A stretch of DNA of 64,000 bases from Gigantopelta aegis (taxonomy: Eukaryota; Mollusca; Gastropoda; Neomphalida; Peltospiridae), in contig NC_054704.1 in NCBI RefSeq assembly GCF_016097555.1, forward strand, positions 23,197,731-23,261,730, given 5' to 3'. This document shows, piece by piece, positions 1 to 64,000 of the stretch. The first letter of the stretch is position 1; each line of letters starts with the position of its first letter. Under the pieces are notes generated by a model that worked only from the letters and a program-made list of their open reading frames with translations, ran no database searches and had not been told where the DNA came from. Both the position numbers and the translations under genes were made by a program.

Positions 1-451
1 AAACACGACCAATTCGCCAATTCCACCATATGGATAGCTCAAAGATCCTGGCCCATATTCGGATGGGATTATCCGACATATAAACTAAATGCACTTCTGA
101 ATTTTAGAAGTGACAAAACCATATTCATTGTTTATCAACTATGTTTTATCTGATGAAAACAAAAACATTTTAAAATGGTCAAATAACAATGTACTTTTTC
201 AATTATTAATATCTGAGGAGGAATAGCCAATGCAGTATCATAATGACAAAGAGTCAAATGAACAATTAAATCAACAATTCAACTGAATTGAAAACAAAAT
301 AGTCATACTAAATTTTCCATATTTTTTAATGTAATGTGTTAGATGGCCTGTGATGATGATAGTGACTGGTTTGGCGTAACGAAAATCACAATAAGCTATT
401 TAAGTATTGTAATAGTTTTACAGTACATAACAAAAGAGCACTCATTATTAA
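1..451. other. AT-rich sequence without recognised features
   Basis: No coding frame, RNA gene or clear repeat seen before the first SINE. Confidence 0.5.
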
Positions 452-770
452 ATGTTAAAAGAAAGACATGTTTATTTAACGACGCACTCAACACATTGTA
501 TTTACGGTTATATGGCGTCAGACATATGGTTAAGGACCACACAGATATTGAGAGAGGAAACCCGCTGTCGCCACTTCATGGGCTACTCTTTCAGATTAGC
601 AGCAAGGGATCTTTTATATGCACCATCCCAGACAGGATAGTACATACCACGGCCTTTGATATACCAGTCGTGGTGCACTGTCTGAAACAAGAAATAACCC
701 ATTGGGCCCACCGACAGGGATCGATCCCACACCGACCGCGCATCGAGTGAACGCTGTACCACGTCCAAAC
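452..770 (-). mobile_element. tRNA-derived SINE, tail type 1 / head type 1
   Basis: In plus-strand reading it starts with the tail 'tttatttaacgacgcactc' and ends in the tRNA-like head (GGGATCGATCCC, then decayed 'gcgcatcgagtg'). The central body 'agcagcaagggatctttta' is shared by most SINEs here. The head is damaged at its A box. Confidence 0.85.
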
Positions 771-811
771 CCTATTAAACTTAAATGCATCTTGCAAATG
801 AGTAATTAGCA

Positions 812-1153
812 TTACTCAATAAAATCAACTGAATTGTAAACAGTAACCTGGATTAAGAAGAATGGATGTTTCAAATACGTACGCTTAGCCTTGACATGTC
901 GTTTCAAATTACTGCCAAATGGACTTTCGTAAGTACAAAAATCACTTTTGTTTTTCTTTAATACTTCACTAACCTTTGATTTTGGGGTTAATGGTATAAC
1001 ATGTTTACAGTTGTTAATGTCAACATTAATACCAGTACAGTTGTCAGAATTGTTGATATTATTTTCTTTGACATCTGGCAAAGGTATGTTCATTGATATA
1101 TCAGTTTCATTAATAACAGACGATTCATTAATGAATGACAATTCATTAATCAA
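812..1153 (-). pseudogene. Unrecognised 113-residue open frame with a zinc-finger-like end
   Basis: No ATG opens it; the first in-frame Met is in 'DISMNIPLPDV'. Near the end, 'DFCTYESPFGSNLKRHVKAK' resembles half of a C2H2 finger (F-C ... S-x-L-K-R-H) but has only one of the two cysteines. The first part repeats an 'INE' motif from short TTCATTAATGAA repeats. It may be a decayed exon or transposon piece. No neighbour gives it a role. Confidence 0.25.
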
Positions 1154-1202
1154 ACGAATTCGGTTAAAAAAACGCCGTAACAGCGTTGGAAAAACGCAGT
1201 AA

Positions 1203-2755
1203 CCTATAAATAGAAATCAAACTCAGTATCATTTCTGTTTTGATTTAGAAAAGATAAACATGCATTTTCTGATATTTTAAAGCAATGTTTTGACAACAAA
1301 TGCTAACATATTTATTCTATACACAAACTGTATTGCTTGTATTATTTTTTGTGTTTTTTTGCATGCAATATTGCACGACACTGTATTAAATAGTACTTTA
1401 AACTACGCTATACATCGCTATGCACTAAATTAAACACGGTACGTTAAAATTAATATCGGAGTGGTTTGAATAATTAAATATGAAAATTACCGTATAAGTA
1501 TAAACAATATTGTCTAAATATCTACCGGAGCTCGTGCAAGAAACAAGCAACACGCCGTTACAAAAATTGTCAACACTCCACTCTCGCTGTAACCGAGTAC
1601 CGATACAGTGTTTATTTCACATGACCACCTAAAACGACTTATTTCATAAATTTGCACTAAGCGTTTCTTTTGTCACTTAATAGGGCTGGGTCAAAGAGGG
1701 CTGTGAGCTCCGTCCTCCATTTTTACCACAATTCAGATTTAAATGTCCCAATATGTACTTGGGCATCTTCGATTCAAAATAATCCAGGAATATACCTTTA
1801 ATTAATTCTACATCTGATGTATGGATGTAAAAGCAACACACCCCCACAATCTGTTCAGTCATCGACTCTATTCGCACTTGTTTGACACCCAGTGGCTCAT
1901 ATATTGTCCATGTATCGTTAAACATTCATCAGTGACTTCATCACCTGCATTACAATGGATGAAAATGATGCCATGGAATATTAGTATACGCAAAGGTTGT
2001 AGTAAGATTAATTTTATTTGTAAGGATCAGTTTCTGTTTAAATAAATGCATCTCGTAGGCCGACAAATGGTTGTCCAATCTTTGAAAATGAGAGTAGTGC
2101 ACTATTTCTCACCCACCCCACTTTAAAAAATCCAAAGCTACATAACCTGAATAAATACATTTACATATTTACTAAACTGTTTAAAGTTAGAACTTGTTAT
2201 TCTAAATACCATGACTTTGGTTATCGTTCTTGGTCCTCGATAGATTGCTTCCCATAAGCTTTTCAAATCGGGTTTTGATTTAATGAAATTTGTAATTTCT
2301 ACCAGTTAGAACATTAAAATCTGTTTGGTTAAGTTTAAACCTTATCCGCTTATAACCACGTTACTACTTATGTCAACAACCGCCATGATATCAGAAACCG
2401 TAAGGTTTTAGTCCATCTTGGTCATGTATCCACCGGGATAATCCAGTAAAACATTGAAATCAAAAAGAAAAAAAACTATACCCTCTATGAGTGGACAAAT
2501 GGAATGAATGTAGTATAGACGGGTGAATGTTTACAACATAAACCAAACGTCAGTTACAGAGTCAAAAAGGATGGAACAGGGAAACGCCTATATTGAATCT
2601 TTAACTTGCAACCCCAACAGCAATGCTATTACTACCAAAACGTCAATGTAAGTAAATCAGTGGTTAACTGAACGCTTCTGACCTAGGACAAGGTCTGACA
2701 TGGCTGAACCACCATTGGACATGTGCATCTTAAAGAGTACCCATTTAACTGAACG

Positions 2756-2757
<2 letters not shown>
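1203..2757. other. Intergenic AT-rich stretch
   Basis: Short spurious frames only. Nothing recognised. Confidence 0.5.
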
Positions 2758-3645
<888 letters not shown>

Positions 3646-4202
3646 AAGCGTAGCTGCTGCTTTCTGCGATAGCATGACCAAGTTATGAGAATAGCGCCAC
3701 AATACAATAGGCCATATTATAGTAGTAGATAAATTGCCTCTATAAGCCCTTGGTTTTTTCCACTTAATTTCTTCATGTTGTGGTACTTTCAACATATTGT
3801 TCTAATCGAGTATAAATATATATTTGCATACAAATAAACTGCCGATAAATATAGTCTCGAGAGAATACTGTAATCATTTCAAACCAAAAATGAGAAAAAA
3901 ACTGGACATGTTATTCTGACCGAGATGCTATTCCTAAGAAATAGTTTAGTCAAAACGTTTGTTGGTCGATCCCCCAATCCCACCTTCTTTTCTCTGTGAC
4001 ACGAACGCATATTCCATTGTTCAGAATCAGTTTCTATGTTTAACAGTTTAAAACACAGCAATCCATATAGTACCACCAGTGAGATGGTATGGTGATCAAG
4101 CTATTGGCCTCGAGGCTTGCACTATATATGTATAGTGTTTGCATTCCAGTATCAACATCCACGCATGATGAGTTTTTATGGCTCAGTGAGATGGTGTAAA
4201 AG
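3646..4202. other. Unannotated AT-rich stretch
   Basis: Nothing recognised between the TG microsatellite and the next SINE. Confidence 0.5.
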
Positions 4203-4480
4203 TTTTGTTTAACGATACCATTATAGCACATTGATTTATTAATATCGGCTATTAGATGTCGAACATTTGGTAATTTTGACATATATTCTTAGAGAGGAAA
4301 CACACTACGTTTCCATTAATAGCAAGGGATTTTTAATATGCACCATCCTACAGACAGGATAGCACATACCACAGCCTTTGATATACCAGTCGTGGTGCAC
4401 TGGCTGGAACGACAAATAGCCCAATGTGCTCACTGACGGGGATCGACCCCAGACCGACGTCCCGTCCCTTGGGATGGTGT
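4203..4480 (-). mobile_element. tRNA-derived SINE, tail type 2
   Basis: Starts with 'gttttgtttaacgatacca', then body 'atatgcaccatcctacagac' and head remnant 'gggatcgaccccagaccgac'. The A-box end is replaced by unrelated sequence at 4466. Confidence 0.85.
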
Positions 4481-7400
4481 ACGGCCATTACAGCCACCAC
4501 TGATCCACTAACCACTACTTCCTCTCCTGGACATACAGCTAAGGTTTCGACTCAGAACAACATGCTTTATCCTTACTGGAAACCAAGATAAAATAAATGA
4601 ATCTGTGATGATAAGATTAGGTAACAAATTCTCTCCCTTAGTTACTCTCTGGGTATCTTCAGAGAATGCGAGATGGCAATGAACCACCATTAAAATTTGA
4701 GCTAACCTGTCAAAATTATTCCTCAGCATTGTTTCAGGTGCACATAAACAAACAGCATTTCTACAGAAAATGTTAAAGATCATGCTTAGCAAAGATGAAC
4801 AATAATTGCAAACATTGACATGTTCCAGGAATATAATATATTCTGTTTTCAGTGCATAGGCGTACAGGCGGCATTTTTGTAGGGGGTGGGGAGGCTATTT
4901 TTTGCTTGAATTAAACAAACGTGCCCGAATCTAGATTACAACATTTATTCATATTAGTATTACTACCAAACTATACAGGGCTGCAAACGAATCACACAAA
5001 TACATGGTAAAAAGATCTCGGGTTAGCACATTTTGTCCAAATATCTCTATCATTTTTGCCCAAATTTTAGGTTTTGGTCCAGCACTCTAGCAGTTACCCC
5101 CACCCCCTGCTCCCGTCTCATATGCTTAAGTGTAATTTTATTGCAGCAGAAATATTGGGTCCTTTTATTTGAACATTAGAATTATGGTTAAGATTAGGGT
5201 TTTAGTCAGTTTTAGATTTAGAATAAACATTCCAGTGTACCCTATATTCTTGGATACAATATTCGATGGAAATAAAATTTCAGGTGTACTAAATACATTA
5301 CTAGTATGACATAATCACCATTACTCCTTTCTCATACTAAGACAAATACATTACGCTGACCCATCTAAAAATCTAATGAACAGAAACACTTACTATAACA
5401 TAATCCAATAAGTAAAACTAAAAAAAACCTAAATATACATAACATAGTATGTACAAGACATGTCAAAAAATTAGAATTCAACTTCAATATAACATAATAT
5501 TAAGTAAAACTGAAGACAAAAAACGAAATAGTGTACACATAATACAGTATGTACAAGATATGTCGAAATTATAGAATTCAACTTGAACACAAACAAGCTA
5601 AGTCTAAGCATAAAGTAAAACCAGATTTGAGACAGTGTACTGAGATAAAAATAACCAACAATTCTCTGATAATCCCTGAACAATTCATCAACATATTTCG
5701 ATGAAGAAGTAAAAAAAAATGGATGGATAAATAACAAACTAGATCTTCACCAAAACTTCGTAACTGTGCAATCATTATCAGTATGCTTTTTTTTTAAATG
5801 TGTTCTCAAACTGTTTACAAACCGTATACTATAGCATCATCAAAAATTACGAAAATGTACAACATATTTTTATATATATAATTTGCATGTCATCATCAAA
5901 TATACAAACTTACAAATAGATAACTATAATGAAACCTCAAATATGTACTTTTAGTAAAAAAAGAGAAAGAACAACAACACAAAAAAATTAAACACCTGAT
6001 ATATAATATTTTTCCTTGGTGCCAACTCTCAACTCATAATACATGTGAAATACGTTTCAATCTCTGAATACTGTCATTCAAACTATTATCATTGTCACAC
6101 AGTCATTGTGAGGAAAGGCAAGTGATCATTCCGGAACCCCTCCACACAGGCCTTTAACGTTTTAAGAGATTGGACAATTATTTGCCATGAAATAAAGTCT
6201 TAAATACTTTTTATTTCAAACTTTGTGTGATTGTTCACTTAGCACCACTTCAGGAGAGTGATATTCAACTCACCTTGATTTTATTCATAGTAAAGACAAA
6301 ATATTTTAGGTAATTTTATACCATTTATGGATGTTGCAGAAAAAAGCTGTTTCACCCATAAAACACCAGTTATTAAATTAAATTTTGTGCCCATCAAACA
6401 ACTCATAAAATAACTAATTAAAAACAAAAAAAAGAGTTCAAATGAGCCACAACTGATGTTATAGATATATCAGAAAATTAAAAGAGTTCAAATGAGCCAC
6501 AACTGATGTTATAGATATATCAGAAAATTAAAAGAGTTCAAATGAGCCACAACTGATGTTATAGATATATCAGAAAATTAAAACTGATAGAAAATAATGA
6601 GCAAGCTTTCACTTTTGCTGCTGAATTGAATAATAATGTGTAACAAACACAATAATTTCTTTTTAAACATTACAAATAGTATGTACATACAGGCATATAC
6701 TTAAAATACAAAATAACCTGTTTTATTTCATAACCTTTCTTACAACATATGATTGTCACAGCAACAAAATGACACCTGAAAAAATATACAAATTTAGCAA
6801 AAACCCATTAAATATAAATCTTTTCTCCAATTTTTATATAAATATTTAATTTTGGTATTCAAAAATACAATTAGAGCCATTAGCAGGTGCTGTGTCCTGT
6901 GGAGTATATAGCAAGATTTCAAAATTAATTTCACACCAGTTCAACAAAAGATATACAAGTTAGAATTTTCATATCTAAATGCAACTTATACATTTTACAT
7001 GAATACGGTAGGTCTATGTACAAGTAATCAACTTCTAATCAAATGATGTGTGACACCTGCATATACACAGGTGTACTGAATTAAGGTCAATGACAGACAC
7101 TAATTGCTCCATCGTTCTGGCTTGTTATATCATAAATATATGTCCAATGGTAAATGTTGTATGTGATATACATGTATTTGATGTATGATACATGAATGGT
7201 ACATTTTTCCTTTCAATCTTTTTAAACTTAAACATAAAATGATGAAAAATAAAAACATACTAACAAGTATACACAGTATCGTCTGCTGAATACAGAACAC
7301 AGAAATTATTTTGACAGGCTAGAACATACATGTAACTAGACCTTTTTTGTTCTTCTTTTAAGTTTTTGGTGCTAATATGGTGAAGCACAGTAAAAATATA

Positions 7401-8317
7401 ACTGGTATTAAATTTAAATGTCCTTATTTTAATGACATTACTTTGCATCCCTCTGCAATAGAAAAAAATTGGGTACATGACACTTTCAAAGCAAACATGC
7501 TATGGATATTATTTTTATTTTATTTTTTAAGACTATTGCTGCATCTTGCTATTTTCGAAGAAAATTTTGTAAGATACAAATTGTACATATTATTTACAAA
7601 ATGTGGATATGAAGTGAAATTACTGGTAAGAGTGAAATATATTATATTTATTGTGTACAAAATGGAAAGAGTCGGTCATCGACCCAAGTTCAGGATTTAT
7701 AGAGAGGAAACAAAAACAAATTGACAACTAAAAGGGTAAAGTAAAACGTTTATGCTCTCTCAATAAATTAGGGTTATATATTTATTATATAACACGCCAG
7801 AACAATGGAGCAATTAGAGTCTATCACATGTGTGGTATAGGAGGTGATTTTTTTAATATATCCACCACCTACATAATAAAATATTTATTGAAATCATGCA
7901 TACAATGTACATGTACATAGGGGAAATGATGTGTCTGAACCACCGGGCATAAACTAATTTTGGTCATGCCTGCTCCACCCCGTCCCCTCATATAATCAGA
8001 AATGGAACAGCCCATATTAAATTTATGACACTTGAGGATACTGTAAACCATAAAATATTAGCGTTCTTAAAATTGGGCAAAATCCAAATAAGTGACATAT
8101 TAGTGACATAAAACTTTATGGAGGTCATCATATCAAACACTAAAAAACATAAATAGCTTTAAGCTGTAAGATCAGCTGAAATAAGACTTTTGATCAGTTT
8201 TGACATCATATAGCTTACAGACAACTTAAATTTAGTAGAACATTCAGCAATGTGCATTCTGACAAACTACTATTGTTGCTATCCTTTTAGTTTAATCAAT
8301 AGCTAGTTTATCATCAT
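4481..8317. other. Long AT-rich intergenic stretch
   Basis: No supported gene. Contains a 50-bp triplicate (annotated) and only short, low-quality frames. Confidence 0.5.
6431..6580. repeat. 50-bp unit repeated three times
   Basis: Three identical copies beginning 'aaagagttcaaatgagccac' at 6431, 6481 and 6531. Confidence 0.97.
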
Positions 8318-8585
8318 TTTCATTTCATTTCAACTTATATCCTATTAAGTTTCAAGCACGTTGTCCTGGGCACACACATCAGCTATCTGGGCTGTCTGTC
8401 CAGGCCAGTGGGTTAGTTGTTAGTTGATTAGTGGTTAGAGAGAGAGAAGAGGGTGTAGTGGCCTTACACCTACCCACTGAGCCCTTAAGAACTTGCTCTG
8501 GGTTGGAGCCGGAACCTGGCTGCGAACCCTGTACCTACCAGCCTCTAGTCTGATGGCTTAACCACTGCACCACTGCACCACTGTG
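8318..8585 (-). mobile_element. tRNA-derived SINE, second family
   Basis: Minus-strand head contains 'GGTTCGCAGCC' (B-box-like) and 'GTGGTTAAGCC' (A-box region). The body reads 'ggcacacacatcagctatct' and 'gggttagttgttagtt' on the plus strand. The same family recurs at 35378-35642. Confidence 0.8.
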
Positions 8586-10005
8586 TGTTCTGTTAATCAC
8601 TGACAAAACAATCACACAAATGTTTTCCAAAAAGGTCTGTTGTACGTCTCTTTAAATTTAGCATCATGAAATATGAGCGACTTGTGTGGCCTCACTAAAT
8701 ACGCTAACATTTTATGCTTGCAGTATGTTCAGTATACAGTCCAAACAGCTTTATAACGCACCTTTCAAAACAGCTTTATAACGCACCTTTCTTGTAGGCT
8801 CGGATTTACAACATTAATTCACTCAGAATCCATCAACTCCTTGGATATTGTTAGTTATTCTTTATGTAGTACAGAAGTATGTAAAAACAACTGTACATTT
8901 TAGGTAACAAAATATCATTATTCCAAAATACTCTTAAGACAAGTATGTTATGTAAAATGGTCTATATTACGGACATATACAAGTATTTATACAAACATAT
9001 TGGTACCAGGATGTATTAAAAACTATTAATACATGTATACTGTGGAAAGTAGCAGTCTGTATAATATTTTTGTAAAGAAAACTATACCCGCTAGATATTC
9101 AGACTATAGTGTTTAAAATTCTCATTTTGCATTTTAATATTGCACAAATGCTAGCAAAATGTCATGGATACTGGTAAGTACAACAATGGTTGATGACTTT
9201 TTATTCATGATTATCAACCAAATTGATGATTTTACAGTCAGCATTTTAGAAAAAAAAATTCTTCATTATGGTAACAAGTAGGATGTCACATGTTAGTCAT
9301 TCTTAAATTAATTTGATTCATAATAACTTTTTTTTTCAGTAAAGAGTCCAATTATTTCCTTCAAAATATCGGTGATTTTTTTTCTGATTAATCTTATCCG
9401 TTAAGATATGACATTTATAAATTATTTCTATTCATAATAATTGTGATTTTCGCAGTTAAGTTTATCTTTTCATTCCTACTAATTATGATTTTTCTCAGTC
9501 ATTTTAACAATTGAAGCACCAGGTTTATTCATTTAAAATTCTCATTCATAATTATGGTGATTATCTAAAAAAAAAAATAACAACTGAATTGTCACATTTA
9601 TTAATTCATAAATTACATGTATTTTGATTTGTAATCATTGTCATTTTCTATAAGTATAATTTATCTTATAAAAAGAAACCTGACAAAATATGTTTTATTT
9701 TATAACTTTAACAGTGTTCATTTAATGAAAAATATTATTTTAACTTTCACAGCATTCATGCAGAATGAGGTCAACAGATTGCAGAATTCATATCACAGGA
9801 TAAACAAATACATGTACATGTATTTATGTCATGAATCAAGCCCTAATCTAGAATTGAAAAAGGAGGAGAAGTGACTTCTCCCTCCCAGGAAAAAAGAGGA
9901 GAAGTTTTATGAAAAATAGGCGAAGTGAATATTTATCGGTACATTTCATAACGTTCTCCATGTTCTGCATTCATCTGGGAAAATTTCAAATTATACACTC
10001 TGTTC
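8586..10005. other. AT-rich stretch with degenerate short repeats
   Basis: A 23-bp doublet 'agctttataacgcaccttt' lies near 8745-8790. Between 9190 and 9600 a loose motif 'attcataataa..gtgatttt..cagt' recurs about six times. No gene seen. Confidence 0.5.
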
Positions 10006-10276
10006 CAGAGATGGGGTAATTGTAATTAGTAATCGATTACATGTTTTCATGTAATTGCAATCGTAATCGATTACAGTGTTTGAGAATGTCATGTAATCGC
10101 AATCGTAATAGATGACATTGCTAATGTAATCGTAATCAGTGATTACTTTCATGATTACTCATAATTACTTACTAAACTTATACATGTTTAGCATCAACTC
10201 CAGTAACAGTGTCTAGTTAGAAGCAGTACTGGTCAGTCAGTAGAACTGATCTCCTATTGTCTACTACTCTCATAGA

Positions 10277-10323
<47 letters not shown>

Positions 10324-11607
10324 TTTATAATAAAACACTTGCGTTATTCTTAATGCATATACAGCGTTATCACTGGTTCAAATTCAACAAAGAAATACTT
10401 GACAATATCTCGTTTATTACAGGTGTGAAAGTCCACCAACAGCAAGATTTCTTTTCTATTATTAGTGGTTCCGACTGCAGATGGGCAGCCATCCAATCGT
10501 ATCAAGCTTGATTCCATGGGCAGTCATCCTTACACTGTCACAGACACAACTACAAATAAACATAACTAATTAAGCAAACACCCAGTTGAAAGTAGTCTAT
10601 CAAGATAAACCTTGGTTTATTTTCCCTTAAAATAGCTTAAAATATAAACATTCCTCATAAAAATTCCCAACAGATGATTTTAATGGATGTTCTATGAAAC
10701 GCCGCACTTCTAATGATACCAAAATAAACACACCCATACAAAAATTCATGTAATTTTCACCGATACAATTGGATCCTTATAATATGGCACAAAGCAAACT
10801 TGCAACACTGTTTAATCAATGTACATTGTATGTAGGTATGTAGGTATATATGTCTAATTTAATAAAAGCATGACTGCAAATTGATTGATTAATAATGGTC
10901 AGTTTTAAAATGTCAACAAGTAAATGCAATGAGCAACTCGTGCACATATACATGTAGATATCAGTTTAATTATTTATTTACTTGTTGTTATTTTTTCTTT
11001 CATTCTTTCTTCATTTATAGATTTAAAAAAAATTCATTTACTTTAATTTGTGAATGATATTAAATGGTATACGACAAGTAATAGTGATCAGACAGTTTGC
11101 AATTACTAATTATGGCTTAATTCAATAATAAAAAATAATATATATTTTATTCATTGATACTGTAATTATACCTATGGTTATGGATACCTTTTCTTCAATA
11201 ATCCAAATTAAGAATAATAAATCTCATTTTGGAAACTGATTCCCACCCTGCAGCATAAGTTCATAAATTTTTGAAATCATTTAATAAATAATCCAAAATT
11301 ATCCATTGTCTTTTAATGAATGAAATCAGTATGGTTGTGAAATAAAGTGAATACTTTCAAGTTGGTAACATCATTTCACTATTTGTGTATACATGTATTT
11401 GTGGAAATGTATTGGCAATCGTAATTGATTACTTTCAATTTTTTTGTAATCGTATACATACATGTAAGCGTGACATTCTCAAGTAATCGTAATCATAATT
11501 GATTACTTTCAATTTTCTTGTAATCATAATCATAATTGCAATCATGACATTCTCAAGTAATCATAATCGTAATCGATTACTTTTGTCAAGTAATCGCCCA
11601 ATCTCTG
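10006..11607. mobile_element. hAT-like non-autonomous DNA transposon
   Basis: Left end CAGAGATGGGGTAATTG and right end (read inward) CAGAGATTGGGCGATTAC form terminal inverted repeats. Flanking 8-mers CTCTGTTC and CTCAATTC agree at 6 of 8 positions, fitting an old 8-bp duplication. Both ends are packed with ATCGATTAC-like subterminal repeats. No transposase frame inside. Confidence 0.7.
10277..10318. repeat. AT dinucleotide microsatellite
   Basis: About 20 uninterrupted AT units inside the hAT-like element. Confidence 0.95.
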
Positions 11608-12823
11608 CTCAATTCTACTCTCAATATTTCAATATAAAATACTACTATTTCCAGTAATAAAATTTAAACATTTGATATTATTAAGTTGTTGTTATGTTAA
11701 AATGAAAGTAATAATTAGTATTTTTGGTATTACTGAAATGAATGTTGCCGAGAATTATCAAACGCTTAACTGGTTACTGCAAACAGTGCGACATGCATCG
11801 ATGTACACTCTGGCACCAAAGTAAAGACATGGACATCAAGGTGCCAAATGAACTATGACACTAAAAACAAGTTAGTGTCTTGACGTCTGTTGTGTTATTT
11901 AATTTTTGAAATCAGATTAGGTCAAATATCACGGCAACTTCAACTTCTCGCTATTGCTAATAACTCTGCGACTTGAGCCGAATTTCATCGAAGAAAACGT
12001 TCATTTCACCACAGATTACGGCCTGATTAATTAATTATTACTGAAAAGCATTACGTCCAACCCTACATCTCACGAACCTTTCTGCTTCCATGGTAGATTT
12101 CACTAGCTCAATAATAAGTAAAGCAATTGAACTGTAAATTAACATAAACAAAAACACCCACTAAAATAAACTTAAACAAAAGACTAAATGGTATATTGCA
12201 CTACAATTAAGTGACTACATCAAAGAAAAATGAAATAAACTGAGTTTCAAATATCATAATACTACATGTACATGTAAATTCACATACCATGACATATAAA
12301 TGGCACTACATGTAAACAACTGCATAGCAAAAATATACTTAAACTGTACCTTCAATTTTATATCACTCAAAAATAAACTATATTCTACATTTACTATTGC
12401 ACTACATTTGCATGACTACATAACCAAAATAAGCAATACTCTGAAATTTATATTGCACTACTTGTACATGACTGTATAACCAAAATAAGCTATACTCTAA
12501 ACTTAATATTGCACTACCTGTATAGCACTACAAAATAAACAAATACACTAAAATAAACTATAACAACTACATGTATATCCTGAAATGTCATACATAATGC
12601 TGTGCAAGTATATATATATGTTTACAAAACAAATCCACTGAAACATACCCCATCTGTAAACTCGTAGGAAATGTGATGGGGGGAACCTGCGCCCCCATTT
12701 GAGGACGAAAATATATGTTTACATAAATAAAGGTAAAAATATGGCTTGCACACACACACACACCACTAGAGGTTGTGCCCACCCCACCCCAGATATCATT
12801 CCTACGGTCCTGGGCCCATATTT
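11608..12823. other. AT-rich stretch without recognised genes
   Basis: Repeated 'gcactacatgta/aataaact' phrases between 12180 and 12560 suggest an old degenerate repeat. Nothing coding. Confidence 0.45.
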
Positions 12824-12943
12824 GTTTCGAAACTTTCTTAGCACTATGAAATCGTAAAATCATTTCAGACTACGATATCGCACCATAGAGACGTCATATC
12901 TTACGATGGTTTTATGATTTCATAGTGCTAAGATAGCTTTGGA
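12824..12943. repeat. Foldback (hairpin) repeat
   Basis: Left arm contains 'tcttagcactatgaaatc' and the right arm its reverse complement with few differences; about 40-bp arms and a 45-bp centre. Likely a small MITE. Confidence 0.75.
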
Positions 12944-13903
12944 ACTATAACTATGGTCCCTGGTCTAGGTCCATCCCTTGATGTGATAAGGGGATTTGCA
13001 TATCTCAGATATCCTAACGGCTATGCCAGTGGAAGCTTCGGCTTCTGTTAGGAACACCCAAGCTGGATGAGTCAGTGGGTAGAGTCTAGACTGATATGGA
13101 CCAAGACAGAGGTAAAAAAGGCCATTAATAATTATCAATATTTTCACAAGTATGCAAACCATAAGCTTTTTTTTTCTTTTTTTTTGTATCCCCCTACCCA
13201 AACTTCCTAATAATGCAAATTCAACATTTTGGTTTTAGAAGTGTACCCTGGCTTTAACACACACACCTATCCAATATATGGTCCTGGTAGACAAGCAGTT
13301 AAAGTTAAGGACTGCCAAATGCCATGTAAATTGGTGCGGTAGGTTTGAATTCTGCCAAATGACATTTTGCAGGCATCGAAATAAGTTGAGAACTAAAAGT
13401 CAAAAAGTAGAAAACGGTTTAACATTATGTATTTTGTTCTCCACAAAATTGTTTTAAACAACAGTAACACCACCTAAATTGTGTTATTCCCATATTCAAG
13501 TATCATTACAATTAGACCACCTAAACTGTGTTACTCCCATTCAAGTATCATTACAATTAGAACATTGAATGAAGCACAAAGTATCCGTAGATCTATGAAA
13601 TGTTTTATAGTAAACTATAATGAGAATTATTGTAAACCTGATGAATGTGTCACAATCTATATGTTAACAGGTCCCTAATTATTGGCTACCTATACATGGC
13701 CGGGTTGCCACACACTTTACTTATTTCAATGCCCGCTTTGGTTTTTAAATATTGCATGCTCATGAAAATGTTTCTAATTATGAACAGCCTCTTAACTGTA
13801 ACAGAAACCTTGAGTGTTGATGTATGAGGTAATGGGCTGCAAAAAATACTTTGAATTGACCACAATACATCTATAATGACTACCAGAACAGACTTAAAAA
13901 ACA
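12944..13903. other. Region just downstream of the SLC26 stop (probable 3' UTR at its right end)
   Basis: No canonical AATAAA was found on the minus strand here; TATAAA near 13603 is the nearest variant. A doublet of about 45 bp ('agtatcattacaattaga') lies at 13470-13562. Confidence 0.4.
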
Positions 13904-14127
13904 TTATAGTTCATTGTTTGCTTCAATATCACTGTGCGTAGTTTGGACGCGAGTCGGGTTGTTATTCAGGCCCGATGTCACCTGAGTGCTGCCGGTATCT
14001 GTGACTGATGTACGGGGAGTAGTACTGGTAGCAGATGCAGCTGCCACAGCAGAATCCAGTGTCGTGTACATGAGATGTCCGTGATTCTTTATGAAATCAT
14101 TCGATCTCAATACACCCATAACTCTCT
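13904..14127 (-). CDS. SLC26: SLC26 coding exon 16 (end of STAS and C-terminal tail)
   Basis: Residues 700-773 and TAA stop at 13906-13904. Acceptor 'ttgtttcag|AG'. It encodes 'ERVMGVLRSNDFIKNHGHLM' and 'YTTLDSAV', the last STAS helix (family '..V...L...GFF.......F.T..DAV'). A Thr/Ser-rich, presumably disordered tail with several TP/TS sites follows. The last residues, NEL, are not a clear PDZ-binding motif. Confidence 0.95.
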
Positions 14128-17100
14128 CTGAAACAACAAAGTAGTTAATATATATATATTTTAAAATATCAAAGTTAAAGTTTAGTTTATTTAATATCAT
14201 TAGATCATATTGATTAATTAATCCTCGGCAATAGATGTCAAATTAAACGTGCGTAATTTTTCCATTGCAACAAGAGATCTTTTATATACACTTTCCTACA
14301 GACAAAACAGCACATGCCACAGTATTTGTTATACCAGTCAGAACTAAATCCCCAACACTGATGTGAATAAATTTGAAAGGAATGATTAATTGCTCCCATA
14401 ACTTATATTATGGAGAGCCATTTAAGATATTACCACACCGATACCATATAAATTTACATGCTAAGAGGAGCTAAACAATAATTTTAATTAGATGTAGTTT
14501 GAACAGAGCAGTTATATATACCTGCCCTTAAATGGTGAGGTCTGAAATCCAACCCTTAATATACCAGTTATGGTCACTGATTGGAAAAGAAAACGCTCAA
14601 ATTAGTCCATTCACCAAAGGGATCTTATCACCCATCAAAGGAAAATTTAATGAAATAAAGAAGCAAATACTTACCTCTAGCCTCCGCTACAAAAACCTTG
14701 ATATGTATATCTTCAAACTCAATTATAATCTACAAAAAAAAATGTATACAAATTGAAAATATTTAGAGACATATTCTTCATAAAAGTATTTAAACCTGCT
14801 TTCTTTAATAATCTGTTTGACAAATTTTATTCAAAGTGAATTATCACAGACACAAAAATGCAGTATTGTGCTACCTTGTGCATTCTCCAATCAGGGCAAG
14901 CCTCTGTTGGTGTGAACTGCTTGTATGTATATAATATGTGACATATAATGTCAAGCAACAGTGTTCAAAAACAAAATAAGAATTCCACTGAACTAAATGT
15001 CTCGCCTACCATAAAACATTTTGGTGCAATGTGAGGAACATCCATAGGTGCATTTATAAAGCAGGTTTCATTCACCTAGGATCTAAACACGAGACCTGAA
15101 TGCAAAAATTTATGCCATCACCACCACCACTTTATTACTCTATGTGTGTACTGGTATATTGTTTGTCGTTATATACAGGACAATATGTATTGATTTTAGT
15201 ATAAGCATTGTGTACAAAACTTTTAAAGAACTATGCATTTTGAAAAGCACATTTACAGATGATGCCGTATCATTACTAGTGTCTTCCACAGACATGCAGA
15301 ATGGCACTGGACTTTAAAGGCAAATTAATTGGGGAAGAGTACAGTATTTTGAATAAAACAGTATTTGGGTTTTGTAAACAGTAAACTTTGGCAGATTCCA
15401 TAATCACATATAAAAAATCAAAATTATTATTAAAAAATCAGTATTACGGAAGGATCATAACTGCATGTATATCATTAAAAAAAGACAATGAAAAGAGAGA
15501 AAAGAAAGTTCTGCCTATACTCAAAGCAATCAACAAATAAATGTCACTTATATGATATTTATGTCATATATTATTATAAAAAATAACTGCATTATCATAT
15601 TTGGTGTTAGTTTTACTGACAACTAATTTGAGGTTAGTTATACACCTGATAAATATTCAGTCAGGATGGAAGGAAATGTGTTATGTAATGACGCACTCAA
15701 CACATTTCTATTTACAGTTATATGGCATCGGATATATGGTTAAGGACTACAGATGGTTACTTACTGTCTTCAGTACCTGTGTTAACAACATTATGCTACC
15801 TACAACTCACCTGGTGCAGGGCACTGACACCCATCATATCAAAGAAGGTGACCCCCGACAAGTCCAGAATGATATGTTGAGGTCTTGAGCTTATCATTTC
15901 TGATTCTTCCATGTTGGAGTTGGCAACACAGTTGGCCTGAACTGATTCAGTCTGCATCATAAAAACAAACACAAGGAATTTATCTAATTTTGATGTGAAA
16001 GACATCCAAATTTTATCCTACTTCATGGCATTTGCCATTTTAACCTTTTCTTGATTTAATAAGTTGGAAATTATCAGTTTTACTCTCTATACTATACTTA
16101 GGTTATTAAAATCAGAAGACCTCACTAAATCTTAACATGACTAATATAATCAAACAGATTACTTCTATCCTTCATTATGTCACTACATGTACTTCAGGGT
16201 TGAAAATTAGCAGTCGCCCGGTCGCCTGCAGCGACCTTTATTGGCTAAGGGCAACTAAGAATTTTACAAAGGTAGTCTATTGCGTGACCATCGATTTTAG
16301 GGTCTGGCGATTATGGTACCAGTTGAAAAAAGAAAGACACTGAAACTGAATTGAATGTAACAAAACACACTGCGTTTGTGTTGGCATGAACTACAGATCT
16401 GGTAGCAGAATACATAGCACAAGCTCTATATTTTGACAATGACCGACTCGGCTTCTGTGGCTTTGGGCCAGGTTTTTCTAAAAATAAATTATTAAACTAA
16501 ATATTTAGGTTTTTCTAAATATAAATTATTAAACTAAATATTTTGGAGAGTTTAAAAAGTTTATTTGCGCACCCAAAAATAATATAAATAATAAAATAAT
16601 CATGTCTGAATACAAGAATCTGTATTAAAGGGACATTCCTGAGTTTGCTGCAATTTTTAAGACGTTATCGACTAATAGAGACTTTTTAACGATTGTAATT
16701 AAATATCAAATACATTTTTCTGCATAAAATATTAGTGGCTGTATATTAAACATGTTTCTGATCGTTCTAATATTTGTACTAGGTTAAATTTCATTTTATT
16801 TCTTTAAAAAAAAAAATGTTGGTACATACAAAATTATTTGAAGACAAATCCGGCTTAGGCTTCTTACAAATATTAAGATGACTAGAAACATATTGAATAT
16901 ACAGACACTGACATTCTAAATAAGAAAAAGTATTTAATATGTAAGTTTAATCGTAGAAATATTTTATTAGTCAGAAACATCTTACAACGCAACAAACTCA
17001 GGAATGTCCCTTTAAGAGACAAAGTTACTAACATTTGTTCTCTGGTCATCTATTGTGATGGTGTGCCCATTCTTCAGGAGATATTTCTTCAGCTTTATTG

Positions 17101-20100
17101 GGTTGATCCCGGTCAGTTTGTGAACCTTTTTCACAAACATTTCCGAGTTTGGAAAGTAAAGTGGTGCATCCAGTCTGATAACTTTAATACCTGGGAGTTC
17201 AGCAACCTGAAATAAGAAAGAAATACTTAGTTAATGACACCTACTTCAACATCATTTAAAATAAGACTATTTGATATTTACCTTAATATGTTTTTGCAAA
17301 CCTTAGTATAGCTTGTGCACAGTGTTCATTAATAGACACCAGGAGCAGATAATTATAGACACCAGGAGCAGATAATTAATAGACACCAGGAGAAGATAAT
17401 TAATAGATACCAGGAGCAGATAATTAATAAATTAATGTGCTCTACTGATTCATCCAATCCAATTATTCATTGCAACTCAGGCCTCAAGCACAGAGCTATA
17501 ATCCATTCCATTTTTATAAAGACAGTGAAACCCCTTTAAACTGGACCCTCTGTAAACCAAAATTCCTTCAAAACCAGACGTTTTTCAGTCCCTTTTTAAA
17601 TATCAGTTCCAAACATAATGGTTACCTCTGTAAACCGGGTACCCCTTAAAATTGGCTTTTTTACTAGGAACCTTGGGTGTCCGGTTTAGAGGGGTTTCAC
17701 TCTATAACAAAATTATTTTTTAAAACGCGGTCTCTGTTGACACTGTGTGTCTAGTGCAAGTTACCTGTTTGTAATACTTGAGTGATCTGAACTCGGATGT
17801 CTGGCTCACAATACCCACTGTCATCGAGGATAAGCTGGAAATGGCAAACACAGAGAGGGCTACATGTAATTACAACAGGAAACTCTTATTTGGTAAAACA
17901 TATATATAAATTACATTAACAAACAACAGTATCAGGGATCACATTAAGGGCCATTCAACAATTACGGAATGCAAAATTTGTATTTAAATTTGGTTTGGTA
18001 ATAAATATTGGACAGAATATCATATGTTAAAGAACATAATACATTTAGCAATGACAGGCTGAATTTTAATTTATTTTAAAAAAATGATACAGTTGTTTTG
18101 AAAATATTGCGTAACTCCTGACAACAAAGAGTACCTGTGAGGTACATGATATGCCCGTCAGGAGTGATGGAAAACCATAGATATTAATGAATATGTTATG
18201 GGTATGATTCAGTTCTATAATTATCAGAAACTTTTGCAATGGGATGGATGAACAATCTGTTTTGGACCAACTACTGATGATACTGTATCCATTGGAGAAG
18301 GTGCTGTCTGATTAATGAAGTTATTGTTCTTTATTAGAAGGGAAAATTTGTTTAGCATTTTTTTCAAAATTTTCCTATGATGTTCAGAATATAGACAAAT
18401 TATTTGATTTATTTGTATCATAGTGACCTAGTAATTGTATGTGACACATCACCATCCCAAATTGTTCCTACATGTGAGGTTTGATGCAAGATATGATCTG
18501 GACAAGGATTTAATGTTATGTGCAGTAGACCATGAAAACTAGGTCACAGTGACTTAGTAATAGTATGCGACACACCGCCATTCCAAGTTGTTCCTACATG
18601 TTTGGTTTGATGGTCCTGTATGCATCTGCATGCAAGATATGGTCTGGACAAGAAAACGTCAATAGACGGACGGACAACGTCAAACCATAATACGACCCAT
18701 CATAGACGGGCATATAAAAAAACTCTCCCTCTCCCCATACCATTTTGTAACGTATTCTATGATACCCCTTTCTTCCCAAAACCTTTAAGTGATTGATGAA
18801 CAGCCCTTATTCATTTTTGTCTAATACCTGATTATAAAATTAATGTAAATGATATTTATTAGGGATACTAGACACCATTACTGTACTGCCCAATATATTT
18901 TTGTTGACCGTGGACATAGGAAATTCTAACTCAATACCCTCAGTGATTATGTGCCTATAGCTACAAGAGTAGGTCATGGTGACCTAGTTATGGTACATAA
19001 CACACCTCCATCCCAAGTTGTACTTGGATGCAAGGTTTGATGATCCTATATGAAGTGATAAGAAAGATATGACCCAGACAAGGATTTCCTTTAATGTGCA
19101 GTAATGTGTGAAAAGTAGATCACAGTAACTTAGTTAGGTCACGGTGACCTAGTTATGGTGCACAATATCTGCCATCCCAAGCTGTATTTGCAAGCAAGGT
19201 TTTATGATCTATAAATATTTTAAATGACTAATGAAATTTGTCCAGTTGCCTTTTCTAATTTATGCCACATAGTCATAATTCAGTTTTATATAAAAATTTA
19301 TACTAAGTTGGATATAACAATGCACATATTTTCCGATAATAGAGTAAAACACCTCAGTAAACCTAAATTCCCTCAAAACCAGACCCTCAGTAAACCTAAA
19401 TTCCCTCAAAACCAGACCCTCAGTAAACCTAAATACCCTCAAAACCAGACCCTCAGTAAACCTAAATACCCTCAAAACCAGACCCTCAGTAAACCTAAAT
19501 TCCCTCAAAACCAGACCCTCAGTAAACCTAAATTCCCTCAAAACCAGACCCTCAGTAAACCTAAATTCCCTCAAAACCAGACCCTCAGTAAACTGGATTT
19601 CCCTCAAAACCAGACCCTCAGTAAACTGGATTTCCCTCAAAACCAGACCCTCAGTAAACTGGATTTCCCTCAAAACCAGACCCTCAGTAAACCTAAATTC
19701 CCTCAAAACCAGACCCTCAGTAAACCTAAATACCCTCAAAACCAGACCCTCAGTAAACCTAAATACCCTCAAAACCAGACCCTCAGTAAACTGGATTTCC
19801 CTCAAAACCAGATCCTCAGTAAACCTAAATACCCTCAAAACCAGACCCTCAGTAAACTGGATTCCCTCAAAACCAGACCCTCAGTAAACCTAAATACCCT
19901 CAAAACCAGACCCTCAGTAAACCTAAATACCCTCAAAACCAGACCCTCAGTAAACCTAAATACCCTCAAAACCAGACCCTCAGTAAACCTAAATTCCCTC
20001 CAAACCAGACCCTCAGTAAACTGGATTTCCATCAAAACCAGATGTTTTTCATGGTCCCGTTTTAAATATCAGTACAGAACAGAACCTCTCTATACTGGAT

Positions 20101-20835
20101 ACCCCTTAAAACCAGATTTGTTTACTAGATCCAATGGGTATCTGGTTCAGAAGGGTGTCAAAGGGAATAATACATTTGCCAACCACTCGGAAAATGAAAT
20201 TGATGAAAAGCAAGCATTTTAATGTGGCAAAGCATTGTAATAATACACCTAAATTTGAATTTGAATGACATCAGTATTCCAATGGCGTTACTTTACGTCT
20301 CCTTACAATAACATCAAACTGGGTCATGACCTCTCAAAAACGATCTCCAACATACAATTATGATATTCAACAGTGATCTCCTACACGGGTGTGTAAGAAA
20401 CAGTATTTTCTTACACCATTTAGTAGGTACATTTTTCATACTTTTATGACAATTTCTACATGTTTATGATGTTCCTTTATCTTACTGAGTTTTTTTATTT
20501 TATCTTAACTGTAATTCTAAACATTTAATGGCATACTAAATGGGGCATGATATTTTGTTGCTAACAATTTCATATTAAGCGTTGTGGGTATTTTTTTCTT
20601 CTTATGACTTAAGACATAAATAATAAGCAGAATTATTATACTCACATCTGTGTTCTCACAACCACAATAAATAAGGACACCAAAACACCAATCAGTAAAC
20701 CAATGTCCGTATCAAGCAGAACACAGGCTAGAAATGTCAGAATCCACACGGTCTGAAATTTAATACACATGTAATATATATATATATATATACATACATA
20801 CATACATACATACATACATACATACATACATACAT

Positions 20836-20891
<56 letters not shown>

Positions 20892-23800
20892 TATAGTCAT
20901 TATAATGAGCTCCAAATATAAAGAACAACATTTGGAAATATTTTAAATACTTGATACAACAATACAGAAATTTGTTTTAATAGTTTTCATTTTGTTTTCT
21001 TGAGTAAAGAGCTAAATATTTTCAATCAATGTTTTTTCCATGCAAAAATAAGTTAATTTAATATCAAAAATGAAAAAAGTCATATGCAGACCTAACAGCT
21101 CTACCCGATTTTATAGGAATCTCTTAATATTTGATCAAACCATCTTTTTTCCTGCCCAGAGGACTTTTCTCCTGAGAAATATCAATATTCTAAGTATATT
21201 ACATTCTGATCTACCTTAGCAGTGCTAATAATACAAGGGACATAATCGGTTTTTCAAACTGATAGCCAACAAGGGACATTACTTGTGACACTGGGGGAAC
21301 CTGACTATGTGTGGTAAGGACCCTTGGCTTGCAATGATGATGAACATATATACCTTTGTAGTTAAGAGTCCGTTTTAGGTGCAGTTACCTAATACCCACC
21401 GATTAAATATATGGGCTGGAGCATCGTTAACTCAACATTCATTTCTTTTCTTGCAAATACATTCAAACTAAAACAAAATTACAACCTAAATTTATCAATC
21501 CTTTATCTTGGGTTATTTACTTACACAGTCATATCGTGACTTGCGCCACAATTCTCTCAAAGTAAACAGTTTCATGAACATCCCACGGAGATTGACGATA
21601 ATAATACTTGCCAGGACACACTGAAATTAAAACAGGGTATAGTTACAAAAGTACAGATTTATTAACTATTATTACAAAAACACAGTGCTGTAATTGACTT
21701 AAACTAACTGTGGGGCCAGTAAAACAAAGTAATCAGGACACTAAAATATACAGTCTTGACTTCAGCTACATAAAATGGAAACTTTTGAATTAAAAAAGAC
21801 AACTTTTAAGTGAGAAACACAAATTACAAAAGGACTTTTATAATTAAACAATTGTGGGAAAATAAGGTTATGTGGTCAGCATAAATTTAGAGATGGTTAA
21901 TTCAATCTATATTCAAAAATTTCATTCTGCAGTTTGGAATCGAATATCAAATTGAAAAATAAAAATATACTTATATGAGCTAACCAAGTCATTAATATTG
22001 TAAAATTGAAAGAAAAAACAAATATATTGTCAACAATAGTAAATGATAAAATGTACACAGTTGACATTAAACATTATAAAGTGCCAGGACGAAGCCCAGT
22101 GGTAAAGCAATGGTGCATATAAAAGATCCCTTGCTACTAATGGGAAAAAATGTAGCGGGTTTCCTCTCTATGACTGTGTCAATTTGACCATATACATGTG
22201 TATCTGACATCCAATAGCCGATGATAAATAAATCAACGTGCTCTAGTGGTGTCATTAAACAAAACAAACTTTATTTATTATTTAAACATTATAAAGGAAT
22301 TCTGATTTGCTTATACATGTGTATGTGAATATTAATAAATTACTGTCTTGATGTCCAAGTTGCAAAATAAATCTGCAATGTCAGCATTTTTATCATTATG
22401 AAGTATTTACTTTGTTATTATCTGTACTAAATTGCTGACACCAGATGATGTGAATTTCAAGTTCTGAATATACGAGAATCAACTTACCAGTGGTAATGCG
22501 TGTAAGTAAGGACCAATGACCATGATGACTAACAAAACAACTGAGCATGCAATCAGCGACGTCACCTGAAATACAGTAATTAAAACTGTTACTATTTTGT
22601 ATGTTCAATAAAAAAAAATATATGCAACAGGTTTTGTTTCGTGCAAGTGTCATTATTACAACAATGTGTTATTTCAAATATTCCTTTCACTATAATTTTC
22701 CAAACATTAATGCAATGTTCATTTGATGACACCATTACAACTTATTTATAAATAGTTATTTAATTGTTTTATTATTTAGTACATAATGTAGTTTCTAGTA
22801 TGATAAATATTTTTGTGGGGAAATTTCAAATATAGGAAGGGAATCTATGGCTACTACGCTTTTTCAAAACAGCAGAAATAAAGTAATTTTCAAAATAAAC
22901 TACCTAAAATGTAGTACGATAAACGAGCACTTCTTAATAAAGAGAGCAAGGCAGGGAAAGGTATGTAAAGGCAGGGCAGGGCAGGGCAGGGCAGGGCAGG
23001 GCAGGGCAGGGCAGGGCAGGGCAGGGCAGGGCAATAAAAAGGTAGAGCAAGGCAGATGAAGAGAATGAAAAGCGAAGAAAGATGCAGGGAATGGAAGGCA
23101 AGGGAAGATACAGGGATGAAAATACAAGGGACTGTGCAGGGCAGGGCAAGGCTGGGCAGTTTAAGGAAACAGAGAATTGGATACCTGTGTCTTCCCCCCT
23201 GCCCCATCTTGAACTAAGCTCAGTGATATGGAGGCCGATGCAAAGTAGCCAGGAAACAGTGAACAGACGATTCCCGCCACTCCGGACGCCAACATCTCCT
23301 GTAAAGACAACACCAACTACTACAACTACCCAGCATGCAGCCATCCGTACCTGAGTGCGACCTCCAGCGCCGTCCTGCACGATGGACCGTGACACTGACG
23401 CTGCAGTGAAAAATCCCGAAAAAATAGAACACACAAGACAGGCCGAACCAATTGCAAACATCTCCTGAAACAAATAGTTAAACAAGGTGAGATATTTCTC
23501 AGACAAACCCACAGGTGACTGTAGTTATATTATAATGATTATAAAGTCCTAATTCAGGTTTTTGTTTAATATCAGTATAAGCACTGCAACACTTGTGGTT
23601 TGTTCAGTTTGACTAGAATGATCATCCTCTATCACATCAACATTCATTTAACATTAGGTGTACAAAATCAGTCTAGTGAGCAACCGCATGGGTAACTTCA
23701 CCTCAAAAGGAAGGTTTTCTTCTAAGACAATTGATGATAATATCCATTTATCTACTTACCAGCAATACACCAAAACAATATAACATTTTGAAGTGTAATA

Positions 23801-26800
23801 GAAGCCACAGCATAGGCCTACATAATGTACAAATTCAATACATGCACAAAACTGATTCCGAAAGATGTTATTACAGAAGGAAGGAAATGTTTTATTTAAC
23901 GACACACTCAACACATTTTATTTACGGTTATATGGCATCATTCATACATTGTATGGTTAAGAATCACACAGATATTGAAAGAGGAAGCCCGCTGTCGTCA
24001 CTTCATGGACTACTCTTTTTGATTAGCAGCAAGGTATCTTTTACATGTACCATCCCATAGACAGGATAGTACATACCACGGCCTTTGTTACCCCAGTCGT
24101 GGAGCACTGTTTGGAACAATGTTATTATAGATGCATGAGATTACGCTGTACTGGCACCAAAAAGTATTTCACAGAAATATTGCTAAAATTATGTTGAGGG
24201 TGAAATATCTGAGTGAGTTAGTCAGTATATATATATATATTATTACCAGAGTATTTTTCGGTATTGTCAATATCATATATTAGGAATAAAACTGTATTAT
24301 GCGAGTCTCTGGCGAGCATAATACATTATTTTTATTCCTAATATATGATACTGACAATACCGAAATACACGAGGGTAATAATCTCTTTATCATATAAGCT
24401 CAAGCTTAATACGTGTTTTTGTAAACTGTACACGCAACTTTAATTCCAGTCTGCCAATACTAGATATTCAAATGACGTAAGAATATGTGGCGCAGTGTAT
24501 TTTTGAATGGAAATGACCTCTGATTAACTATTTAAATTTCAGCAAAAAGAATTTTAAAAATTCCTAGGTTGTTATTAAAGTCTGAAGATATGACAGAAAT
24601 CAACTTAAATAAAATCATAAATGTAAACAAATACAAATTATATAAATTACTTTTAAATATATGGTAAAACAGCAGTGGAAAAATTAGTCTTTAGAAATTC
24701 ATTATTGTTATGTTCCGACCCTGATATGTCAAACAAAAAACAAAGTCAGAAAAGTTATTAAACTCACACATTCAATTTGAAAAAAATGTTTGTGTGTAAA
24801 TATTAGTAAACATTTTCCAGAAAGAATGCAACATGAACAAAAGTCTCATCACTCCTATTGTGTTAAAAATCATTCATCTTATAAAACAATTACATATATA
24901 TTTTGACATATAGTCATCAGAGGAAATCCACTACATTTTTTCTAATTCAACAACGGATCTTTTATATGCACTTTCCCACAGACAGGATAGCACATACCAC
25001 AGCCTTTGATATACCAGTCGTGGTGCACTGGCTGTAATGAGAAACAGCCCAATTGGCCCACTGATGGGGATCGATCCCAAACCAACCGCACATCAAGCGA
25101 GCACTTTACCACTGGGCTACGTCCCGCCCGCTGATGTCACATAAAGCCTTATAAACAGTATTTAGGTCATATAAAGTGGAGTAGAACACACTTTACCACT
25201 GGGCTACGTCCTGCCCGCTGATGTCACATAAAGCCTTATAAACAGTATTTAGGTCATATAAAGTGGAGTGGAACACACTTTACCACTGGGCTACGTCCCG
25301 CCCGCTGATGTCACATAAAGCCTTATAAACAGTATTTAGGTCATATAAAGTGGAGTAGAACACACTTTACCACTGGGCTACGTCCCGCCCGCTGATGTCA
25401 CATAAAGCCTTATAAACAGTATTTAGGTCATATAAAGTGGAGTGGAACACACTTTACCACTGGGCTACGTCCCACCCGCTGATGTCACATAAAGCCTTAT
25501 AAACAGTATTTAGGTCATATAAAGTGGAGTGGAACACACTTTACCACTGGGCTACGTCCCGCCCGCTGATGTCACATAAAGCCTTATAAACAGTATTTAG
25601 GTCATATAAAGTGGAGTGGAACACACTTTACCACTGGGCTACGTCCCGCCCGCTGATGTCACATAAAGCCTTATAAACAGTATTTAGGTCATATAAAGTG
25701 GAGTGGAACACACATTTTTTTCAGAAAACTTGCAACAGTGATATTTTTAATTTTACACATGTCCACTAAACAGCAAGATGTAGTTTATGAATACGAGTAT
25801 GTAGACAGGATCTTAGGGATTTCCCATTATTCCCAACACATTAATGATCGTTTTAGTCCCACACTTTTCGCAGACAATGCAGATTGAATTAGAATGAAAC
25901 ATTACCTGGTTGGAATCGACTTTATAGTTGTGCTTGATGCCAAATGTTTTTGCCATGGACACAGTCTGAGCATACGCCACAATGGCAATAATCATACCTT
26001 CTGCTATGTAATCTTTGGCTAGGAGAACGTTGGGAAGACGTGGTACAGGAACCCTACAAGAGAACGTACTGCTATATGAAATATAACGGTTCGTACATCA
26101 AACTCAAACAATTAAATTTTCTTTGCATCTATACACTTTACAGCAATCAGATTGGTCCAGAGGTGCTTACCTTTTTTTTGTTCAAATCTCGATGAACTGA
26201 AAAAATTTAAGCCACGCTTACTACCACCAACCCCACCCCGACCCCAGCTGACTCAGACTATTTTTGTGCAACAAGCCGAATTATTTAGATACAAAAGCAA
26301 TAATATTGTGACACAGATACCATGTAATATGATAAATTAATAGAAAATGCTATAACAGAATAGATATGTATACGCATTGATTAAAAACAAAAAACTCTTA
26401 ACTAATAAAATGAGACTCGGTCAGTGGCCAACGAAATGTAGAAAACTTCACGCCTGAAACTTACTTGTAAGCATTGTTCTACAGCTGTCAGCGAAAATTA
26501 ACCGGTTCCGTCGACAGTGGAAATGTTTGATACATTCCCTTCATTCATATTCAAAAAATATAAACTAAACATGAATCGGACAATTCTTCCAATATATCTA
26601 AATGATCTGTAGAAATGTACACAGCAGCTAGAGAAAATGGTGTCACTTATCAAAATTACATCATGACATCCTTTAAAAAATAGTGAATGAATGTTTGTAT
26701 TCTCATGCGACATAAGTATCAATGACGTTTACACAAACAATACTAAAGGCATATTTAAGCTAAACAAAATAAATTCAGTTATGTATTGTTATAGTGGGCA

Positions 26801-29800
26801 TATAAATTTAATTATAAGATTTGATTGCAATTATTTTTTGGTTCATGCAACTATGAACCAAAAATATGATGTGGACACTTTTGTATGACCCTCTACATGT
26901 AGTCATACGGTGTACACATTGTTTTTTAGGTTCATATTTGCATGAGCCAAAACATAATTGCGGTCAATTCTTAAATAATTATGATAGAACATGCAGATTC
27001 ACCTATTGTTTTTAAGATTTGCAACTGAAGAAGAAGTTTTGTTTTGTTTAACGACACCACTGGAACACATTGATTAATTAATCATCAGAGGAAACCCACT
27101 ACATTTTTTTTAATGCAGCAAGGGATCTTTTATATGCACTTTCCCACAGACAGGAAAGCACATACCACGGCTTTTGTCCAATGGTTGGAATGAGAAAAAC
27201 CCAATCGGCTGAATGGATCCACCGAGGTCGTTCAATCCTGCGACACAAGCACCTCGAGCGAGCACTTAACCAACTGAACTAAATCCCACCCTGTGGTGAA
27301 TTTGACGAATGTCGGGGCTAGTCCTGCATAGAATGCTTTCCAGTCTTGCAATGGGTCATAGGATCCATCACCTTCAATGGACTCAATGAATTTTTTGCCA
27401 TTTCAACCAGTGTCCAGTGAGTGGTAAACAAACTACATATGGGATAGTGCATATGAAATATCAGGAAATACAATATGGCCTGATATTATTTCCGCTAAAA
27501 TAAAATAATTATGGCCTTCTGAAAATAAGAAGGCATGGGAGGGTTTGGGATAGTGTGAGAAATTAGGACCTCTGAGGTATATTTTAAAGCATTATGGAAT
27601 TATGAGCTAAATAGCAGATGTCATAATCGTACATTCATCTGTCTCTTAAATAATTACCTTCCAGGTTTAAAAAAAAATTGACTGCTTTTCACTTTTCACT
27701 ACTCTGAGCCCTGGATATCTCTTGCTGCTATTTGGAACGAAGGGAGGAAGGAAATGTTTTATTTAACGACGCACTCAACACATTTTATTTACGGTTATAT
27801 GGCGTCAGACATATGGTTAAGGACCACACAGATACTGAGGGAGGAAACCCGCTGTCGCCACTTCATGTGCTACTCTTTTTGATTAGCAGCAAGGGATCTT
27901 TTATATGCACCATCCCATAGACAGGATAGCACATACCACGGCCTTTGATGTACCAGTCGTGGTGCACTGGCTGGAGTGAGAAATAGCTCAATGGGGATCG
28001 ATCTCAAACCGACTGTGCATCAAGCGAGCGCTTTACCACTGGGCTATGTCTCGCCCTGTTTATTTGGAAGGAGTAACCTACATGTATGTTGTGATTGGAC
28101 TCTAGACCAAGTGCCAAACTATCCATAGTCACAGCCTAAAGTGCTTGAGGCCACAAACAAATACTGTAGATCCTGAAATTAACGTGTTCCTAAATCAATA
28201 AGAGTAGACTAGAATGTGACATGAAATTAATGCAAGTGGCCTCCCTTTGAAATATTACTTTCTTAATAACACACGTCTGTGTAGTTTTTCATTAAATCCG
28301 AGTTACAGGCATCTTTAATAAGATCAACTCACTTACATATATGTCTACACATCAATTTAACCTGTTTAGTCTCCAGTGTTTTTGGTTAAGTCAACTCAAA
28401 GCATATTTTTGCAGCAATCATTTACCTAACATGTATAGTTACCTAAATCTGGCTAAACATTAGCATACATGTACCATTACAACTGTATCGTTCTATGATA
28501 TGCCGACAAAATTGCAGTGAACTTGAACAATAAAAAGAAAAAACAGTCGACCTCGGGATTAGCATGCTAAGGACCCATTCATGCGAGATGGATCGTGTCG
28601 GCTTTTGCTGGATTATTGGACAATTAATCTGTCTTCCCTATGATGAATTGTGCTCCTGTTTTATAAATGTATTAGAATTTTAATCTTTGTTTTAAAAACG
28701 TGTGACACACAGCTTGCTGGATTATTGCTGGACATAACATAGAAATAAATATGTCATATTATTAATGCGATTAACCCCAACTCGCCTTTTTCCCATTAAT
28801 ATTATGACTGCATTAATTTCAGGATCTACAGTACTCCGTTTCCTTCCTCAATATAGAACCAGATAAACATAACTTGAAGCTTGATATAAAACAAAATACT
28901 CTGAGTACCACCCTGTGTATCTAATTAAGATCATTTGTTTTTTATGTTTATTTGTACAATTTTTGCTCTTTTTCATTGCTATTTTTATTAACGTGACAAA
29001 AGTATATCATAAAACAAAAGTTTTGAATTCAAATAATTTTGTATTTCAAGTACATATAATATTGGAATATTTTAACATTACAAGAACTTACCCAACAGGA
29101 ATGTTGCCAACAACAGGAACATCATAGTTTGTTTGAAAATATCCATAATGTGAAGCAAGTGTGCCAGCTATTACCTAGAGATCAGAAACAAGAAGATGAA
29201 GAAATCATCCAGCTATCTGTGAGTGAACACATTGCATGTATGTTAAACATAATGGAACATATTCAAAGAGAATAACTAGTTAATGACGTCAGATATCTGC
29301 TTTATCCTGTGAAGGTAACAATGGGAAATTTCTCATTCGGCCTAAACAGGATAAAGCAGATATCTGACATCATTAACTAGTTATTGTCTTTGTCCTGCAG
29401 ACCATAAAAATTAAAGGGAAAAGCTATTATTTCTGTTATTTCAGCCACCTTGTACGATGACCTAGAGGTCAAATGAGTGATTTTGTAATGTAGCTATGCA
29501 TATAACATCACATGAGTGATGTCAAAAGTCATATCCTGTTACTAGCAGGATATGACTTTGCTTTATCTGGCATCATATTCTGTCAATAGAAACGTTGGTT
29601 GCAGGATAAAATTATTTATTTTATATACCATATTAAGGCTGATTTGTAAACCAACAATTTCATCCCGGCCTCAGGGATTGAAAATTTACATAAACCATTT
29701 ATGGTTTACACAAAATAAACTCCGGTAACCCATTCAATGTTTACACAAAATAAACTCCGGTAACCCATTCATGGTTTACACAAAATAAACTCCGGTAACC

Positions 29801-32800
29801 CATTCATGGTTTACACAAAATAAACTCCGGTAACCCATTTATGGTTTACACAAAATAAACTCCGGTAACCCATTTCCTTTCTGAGTAACTCATTATTTCC
29901 ATGTAAATGATGTTTTAAATTTAATGTACAAATGAAAAATATACGTTAGGCAAAATTATATTTATTTATAACGAGAAATGATTGTTCTCACAATTTTTAA
30001 GGGCCTGTTCTTACAGACAGAATAGCACATACCAAAACATTTGATATACCAGTTATGAACTCTGGTTGGAGAAGATAACTCATTGTAAATGTGCCAGCTT
30101 CAATAAATATAATTTTTATAATATCAATAAGAAGAACTCTATACATGCTTTTTAAATATTAATACAAATAATCTTGCTACTGGGTATTACGAAATCAACA
30201 TAATCTAAAATACGAAGAGCAATAATCTTACTATTATGAGCTCTATAGGAACAGGAATTCTCATTTTCGACTTGAATCTCTGATTAACCTGTGTTTTCAC
30301 CAGATACATGATCAGGATACATGTTGAACATATGATCACAGTGGCTGGATTGGATTTTGAGATATTAGCAAACATATCATACCATGTCTGAAAGTAAAAA
30401 AACCCCAGATATATATATATTCAAACTAACCTGATTAAAAATTAAGTTGCAATCTCAAGAATATTTCATAATCTTTAAATATGCATTTAGAATAGATTAC
30501 GATACCTATTTAAATTTCTTCCTAAGACACAATTTTAATATGTTGGCTGTAATTACATGTATATGATTTCAATTCAATTCCACCCTGAACGTACATGTAT
30601 TTTAATATGTTGGCTGTAATTACATGTATATGATTTCAATTCAATTCCACCCTGAACGTACATGTATTTTAATATGTTGGCTGTAATTACATGTATATGA
30701 TTTCAATTCAATTCCACCCTGAACGTACATGTATTTTAATATGTTGGCTGTAATTACATGTATATGATTTCAATTCAATTCCACCCTGAACGTACATGTA
30801 TTTTAATATGTTGGCTGTAATTACATGTATATGATTTCAATTCAATTCCACCCTGAACGTACATGTATTTTAATATGTTGGCTGTAATTACATGTATATG
30901 ATTTCAATTCAATTCCACCCTGAACGTACATGTATTTTAATATGTTGGCTGTAATTACATGTATATGATTTCAATTCAATTCCACCCTGAACGTACATGT
31001 ATTTTAATATGTTGGCTGTAATTACATGTATATGATTTCAATTCAATTCCACCCTGAACGTACATGTATTTTAATATGTTGGCTGTAATTACATGTATAT
31101 GATTTCAATTCCACCCTGAACGTACATGTATTTTAATATGTTGGCTGTAATTACATGTATATGATTTCAATTCAATTCCACCCTGAACGTACATGTATTT
31201 TAATATGTTGGCTGTAATTACATGTATATGATTTCAATTCAATTCCACCCTGAACGTACATGTATTTTAATATGTTGGCTGTAATTACATGTATATGATT
31301 TCAATTCAATTCCACCCTGAACGTACATGTATTTTAATATGTTGGCTGTAATTACATGTATATGATTTCAATTCCACCCTGAACGTACATGTATTTTAAT
31401 ATGTTGGCTGTAATTACATGTATATGATTTCAATTCAATTCCACCCTGAACGTACATGTATTTTAATATGTTGGCTGTAATTACATGTATATGATTTCAA
31501 TTCAATTCCACCCTGAACGTACATGTATTTTAATATGTTGGCTGTAATTACATGTATATGATTTCAATTCAATTCCACCCTGAACGTACATGTATTTTAA
31601 TATGTTGGCTGTAATTACATGTATATGATTTCAATTCAATTCCACCCTGAACGTACATGTATTTTAATATGTTGGCTGTAATTACATGTATATGATTTCA
31701 ATTCAATTCCACCCTGAACGTACATGTATTTTAATATGTTGGCTGTAATTACATGTATATGATTTCAATTCAATTCCACCCTGAACGTACATGTATTTTA
31801 ATATGTTGGCTGTAATTACATGTATATGATTTCAATTCAATTCCACCCTGAACGTACATGTATTTTAATATGTTGGCTGTAATTACATGTATATGATTTC
31901 AATTCCACCCTGAACGTACATGTATTTTAATATGTTGGCTGTAATTACATGTATATGATTTCAATTCAATTCCACCCTGAACGTACATGTATTTTAATAT
32001 GTTGGCTGTAATTACATGTATATGATTTCAATTCAATTCCACCCTGAACGTACATGTATTTTAATATGTTGGCTGTAATTACATGTATATGATTTCAATT
32101 CAATTCCACCCTGAACGTACATGTATTTTAATATGTTGGCTGTAATTACATGTATATGATTTCAATTCAATTCCACCCTGAACGTACATGTATTTTAATA
32201 TGTTGGCTGTAATTACATGTATATGATTTCAATTCAATTCCACCCTGAACGTACATGTATTTTAATATGTTGGCTGTAATTACATGTATATGATTTCAAT
32301 TCAATTCCACCCTGAACGTACATGTATTTTAATATGTTGGCTGTAATTACATGTATATGATTTCAATTCAATTCCACCCTGAACGTACATGTATTTTAAT
32401 ATGTTGGCTGTAATTACATGTATATGATTTCAATTCCACCCTGAACGTACATGTATTTTAATATGTTGGCTGTAATTACATGTATATGATTTCAATTCAA
32501 TTCCACCCTGAACGTACATGTATTTTAATATGTTGGCTGTAATTACATGTATATGATTTCAATTCAATTCCACCCTGAACGTACATGTATTTTAATATGT
32601 TGGCTGTAATTACATGTATATGATTTCAATTCAATTCCACCCTGAACGTACATGTATTTTAATATGTTGGCTGTAATTACATGTATATGATTTCAATTCA
32701 ATTCCACCCTGAACGTACATGTATTTTAATATGTTGGCTGTAATTACATGTATATGATTTCAATTCAATTCCACCCTGAACGTACATGTATTTTAATATG

Positions 32801-35800
32801 TTGGCTGTAATTACATGTATATGATTTCAATTCAATTCCACCCTGAACGTACATGTATTTTAATATGTTGGCTGTAATTACATGTATATGATTTCAATTC
32901 AATTCCACCCTGAACGTACATGTATTTTAATATGTTGGCTGTAATTACATGTATATGATTTCAATTCAATTCCACCCTGAACGTACATGTATTTTAATAT
33001 GTTGGCTGTAATTACATGTATATGATTTCAATTCAATTCCACCCTGAACGTACATGTATTTTAATATGTTGGCTGTAATTACATGTATATGATTTCAATT
33101 CAATTCCACCCTGAACGTACATGTATTTTAATATGTTGGCTGTAATTACATGTATATGATTTCAATTCAATTCCACCCTGAACGTACATGTATTTTAATA
33201 TGTTGGCTGTAATTACATGTATATGATTTCAATTCAATTCCACCCTGAACGTACATGTATTTTTATTTTAACAAAATGTTGACTTTTATTTGAAATTTTA
33301 AATGCTCACCTGTGATATTTATACATGTATATATGAAATTTTAATATACTGTGATATTTATAATTTACAGTTTTGATTCAACATTGGAATTTTTATATAA
33401 GAATTGTTCGTCATTTTTTGCAAATCTATTGATGTATAACAGTCACAAATTGTATAAATTCGCAAAATATGTCCTTTTCTAATGATGTCTCAGCTGGCAT
33501 AATGACGTGATTTTCTGAGGTTTATCGAAGGATAACATTCAGTTTTTCTTTAACGACATCCAATCAGAATTGAGGAAATCGTATAAAAGTGGAAAGTTTG
33601 TAATTATATTGATGTTGATCATCAATTCATGCTTTTACTAATGTTACACGCAATATCTGATATATTTTTGTGTCTTTAAAAATTCGTATAGTAGTTATTA
33701 ACATAAAAATACAGATAGTTATTATGATGTTATCCATCTTACTGTCATCCAAACACTGGTATTACAGTCTTACCAAGACAATCTTGCCGATTCCAGTATG
33801 TCGTGGCAGCTTAAGACCGAAGACGTTCTTCAGCTGACTGCTGATTACATGGATGGACACCCCAACAGTGAACGATGTGATCAGGGCATTCGACATGTAC
33901 GTAATGACAAAACCAAACCCACACTTGCCCATGATCATCTGTGAAAGAAACCAGGGTATGTGGCATCACTGGTGAGGACACAACACAATCATATATTTAT
34001 CAAAGATCCCTTATTATTCAAACCCACACTTGCCCACAATCATCTGTGAAGTAAACAAAGATGGTGAGGGCGCATAACAATAATTAATTTATCAAACAAC
34101 CCTTATTATGCATTCAAAATTAGGTAAAACATCAGTATATCCAAAATAATTCATACAAAAAAGAGATCAGAGGAACATCAGTGCAAACACTCAACAATAA
34201 TATAGTAGGAAAAATATAATTTGTATGTCAAGCTCAGATTGGAAATTATTTTAAGTCCTAAGACAATTTCTGGTCCACTGAAGGGAATTATGGGTAGTGA
34301 TGCAACAGATACAAACAAGCATTCTGAGAGTACTGCTAATAATAACAATAAATTAATACGTGTTCCCTACTGGGCCCCACAGATGTCCCAAGTTCAAGGC
34401 CCATAACTGTCAAACAGTGATACATTCCATTTGTGACAGAGTTATGGGCCTTTAATAAAGGAAGAAAGGAAATGTTTTATTTAACAACGCTCTCAACACA
34501 TTTTATTTACGGTTATATGGCATTGGACGCCCTTTAATAAATTTCATAATGTTAAAAACTCTATCTATTGATTGTTGATGCTTTATTATATAATACGAAC
34601 CGTGATAAGACCGGCTACAAGAGTGACTGCCCCTGCTAATTCAACTCGCTTAGCAACCGCTTCGGCTGTCATTTCTGGAGATGTGTCTTCAGACAGAACA
34701 CCAGAAACAGTGGTGAGGTTGCCAATGATATTGTACTCACTCCCTGTTGATGCCGACATCAGGACAGCCGTTGGTACGGCGGTTGTCATGGTAACAACAG
34801 ACACATTCTGACTGAGTATCATCGTCTCCTTCACATTCTCATCATACTTATCGAGAATACTTGCCATCATCAAACTAAGAACAGCTATGCATCCTGGGCA
34901 AAATATATACATAAAACCCAGTATTAACAGTTTCGCCACTTCAATCACATACAAATAATTGCATCTTTTACCTATATAATAGTAAATGCTGTTTTAAACA
35001 TAATTAAAAACATTACTGGTCAACAAGTAACATCTTCAATTTTCACTACTTTGCCTTGTACTTCATTAAGTAGATAACCATATATATATATGGAAGTTTT
35101 AGATTTGTGCATGTCATTGTCTATTTGATGCCTGTAAATGTCATTTCTGACTGACTGCATTAGGTCGAGGTCAGACATAAAACATCTGAAGACATCAAAT
35201 AAACAATGACACCTACAACTCTAAAGACTCCATATGCTTATGTCCATTGTAAACTGAAATGTTTTCCCAGAGAAAACTGAATGACTCATATTTCTTTTTT
35301 AAAAAAACTACCTGGTAACAATCTAACTATGGACCACTGAACAGTTAACTTTTCATTTCCTAATTTTTAATGTCACTTTCATTTCATTTCCACTTATTTT
35401 TGTGCTTATATCCAATTACGGTTCAAGCATGCTGTCCTGGGCACACACATCTCAGCTATCTGGGCTGTCTGTCCACGACAGTGGGTTAGTTGTTAATTGT
35501 TAGTGGTTAATGAGAGAGAAGAGGGTGTTGTGACCCATTGAGTCATTAAAACTCGCTCTGGGTGGGAGCTGGTACCGGGATGTGAACCCCATACCTACCA
35601 GCCTTATGTCCAGTGGCTTAACCACAACACCACCAAGGCCCGTTAATTTTTAATGTCACTTTCTAATGTAATTATCCAATCACATTACAGAACACATCCA
35701 CTATCAGTTGACAATTTGAAACAAGCATATTAAGAGTATGGCTAAATGCAATACATGTCCACTACCATGCAGGCCCAATACATTTTTGTATCTCCTAAGT

Positions 35801-38800
35801 TCAAAGGCCATAACTCTTAAAAAAACGTAAATCAACATTAAATTCAAACTTGATCAGTCACAGTGTACAAAGCTGTATACAAAATATCAGCTCAATATGT
35901 TGACAGACAGAAGGATGGTGACAGACAGGATGGTGACAGACAGAAGGATAGTGACAGATAGAAGGATGGTGACAGACAGAACGTGACCGACAGAAGGATG
36001 GTGACCGACAGGATGGTGACCAACAGAACGATGGTGACCGACAGAAGGATGGTGACCGACAGAAGGATGGTGATCAAAGCTATAGTCCCCTCCAGTTAAA
36101 TAAAATCACTGTGAGGTTCCTGCAAGAACAAGGTTTTTGCTATGCAATATGCCCATTATAACGGCTTCAGTATATGTACATGTAGTTTCAAATAAATAAA
36201 ACCGAAACCAAACATACTCACCCAGTGAAGACTGTCTTGATGTGCCAAAAAAGAAGTATGTGAGTGGTGCGAATAAGGAGATGTATAGCCCGACAATCGG
36301 AGGAAGAGTGGACAGGGCTCCAAATGCCATTCCTGAAACATATGATAATTTTTAACATAATACACAAGACCATTTTTAGTTTCTGATCATACAGACCACT
36401 TTCTTTGTATCTACCTGATGCTGCATATCGCAAGAATTTTTTCGCACTCGGGACCATGCAGTTGACTACTGTACACATACAATTCAAAAATACAATGCTA
36501 ATGGAAGCCGCCATCTTTGTCACAATATAAAAGTGGCTATATATAGTGGCCGTATATATAGCATCGGCTATTGAGGGATGACTATTCATACGGTGGTCAT
36601 ATTATGAGGGGGGAGAGACAGTATAAGGCCACTACTCCCCGTCTAAACTTTCCCATGCTAATCATAATTAAGTAATAATCTAGTCATGTATATACTACTC
36701 CAACTTTTTCTTGGGATATATTGAAAAACATGTTAAGTAAAGCAACTGCATTTATTTTGTTTGATCCAGTTAGTGCACCACGACTGGTAAATCAATGGTC
36801 ATGGTATGTGTTATCCTGTCTGTGGGATGGTGCATATAAAATATCCCTTGCTACTGATGGAAAAATGTAGTGTGTTTCCTCTCTAAGACTAAATGTCAAA
36901 ATTACCAAATGTTTGACGTCCAAAAGCCGATGTGCTCTAGTGGCATCGTTAAACAAAACAAACTTTACTGTGTTTGATGGATGACATATCTAACTAGTCA
37001 TGGGTTACTATGCCGATGTATGGAATATCCAAACCACACAGACTCACTGATAACATGTTACACAGATTTAACACGTGTACAATTTGTTTATCATGACATA
37101 AATGTCAGTATTGCCCTAGAGAGTTATGCAGTTTTCAAAACTCAAATATTAGTGAAAATCAAACAAATATGCATAACATTAGCAGTGCCATATCTAATTT
37201 GTTTTACTTTACAATATATTGATTAAAACATTTTCCTTCCTCTTTAAATTTATGTGAACCACTGGTTTTAGCTAACTAACATTTGGACAGCCACATTACT
37301 AGCCCCGGATACTTAGCACATGTGTCCATTTCGTATATATTTAGTTAAAGAAGAAACAGGCTCAGGTCATGTAACTTTAGCATAGTTCAGTATCACAAAA
37401 TTAATTCAAATTGTGTAGAGAGAATGATTTTTGGATAAAATATACTATTATCAGACCTTGTCTTTTAAGGTGCGAGAGTGTGATCGTGCTCGTACAGCGC
37501 ACATAATTTCAATCTGGCGAGTGTGAAAAATAACACATGTTACACTTAACAAACAGCGCGTGTAAAATAATTTTGTATATTGATTGCCACTATTTACCTT
37601 ATGTAACTGATAGAAAGACCCATTTTATAATAAAAAATAAAAAAATGTGATGACAACGGTAGCATCCATGCAAGCTTTTGATATATGACTGGTACTTATC
37701 TTTGCTATACAAATCAGAACACACTTGTTTAATAGACATCTTCGAAGATGTACCAATCCGATCAAAACTCCTTTGCCTATTTAATTTATTATCACGTCTG
37801 ATAGGGCCAACTTATTTATACTGTTTATATAGTTACGAAAAAAAATTGGAATTGAATTAAATAGTAGCTTCTGAGCCTACATAAATGAACTCATTACGGA
37901 AATCAGCGACGTCGGTAAAATTGTCTTGATTAGTTCACAATTGTTAGCCTACAAAACTTACGCAAGGTCCCGAATATGGCAAGCATGTAACTTTCTACTT
38001 TCTTTAAAAAAGAAATGAAATTGAGACAAAGACAATTCAAAAGTTGACAGAATAATAAAAAGAAAGGAAAGAAATGATAATTGGTATGTAGGAATAGCCT
38101 CAGGTCTTGTTTACAAAAAAAAAGTTACTTTTTACGTCTATTATTATTATTATTATTATTATTTCTTCTTTAAAAAAATTCAAATAAAACTTCATTTAAA
38201 TATCTGTATTTCAGCCAGAAGTTAATGCATGTATATCTGTTATTTATATAATGTATACATGTACATAATATAGTAACGACTATTTAATTTTTTTTTCAAT
38301 ACGTTTGTTAGAAAGTCACAGACCACTGTGACTGGAACATGATTTGATGAGCAGTAGTCTGTGACATATTGACCAATCAGAGCTATCACGGTCTTGGAAC
38401 TTGACAACTTGTTTCACATTTATGATGATGTCTAAAATTATGGGGTTTTTTTTTTTTAGATTATCTTTATTATGAAATCCCACATTTGGAACAAAAATCC
38501 TTTGTAACGACAGATTTTGTCTGAGTTTGTATATTTTTTAACAACAATATTAGAACCGTTCTAGATCAATAACATAACACTGACTTGATACAGATGTCAC
38601 AGCTGGTCGTAACTGGTAGTGGTAGGTCAAATGACATGTAACAAAATGTTGAGGAAGGGAGACTGGTTGCGTAATTGTTGAATTAAAAATGCCACTTGAA
38701 TGTCAATGCCTCAACCAACACTATTAATTGAACTAATTGTAGGCCTATGTTTAACGAGTTATTAAAAAAATAAAATAATATGAGGGATCTAATTCAGTCG

Positions 38801-41800
38801 ATAGTGCACACATAAGATGCTTCCAATCCCAACTATCCTAATCATGTTCGTTGCATATAATAATGAAATTCAAGACAAGTTTATTCCTGCACATGTTTAG
38901 CTGAATGTTCATCAAACCATCTAACACTGAAAAGGTATGTATAATTGTGTGCATCAAATTATTTGAATAGTACATATTGTAATTAAAAAATCCAATTGTC
39001 TGCATTAGTGCATGCTATAATTATATTTTTTAACACTGCTCCTGAAATTATTTTAATAACTCCATTCCTGAAAGGGAATAGAAGACAGACTACACTAATG
39101 AACCAAACAACATAAAATTAGAAGAACACATTATTGGTTTATTGGTTCCTTTTTGCAACATGTCTCTGCATTGACATGTACCAATTACTTCATAAATTAA
39201 TAATGCTTGGTTTTCACTTACTGTAGCATTTTGATGAGTGCAATTTTTCACTAGCATAAGCATTTTGAGGTGTGCGATTTTTCACTCGCCATGGTTTTTC
39301 AAAAGCCAAGGATTGATATACATGTATTTTGGCTGCTGAAGTAAACTCTACTTGGCAGCTGTTCCCTGTTTACATACTGATTTCTATCATTTGGGAATAG
39401 AGTTGTCTGAATGTCTTTGGGCTCTCAGTTGCACCAAAGACAAGGTAATGAATGTGGTGCCCAAAATACATAAACACAAAATATTTGTGCCAAAATTAAG
39501 TACAAGCAAGGTGACCTCTTAAACATTTCACATTGAAACCAGTGAAATATTCAGCTGTAACTATGTAAAAATACATGTATCTTGAAATGCATTACTAAAT
39601 CCACACCCCTGCGCGTGCTGTAGCCTCACCGTGGTGCAGGGGTGTAACATTCTATTTGAGAATGGCCAATACAGCACAAATTGAAACTTTGAGTAAAAGT
39701 CAGTATCTATCTGTGATATTTGTATTTTTGCACAGTTCTTTACACTATTTTTAGTTAAATCTTATTTGTTGTCATTACCATAGTTTGACACCCAATAGCT
39801 GATGTGTTGTTCGTGCTGGGGTGTCATTAAACATTCATTCATTCATTCATTCATTCTAAATCCACAACGCTTTTCAGCAGCTATTAATAACTTAACTGCA
39901 TTAAAAAGACCTTGCTGTGCTAAGTCAGACACAAAATATGTTGTGCTCAAATTATAAGGCTCCAAAGCCTTATCTGATCAGCTTGAATACAAAATCTCAA
40001 TGACTCAGCGGTATACATTCACACAATGCCAGCATTTATACCAAGTATAGCACTATTTATGTAATGTCATAGTACGTACTACATTCCAGAACTGTCCGAC
40101 CAAAAACACTATGAGAAGATGGACTTTAAAATTTTCAATAGTAGATTTCTATATAAATCTCTTAAAGTTAAAACTCAAGGAGTAGATAGACTTTGAACAC
40201 TTTCAATGTTAATTTTTTTTACAATTTAATTATTTAGTTTTATTTAAACTACAAAACATCCGATTATTAGTTTGTGAAAACTGCCCCCAGAGAATCATAG
40301 TACCAAGTTTCAGTACTATCCCATCAAAACTCTAGGAGAAGATAGATGTAGACTTTCAAATTTCAATTTATATTTATAAAATTTTATTAAAAAATTGAAA
40401 TTTTTTTAATTTCCCAAATATCTCTCTATTAGTTTGTGGAAAGTGCCCCAGAGGGCCGTTGTTCCAAGTTTCAGAACAATCCAATCGGTACTATAAGGAG
40501 ATACATAGACTGCAAAGTACAAGTTGATGGATTGACAGACAGCAGACAAATCAGTACATGTATTAGGAAAGCTCCACTGATGAATGTTATAGCAGAGGTA
40601 AAATTTCTATTAAAAACTTTTCAGTTTAAAACTCCAGGTGAAAGTAGACGTTGAAAATGTTCAATGTTAAATTTTTAGTTAAATTTTTTAAAATTCCAAA
40701 ATATCTCTCACTTACATTGTATTATCATAGAATCATATTACCACGTTTCAGAACTAATGGATCAAAATTCTAGGAGAAGACAGACTTTTAAGTGTTCAAT
40801 GTTAAATGTCTATTTTAAAATTTTAATACAATAAAAATTCTAAATATCTCTCCAATAGTTGGTGAAGACTCTGAGAATATTTATAAATACATAGTTTCAG
40901 AACTATCCAATTAAATCTATAGGAGAAATCAGACTTTTAAATGTTCAATGTTAATTTTCTATTTAAAATGTTTAAAATATTTTATAAACATTATTTTAAA
41001 AGTATTTGTTTTATAAAAAAAAAAAATAATAATTCACAAATTCAAAATTTCCAAAGGATCTCTCTATTAGTTTATTAAGACTGTCCCAAAGAATCACAGT
41101 ACCAAGTTTTAGAACTATCTGATAAAAAATAGTTTGTTGAGGGTCATTGTATCAAAACTGTAGGAGAAGATACATGTAGACTTCACAGATGGATGGGATG
41201 GACTCCTGACAAATCTATATTAGAGAAGTTTTGTTTTGTTTAACGACACCACTAGAGTACAATTGGATGTCAAAAATTTGGTAATTTCGACATATAGTCT
41301 TAGAGAGGAAACCCGATAAAAAAAATTTATTAATAGCAAGGGATCTTTGATATGCACCATCCCATAGACAGGATAGCACATACCACGGCCTTTGATATAC
41401 CAGTTGTGGTGCACTGGATGGAGTGAGAAATAGCCCAATGGGCCCAGCAACGGGGATCGATCCCAGACCGACCATGCATCAAGTGAGTGCTTCACCACTG
41501 GGCTACGCCCTACCCCAGAGAAGTTTCACTGACCAATGTCAAAGTGGAGCTAAAAACAATACATCATAAGGTAGCACCAATTTACTGTGAAGACTGTGAA
41601 AATGAAGAGATGATGTTAACTGTAGCAGATGAAGACATGCACCCACCTTGAGGGATCATCATGATTCCAACTGTCAGACCAGAAATAAGATCGTTCGGAA
41701 GATCCTCAGTTATCTTGTACGATTTTAACGTCTGTATGAACGGAAACAATTTCAAAAGACTTTTCTTTAGACTCTCAAGACTGCAGCATTTTCTCGTACA

Positions 41801-41953
41801 AGTGTTTAGTCTGTCCCTCACAGTTTTCTTCTCTGGTTTGTCCCTGTACGTCTCCTCGAACTCGATGAGACTGTAGCCTGCATGTCCACAGTGAATGTGG
41901 CGCCTCCTGGTGGCAGTAAGCTCAGCATCAGGTTCTTCCTCCGAATCAGACAT
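13904..41953 (-). CDS. SLC26: SLC26-family anion transporter, whole gene (16 coding exons plus one alternative exon)
   Basis: Membrane anion exchanger or channel of the SLC26 (prestin, pendrin, sulfate permease) family, acting at the plasma membrane. Sixteen exons were joined by hand through GT/AG sites, and every junction keeps phase. The total is 2322 nt including the TAA stop, or 773 residues, within the usual SLC26 range of about 740-790. Residues 1-85 are a charged cytosolic N-terminus. Residues 86-552 are the sulfate-transporter membrane domain with the signature 'IPQGMAFG' at 100-107. Residues about 553-725 are the STAS domain. The Ser/Thr-rich tail ends 'EANNEL'. The ATG is seven bases after a good acceptor (exon begins at 41960), so the 5' UTR must include at least one upstream exon. 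The paralogue is not settled: it looks closest to the animal A5/A6-like group, judged by eye. No clear AATAAA follows the stop; TATAAA near 13603 is a weak polyadenylation candidate. Confidence 0.96.
14262..14342 (-). mobile_element. SINE body fragment in intron 15
   Basis: Matches the SINE body 'gatcttttatatacacttt' to 'ataccagtc' only; head and tail missing. Confidence 0.65.
14675..14729 (-). CDS. SLC26: SLC26 coding exon 15 (STAS strand, microexon-sized)
   Basis: 55 nt, residues 682-699 plus one base. The acceptor has a long T run ('tttttttgtag|ATT'); donor AGAG|GTAAGT. It encodes 'IIIEFEDIHIKVFVAEAR', matching the family 'I.V.LA.C...V' strand. Phase joins exactly to exon 16 as a Glu codon. 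Confidence 0.92.
15666..15757 (-). mobile_element. SINE tail fragment in intron 14
   Basis: Tail type 1, 'gacgcactcaacacatttc', through 'gttaaggactaca'; truncated about 50 bases from exon 14. Confidence 0.75.
15811..15951 (-). CDS. SLC26: SLC26 coding exon 14 (STAS core)
   Basis: Residues 635-681, 141 nt, phase 0. Acceptor 'ttatgatgcag|ACT', donor CACCAG|GTGAGT. It encodes a polar acidic loop, then 'HIILDLSGVTFFDMMGVSAL', the STAS signature (family 'ILD.S.V.F.D..G...L'). Confidence 0.95.
16471..16550. repeat. About 38-bp doublet
   Basis: Two adjacent copies of 'aggtttttctaaa' followed by 'ataaattattaaactaaata'. Confidence 0.9.
16629..17011. mobile_element. TTAA-flanked MITE (piggyBac-like) in intron 13
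   Basis: Perfect TTAA duplications at 16625-16628 and 17012-17015 flank inverted ends AGGGACATTCCTGAGTTTG. 383 bp, no coding capacity. TTAA targets are typical of piggyBac. A heavily interrupted relative is at 50231-51141. Confidence 0.9.
17033..17206 (-). CDS. SLC26: SLC26 coding exon 13 (STAS, first strands and variable loop)
   Basis: Residues 577-634, 174 nt, phase 0. Acceptor 'ttcttatttcag|GTT'. The donor AAT|GTTAGT is non-typical at +3 but is the one that keeps frame. It encodes 'GIKVIRLDAPLYFPNSEMF', the STAS strand '.G.KI....P.YF.N...F', then a basic segment leading to the intervening loop. A TTAA-flanked MITE ends only 11 bases inside the following intron. Confidence 0.94.
17331..17432. 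repeat. About 26-bp unit, four copies
   Basis: Copies of 'agacaccaggagcagataat' with small changes, in intron 12. Confidence 0.9.
17523..17702. mobile_element. MITE with GTGAAACCCCT ends, copy a
   Basis: 180 bp with inverted ends (CAGTGAAACCCCTTTAAAC and AGAGTGAAACCCCTCTAAAC read inward). Other copies lie at 58973-59149, 60041-60190, and as the scaffold of the 33-bp array at 19341-20168. Confidence 0.85.
17765..17834 (-). CDS. SLC26: SLC26 coding exon 12 (linker to STAS)
   Basis: Residues 553-576 (70 nt). Acceptor 'ccatttccag|C', donor AAACAG|GTAACT. It encodes 'LSSMTVGIVSQTSEFRSLKY', the start of the STAS domain (family '..LG.V..T..Y.....Y'). Confidence 0.92.
18421..18722. repeat. Dispersed repeat with a gacggacggacaacgtc end
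   Basis: Shares 'cacaccgccattccaagttg' and 'ggtcacagtgacttagt' phrases with 18960-19215, and ends 'agacgggcatataaaaa'. Probably the terminal part of an unidentified transposon. Confidence 0.5.
18960..19215. repeat. Diverged second copy of the 18.4-kb dispersed repeat
   Basis: Contains 'ggtcatggtgacctagtt', 'ccatcccaagttgta' and a near-repeat of the same block at 19130-19200. Confidence 0.5.
19341..20168. repeat. 33-bp minisatellite (21 units) expanded inside a GTGAAACCCC-type MITE, intron 11
   Basis: Units start 'cctcagtaaac' and end 'cctcaaaaccaga'. Three variants occur (cctaaattcc, cctaaatacc, ctggatttcc) and one unit is 1 bp short. 20042-20168 matches the right half of the MITE at 17523. 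A length of 33 bp keeps long frames open on both strands; these are not genes. Confidence 0.93.
20646..20752 (-). CDS. SLC26: SLC26 coding exon 11 (TM13-TM14)
   Basis: Residues 518-552 plus two bases. Acceptor 'aaatttcag|ACC', donor ACAGAT|GTGAGT. It encodes 'TVWILTFLACVLLDTDIGLL', then 'GVLVSLFIVVVRTQ'. This matches the family 'W..TF......D...GL..G......VV.RTQ' and ends the membrane domain. A compound microsatellite begins about 22 bases before its acceptor. Confidence 0.96.
20775..20889. repeat. Compound microsatellite (TA)n(CATA)n(CACA)n(TA)n next to exon 11
   Basis: About 115 bp. On the gene's strand it ends some 22 bases before the exon 11 acceptor, inside the usual branch-point region. 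Confidence 0.95.
21525..21620 (-). CDS. SLC26: SLC26 coding exon 10 (TM12)
   Basis: Residues 486-517, 96 nt, phase 0. Acceptor 'ttttaatttcag|TGT', donor GACTGT|GTAAGT. It encodes 'CVLASIIIVNLRGMFMKL', nearly the family consensus 'VLA.III.NL.GM', then 'ELWRKSRYDC', the cytosolic 'LW...K.D' segment. Confidence 0.96.
22083..22276 (+). mobile_element. SINE with internal deletion, head joined to body
   Basis: The A-box piece 'agcccagtggtaaagca' runs directly into 'atggtgcatataaaagatcc', omitting the B box and about 120 bases. Tail type 2 ('gtgctctagtggtgtcatta'). In intron 9. Confidence 0.85.
22488..22565 (-). CDS. SLC26: SLC26 coding exon 9 (TM11)
   Basis: Residues 460-485, 78 nt, phase 0. Acceptor 'tgtatttcag|GTG', donor CCACTG|GTAAGT. 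It encodes 'VTSLIACSVVLLVIMVIGPY' followed by 'LHALPL', the family '..LP..VLA' turn that continues into exon 10. Confidence 0.95.
22971..23032. repeat. (GGGCA)n pentanucleotide repeat downstream of exon 8b
   Basis: About 12 units on the plus strand (G-rich); the transcript has the C-rich (UGCCC)n form. It begins about 150 nt downstream of the 8b donor. Looser copies extend to 23150. Confidence 0.96.
23185..23298 (-). CDS. SLC26: SLC26 coding exon 8b (binding-site segment, Leu form; likely mutually exclusive with 8a)
   Basis: Same length (114 nt), same phase and the same start and end residues as 8a, with its own acceptor 'tgtctttacag|GAG' and donor ACACAG|GTATCC. It encodes 'EMLASGVAGIVCSLFPGYF' and 'ASISLSLVQDGAGGKTQ', identical to 8a at 24 of 38 positions with no stop. 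The Arg of the Ser-Arg pair is Leu (CTG). Conserved VQDGAGG and TQ residues indicate selection rather than decay. It lies 52 nt downstream of 8a in transcription order. It could be a rarely used or dying exon, but nothing in it is broken. Confidence 0.88.
23351..23464 (-). CDS. SLC26: SLC26 coding exon 8a (binding-site segment, Arg form)
   Basis: 114 nt, 38 codons, phase 0 at both ends; residues 422-459 when used. Acceptor 'tttgtttcag|GAG', donor ACTCAG|GTACGG. It encodes 'EMFAIGSACLVCSIFSGFF' and then 'ASVSRSIVQDGAGGRTQ'. This matches the family block '.SRS.VQ..TGGKTQ', whose Ser-Arg pair (Ser398-Arg399 in mammalian prestin) lines the central anion site. Here the pair is residues 446-447, Arg codon CGG. 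Exon 8b next to it is the alternative form. Confidence 0.94.
23876..24122 (-). mobile_element. SINE, tail type 1, head missing (intron 7)
   Basis: 'ggaaggaaatgttttattta' through body to 'cagtcgtggagcactg', then truncated before the tRNA-like head. Confidence 0.9.
24242..24379. repeat. Long palindrome (foldback) in intron 7
   Basis: Arms of about 62 bp (left begins 'attaccagagtatttttcgg', right ends 'ccgaaatacacgagggtaat') around a 13-15 bp centre 'gagtctctggcga'. A few mismatches and short indels. Confidence 0.9.
24914..25132 (-). mobile_element. SINE with head type 1; seeds the adjacent 87-bp array
   Basis: Body plus intact head: minus strand reads 'TAGCCCAGTGGTAAAG' (A box) and GGGATCGATCCC (B-box region). 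The A-box end is the first unit of the array that follows. Confidence 0.88.
25102..25713. repeat. 87-bp tandem array, 7 units, each with a SINE A box (intron 7)
   Basis: Units start near 25102, 25189, 25276, 25363, 25450, 25537 and 25624. Each has 'ctttaccactgggctacgtc' (SINE head, reverse) and then flanking 'gatgtcacataaagcctta'. Only one or two substitutions among units. Confidence 0.95.
25906..26053 (-). CDS. SLC26: SLC26 coding exon 7 (TM8-TM9 part)
   Basis: Residues 372-421. Acceptor 'ttctcttgtag|GG', donor AACCAG|GTAATG. It encodes 'AEGMIIAIVAYAQTVSMAKTF', then 'YKVDSNQ', the family motif that sits just before the binding-site segment. It ends in phase 0, so it can join either copy of exon 8. 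Confidence 0.96.
26821..26967. repeat. Long imperfect palindrome in intron 6
   Basis: About 70-bp arms around 'tacatgta'. Each arm contains its own small hairpin ('tttggttcatg..catgaaccaaa' type). Confidence 0.85.
27036..27293 (-). mobile_element. SINE, tail type 2 / head type 3
   Basis: 'gttttgtttaacgacaccac' tail, common body, and a different head whose minus strand reads 'TAGTTCAGTTGGTTAAG' (A box) and GGATTGAACGACC. Confidence 0.88.
27744..28055 (-). mobile_element. Full-length SINE, tail type 1 / head type 1
   Basis: Best complete copy. Minus-strand head 'TAGCCCAGTGGTAAAGCGC' with GAGATCGATCC, body, then tail ending 'AAATAAAACATTTCCTTCC'. In intron 6. Confidence 0.93.
29092..29174 (-). 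CDS. SLC26: SLC26 coding exon 6
   Basis: Residues 345-371 plus two bases. Acceptor 'gatctctag|GTAATA', donor GTTGG|GTAAGT. It encodes 'VIAGTLASHYGYF' and 'YDVPVVGNIPVG', the conserved '.V.VVG.IP.G' loop of the family. Confidence 0.95.
29264..29391. repeat. Near-perfect palindrome in intron 6
   Basis: 47-bp arms with two mismatches (left contains 'ataactagttaatgacgtca') around a 34-bp loop. It ends about 90 bases from exon 6's 5' end, on the intron 5 side of exon 6 in transcription order. Confidence 0.92.
29696..29874. repeat. 35-bp unit, about five copies
   Basis: 'catttatggtttacacaaaa' then 'taaactccggtaacc'; in intron 5. Confidence 0.95.
30009..30085 (-). mobile_element. SINE body fragment
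   Basis: 'cagacagaatagcacatacc' to 'ataccagttatgaactctgg'; in intron 5. Confidence 0.6.
30232..30387 (-). CDS. SLC26: SLC26 coding exon 5 (TM7 region)
   Basis: Residues 293-344, phase 0 at both ends (156 nt). Acceptor 'tttactttcag|ACATGG', donor ATAATA|GTAAGA. It encodes a helix 'ATVIICSTCILIMYLV', a basic cytosolic loop, and 'KMRIPVPIELII', the family 'PIP.EL' motif. The intron before it holds the 67-bp satellite. Confidence 0.95.
30533..33259. repeat. 67-bp satellite, 41 units, with 62-bp variant units (intron 4)
   Basis: Unit begins 'ttttaatatgttggctgta' and ends 'ccctgaacgtacatgta'. Total 2727 bp equals 37 x 67 + 4 x 62 exactly. The short units (lacking 'attca') are the 9th, 13th, 21st and 29th. 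No other differences were seen by eye. Confidence 0.97.
33774..33938 (-). CDS. SLC26: SLC26 coding exon 4 (TM5-TM6 core)
   Basis: Residues 238-292, phase 0 at both ends (165 nt). Acceptor 'ttctttcacag|ATG', donor GTCTTG|GTAAGA. It carries 'GFVITYMSNALITSFTVG' and 'VISSQLKNVFGL', matching the family 'GF.V.YLS.PLV.GFT..A...V..SQLK..FG' block. A duplicate of its 5' edge lies just upstream (see 34019-34115). Confidence 0.96.
34019..34115 (-). repeat. Tandem duplicate of the exon 4 acceptor region
   Basis: About 100 bp repeating 33915-34018: polypyrimidine tract, CAG, then the first 20 or so coding bases of exon 4 ('gggcaagtgtgggttt' on the minus strand), and then a quick stop. It forms a decoy 3' splice site upstream of exon 4. 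Confidence 0.8.
34459..34530 (-). mobile_element. SINE tail fragment (tail type 1)
   Basis: 'ggaaatgttttatttaacaa' through 'ggttatatggcattgga', then cut off about 70 bases from the exon 3 donor. Confidence 0.85.
34601..34893 (-). CDS. SLC26: SLC26 coding exon 3 (TM3 to TM4 with glycosylated loop)
   Basis: Residues 140-237. Acceptor 'ttttgcccag|GA'. The donor ATCACG|GTTCGT is weak but is the only one that keeps phase 0 into exon 4. It encodes 'CIAVLSLMM' and then a long loop with two N-glycosylation sequons, NVS and NLT; SLC26 proteins are typically glycosylated in the loop after TM3. It ends 'ELAGAVTLVAGLIT', the conserved start of the next helix. Confidence 0.95.
35378..35642 (-). mobile_element. 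tRNA-derived SINE, second family (copy in intron 2)
   Basis: Same family as 8318-8585: 'ggcacacacatctcagctat', 'gagagagaagagggtgt', and a head ending 'gtggcttaaccacaacacca'. Confidence 0.82.
35902..36072. repeat. Irregular minisatellite (gacagacagaaggatggt-type units)
   Basis: About eight units of 18-24 bp in intron 2, close to exon 2. Confidence 0.9.
36222..36332 (-). CDS. SLC26: SLC26 coding exon 2 (signature IPQG/MAFG, TM2)
   Basis: Residues 103-139 plus one base. Acceptor 'tgtttcag|GA', donor CTGG|GTGAGT. It completes the sulfate-transporter signature with 'GMAFGALSTLPPIVGLY', then 'FFFGTSRQSSLG', the usual 'FGTSRH.S.G' block. The 5.3 kb intron upstream may contain an alternative first exon, annotated separately. 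Confidence 0.96.
36415..36514 (-). CDS. Candidate alternative first coding exon (1b) of the SLC26 gene
   Basis: An ATG in strong context (A at -3, G at +4, 'aagATGG') opens 33 codons plus one base. The peptide starts 'MAASISIVFLNCMCTVVNCM' and ends at CATCAG|GTAGAT. Splicing over an 82-nt intron to exon 2 at 36332 gives exactly the same phase as exon 1 does. Just upstream on the minus strand lie TATATATAG and other TATA-like motifs. The product would lack residues 1-102, including the first half of TM1, and replace them with a hydrophobic segment. No homology is recognised, so chance is possible. Confidence 0.35.
36515..36570 (-). promoter_or_regulatory. Candidate internal promoter before exon 1b
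   Basis: On the minus strand a TATATATAG run lies about 25-40 bases before an 'aagatggcggc' start site, a motif like those of YY1-type initiation regions. The plus strand of the same segment reads TATAAAAG, so orientation is not certain. Microsatellite-like AT richness could explain the TATA motifs. Confidence 0.25.
36766..36970 (+). mobile_element. SINE, tail type 2, head missing (intron 1)
   Basis: 'agtgcaccacgactggta' through 'gatggtgcatataaaatatc' to 'tctagtggcatcgttaaac'. Confidence 0.9.
36971..39602. other. Intron 1, no recognised features
   Basis: AT-rich; a short (TTA)n run at 38141-38164. No exon-like block recognised. Confidence 0.5.
39603..39858 (+). mobile_element. SINE-like repeat with (ATTC)n tail, copy 1
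   Basis: 'cctcaccgtggtgcaggggt' start, 'ccatagtttgacacccaata', and tail 'gtcattaaacattcattcat'. No clear B box, so the SINE class is tentative. Confidence 0.75.
40040..41215. repeat. Degenerate tandem repeat, about 150 bp x 7
   Basis: The phrase 'ctctaggagaagatagac' or a diverged form recurs near 40178, 40333, 40495, 40635, 40772, 40920 and 41161, each preceded by 'accaagtttcagaactatcc' variants. Old and diverged. Confidence 0.8.
41225..41515 (-). mobile_element. Full-length SINE, tail type 2 / head type 1 (intron 1)
   Basis: 'gttttgtttaacgacaccac' tail, body, and head with GGGATCGATCCC and 'ccactgggctacgcccta'. It lies about 130 bases from the exon 1 donor. Confidence 0.93.
41647..41953 (-). 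CDS. SLC26: SLC26 coding exon 1 (N-terminus and first half of TM1)
   Basis: Residues 1-102 plus one base. The exon itself starts at 41960 after the acceptor 'ttacatttcag'; the ATG has G at -3. It encodes an acidic start (MSDSEEEPD), a basic stretch, and a helix 'LFPFIQTLKSYK', which resembles the conserved SLC26 pre-membrane segment. It then enters TM1 at 'DLISGLTVGIMMIPQ'. The donor is CAAG|GTGGGT. Exon 2 completes the glycine of the family signature. Confidence 0.95.
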
Positions 41954-42644
41954 ATCGGGCCTGAAATGTAAGAGCATAATTATATAATTAACAAGCATGC
42001 TGAGAGTATACTGCTAAAGCATTACATTTCCCCTACCGGGCCGAATTTTTTTTCTATTTCCTAAATTCATGGGCCAAAAACCCCCAGGGTAAATTGCCTT
42101 GAAAGTTACACATGATCTGTACTAGTAACAGTATATATGATAAAGCTATAAACAAAAGTTCAAATGCCATAACTCTGTGAAAAATGGGTAAATTACCATG
42201 AAAGTCGAACTTGATCTGTAACAGAAATGATAAAGCTCTACACAAAATTTCAGGTCAATATCTCAAGGCATTCTGAAAAAAAAAATCCAGAAAAGTATAT
42301 GTGGGACAGACAGATGGACAGACAGAAAGACAGACTGACAGATGAACGGAAATGAAACCTATAGTTCCCTCCAGTTGGACTGGTAGCCTAGGGGACTAAT
42401 AAGAGCCATGTGCTCACACTACAGTACTAGGAAAAGTGATTAAAAAGACAACTTTGCTTTGATCAGGTTGATATTGCCCTATCATTGTCTCTGAAATAAA
42501 ATCTCTGTCACCTTGCACAAAAGGTAGGTGTCACTTGCTTTGTACATAATTGCATGTGAATGGTGAAGAACTTAAAGAAAGCTGTGGTATGTTTGAACAA
42601 CCTTTTCACAGATAATAATTAAGTGTCAATTAACTCAGTCAGCA

Positions 42645-42690
42645 CGAAAAATACATCGACTATTGGGTGTCAAACTATGGTAAATGCTCA
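42645..42690 (-). mobile_element. Fragment of the (ATTC)n-tailed repeat
   Basis: 'tattgggtgtcaaactatgg' with flanks matches the reverse of copies at 39603 and 44566. Confidence 0.7.
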
Positions 42691-44565
42691 GTCTTTGAAG
42701 CAACAATCTGGCTCCACAAAATCATGCGACAGGATCAGAGATACATCTAGTTCCAGTTTAGACAACACCAGCATCTGGCATTAAAAGTAAAATAACATTA
42801 TGCAACTGACTGTTGAAGCATCATTTGTATTAGCTCATGAATAAACTATGTAAACTCAACAGGCAGAAATCAATTGAAATATGGTCTAGCCCTCGAAATG
42901 GATTACTGAAGCAAAGTGAAGCTATCGACAAGAAATACTTTTGAGGTGGCCAGGACAGACTATAATTTCTTTAAGCAGTTTGGGAGAACCATTAAAATGG
43001 CTGTTTGAAATAGAGGGGTTGTTTAATTAATATGGTACAGGGTTCCGAGTAGAAAAAAACAATGTGCATAAAAAATTTGCTATTTGTAAATCTTTTATGC
43101 TAAGATAATGGTGTTCACCAGCATTATAAACAGTAACCAGCACCAAGGCACAATATTTCACGAGAACTGTTGTTCTGTTCGCGTGTCGGTTACGCAACTT
43201 TAAAATCACGAGAACCGCCAATCGGTTACGTGATGAACAATTACATTCTAAAATTAAAAGTACCATATATCAGTAATGAAAGGGAACTATATTCATGTAA
43301 CCGAACAATCGGTTACCTAAGTAAAACTCACATGAACTGACATCTGGTTACCTAAGATTTTTAAATATTGTCCCCTGCAGCACTGGGAGAAACCTGGCTT
43401 TAGACATAAGTAGGTGGCTGCATAATACAACATGTAGTTAAAACGTTACGCTTCATTCTAACCAGACGCGAGCGAGGCAAGTGATTATTTTAGAAATCAT
43501 GGATTTCAATCACTGTATCTTAACCAAACGCGTGCAGCGTGACAGATTTATCCGTCACACCATACGGCAACTGAAATCAATGCTTTCTAAAATAATCGCA
43601 TCCACTTAGAGCTTTAAAGTTTGGGCAAACGTATTAATAAATCATTGGCTAGCTATTGATCTCAAACAGTTAGCAATTCCGACACTAGTTTTTAGCATAT
43701 TAGTATTAGATATCCAAACATTGTATTTATATGATGTAGATACATGTATATAGTTACAGGTTTTAATGACAAATTAGTAATACAATCACAGAGTTCTTTT
43801 ATTACTTGTTAAGTTCTTTCTTTAGAGAAATACCAAATTCTATTATAGTGGCATTAAACATTTGTTATCAAATACTGATAAGTGTTTTTGATGCACATTG
43901 ATGTATTAACATGATGCTGAATGATTTCAATGTGCTATTTTTCCTCTGCAAGCTATTACAAATAACAAAATAATGAAAAAAAAATTAAAGTATATAATAA
44001 ACGAAAAATAGACAGGCTCATACAATTTACACTTAATGTATTTATATATTCTCAGTACCCAGTAAAAATACATGTAGTGTCATGCATAAGAAGTTAATTG
44101 GTCAGGTTTGGACGTAGATTTGGGGGGGTATACTGTATATACCATTTGCTATCGGTATCATGTCAATACCGATTTACCATACTGAGCAAATTTCAAAATA
44201 TCAAAGTTTTGGTATTGAAAAATGTTATCTGCCATTTAGTAAAGTACTAACAATATATCTGATGAACTCAAAATTGCTGAAAAAAACGTGAGAGATGAGA
44301 GCCTTGTGTATGGGATTTAATTTTATTTAGATGAAATTAGCGGGTGAGACTTAACTCATGCATTAATTTAACACCAAATATACCTAAAATACCGCTCAAT
44401 ATCAGTATCGGTATGATATCAATACTGAATACCGTACCAATACCAAGGTAAATCATCCCAAAAATACTGATATCAATACCAAACCTGAAATTTCAATACA
44501 GCCCAGCTCTATTTGGAAGTATAATATACAGTGCATGTATAACTCCATTCATCTGTGCTCCCCTG
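42691..44565. other. Upstream/intronic AT-rich stretch
   Basis: Contains a foldback at 43480-43604 (annotated), a set of 'atcggttacctaag' motifs at 43150-43360, and a GGTATT/AATACC-rich segment at 44140-44510. No coding sequence seen. Confidence 0.45.
43480..43604. repeat. Foldback repeat
   Basis: Arms of about 35 bp ('gtgattattttagaaa' and its complement 'tttctaaaataatcgca') around a centre that itself contains a 'gtgacag..ccgtcac' hairpin. Confidence 0.75.
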
Positions 44566-44837
44566 TGTGCTGTAACCTCACCGTGGTGCAGGGGTGTAAC
44601 ATTCTCTTTGAGAATGGCCAATACAGCACAAAATTGAAGTTTTGAGTAAAATTCAGTATCCGTAAAATTCTGTGATATTTGTGTTTTTGCACAGTTCTTT
44701 ACACTGTTTTTGTTTGTCTTGAATTTTTATATTGATGTTGATCATCACTTTATTTATTTGCATTACCATAGTTTGACACCCAATAGCCGATGTATTTTTC
44801 GTGCTGGGGTGTCGTTAAACATTCATTCATTCATTCA
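44566..44837 (+). mobile_element. SINE-like repeat with (ATTC)n tail, copy 2
   Basis: 'gtaacctcaccgtggtgcag', 'ccatagtttgacacccaata', tail 'gtcgttaaacattcattcat'. Confidence 0.8.
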
Positions 44838-45439
44838 TCTGTGCTGTATAAACATAAAGGTAACCAGGCACGGCCAGTGTTGAAATGTAACTATCTTTCA
44901 AAATGGATTGAGCAGTCTGGATACCGACATTACACATTAAGCTCTAAATATTTATGCACACTGTAGATTAACAAGAGTTAATAGAAATAAATTCAATGTA
45001 GTTACGAATCAGTTTTAGATTGCTGTCAGAATATTGTGTCACCAACAGTATTGTACAGGTATGCATGCATGATTAACACACACAAATATAGATACCGTTC
45101 TATCTCATACTCATGCAACACCTACATTTGTATACAGTCCAGAAATGTAGGGTATAGAAATTAAAACTTTTATAACACTCACAGCAGGTGGGCAGAATTT
45201 GCTGCATGCAATTTAAGTACATTTTAAATGTGACAGGAATCAGTAGTAACGGTCAACTGTTTGTCCAGGACAAGTGGTTTTGGATACAGAATAAGTAAAT
45301 TGTTCTAGCAACGAGTCAAATTAAAATCAATTTAAATACTACATGACATTTTCAATAGAAGGAGAGGAATCTAACTGGGTCGATAAAGCATTTGATGGAC
45401 TCAAACTCTGATTGGGTTTTTTCCCCATTCTCGATCAAA

Positions 45440-45622
45440 AGTTTGTTTGTTTTGTTTAACGACACCATTAGAGCACATTGATCATCAGCTATTTGGATGT
45501 CAAACATTTGTTAATTCTGACACGTAGTCATCAGAGGAAACCTAGCTGCTACATTTTTCCTTCAGCAGCAAGGAATATTTTTATATGCACTTTCCCACAG
45601 ACAGGAAAGCACATACCATGGC
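45440..45622 (-). mobile_element. SINE, tail type 2, head missing
   Basis: 'gttttgtttaacgacaccat' to 'cagacaggaaagcacatac', then cut. Confidence 0.88.
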
Positions 45623-45785
45623 CAGGACAAGTTGTTTTGGGTGTATAGGACAAGTAAATTGTTCCAGCAACACGTCTGATCGGACGAGTCAAATGAAAAT
45701 TAATTTAAATACTGTGTGACTTTTTCAATAGAAGCATTCGGTGGACCCAACCTTTGATTGGGGGGTTTTCCTGTCTCCATCAGTG

Positions 45786-45905
45786 TACTATGACTGATAT
45801 ATCAAAGGCCATGGTATGTGCTGCTCCGTCTATAGAAAGGTATATATAAAAGATCTTTTGCTACCAATAAAGAAATGTTGTGGGTATCTTCTCTAAGACC
45901 ATATA
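45786..45905 (+). mobile_element. SINE body fragment
   Basis: 'gactgatatatcaaaggcca' to 'ggtatcttctctaagacca'. Confidence 0.75.
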
Positions 45906-45925
45906 GGACTCTTTGGTACCGGATG

Positions 45926-46278
45926 TAGTCTAGTGGTAAAGCGTTCACTTGATGCGTGGTCGGTGGGCTCATTGGGCTATTTTTCATTCCAGCTAGTGCT
46001 CCACAGCTGGAGTAACAATTTTAAGGCTGTGGTATGTACTATCCTGTCTGTGGGATGGTGCATATTATGCCATATAAAAGATCCCTTGCTGCTAATCGAA
46101 AAGAATAGTCCATGAAGTGGCGACAGCGGGTTTCCTCTCTCAATATCTGTGTGGTCCTTAACCATATGTCCGAAATACGTCAAATAAATAAAACCGTAAA
46201 TACAATGTGTCAATGAACTGCTGTAGTTGATGGCAGCTTTGTGCCACTGTGTTGTTAAATAAAACATTTCCTTCCTTT
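45926..46278 (+). mobile_element. SINE, head type 1 / tail type 1 with a foreign insert in its tail
   Basis: Head 'gtagtctagtggtaaagcgt', body, and tail, but 46213-46249 ('tgaactgctgtag..gccact') interrupts the tail. The same insert is part of the array that follows. Confidence 0.88.
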
Positions 46279-46678
46279 CAAATAGGACTCGAACTTAACA
46301 GTGGCATTAATGAACTGCTGTAGGTCTCGGCTTTTGTACTGATGGCAGCTTTGTGCCACTGAATAAAACATTTCCTTACTTTCAAATAGGACTCGAACTT
46401 AACAGTGGCATCAATGAACTGCTGTAGGTCTCGGCTTTTACTGATGGCAGCTTTGTGCCACTGAATAAAACGTTTCCTTCCTTTCAAATAGGACTCGAAC
46501 TTAACAGTGGCATCAATGAACTGCTGTAGGTCTCGGCTTTTACTGATGGCAGCTTTGTGCCACTGAATAAAACATTTCCTTACTTTCAAATAGGACTCGA
46601 ACTTAACAGTGGCATCAATGAACTGCTGTAGGTCTCGGCTTTTACTGATGGCAGCTTTGTGCCACTGAATAAACATTA
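46279..46678. repeat. 102-bp tandem array (about four units) including a SINE tail
   Basis: Units start 'aaataggactcgaacttaac' at 46279, 46384, 46486 and 46588; each ends 'aaaacatttccttactttc', the SINE tail. 102 bp is 34 codons, so a repeat frame stays open on the minus strand; it is not supported as a gene. Confidence 0.92.
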
Positions 46679-46790
46679 TTGCCATCAGATGAAGGGACAA
46701 CTTTTTTCCATTTTTAATTGTGTTTATTTGTTGCAAAGGTTACTGGTTTAAAATTGCTGTAAGTGGGCGTAAACTAGATATAAGCATTTT

Positions 46791-47025
46791 GCCTACAGCA
46801 AAAACATTTCACAACTGTTGCAGGTAACAAATTGTCATGTTCAAGCTAGCTATATAATCCTGGTTAAATACAGTTAAAAGTTAAACTTAACTTAAACATT
46901 TGTTTGGTTTAATGACACCACAAGAAGACATTTCACAACTGTTGCAGGTAACAAATTGTCACGTTCAAGCTAGCTATATAATCCTGGTTAAATACAGTTA
47001 AAAGTTAAACTTAACTTAAACGTTT
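46791..47025. repeat. Direct repeat of about 95 bp, two copies
   Basis: 'acatttcacaactgttgcag' to 'gttaaacttaacttaaac' at 46805-46899 and 46928-47022, separated by a short SINE tail piece. Confidence 0.9.
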
Positions 47026-47049
47026 CTTTTCTTTTCCATTAGTAGAAAA

Positions 47050-47202
47050 GAGTCTTTTATATGCACCATCCCACAGACAGGATAGCACATACCATGGCAT
47101 TTGAAACGACAAATAGCCCAATCAACTCATGGACAGGCATCGATCACAGACCGACCACGCATCAAGCGAGTGCTTTAGCACCAGGGCTATATCCCGCTCC
47201 CT
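47050..47202 (-). mobile_element. SINE, body and head type 1
   Basis: 'tatgcaccatcccacagaca' to 'ccagggctatatcccgctcc' with a short internal deletion. Confidence 0.82.
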
Positions 47203-47962
47203 GGCTAAATACAGAACCATACAGTTTGGTCGTAATGATTCCTCAGATTACGGATTTTCTGTCTGCTTCATCTAAAGAGTTTGGCAACGTCTGCCATAGA
47301 CAGTCTACTTTACAGACATACTGCAGATACCTGGTGCTATGTTCGGCATAACAAACAATGAATATTTTTATCAAGATTTTGTGTTTTCTCAAATGCTGGA
47401 CATCAAATATTAATTGACTTTAGATCTGTGTTAGTTTCAAGGTTAAAACAATCAATGCATTGTCTACCTGCTCATGTAAGTTATATTTTGTCACATGTAT
47501 GTGCAAAGAAAAAGTGATGGAGTATGTTTCTAAGCTAATCTTGGGAGTGACAGTCCTCTCACAGGTGGAGCAGGCGTATGAAACATCCTGTTACGGATCT
47601 CTTAGGAGAATGACAGTCCTACTAAGGATGAGCACCTGATAGTGCATTATCAGGGCAAGCTCTGAGTGAACAGAAAATTTACACAAATCATCTATTTAAA
47701 CTTCAATAATAACAAAAACCCAGGTATTTTCTAATAAAAACACTTATTACATGAAATTTATTCACCAAATGAAAATAGAATTTGCCAATAATTTAGAAAA
47801 TTCGCAATTGGCAAACTTGGCGAGAGCCAGAGCTAGCTAGCCCTGATAATGGAAGCAGTCACAACTATACCCTAAACATTCTTGCGACTCTACCTTGTGT
47901 AGAGATACAAGCTTGATCACAACACACGATTTTGTCATTCAGAGGTTGTATGATATAAGACC
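47203..47962. other. Unannotated stretch
   Basis: Nothing recognised. Confidence 0.5.
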
Positions 47963-48321
47963 TAGTGTTTTCCCTAGCTTGTTTGAGCATGGTGCAGCAC
48001 CATGCCTCAGTAGTCTAGCACCATCTTGCCTTGATCGGCACCATGCTGTCTTAAAATTGAGATTAAACAAGCCTTTTTCAATAATTAATTCTAAAATTGT
48101 CTTTATAAAACACTAAAAAATATATATGATTAATTAATAAAATGTTCTTGTTATATATTTTGTAATTCATTTATTAAAGCAAGCACATTAATTACATTTA
48201 TCTTCATTTCAATTAAAAAACATTCTTCTTCTTTAATGAAAAAACATGCCCTGAAAAAAGTGAAAATGCCTCAAAAGTGTCTAGTCTACCATGCCTTGCC
48301 AAATTTGTAAGGAAAACACTA
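47963..48321. mobile_element. MITE with TAGTGTTTTCC ends
   Basis: 359 bp, inverted ends TAGTGTTTTCC / GGAAAACACTA, flanked on both sides by AGACC. Contains 'gcatggtgcagcaccatgc', a perfect small hairpin. Confidence 0.8.
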
Positions 48322-49042
48322 AGACCGATATTCTACACATTAACAAATTAATTACCTCTAACAACAAAACTATTAAATTGTCATTGTATATTGATTTTTT
48401 TCCCGAAGTGTCAATTAAGCTTCTATTTGACGTAACCCTGACACACTGTTAAATCTAAATCTGTATTACCGGGACATGTTTTGCCACCCATTAGCAGAAA
48501 GGTCCATTTGCCCCTGTCATACATGTCTATAAATGGTTCAGACAGACACTGTATGACTAAGACAATAAGGATACAAACCAATACTGGATTTCCTGTCTAT
48601 ATGCTTCAGGATTACGGGTATTCCCACCAGCATATTGAATGCTTGCAGTAAAGCATTTAGCAGACAAAAATAATCAATAAAATTACTTTTAATGGATTTT
48701 CTTTTTTAAAATATCTTGTCGTTATTACTAATTTGTAACCACTTGGTCTAGACATACATGCATTACGTGAGAGAAAAATAGACTGGAGTAAAAGAAAACC
48801 ATAAAGGTCAACTTATCATGAATACAGTTAAAACAAGACAAAAAATAAACATTTGCCAAGTCTTAGTCAAATGTCAGGCAGTGACGTTAATTGCAATAAA
48901 GGTCATTTCAATTTTATAAAGCAAATATTGAAAATCATGCATTGTAATTGCTTTGTGCATGGCTCAAGGAAAAAAACCTTCAGTTAATTTTCTTTAACTC
49001 CTTTGAATAGTTATGTAATTTCTGTGATTTTCCTAGACTGAA
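48322..49042. other. Unannotated AT-rich stretch
   Basis: Nothing recognised. Confidence 0.5.
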
Positions 49043-49433
49043 AGAAAGAAAGAAATGTTTTATTTAACGACGCACTCAAGAAATTTTATTTACGGTTATA
49101 TGGCATCGGACATATGGTTAAGGACCACACAGATTTTGAGAGGAAACCCGCTGTCGCCACTACATGAGCTACTCTTTCCGATTAGCAGCAAGGGATCTTT
49201 TATTTGCGCTTCCCACAGGCAGGATAGCACAAACCATGGCCTTTGTTAAACCAGTTATGGATCACTGGTCGGTGCAAGTGGTTTACACCTACCCATTGAG
49301 CCTTGTGTAGCATTCACTCAGGGTTTGGAGTCGGTATCTGGATTAAAAATCCCATGCCTCGACTGGGATCCGAACCCAGTACCTACCAGCCTGTTGACCA
49401 ATGGCCTAACCACGACGCCATCGAGGCCGGTAT
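49043..49433 (-). mobile_element. SINE, tail type 1 / head type 2
   Basis: Tail 'tttatttaacgacgcactc' and the common body, but a different head: minus strand 'GGCGTCGTGGTTAGGCCA' (A-box-like) and 'GGGTTCGGATCCCAG' (good B box). Confidence 0.92.
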
Positions 49434-49636
49434 TCCATATTGAAAATGCTCACGAATGACATCATGTATTCATAATGATGTCATACACTGTATTTGAATA
49501 ACGTTTGGAACACTTAGCAAAGGTATTTTGTAAAACACTTTTAGAACTACCAGGGTTTCTATGTACCCTAAAATTTGGGAAATTAATAGATACATTTTTA
49601 TAATTTTTAGATAGATTATAGTAAGAGTATAAAGTA

Positions 49637-50024
49637 GTTTGTTTTATTTAACGACGCCACTAGAGCACATTGATTTTTTATCTTATCATTGGTTACTGGA
49701 CGTCAAAGATATGGTCATTCTGACACTGTTTTTTAGAGGAAACCCGCTGTTGCCACTTACGCTACTCTTTTACGACAGGCAGCAAGGGATCTTTTATTTG
49801 CGCTTCCCACAGGCAGGATAGCACAAACCATGGCCTTTGTTGAACCAGTTATGGATTATTGGTCGGTGCAAGTGGTTTACACATACCCATTGAGCCTTGC
49901 GGAGCACTCACTCAGGGTTTGGAGTCGGTATCTGGATTAAAAATCACATGCCTTGACTGGGATCCGAACCCAGTACCTACCAGCCTGTAGACCGATGGCC
50001 TAACCACGACGCCACCGAGACCGG
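49637..50024 (-). mobile_element. SINE, tail type 2-like / head type 2
   Basis: Tail 'ttatttaacgacgccactag', and the same head type 2 as the copy at 49043 ('gggatccgaacccagtacct' on the plus strand). Confidence 0.92.
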
Positions 50025-50348
50025 TTGATTATAGTAAAAGAGCTGCTGTACAAAATTTGACAGAGTACATGAAATGCAGTGTCCACTTAAAAACATTACA
50101 AACCCATAACCTCCTCGTAGGTGTACGGCATGGTCTGTTTTGTTTTTATTATGTACACTCAAATTATTTTCTGGCAGAAAGCCTGACAGCACTTACATAA
50201 AATAGATTTAAACTGTAAGTTAACCTTTACAGGGACTATCCTGAGTTTGCTGCCATTGTGAAATGTTTCTGACTAAGAGAACCTTTTTAACAACTAAAAT
50301 AACATGTTAAATACATTTTCTTGTGTAAAATACCTAGTGTCTGTATAT

Positions 50349-50540
50349 CAGGGGTGGGAATTGGTGAACTGTAAAAAAAGGAAATCTAGAGGGGGCCCAG
50401 AAATTCTTAAAATCCTAGGTTAAAATCTGTGCCATCTGACACATTTTGCAGGAAAGGACGATTAAAATGTGAGGAACTGCGAGGAAACGCAATATTCCAT
50501 GAGAGGAAAACAGCTGATCCGAGGAGAATTCCCACCCCTA
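50349..50540. mobile_element. Nested MITE, CAGGGGTGGGAATT ends
   Basis: 192 bp; inverted ends match at 13 of 14 bases; GTATAT duplicated on both sides (50343-50348, 50541-50546). The ends resemble hAT elements. Confidence 0.9.
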
Positions 50541-50572
50541 GTATATTCAATGTGTTTCTTTGAGATCCTAAT

Positions 50573-50809
50573 CAGGATTTCTGCTAGAGGGTAAAATAGG
50601 TATGGTGCCATACCCAAATATTTTTGCAAATTGGTTGGTTTTTTTAAGTTAACTTTTTGACAAAATTAATTACTCTTATCATTACTGATTGATTTTCTTA
50701 ACCCCAACCCTAACCCTAACCCTAAACTTAACCCATACACCCTGTTGACTGTGGTTACATACAATCCCATAGTCCCATACACAAACACTTCTTTCTGGCA
50801 GAAAGATTG
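50573..50809. mobile_element. Nested MITE, TTTCTGCYAGA ends
   Basis: 237 bp; ends CAGGATTTCTGCTAGA and CAATCTTTCTGCCAGA (inward); CTAAT on both flanks. Carries a short 'ccctaaccctaaccctaa' tract. A 5'-truncated relative is at 55152-55345. Confidence 0.85.
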
Positions 50810-50928
50810 CTAATGTATATAGTAGTTCAAACTTTATTTTACTTCCTAATATATATTTTTTCATTTGTACAAAATTATTTGGAGATAAAAATCTAGTCTT
50901 GGAATAATTTGCTAAAGTTGAAATATTT

Positions 50929-50993
50929 GTTTTGTTTAACGACACCACTAGAGAACACTGATTTATGAATCATTGGCTGTTGGATGTCAAACA
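50929..50993 (-). mobile_element. SINE tail fragment nested in the MITE
   Basis: 'ttgttttgtttaacgacacc' to 'ggctgttggatgtcaaacat'; the MITE resumes at 'ctagaaacat'. Confidence 0.85.
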
Positions 50994-51204
50994 TCTAGAA
51001 ACATTCAGGCAATCTGAACTACCTTGTGAAACAATGATATATATTCTAAACACGAAAATGCATTTTGTATGTAATTTTAGTCATTACAAATGCTCTGTCA
51101 GTCGGAAATATGTTCATAATAGCAAACACAACTCAGGACATTTACTTGAATATAGATCCACAAACAAGGATCGATCCAATGATCTATTACATCTCAGGAG
51201 TTAG

Positions 51205-51462
51205 GATTGATCCCTGTCGGTAGGCCCATTGGGCTATTTCTAGTTCCAGCCAGTGCACCACGACTGGTATATCAAAGGCTATGGTATGTCCTATCCTGTC
51301 TGTGGTATGGTGCATATAAAAGATTCCTTGCTACTAATGAAAAAATGTAGCGGGTTTCCTCTCTAAGACTATATGTCAAAATTACCAAATGTTTGATGTC
51401 CAACAGCCGATGATTGACACATCAATGTGCTCTAGTGGTGTCTTTAAACAAAACAAAAGTTA
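51205..51462 (+). mobile_element. SINE, partial head / tail type 2
   Basis: 'ggcccattgggctatttcta' through body to 'gctctagtggtgtctttaaa'. A-box end missing. Confidence 0.9.
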
Positions 51463-51505
51463 ACCTCAGATGAGCAATCTACAACTGAGCTACATCCCGC
51501 CCTAT
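51463..51505 (-). mobile_element. Isolated tRNA-like SINE head (A box)
   Basis: Minus strand 'GGGCGGGATGTAGCTCAGTT' then 'GTAGATTGCTCATCTGAGG': a further head type with a classic TAGCTCAG A box. Confidence 0.6.
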
Positions 51506-52666
51506 ATGTACTTTATGTTCTTGACACATAACAAACATAACAATCAATGATTTCATTCTCTATTGATCCCACGAGTCTCATTTTATTACCAAACAATTAC
51601 GTCTCAGTGTCGATCAATAGTATTTTCCACTTAACAATAAATGCTTTTCCACGGGTCATTCAATGCACAGATGAGTGGAGTAAAACATGTGTTATGTTAT
51701 TAACACTGATAAAAGAAAGAAAAAATGAGAGGTTTGTTTACGACACTTCAGCACATTTTTAACATCGACTTAACATTTAGTTAAATATCTGAAAATATCA
51801 GCGAAACAATAGTGTTATCAGCAGGGAACATTTTGTTCAGTATCGTGGTGCAATTCACTACGCAAGTTTCAGAGATCGCTGCACAATCTTAAAACATTAA
51901 ACAGTAGTTGCTAATCAATTTATTTTAGAAATATCGCTAATCAAGATTTCAAAAACAAAATGTTCCCTGATCAGTTATAAATGAAGTTAAAAATTATTCA
52001 TTCTAAAATGTATTATTGTTACTGTAGAATTTGTTACTTGTACATGTATCTTTACTGTGAAGAAGCCAGAACTTAGCAAGTGCTTAATGCCTGATCATAA
52101 AAATAAGCTTTTTTGTCAAAGAAACAAACTGAAATGTAACCATTTATAAATTTGTCCAAAAATGTTACCTTTGTGACCATTTTTCAATTCTTAATTGTTG
52201 TCCCATTTTTATAATAAATTTAAATATCAACTTGAGAAAATCACCTAACTTCAAGCAAATTGTGGACTTTTGTTTTAGCCGTGTCTAAGTTCATTTTTCA
52301 TTTTTATTGGTATCAATTTTTTTTTTTAATTTCACTTTAAAGTAATGAATAAAATGTCCAACAAGATATCATTCACTTAATAATATTTGAAATAAATGGT
52401 GGTGGTTTTCATTCTTTTTTGGTTGTTGAACATAGTTTTTTGTTGTTTTTTATTAGTATTTTGCACACAGGAACCATATCCTTTGCAGAATTATCCAGTG
52501 TTTTAGAGTAACTCAAACCAACCACAGCTGCTTGATGGAATCAACAGATCTGCTGGAATCGGCTCTTGTTTTTCCCAGAATAAACATAAACTGCCGACAG
52601 TTATATAATAAATAGAAAATTTTATGTTTTCTGTCAAATATTTCTTCAGTATATTTTAACATGTAG

Positions 52667-52708
<42 letters not shown>

Positions 52709-54854
52709 CTGGAAGTATCAGTGAAATAACAGTGTTATCAGGTATATAATAGCGAAGATACATGTGTAACAGTCATTTTTCATTCTAAATCATATTATTG
52801 CTACTGGCTATAGAACTATAAAGCAAGTTCTTAAATTGCCTGATCACAGAAATATGCATTTTCATGAAGAAAACAATTATTACATTTTAACATTTATAAA
52901 TTTGTTGAAATAATTTACCTTTATGTCCATTTTCATTTCTTCACTGTTGTTCCATTTTCATTTCTTCACTGTTGTTCCATTTTCATAACAAATTTATTAA
53001 CTTCAGAAAACCACCAAATTTAAGCAAAACATGGACATATTATTTTAGATTAATATGAAACCGTGTTACAATTCATTTATCATTTTAAAGAAATGAATAA
53101 AATGTCAAACAAGATATTACTGGCGTAATAATATTTGAAATAAATTTGTTTTCTTTTTTAATGGAACTACATGCAATGTTTATCTATTGCAGAATAATCC
53201 AGTGTTTTTTTAACAATATACATAAATTGCCAAGAGTGACATAATAAACAGAAAATTATATGTCAAATATGATTGATGTCTTATCTCATTAAGCTTACAA
53301 TATTATATCAGTTATCATGCTTGTAAGATATGACTGCAGACTTCACTCGATGGGCGAACTTTCCACAAGTAGGCCATCTATCTCTCACACATTTTAAGAG
53401 TCTATTTTAAGAGCAACAAATTAGATTTGTCATGGTCTAGCACTTATATCCTGTAAATAATTGTAACTAAATGTATCATTAAAAAAAAAAAAAACTAAAG
53501 GATAAAACTATGTCTTGACTAGAAAACAGAAATACCATTTTTACCACACCATGACAGCATTTGGTGTTGGAGATCGATAGCCCATGCAAACATGTCATGT
53601 GCACTGTGATTAATTAAAAGACCTACTCACATCATCACAATTCCCAGCAGAGTGCAAGCTGCAGAAAATGCTATGTACCGGGTACCTTCTTTTTTTAAAA
53701 ATCAAAATAAAACTTGGCACGCAAATTAAAAAACAGACCCTTGTATGAACCATGGGCCTAAAACCCCAATTAACTGTTGCTCCTCTAGTTTACAGAAGAT
53801 ATAGCCACCTATTTTTAATGCTTACAGTTATCTAAACATCACTGTTTTCAGTAGATATTGAGCTGCCTAGTTTCATGTTTACTGTTACATGGATACACAC
53901 ACACCGCTGTTTTTGATATGGCTGCTTTCTTTTCATGGGGATTTTAATGTTACCGGTATACACATCACTGTTTTCAGTAGATTGACAAAATTGAAAGGTA
54001 TATTAGCTGTGTGGAATGGTTATAATATAATAGTGAATTAATTGGGCAAACATTACAAACAGCAGTTCAGTATTACAGTAGGTTTTTATGACCACCAAAG
54101 ATCTTGAAGGATGATTGGGGTCAGAAGTGAAATTTGAAATTTGACGTTTTTTAATCAGTAAATCGCAAAGTCAAACAATAAAAATGACTAAAAACAAAAC
54201 AATAACAACTGTATGATCAACAGAATGAAACAGATTGACAGAAATAATGTTCCACAGTGATTAATCGATCTTCCTGGAAATTGTCAAAATCTAGAATGAC
54301 ACCCCACACACGTATATGGGGCAACTGCGTGATGCACGTGCAAACTATGGAATGTGTTTCGGTGTGTTGATAAATAGACCTGAACGTTCTTCACTAGGAT
54401 GTCTGTGATCAAAACGTATGTTCGGTCTAATAGTTGATATTAGCATTAATATTTCAGGTTCCCCTACTTTTTTTGAAGAGTATATATATATACACAGTCA
54501 TGTCTGTCATAGCTGCCACCTGTAATTAGCGGTTACCTGCCTTAAACAGCCACATTTTTCTCTCCCAAAATTATTTTAATGTAAAAACACCTGTAATAAG
54601 CGGTCATCTGTCTAACGTGGCCAGCAGCCACTTAAATCAGATCCCAAATCACTAAAATACCTGTATTAAGTAGCCACAGTAAATGTTTACTATTATATAA
54701 AACAGATATTTTACCAACAGCGACCTGGTGTAGCAAATAACCGTTCTTTACACCTTTAGGAATACTAGTACCCATTCAGTCCCAACATCTCTACTGTGTA
54801 TCAGTTAAGAAAGTGTGCCTCTGGCATGCATCTAATTGCCTCTGAGTAGACTTA
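51506..54854. other. AT-rich stretch with an old internal duplication
   Basis: 51780-52620 and 52705-53165 share ordered blocks (annotated). A (AT)n run lies at 52668-52703. Motifs like 'acctgtaattagcggttacc' at 54510-54700 recur at 56070. No coding sequence. Confidence 0.5.
51780..53165. repeat. Diverged tandem duplication, copies about 0.5-0.8 kb
   Basis: Ordered matches: 'caatagtgttatcag' / 'aacagtgttatcag'; 'catttataaatttgt' in both; 'aatgaataaaatgtc.aacaa' in both; 'aataatatttgaaataaat' in both. Confidence 0.75.
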
Positions 54855-55816
54855 TGCCCGGCACAGATGAGCGTTTTTTAACGCATGCGTCTGCGTTAAA
54901 AAACGCAGACTCAACACAGACGGATGTGTCTCGTGTGCGCCTACCTGCAATGCGTTCCTGCGATCCACTGACAATTTCTTTTATTAATTAATTTATTTAT
55001 ACTTTACTCTAGGAAAAATAACAAAGATTAAATGTAATTTATTAATACATTTTAAAACATAATAAACTTTATTTAAAACATTATGTACAATTATACTATT
55101 ACGATAAAAATCTTTATTTCACAATTGTTTGTTTTAATTATTATTATTAGCCACTATTTTTTTAAGTTAACATTTTGACAAAATTAATGACTCTTTATCA
55201 TTAATGTATGCTTTTCTTAAGCCCAACTGTAAATGTAACCCATTTTCTTTGTGGAAGAGGCCCCCCATAGCCCCTGTTGACTGTGGTTGCATTCAATAAC
55301 ATAGCGCCATACCCAAAAATATCTTTCTGGTAGAAACACTGTTTAGACATAGTACAATGAATGCAATAATTTATATTTTTTAATTTCATCTATTTAGAAA
55401 TGTCTTTAATTACACATGCCTAGTCTTTGTTTCAAAGATGAGCAGTTGGAAATTATTTGTGTTGAAACATTTACATGTTAGTCATTTTTAATGGTCGGGT
55501 CTGTTTTCAGTTCTATTCATCGCTGAAACCAGTAATTGTAAATTTCGTTATATACAGATATATAGACAGATGATTGGTCAATATAAAAATGTGACGCAAC
55601 ACAGACGCAAGTAGGCACACACGTGCGTTTTTAGACGGATGCGGCAGGAGACGGATGCGTTTGTGCGTCTAAAATCAAACATGTTTGATATTTGACAAAT
55701 TGATGCAGCGCTAAAAAACACAACATAGAGGGGGTCACACATGATGCATTTTTACTGTGTTCATACGGATGCGTTTTTTAATGCAAGCGTTAAAAAATGC
55801 TTGTCTGCGCCGGGCA
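54855..55816. mobile_element. PIF/Harbinger-like non-autonomous element
   Basis: TTA duplicated on both sides (54852-54854, 55817-55819). Inverted ends TGCCCGGCACAGATGAGCG / TGCCCGGCGCAGACAAGC, then inner 'ttttttaacgca' repeats. 962 bp, no transposase. A fragment of the TTTCTGC MITE lies inside. Confidence 0.88.
55152..55345. mobile_element. 5'-truncated TTTCTGC-type MITE inside the Harbinger-like element
   Basis: Shares 'ttttttaagttaac', 'tgacaaaattaat', 'cctgttgactgtggtt' and 'tctttctgg.agaaa' with the copy at 50573. Confidence 0.75.
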
Positions 55817-55819
55817 TTA

Positions 55820-57231
55820 CTCTAAGCTTGATATTTGTAGATTAACTTACTATGACAATACACTGCATGAAGTAGGAATTAAATGGAAAGTGAAAATAAA
55901 CTTATTGCGAACAATTAAATTAATACATTCCAGTACATACCTTATTTCTGAAGGAGGCAACATGTCTAAAGTTGATTTATAGTCAACTGTGGAGCACACA
56001 ACCATTAATTAGCAGTAAAGATGGTAAAAAAAGAATAGAACAACAAACGTTTTATAGACTCTATATTTGGTAACCTGTAATCTGCAGCCACCTGTCTTAA
56101 GCAGTCACTTTTCTCTACTTCCTTGTGTGACCACATACATCACTGTTTTCAGTAGATATAGCTGCCTGTTTTTATTCAAACAGCCTCCTACTATTAATAT
56201 TAAAAAATTAATTAATATATGACTACTCCTACTGAAGAAGAACAAGAAGCTTTTCATAAAAAAGACAGAATAGTACATACACTTTTATATTTACACACTT
56301 TTACACTACATGTATTATAAAGCAAATATAAAGCAAAATATCTGAAAAGTGTGGGGGGGGGGGCACATGCACCCCCCCCCCCCACACTTCCTACACCAGT
56401 GTTTGAAGTATATCCAGGATTCATACACTTCAAGCAGGTTTTTTCTCCCAGACTTAAGCTATTTTTGTTTATTTTCCAGGTCGTGTTCACCTTCTTCCAG
56501 AAATTACTTAGAAAAGAATGTTTGTTAAGCGACACCCCAACACACTGTTTATTCAGTGGCTGTTAGTGTTACGTCTCTAACATGCAGTATTTGTACTGAG
56601 GAGATATGTTCCACTCTGGATTATCACATGAATATTAAAGTATATAAATAAAAATTAGAAGAAACAAGTGTTGGTTTTGTGTGTTTTTTTTGTTTTGGGG
56701 TGGTTGTTTTACACAAATCAGTCATCTTTAATTTACCAGTCTATATTCATAAACATACCTAAGTCAAAGAATGATACTTATCTACGTACATGTTAAGAAG
56801 GTATTTAAGTATCATACATTGTTTATGAATACGGAGCCAGAGCAACAGAGAAATGTCTACTCAATATTTGTCTTAACCAGCTCAACCAGATACATGGAGA
56901 AAATAGTTAAACATTATTTTTATCTGAAATACAATATAACAGGAGTCATACATACATAGAAGGCCCACACTACTTTAACTTCTTTTTTTAATTGACATTT
57001 TAACATGAACTGATACCAGTGACTGACCTTTTGTACTTTTTTTTAACTGATGCTTTTTTTTTTCTTTCTTTTTTTGCATTAAAAGCTATCTGGATTGATC
57101 AAACTAAAAATGTACATTGTACATACATGTAATACAGATAAATGGCTAAAAAAGAGACTGTAGCCAAAAAAGCAGGAGATTTGACATAAAATAGGAGATT
57201 CATATCACCAACTAAATAAAGACTATTTGTG
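55820..57231. other. Unannotated stretch
   Basis: A G-run/C-run hairpin (gggggggggg...cccccccccc) lies at 56352-56382, and a fragment of the (ATTC)n-tail repeat ('gttaagcgacaccccaacac') at 56515-56566. No gene seen. Confidence 0.5.
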
Positions 57232-57325
57232 AGGGCACTGACTGCAATGGGAAGAATCCAATGGGCCCACCAAGGGGGATCAATTATTTGAACTATCATA
57301 CCGCAGACAAGTGCACTACCGTACA
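57232..57325 (-). mobile_element. Decayed SINE head region
   Basis: 'ccaatgggcccaccaagggg' and 'gtgcactaccgtac' match the head side of the SINEs. Confidence 0.5.
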
Positions 57326-57577
57326 TCTAACCCCACATAACAAGATATGAGTACGGACAAATAAAAAACATGTGTAGTTCTGGTTACCAGGCCTACCTTA
57401 ATTTGTTTTACTGATCTTCAAAACAGTGAGAGGATGCAGCATTTGTTTGAAATGTTACTTTATTGCTTTTTGCCAAGACCAGCTTAACAGATGTTTGGAA
57501 TACAACAAAGTTTAAACAAAACAATTATAGCCTACCTACACCTATCCTAAAAATATTTAACCAAAACCTTTTCTCGT

Positions 57578-57811
57578 TCCAGCCAGTGCACCACAACTGG
57601 TATATCAAAGGCTGTGGTATGTACTACCCTGTCTGTGGGATGGTGCACATAAAAGATCCCTTGCTGTTAATCGAAAATAGCCCATGAAGTGGCAACAGCG
57701 GGTTTCCTCTCTCAATATCTGTGTGGTTCTTAACCATATATTTGATGCCATATAACCGTAAATAAAATGTGTTGATGTGTCATTAAATAAAACATTTCTT
57801 TCTTTCATTCT
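57578..57811 (+). mobile_element. SINE, tail type 1, head missing
   Basis: 'ccagccagtgcaccacaact' to 'aataaaacatttctttcttt'. Confidence 0.92.
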
Positions 57812-58204
57812 AACCAAAACCAAACATATTTTATTATTTGGCCTAATTGAATATAAACATTTTTGATCCACTGTGTATCTAACACTGCACTGTTATTAAA
57901 CATCATTCCTCGGTTTACTTAAGTATTGCAGTCCCAGCAATCAATAGTATTTTCCACTTAAATTGATCTATACTGATTACTCAGTGTATGCATATGGAGC
58001 GTTTGTACACAGTGCAGACCAGTGGAGAGAAACATATGTTACATTATTAAAAGAGATAAGATCTGCAGACTGGGGCCATACTTGGAAAAACTGGGTTTGC
58101 TGAAATCTGATACACAATTTCAACAATAGGCTAGACAATAACTTTAACTAGTGTAAAATTATAATTACAGTGTACATGTATGCTAAACAAGTGAGTGGAA
58201 AGGG

Positions 58205-58410
58205 TGATGGATGGATGGATGGATGGATGGACAGAAGGATGGATGGATGGATGGATGGATGGATGGATGGACAGGATGGATGGATGGATGGACAGAAGGA
58301 TGGATGGATGGATGGATGGATGGATGGATGGACAGAAGGATGGATGGATGGACGAATGGAAGAATGCATGGATAGATGGATGGATAGTCAGACAGACAAA
58401 TGGATGGATG
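58205..58410. repeat. (ATGG)n tetranucleotide microsatellite
   Basis: About 200 bp of TGGA units interrupted by 'gacaga' and 'aagga'; all frames are spurious. Confidence 0.97.
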
Positions 58411-58972
58411 GAAAGAGATGATCTCAGTGAATGTTTGTGTGTTGTATTTATTAGGACTGTATTCCAGAATTGATCACATGATTAGTAGACACTGTTATCG
58501 TTATTTTAAATCTGATGCAATGTTCTTTTCTGTGTACATGGTTTAAATAAAATTGTATTTTGTTATTGGTGCTGGATCGTGTAATCAATTCTGGAGGAGC
58601 CTTAACCAGAAGGCTGTAAAAACAACTGTATTATCTCAAAACCATCAAGCCATGCATACAATTTACAAATATAATAACAAAATTAATGCAATTTCTTATT
58701 CTAAAAACCAGTACACTATAGAAATTTGGTTCTTGTATACAGAATATGCTATATTATCAGGACTAGCTCTAACACATGCCAAATTTTCCAACTGCGAATT
58801 TTAAAAACAATTGGAAAATTGGTTTTAATTTGGCAAAATAATTTTATGTAATAATTAATACTTTGTTAGAAAATAATTGTGGTTTTCTACAATTTTTTAA
58901 CTTTTAACAGATAATTTGTCAGAGTTTTTGCTTACCCAGAACAATTTTTATAAAATGGGGGTTTATTGTTAA
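58411..58972. other. Unannotated stretch
   Basis: Nothing recognised. Confidence 0.5.
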
Positions 58973-59149
58973 TAGAGTGAAACCCCTCTAAACCAGACAC
59001 CCTTGGGACCTGGCAAAATGTTCAGTACTAAGGGGTATTCAGTTAAAAGAGGTTGTTTTTTGTACTGATATTTAAAAAGAGACTGTGTAAAATGTCTGGT
59101 TTTGAGGGAATTCTGGTTTACAGAGTCTAGTTTTCAGGGATTTCACCGT
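58973..59149. mobile_element. MITE with GTGAAACCCCT ends, copy b
   Basis: 'gagtgaaacccctctaaacc' to 'tcagggatttcac'; opposite orientation to the copy at 17523. Confidence 0.82.
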
Positions 59150-59532
59150 AAATCCAAACCATTAGTAACTGGGTTAGAAAACAAAATACCTTGGCTTCAT
59201 TTAGAAACATTTCAGGTCAACAGGATTAGTAACCTATATCAGTTGTAAAATCGGGTCTCTATATTTAGGTTCATATATTTGAATACAGGGATCTTGTTAC
59301 CAAACTAGTGGTGTATATGGGTTACTTATTAACGCTGTGGAAACCATCAAAGAGCTCTTTATATGTATTAATACTCATAGAGTGAATGCAGAACTTCTAT
59401 ATTTAACTTTACAAAAGTATTACCTACCTATTTTTTTTACCAAATTAGAAGTAAAAGGACATTTACAGGTAGGCTAAATGAAAAAAATATTGATGTTGGA
59501 AAATCTGAAGTGTTTTTTGTTTTAATTGTCCT
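59150..59532. other. Unannotated stretch
   Basis: Nothing recognised. Confidence 0.5.
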
Positions 59533-59767
59533 GGGCCAAATTTCACAAAACATTGTAAGCCTAGTTTTGCATGTAAACGTTAATCTACGATTAAACCACA
59601 ATTCTTATTACTATCATAGTAAAACAAATATAGTTAGAAATACACATATTCCATCTTCCGTAATGATTCAATATTCAGCGTGAAATAGATGCCAAACATG
59701 TGTATAGCATAACCAGTATAACTGCTAGTAGCAGATGTAAACTTACCATGTTTAGTGAAATAGGCCC
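59533..59767. mobile_element. Small MITE with GGGCC...TTTCAC ends
   Basis: Inverted ends 'gggccaaatttcacaaaaca' and, read inward, 'gggcctatttcactaaacat'; 235 bp. Confidence 0.75.
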
Positions 59768-60822
59768 CTGGTGCCTAATTATGTAACCCCAAATGAATCT
59801 TAAATGTGAAACAGAAAATGTATAGGTTTGCATTTGAAACTTGTTAGTAAAACTTATAGGGCTGAATTTACAAATCATGTTTATGCCTTACACACATGTA
59901 TTTAACTACATACAATGCTTAAACACCTGCGTTTGAGAAAAACAGGCTTCGTAACTTCAGTCCATACAGTTTAAATAATTACCTAATTTTTTCTTTCTGA
60001 ATATTTTTCAAGAATGTTTGCTATAGGACTTTTATATGTACAGTGAAAACCCTCAAAACCTGTGATATTTTTCACAGTCACTTTTTAAATATCAGTATAG
60101 AACAGTTCAAACATCTCTAAATCAAATCCGCTTTAAAACACTTTTTACTTGGTTCCCCGATTGTCCAGTTTAGAAGGGTTAAAAAACTTAAATACTGTAT
60201 ATACAAAACTAGTGAATGTGAAAAATTTATCAGTCAAGATTTGGGTCTTGTTTTCGTTTGCTACATGATGTTGATCACTTACCAAGTGTCCTTAATTTTT
60301 TGTCTTTAAAAAAATAAAAATATCATTTGAAGTGAAGACAGAGTATATAATAATATTGCTGAACAATAATATATTCTATACGCTGACGGACTAGTAGAAA
60401 GTTTGCCGGGCTAGTAAATGTTAGTTGGTTCTGGTCCGGCAGGCTACTGAAATATTTTACCAATTCTGCATCCATGATATCATATGTATGTTCATCATGT
60501 ACATACATAAAATTAATTTGTTAATTTAATATACTCAAGTTACCCGTACTTAATTAATTTCAACATCTACTGGTGCATATTTTGAAAATAACATAGTACA
60601 GAATAAGTAAAAACAAAATCATACATCATTACATGTATAACTTTTTTCAGAAAAGAAAAGATGATACAAATGAATATCAATTCGTGTCACAAACACGTCA
60701 ACATCTTTGTCCAAGTATCGACCATATTACAGATATAATTAGAAATGCCTGTTTGACTGTCGGTGTTTGCATGCTGTGTGGAATCAGTCACTGGATGAGG
60801 AAAATGTTAATTTGTAACCGGT
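59768..60822. other. Unannotated stretch with a decayed MITE
   Basis: 60041-60190 is a degenerate GTGAAACCCC-type MITE. Otherwise nothing recognised. Confidence 0.5.
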
Positions 60823-61110
60823 TCAAAAATCTCGGAAATAACCAATCTGTGTAGTTGAAAAACCAGACTCTTTAACATGCACAACTCCGACGTTTGCCCT
60901 TGGTGTGCTCACTTCGACCTTGGTGCCAGTTTTACTACGTTTATCTTTTTCTCTCTTTTTTCGAAACAGGAGAATCGATATTAGGGTAATAGCAAGAAGT
61001 AACTTGAAAGCACTCGTAATGTAAACGTGACTGTTGTTACTTCTGGCACTGATCCAACATACGGAATAAAGAAACAAAACTATACACAAAACTACTTTAA
61101 AAATATATAA
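60823..61110 (-). CDS. Unrecognised open frame with a transmembrane helix and basic tail (possible terminal exon)
   Basis: Open from about 61115 to the stop at 60823 with no in-frame ATG near the start. If real, it would be a terminal exon joined through an acceptor in the T-rich stretch before 61060. The peptide has a hydrophobic helix around 'AFKLLLAITLISILLF', then a strongly basic stop-transfer run 'RKKREKDKRSK', then a tail with Thr and Ser ending 'YFRDF'. That layout suits a single-pass membrane protein. No family is recognised and no upstream exon was found; the LTR element begins 0.5 kb away. Confidence 0.25.
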   Translation of the reverse strand, partial: LYIFKVVLCIVLFLYSVCWISARSNNSHVYITSAFKLLLAITLISILLFRKKREKDKRSKTGTKVEVSTPRANVGVVHVKESGFSTTQIGYFRDF

Positions 61111-61180
61111 AGTGAACGATTACAGTGTGTGCTAAAACAGCGAAACTGGAAATAATATTGTACAGCGGTGGAATACTTAC

Positions 61181-61235
61181 CGTACCTAATTGCAGGGTCG
61201 AACTCAAATCGCAAGCGTCCGATCACCACTAAACA
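61181..61235 (-). other. Candidate 5' untranslated exon of the SLC26 gene
   Basis: A strong donor, TACG|GTAAGTATT, ends this segment at 61181 on the minus strand. The segment is richer in CG dinucleotides than its surroundings. Coding exon 1 begins with an acceptor seven bases before its ATG, so a noncoding upstream exon must exist; this is the only convincing minus-strand donor I noticed further upstream. The implied intron is about 19 kb. The 5' end is approximate. Confidence 0.3.
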
Positions 61236-61300
61236 AGATAGCGGTGTTTTCTACTACTATATTTTTATTGGTCGATGTCAGAAGGGGATTTCCGACTTTG
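61236..61300 (-). promoter_or_regulatory. Candidate promoter (CCAAT box and TATA-like run)
   Basis: On the minus strand CCAAT (61267-61271) is followed at once by AATAAAAATATAG, and about 25-30 bases later by the candidate first exon. This is a plausible order for a promoter but rests on short motifs only. Confidence 0.25.
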
Positions 61301-62231
61301 TAAACGTCAGAGGTATTCCTCCATGGGTACATGCTATATTTAGTAACGCTTGCAGAGCACGTTAAAGCTACACTATTCATTAAAACTTCTTTTTATTTTA
61401 GATTACATCAACTTATATTTTTATCCTACCATGTGTGTGACAAGTATAATCGTATAGTTAATTAATAAAACGGTTAAATGTGACGGCTATTATATATAGC
61501 GGACGCAGCCATTTTGTACCATCAGAGTGAATACGCCCTCTGGCGAGCTGGTGGTCACGCAATACATAACGTGTCACGTCGGGAATTAGTCTTCGTACTG
61601 AAGAAACGAAACATACCTAATTTTTGCGGATGTGTGACGGAACATGCTCTTAATTTTGTTTTCGCCTATGGCGATATAATTTGTTTTAGAGGGCCGTGTG
61701 CAGTTCCACTATGCACTTAAGCCCAGGTGGGCACTTTGTTACGTAATACCTCTGCGCGACGGTCGTCGAGCTCTTTCTAATACACACCCAGACTAGGTGT
61801 GGAGGCCATGTGGCCAGTAGTTACGTAATACCTCCGCTAGTTCGGTACGATCGAGGTATTGCTGGCGGACTAGGCGTCAACAAGTCTGGCGATCTAAGAA
61901 AAATATGCCGGCTTGGGCACTGTGGAAATAGCACTTGTAGGCATTCGGTGCCGCGATGTACTCCCAGGCGATATTCGGTTTTTTATGATAAATAGCTAGG
62001 GTTTTAGAGATATCAGAGAGAAACATAGGAAGGCTGCAGGGGATACGGACGTCGTCCACTAAACGAAATATATAAGTTCAGTCCGGGCGTGGTAAATATA
62101 TTGTTCTGCTCTGTGTATAACCTTGATGTGATTGATGTGACTTTAAATATTTTAATACTGTATTATACCAATATTATTTAGACGGTGCTGTCGGTAATCT
62201 GACGCAGTAAACTGTAGACAGTGGTCTAATA

Positions 62232-62240
62232 TATATAAAG
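62232..62240 (+). promoter_or_regulatory. TATA box in the LTR
   Basis: TATATAAAG in otherwise mixed sequence. A second, TATATAAG, lies near 62762. Confidence 0.4.
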
Positions 62241-62327
62241 CTCAACCAGTCATCCTAGAGGACCTAGGTAAATTGTAGGTTATTGTCTTTATTGTGATAG
62301 GTACCAGTATTAATTGTGTTACAAGGT

Positions 62328-62541
62328 TACTGAATGAGTAGTTAAGGGTTAATTAAAAATTAACCAGTTAGGAATATAGTTGTAATTCCTTTATTAATTA
62401 AGTTCCCCTGGCAGCGTTGCTCAATTATCACACGTACTGAAGGAGTAGTAAGGGTTAATTAAAAATTAACCAGTTAGGAATAGAGTTGTAATTCCTTTAT
62501 TAATTAAGTTCCCCTGGAAGCGTTTCTCAATTATCACACGT
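62328..62541. repeat. 107-bp direct repeat inside the LTR
   Basis: Two copies starting 'tactgaatgagta' / 'tactgaaggagta', ending 'tctcaattatcacacg'. Direct repeats are common in LTR control regions. Confidence 0.93.
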
Positions 62542-62917
62542 GTGGGTGTTGTGTCACGGTGAAGTGATTAGCATATTGTGTAAACTAGACACCTAGAGAT
62601 TAACTAATTAAGTGATCAGTTCTGGGTTGTTATTATTTGTTGTTGTTAATTAACTACTGCGGCAGTACATTTGTCAGCGTAGGTTAATACAGATTCCAAA
62701 GTGTATTGTGTTTTTGTCGTGTTTTCTAGTGAACTAAACGTGCTATAATAATATATACTTTATATAAGATCTTATCTCTGATCATACCTAGACGAGCCAC
62801 GCGGGTTGAACTGCCCGTTACAGAGAGATAATAGACATACAGTTGGGAGAGATATTTGGATAATCGTGTTTCATTCAGTTACGGGTATTATAGGATCCCC
62901 GTGACAGGAGTGAAAAT

Positions 62918-62935
62918 TGGGGCGCTCCTTCCCGG
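62918..62935 (+). other. Putative tRNA primer-binding site
   Basis: TGGGGCGCTCCTTCCCGG, 11 bases after the LTR end, begins with the TGG expected opposite a tRNA CCA end. The tRNA is not identified. Confidence 0.5.
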
Positions 62936-63071
62936 ATCTGAAACGGGACACACATATTTAAAAAAGTATTGTTTGTAAATGGGGGCTTTATAAATTATTT
63001 TTACAAATAACTAGAAGTAGCAACGTTGTTCACTAGAAAATTAATTAATAATAAGTGCGTCATATCTAAAC

Positions 63072-63356
63072 ATGGATAAGAATTTGCTGGATAGGCCTAC
63101 GCTCAGTGTAGTGGAGATTAAGCGAGCACGTAAGGCCGAGTTAGTTGAAATCGCGGGTGAGCGAGAAATTGATTTAACATCAGTTAAAACCTTAGGACAA
63201 TTATTATCCAGGAAGTTTTTGGTGATAGTCCTGTTATGGAAGACAGTGAGATTGTTCCAGAGATAGAGATAAATGAGTTAAGTGTGGAACAACAATTAGC
63301 TTTTAAAAAACTTGAGTACGAAAGAGAAGAACGTGCATTAGAGTGGATAGAGAGAG

Positions 63357-63444
<88 letters not shown>

Positions 63445-64000
63445 TAGGGATAGAGAAGTCCAGTTAGCAAAATTAAAAGTGGAACATGAGTTAAAGTTGA
63501 ATACTTAAGAAGTTAGACGGGAGGCCGGAAATGGGTTTAACATGTCGGAGGCTTATAGATCAGTGCCTGTATTTGACGATAAGAAGGTAGAAATGTTCTT
63601 CCAACTTTTTGAACGGGCCGCTAAGCAGCTAAATTGGCCGCAGTCTAAGTGGACATTGTTAGCCGTGTCTAAGTTTAAGGGGAAGGCTAGCGTAGCTTAT
63701 AATTCAATGAGTGATGAGCGAGCAAGTCAGTACGACCTAGTTAAGGCGGCAGTGTTGAGGGCTTATGAATTACGACCTGAGGATTATCGTTTACGGTATA
63801 GCGAGTTGAGAAAAACGCAGGGTCAGTCTTATAGTGAGTTTGTGGCTAAGAAGGCAGGGATGTTTGATAAATGGGTGGTTTCTCATCAGGTAGAGTCATA
63901 TACCGAGTTACGGGAGTTGTTGATCTTACAGGACATTAAAAATGGATTACCAGTTAGCTTACGTATTCATTTAGAGGATCGTGATGTCAAAAAGATAGAG
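63072..64000 (+). pseudogene. gag: Retrotransposon gag, broken and cut by the window end
   Basis: Structural protein of the LTR element. The ATG at 63072 opens a short frame ('MDKNLLDRPTLSVVEIKRAR'). The reading then moves to another frame near 63210-63236, and that second frame meets a TAA at 63506. The same frame continues from 63509, with an ATG at 63542, and stays open to the window edge. The last part, about 150 residues, has the helical pattern of Gypsy gag capsid regions ('FERAAKQLNWPQSKW', 'GKASVAYNSMS', 'YELRPEDYRLRYSELR'). The middle is a charged coiled coil swollen by a GA repeat. The frame change and stop suggest an inactive copy, or sequencing errors in the repeat. Confidence 0.8.
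63350..63450. repeat. (GA)n microsatellite within gag
   Basis: About 40 GA units, translated as alternating Arg-Glu inside the coiled coil. Confidence 0.95.

Follow-up and report, generated by a model that had tools for sequence, protein, structure and literature searches.

Can a single SLC26 gene supply two transporters that differ in the charge of their anion site, by a choice between two versions of one exon? The question is raised by a gene on the minus strand of the window (i.e. the whole stretch of 64,000 nucleotides analyzed, C6:23197731-23261730 of the 1.149-Gb assembly). Joining exons at AG/GT boundaries and translating the product gave one complete SLC26 gene of 16 coding exons and 773 amino acids, with an open frame running from an ATG at 41953 to a stop codon in the exon at 14127-13904. 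Coding exon 1 (41647-41953, in an exon that begins at 41960) was placed by AG/GT boundaries, phase and translation. Exon 2 (36222-36332) starts inside IPQGMAFG, the TM1 part of the anion site, and exon 3 (34601-34893) carries the TM3 half-site. Exons 4 (33774-33938), 5 (30232-30387) and 6 (29092-29174) come from the AG/GT joining model, as do exons 10 (21525-21620), 11 (20646-20752) and 12 (17765-17834). Exon 13 (17033-17206) lies inside the match to the STAS domain (residues 574-725), which continues through exons 14 (15811-15951) and 15 (14675-14729) to its end in exon 16 (13904-14127), together with the stop codon. Exons 7 (25906-26053) and 9 (22488-22565) have a phase that fits either of two versions of exon 8, which lie between them on the same strand and are termed 8a (23464-23351) and 8b (23298-23185); they are separated by an intron of 52 nt (23299-23350).

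The protein that contains 8a (isoform a) scores 338.3 bits against the Sulfate_transp membrane domain PF00916 (cut-off 23.2) and 56.7 bits against the C-terminal STAS domain PF01740 (cut-off 22.6), while that containing 8b (isoform b) scores 447.7 bits against the sulP subfamily model TIGR00815 (cut-off 380.45). Either isoform finds 25 distinct SLC26/SulP sequences with a solved structure at E values up to 0.001; against prestin 7v73 isoform b aligns over residues 10-156 and 219-616 and, weakly, over a third stretch in the STAS domain. The assignment to SLC26 made in the initial annotation is supported, and its numbering of exons 7, 8a, 8b and 9 proves to be that of the coding exons of the full model. 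A further stretch of 58 nt flanked by AG and GT (23817-23760) was considered as an extra exon between 7 and 8a and dropped because its inclusion breaks the downstream frame; leaving it out gives back the full frame of 773 residues, so it is not counted as an exon. The introns of the gene contain several repeats. A 67-nt satellite (30532-33263, about 41 copies with 98% match) lies in the intron that separates coding exon 4 from exon 5, and there are intronic minisatellites of 33 nt x 20 (19352-20021) and 87 nt x 7 (25102-25713); another of 102 nt x 4 is found at 46258-46677 of the window.

The two versions of exon 8 are neighboring internal exons of equal length. Both have 114 nt, are in phase 0 on both sides, and are preceded by AG and followed by GT. 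8a translates as EMFAIGSACLVCSIFSGFFTAASVSRSIVQDGAGGRTQ and 8b as EMLASGVAGIVCSLFPGYFASASISLSLVQDGAGGKTQ, with identity at 24 of 38 residues and 67 of 114 bases; 14 residues differ, and 8b retains GAGGKTQ at the end of the segment. Coordinates, translation and tblastn therefore agree with what had first been noted of the pair, i.e. adjacent 114-nt phase-0 exons with their own AG and GT and 24/38 identity. The 8a and 8b peptides find each other in the window by tblastn at E = 1.6e-13. When the peptides of the 16 coding exons and of 8b were queried against the window this was the sole match with E < 0.01 apart from self matches, and no further duplicated exon was found there. Taken alone in a scan of the whole genome with PF00916, 8a scores 34.3 bits and 8b 33.4 bits against the cut-off of 23.2. 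In a neutral simulation 47 random substitutions were placed on 8a in 20000 replicates; no replicate kept 24 of 38 residues (the mean identity was 11.9 residues and the maximum 20), and only 26% of the simulated copies were free of stop codons, as 8b is. Together the tblastn match, the domain scores and the simulation argue that the likeness of 8a and 8b is not due to chance.

The transcript could in principle contain either exon (773 residues), both (811) or neither (735), with the frame kept in every case. Since the frame survives joint inclusion, only spacing or regulation could forbid it. We consider that the spacing probably does so. Among 49 introns measured in five SLC26 genes, 16 in the present gene and 33 in four paralogs (the paralog values being taken from tblastn edges), that of 52 nt has the smallest length, followed by one of 189 nt. 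A distance of less than 50 nt between donor and branch point is the threshold for steric exclusion (PMC5740500; cited in PMC7969005), and in an intron of only 52 nt the branch point must lie within that distance of the 8a donor. The splicing machinery would therefore lack the space to connect 8a with 8b, and each transcript would take one or the other. As evidence against an absolute block, bona fide human introns shorter than 66 nt have been reported (PMC4463651). In favor of exclusive use, homologous exons of the same length and phase are rare in the class annotated as constitutive or differentially included, where the X chromosome of the fly has 90 among 16180 (PMC3228551). From the spacing and the preserved coding of both exons we infer that 8a and 8b are spliced in a mutually exclusive manner.

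It is scarcely credible, by comparison, that the pair is an artefact of assembly or that both exons are included together as an insertion of 38 residues. The two copies differ at 41% of their nucleotides (47/114), which excludes a duplicate made by the assembly. A transcript with both exons would indeed remain in frame, but it would repeat within the fold the segment that leads into TM10, and its production would require the splicing of an intron far shorter than any other measured in these genes.

The splice sites of the two exons are of unequal strength. At 0.8 bits the 8b donor (CAG/gtatcc) is weaker than each of the 14 constitutive ones of the gene (1.5 to 11.3) and than that of 8a (7.9), and the acceptors score 9.3 (8b, a good site) and 12.1 (8a); the matrix used is small and was built from the same gene, so that these values are a guide only. 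The fraction of pyrimidines over the 20 bases before the acceptor is 0.55 for 8b and 0.75 for 8a. With so weak a donor 8b may be rarely used, and 8b might even have been silenced recently, leaving 8a alone in meaningful amounts. The poorer pyrimidine tract would fit with this. On the other hand, 8b has no stop codon, keeps its exact length and its AG and GT, has a serviceable acceptor, scores above the PF00916 cut-off by itself and shows a bias over codon positions in its own lineage, and we regard rare use or silencing of 8b as improbable. The combination of a weak donor and a good acceptor fits a default use of 8a with regulated inclusion of 8b.

The pattern of substitution bears on the age of 8b. 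The 47 nucleotide differences between 8a and 8b are split 12/6/29 over codon positions 1/2/3, and while pS is saturated at 0.876, pN is 0.249. Such saturated synonymous change with restrained change in the protein indicates that 8b is an old coding exon. Each lineage was also taken by itself: for 8b, through the sites at which 8a agrees with most of three paralogs from the same cluster, and for 8a through the mirror test. At positions 1, 2 and 3 the lineage of 8b has changed at 5/27, 2/31 and 10/15 sites, and that of 8a at 4/26, 3/32 and 6/11; because the sites were chosen as conserved elsewhere the absolute rates are biased, although this bias alone does not explain the excess at third positions. 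The concentration of the 8b changes at third positions argues that the lineage of 8b has itself been under constraint at the level of the protein.

Three more SLC26 genes lie on C6 within about 220 kb at lower coordinates, and these were compared along with a relative on C3. By tblastn, which located exons 7, 8 and 9 in each, all four have exon 8 as a single exon of 114 nt with AG and GT, and with that exon masked no second full exon 8 was found by tblastn between exons 7 and 9 of any of the four. The best residual matches were pieces of 11 residues in one gene, within a repeat of an acceptor plus the start of the exon. A tree built from 13 peptides of exon 8 places 8a, 8b and the three copies from the C6 cluster in one group (98/94), without settling their order inside it; the sequences from C3, from elsewhere on C6, from C1784 and from vertebrates fall outside this group. 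8a has 23 to 25 residues in common with the cluster copies, and 8b has 20 with each. The simplest account of these sequences is that exon 8 was duplicated either in the present gene or in the cluster member from which it directly descends, with 8a remaining nearer to the older form; given the saturated synonymous change, this duplication would not be recent.

We note exon-like repeats in two of these relatives. In the paralog at C6:23059422-23059983 (L010:54-615) a unit of 59 nt is present about 9.5 times just upstream of exon 8, each unit having a TTTCAG that resembles an acceptor and, after it, a diverged version of the beginning of exon 8; these units could possibly act as a row of decoy acceptors. 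In the C3 paralog (C3:81539299-81540998; L013:3000-4699) the end of the exon equivalent to 20752-20646 of the window has multiplied to form an array of about 25 units, each of 67 nt, in which 17 tblastn matches retain DLGLLVGV with a helix-like stretch after it.

The residue of greatest interest in exon 8 is at position 447. Alignment to prestin 7lgu pairs Ser398 and Arg399 of that protein with Ser446 and residue 447 here, the latter being arginine in 8a and leucine in 8b. The basic residue of an exchanger-type site at the N-terminus of TM10 is therefore present in isoform a (Arg447) and missing from isoform b, and only isoform b has a non-polar residue there (Leu447), a feature of SLC26A9. 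The N-terminus of TM10, at the anion-binding site, is the place of the basic residue (PMC11078650). A positive residue is described at this place in all other mammalian members in one report (PMC6656431), and in most members, not all, in another (PMC10328499), while SLC26A9 naturally has Val393 (PMC11078650, PMC10328499, PMC6656431). Three points of the initial annotation hold at this site: the swap of arginine for leucine, the prestin numbering, which the alignment reproduces, and the non-basic residue of SLC26A9, which is Val393 in the three reports just cited.

Arginine is otherwise constant at this position in the copies read. The PF00916 scan of the genome gave at least 51 matches from 84 scored candidates, of which nine are separate exons over the exon-8 part of the profile; such scans score the best candidates only, so that the counts are lower bounds. 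Eight of the nine have arginine, namely 8a, those on C6 at 22.995, 23.059, 23.181 and 99.93 Mb, those on C3 at 81.546 and 96.386 Mb, and that on C1784; the ninth is 8b, with leucine. Six intronless SLC26 frames of 668-838 residues (C9:27.7 and 37.3-37.5 Mb, and C1151) have Pro-Arg as the anion-site pair, making arginine in 13 of the 13 other copies read (seven exons and six intronless frames), a count that leaves out exon 8 at C8 65.74 Mb, C1278, C6 27.97 Mb, C6 29.10 Mb and C3 81.579 Mb. Five of the six intronless frames are closely related, and they are possibly amplified retrocopies; broken or partial relatives (L023-L026, L035) also keep the arginine. The exon 8 of C1508 (L041:2328-2441) was set aside from the count. 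It has exactly 114 nt with AG and GT, its middle is in another frame owing to two offsetting frame shifts, and in the frame of its ends it reads aspartate at the position of 447. Tandem pairing was examined in the four paralogs, and each of the other genes gave one exon-8 profile match.

The rest of the site is less conventional. The TM3 half-site, Pro-Phe in prestin, is Cys141-Ile142 in both isoforms. This pair is also Cys-Ile in the C6 gene at 22.995 Mb, is Thr-Thr in that at 23.181 Mb, and is Thr-Ile, Thr-Val or Thr-Phe in further SLC26 genes of the genome. The TM3 phenylalanine is described as highly conserved, and its substitution by alanine in SLC26A7 raises transport (PMC12356840). Outside exon 8 too, then, the SLC26 proteins of this genome deviate from what is seen in mammals, and with TM3 residues unlike those of prestin in both isoforms the transfer of function by homology is weak.

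This has a bearing on whether leucine at 447 is decisive at all. Were both exons used, the difference between them might tune anion affinity or selectivity rather than coupling, with the leucine just one of 14 changes among the 38 residues. The unusual TM3 pairs (Cys-Ile, Thr-Thr, Thr-Ile, Thr-Val) would then mean that the mammalian rule on arginine may not hold here, and SLC12A1 (NKCC2), another chloride-carrying solute transporter, also has mutually exclusive homologous exons (PMC9741552). Yet the arginine is kept in all 13 other copies although TM3 and the preceding residue (Ser, Ala or Pro) vary, which argues that position 447 matters by itself, and we consider an effect on affinity or selectivity alone rather unlikely.

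Comparison with SLC26 proteins of solved structure gives similar scores for the two isoforms. On going from 8a to 8b the score rises against both SLC26A9 chains (7ch1, 350.3 to 355.3 bits; 6rtc, 341.6 to 346.8 bits), and moves from 451.9 to 453.6 bits for prestin 7v73, from 281.1 to 282.7 bits for SLC26A7 and from 357.3 to 358.6 bits for pendrin 8sgw; it falls against SLC26A2 (7xlm, 405.7 to 399.7 bits) and SLC26A6 (359.8 to 356.0 bits). When a region of 111 residues was scored alone the shifts for SLC26A9, SLC26A2 and SLC26A6 were in the same direction. By these scores 8b appears as family-like as 8a, and the small shift is not proof of a function like that of SLC26A9. Nor do the scores support an orthologue of SLC26A9, as chains of prestin, SLC26A2, SLC26A3 and pendrin outscore SLC26A9 with isoform b, for which SLC26A6 also comes within a bit of it.

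What the loss of the arginine would do is best judged from vertebrate members. The basic residue of TM10 is essential for antiport by SLC26A4 (pendrin) and for the motor function of SLC26A5 (prestin) (PMC11078650). In SLC26A6 the substitution R404V led to loss of Cl/HCO3 exchange and gain of a slow uncoupled transport of chloride in liposomes; in patch-clamp recordings its currents did not significantly exceed those of the wild type (PMC10328499). Prestin R399V ended the motor signal and gave a small uncoupled chloride transport, seen through the reversal potential, and the rise in conductance was not significant; pendrin R409L is a listed disease-associated variant (PMC11078650). The converse substitution V393R in SLC26A9 abolished the current and conferred no exchange activity, and the authors regard the non-polar residue as crucial yet not sufficient (PMC11078650). 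From the SLC26A6, prestin and pendrin variants and the natural valine of SLC26A9, the likeliest effect of 8b is loss of coupled exchange, with slow uncoupled transport of chloride possible.

We therefore favor a reading in which the gene makes two SLC26 proteins through mutually exclusive use of 8a and 8b, isoform b losing coupled exchange and passing chloride in an uncoupled manner; we put its probability at roughly 0.55. By analogy with the vertebrate members isoform a, with its basic anion site, would be a normal exchanger. Isoform b, having lost the charge, would no longer couple the exchange of bicarbonate or divalent anions, and would allow uncoupled passage, probably slow, of chloride or other monovalent anions. 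If the choice of exon depends upon tissue or state, the mode of transport would be switched while the rest of the protein is unchanged. The initial annotation had gone further in suggesting an exchanger-like and a channel-like isoform. That suggestion finds only partial support, since the uncoupled transport obtained on changing arginine to valine alone in SLC26A6 and prestin was slow or very small. That one gene alternates in this way between coupled exchange with Arg447 and a channel-like, uncoupled route for chloride with Leu447, through exclusive tandem exons 52 nt apart, is a tentative proposal that may well prove too strong.

The weak transport of the arginine-to-valine mutants, and the listing of R409L as a disease variant, mean that 8b may equally encode a weak or dead transporter. 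The exons would still be used singly, and the 8b protein would serve in the SLC26 dimer as a dominant negative or a regulator of trafficking. That SLC26 proteins are homodimers (PMC11078650), that the basic residue is indispensable to pendrin and prestin, and that coupled exchange was abolished in SLC26A6 R404V all speak for this. Against it, a protein with a regulatory role alone should have accepted more change than is seen in 8b, with its codon-position bias and its conserved end of the segment, and the SLC26A9 fold works with a non-polar residue at this place. A solely regulatory 8b is in our view unlikely, yet it deserves to be taken seriously.

The mutually exclusive exons of SLC12A1 affect ion affinity; we know of no swap of charge in the substrate site made by them, and SLC12A1 belongs to another family, that of the cation-chloride cotransporters. 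The nearest precedent for an exclusive exon pair at an ion site is NALCN, where exons 15a and 15b of snails and other invertebrates are likewise tandem homologous exons that exchange one charge at the ion site, giving EEEE or EKEE; the pair is present in molluscs, and the expression of its isoforms differs by tissue (PMC3557258). NALCN is a four-domain cation channel, whereas the present gene encodes an anion transporter, and the change there is from glutamate to lysine, compared with arginine to leucine here; its splicing was demonstrated by cDNA while that of 8a and 8b is deduced from the genome, and the currents of both NALCN isoforms were not distinguishable from background (PMC3557258). 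The present case transfers this kind of exon pair to an SLC26 transporter. SLC26A9 resembles isoform b in having a non-polar residue (Val393) in place of the basic one of TM10 (PMC6656431, PMC10328499, PMC11078650), but it is a separate gene, with no alternative exon mentioned in the cited passages, and its TM3 differs from that of the present protein. For the spacing the parallel is OGDH, where the exclusive pair 4a/4b is enforced by a distance from donor to branch point of less than about 50 nt; there the intron has 118-131 nt in birds and mammals with distant branch points that have been mapped (PMC7969005), while here the whole intron has 52 nt, which sets an upper bound on that distance. 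In searches of the SLC26 and prestin literature outside subscription papers and preprints, none of the listed titles and abstract openings described such an exon pair.

The role of the TM10 basic residue has so far been probed by point mutants (R404V, R399V and V393R) that give partial answers. Here both states of position 447 have apparently been kept by selection in one protein background until synonymous change was saturated, and Leu447 is accompanied by 13 other changes, which may be what the single mutants lack. Comparison of 8a with 8b could therefore reveal the residues that, combined with the missing charge, suffice to convert an exchanger into a transporter without coupling. If the favored reading is true, a transporter joins the NALCN channel among the proteins whose ion-site charges are swapped by splicing, and splicing would control the mechanism of transport, not affinity alone.
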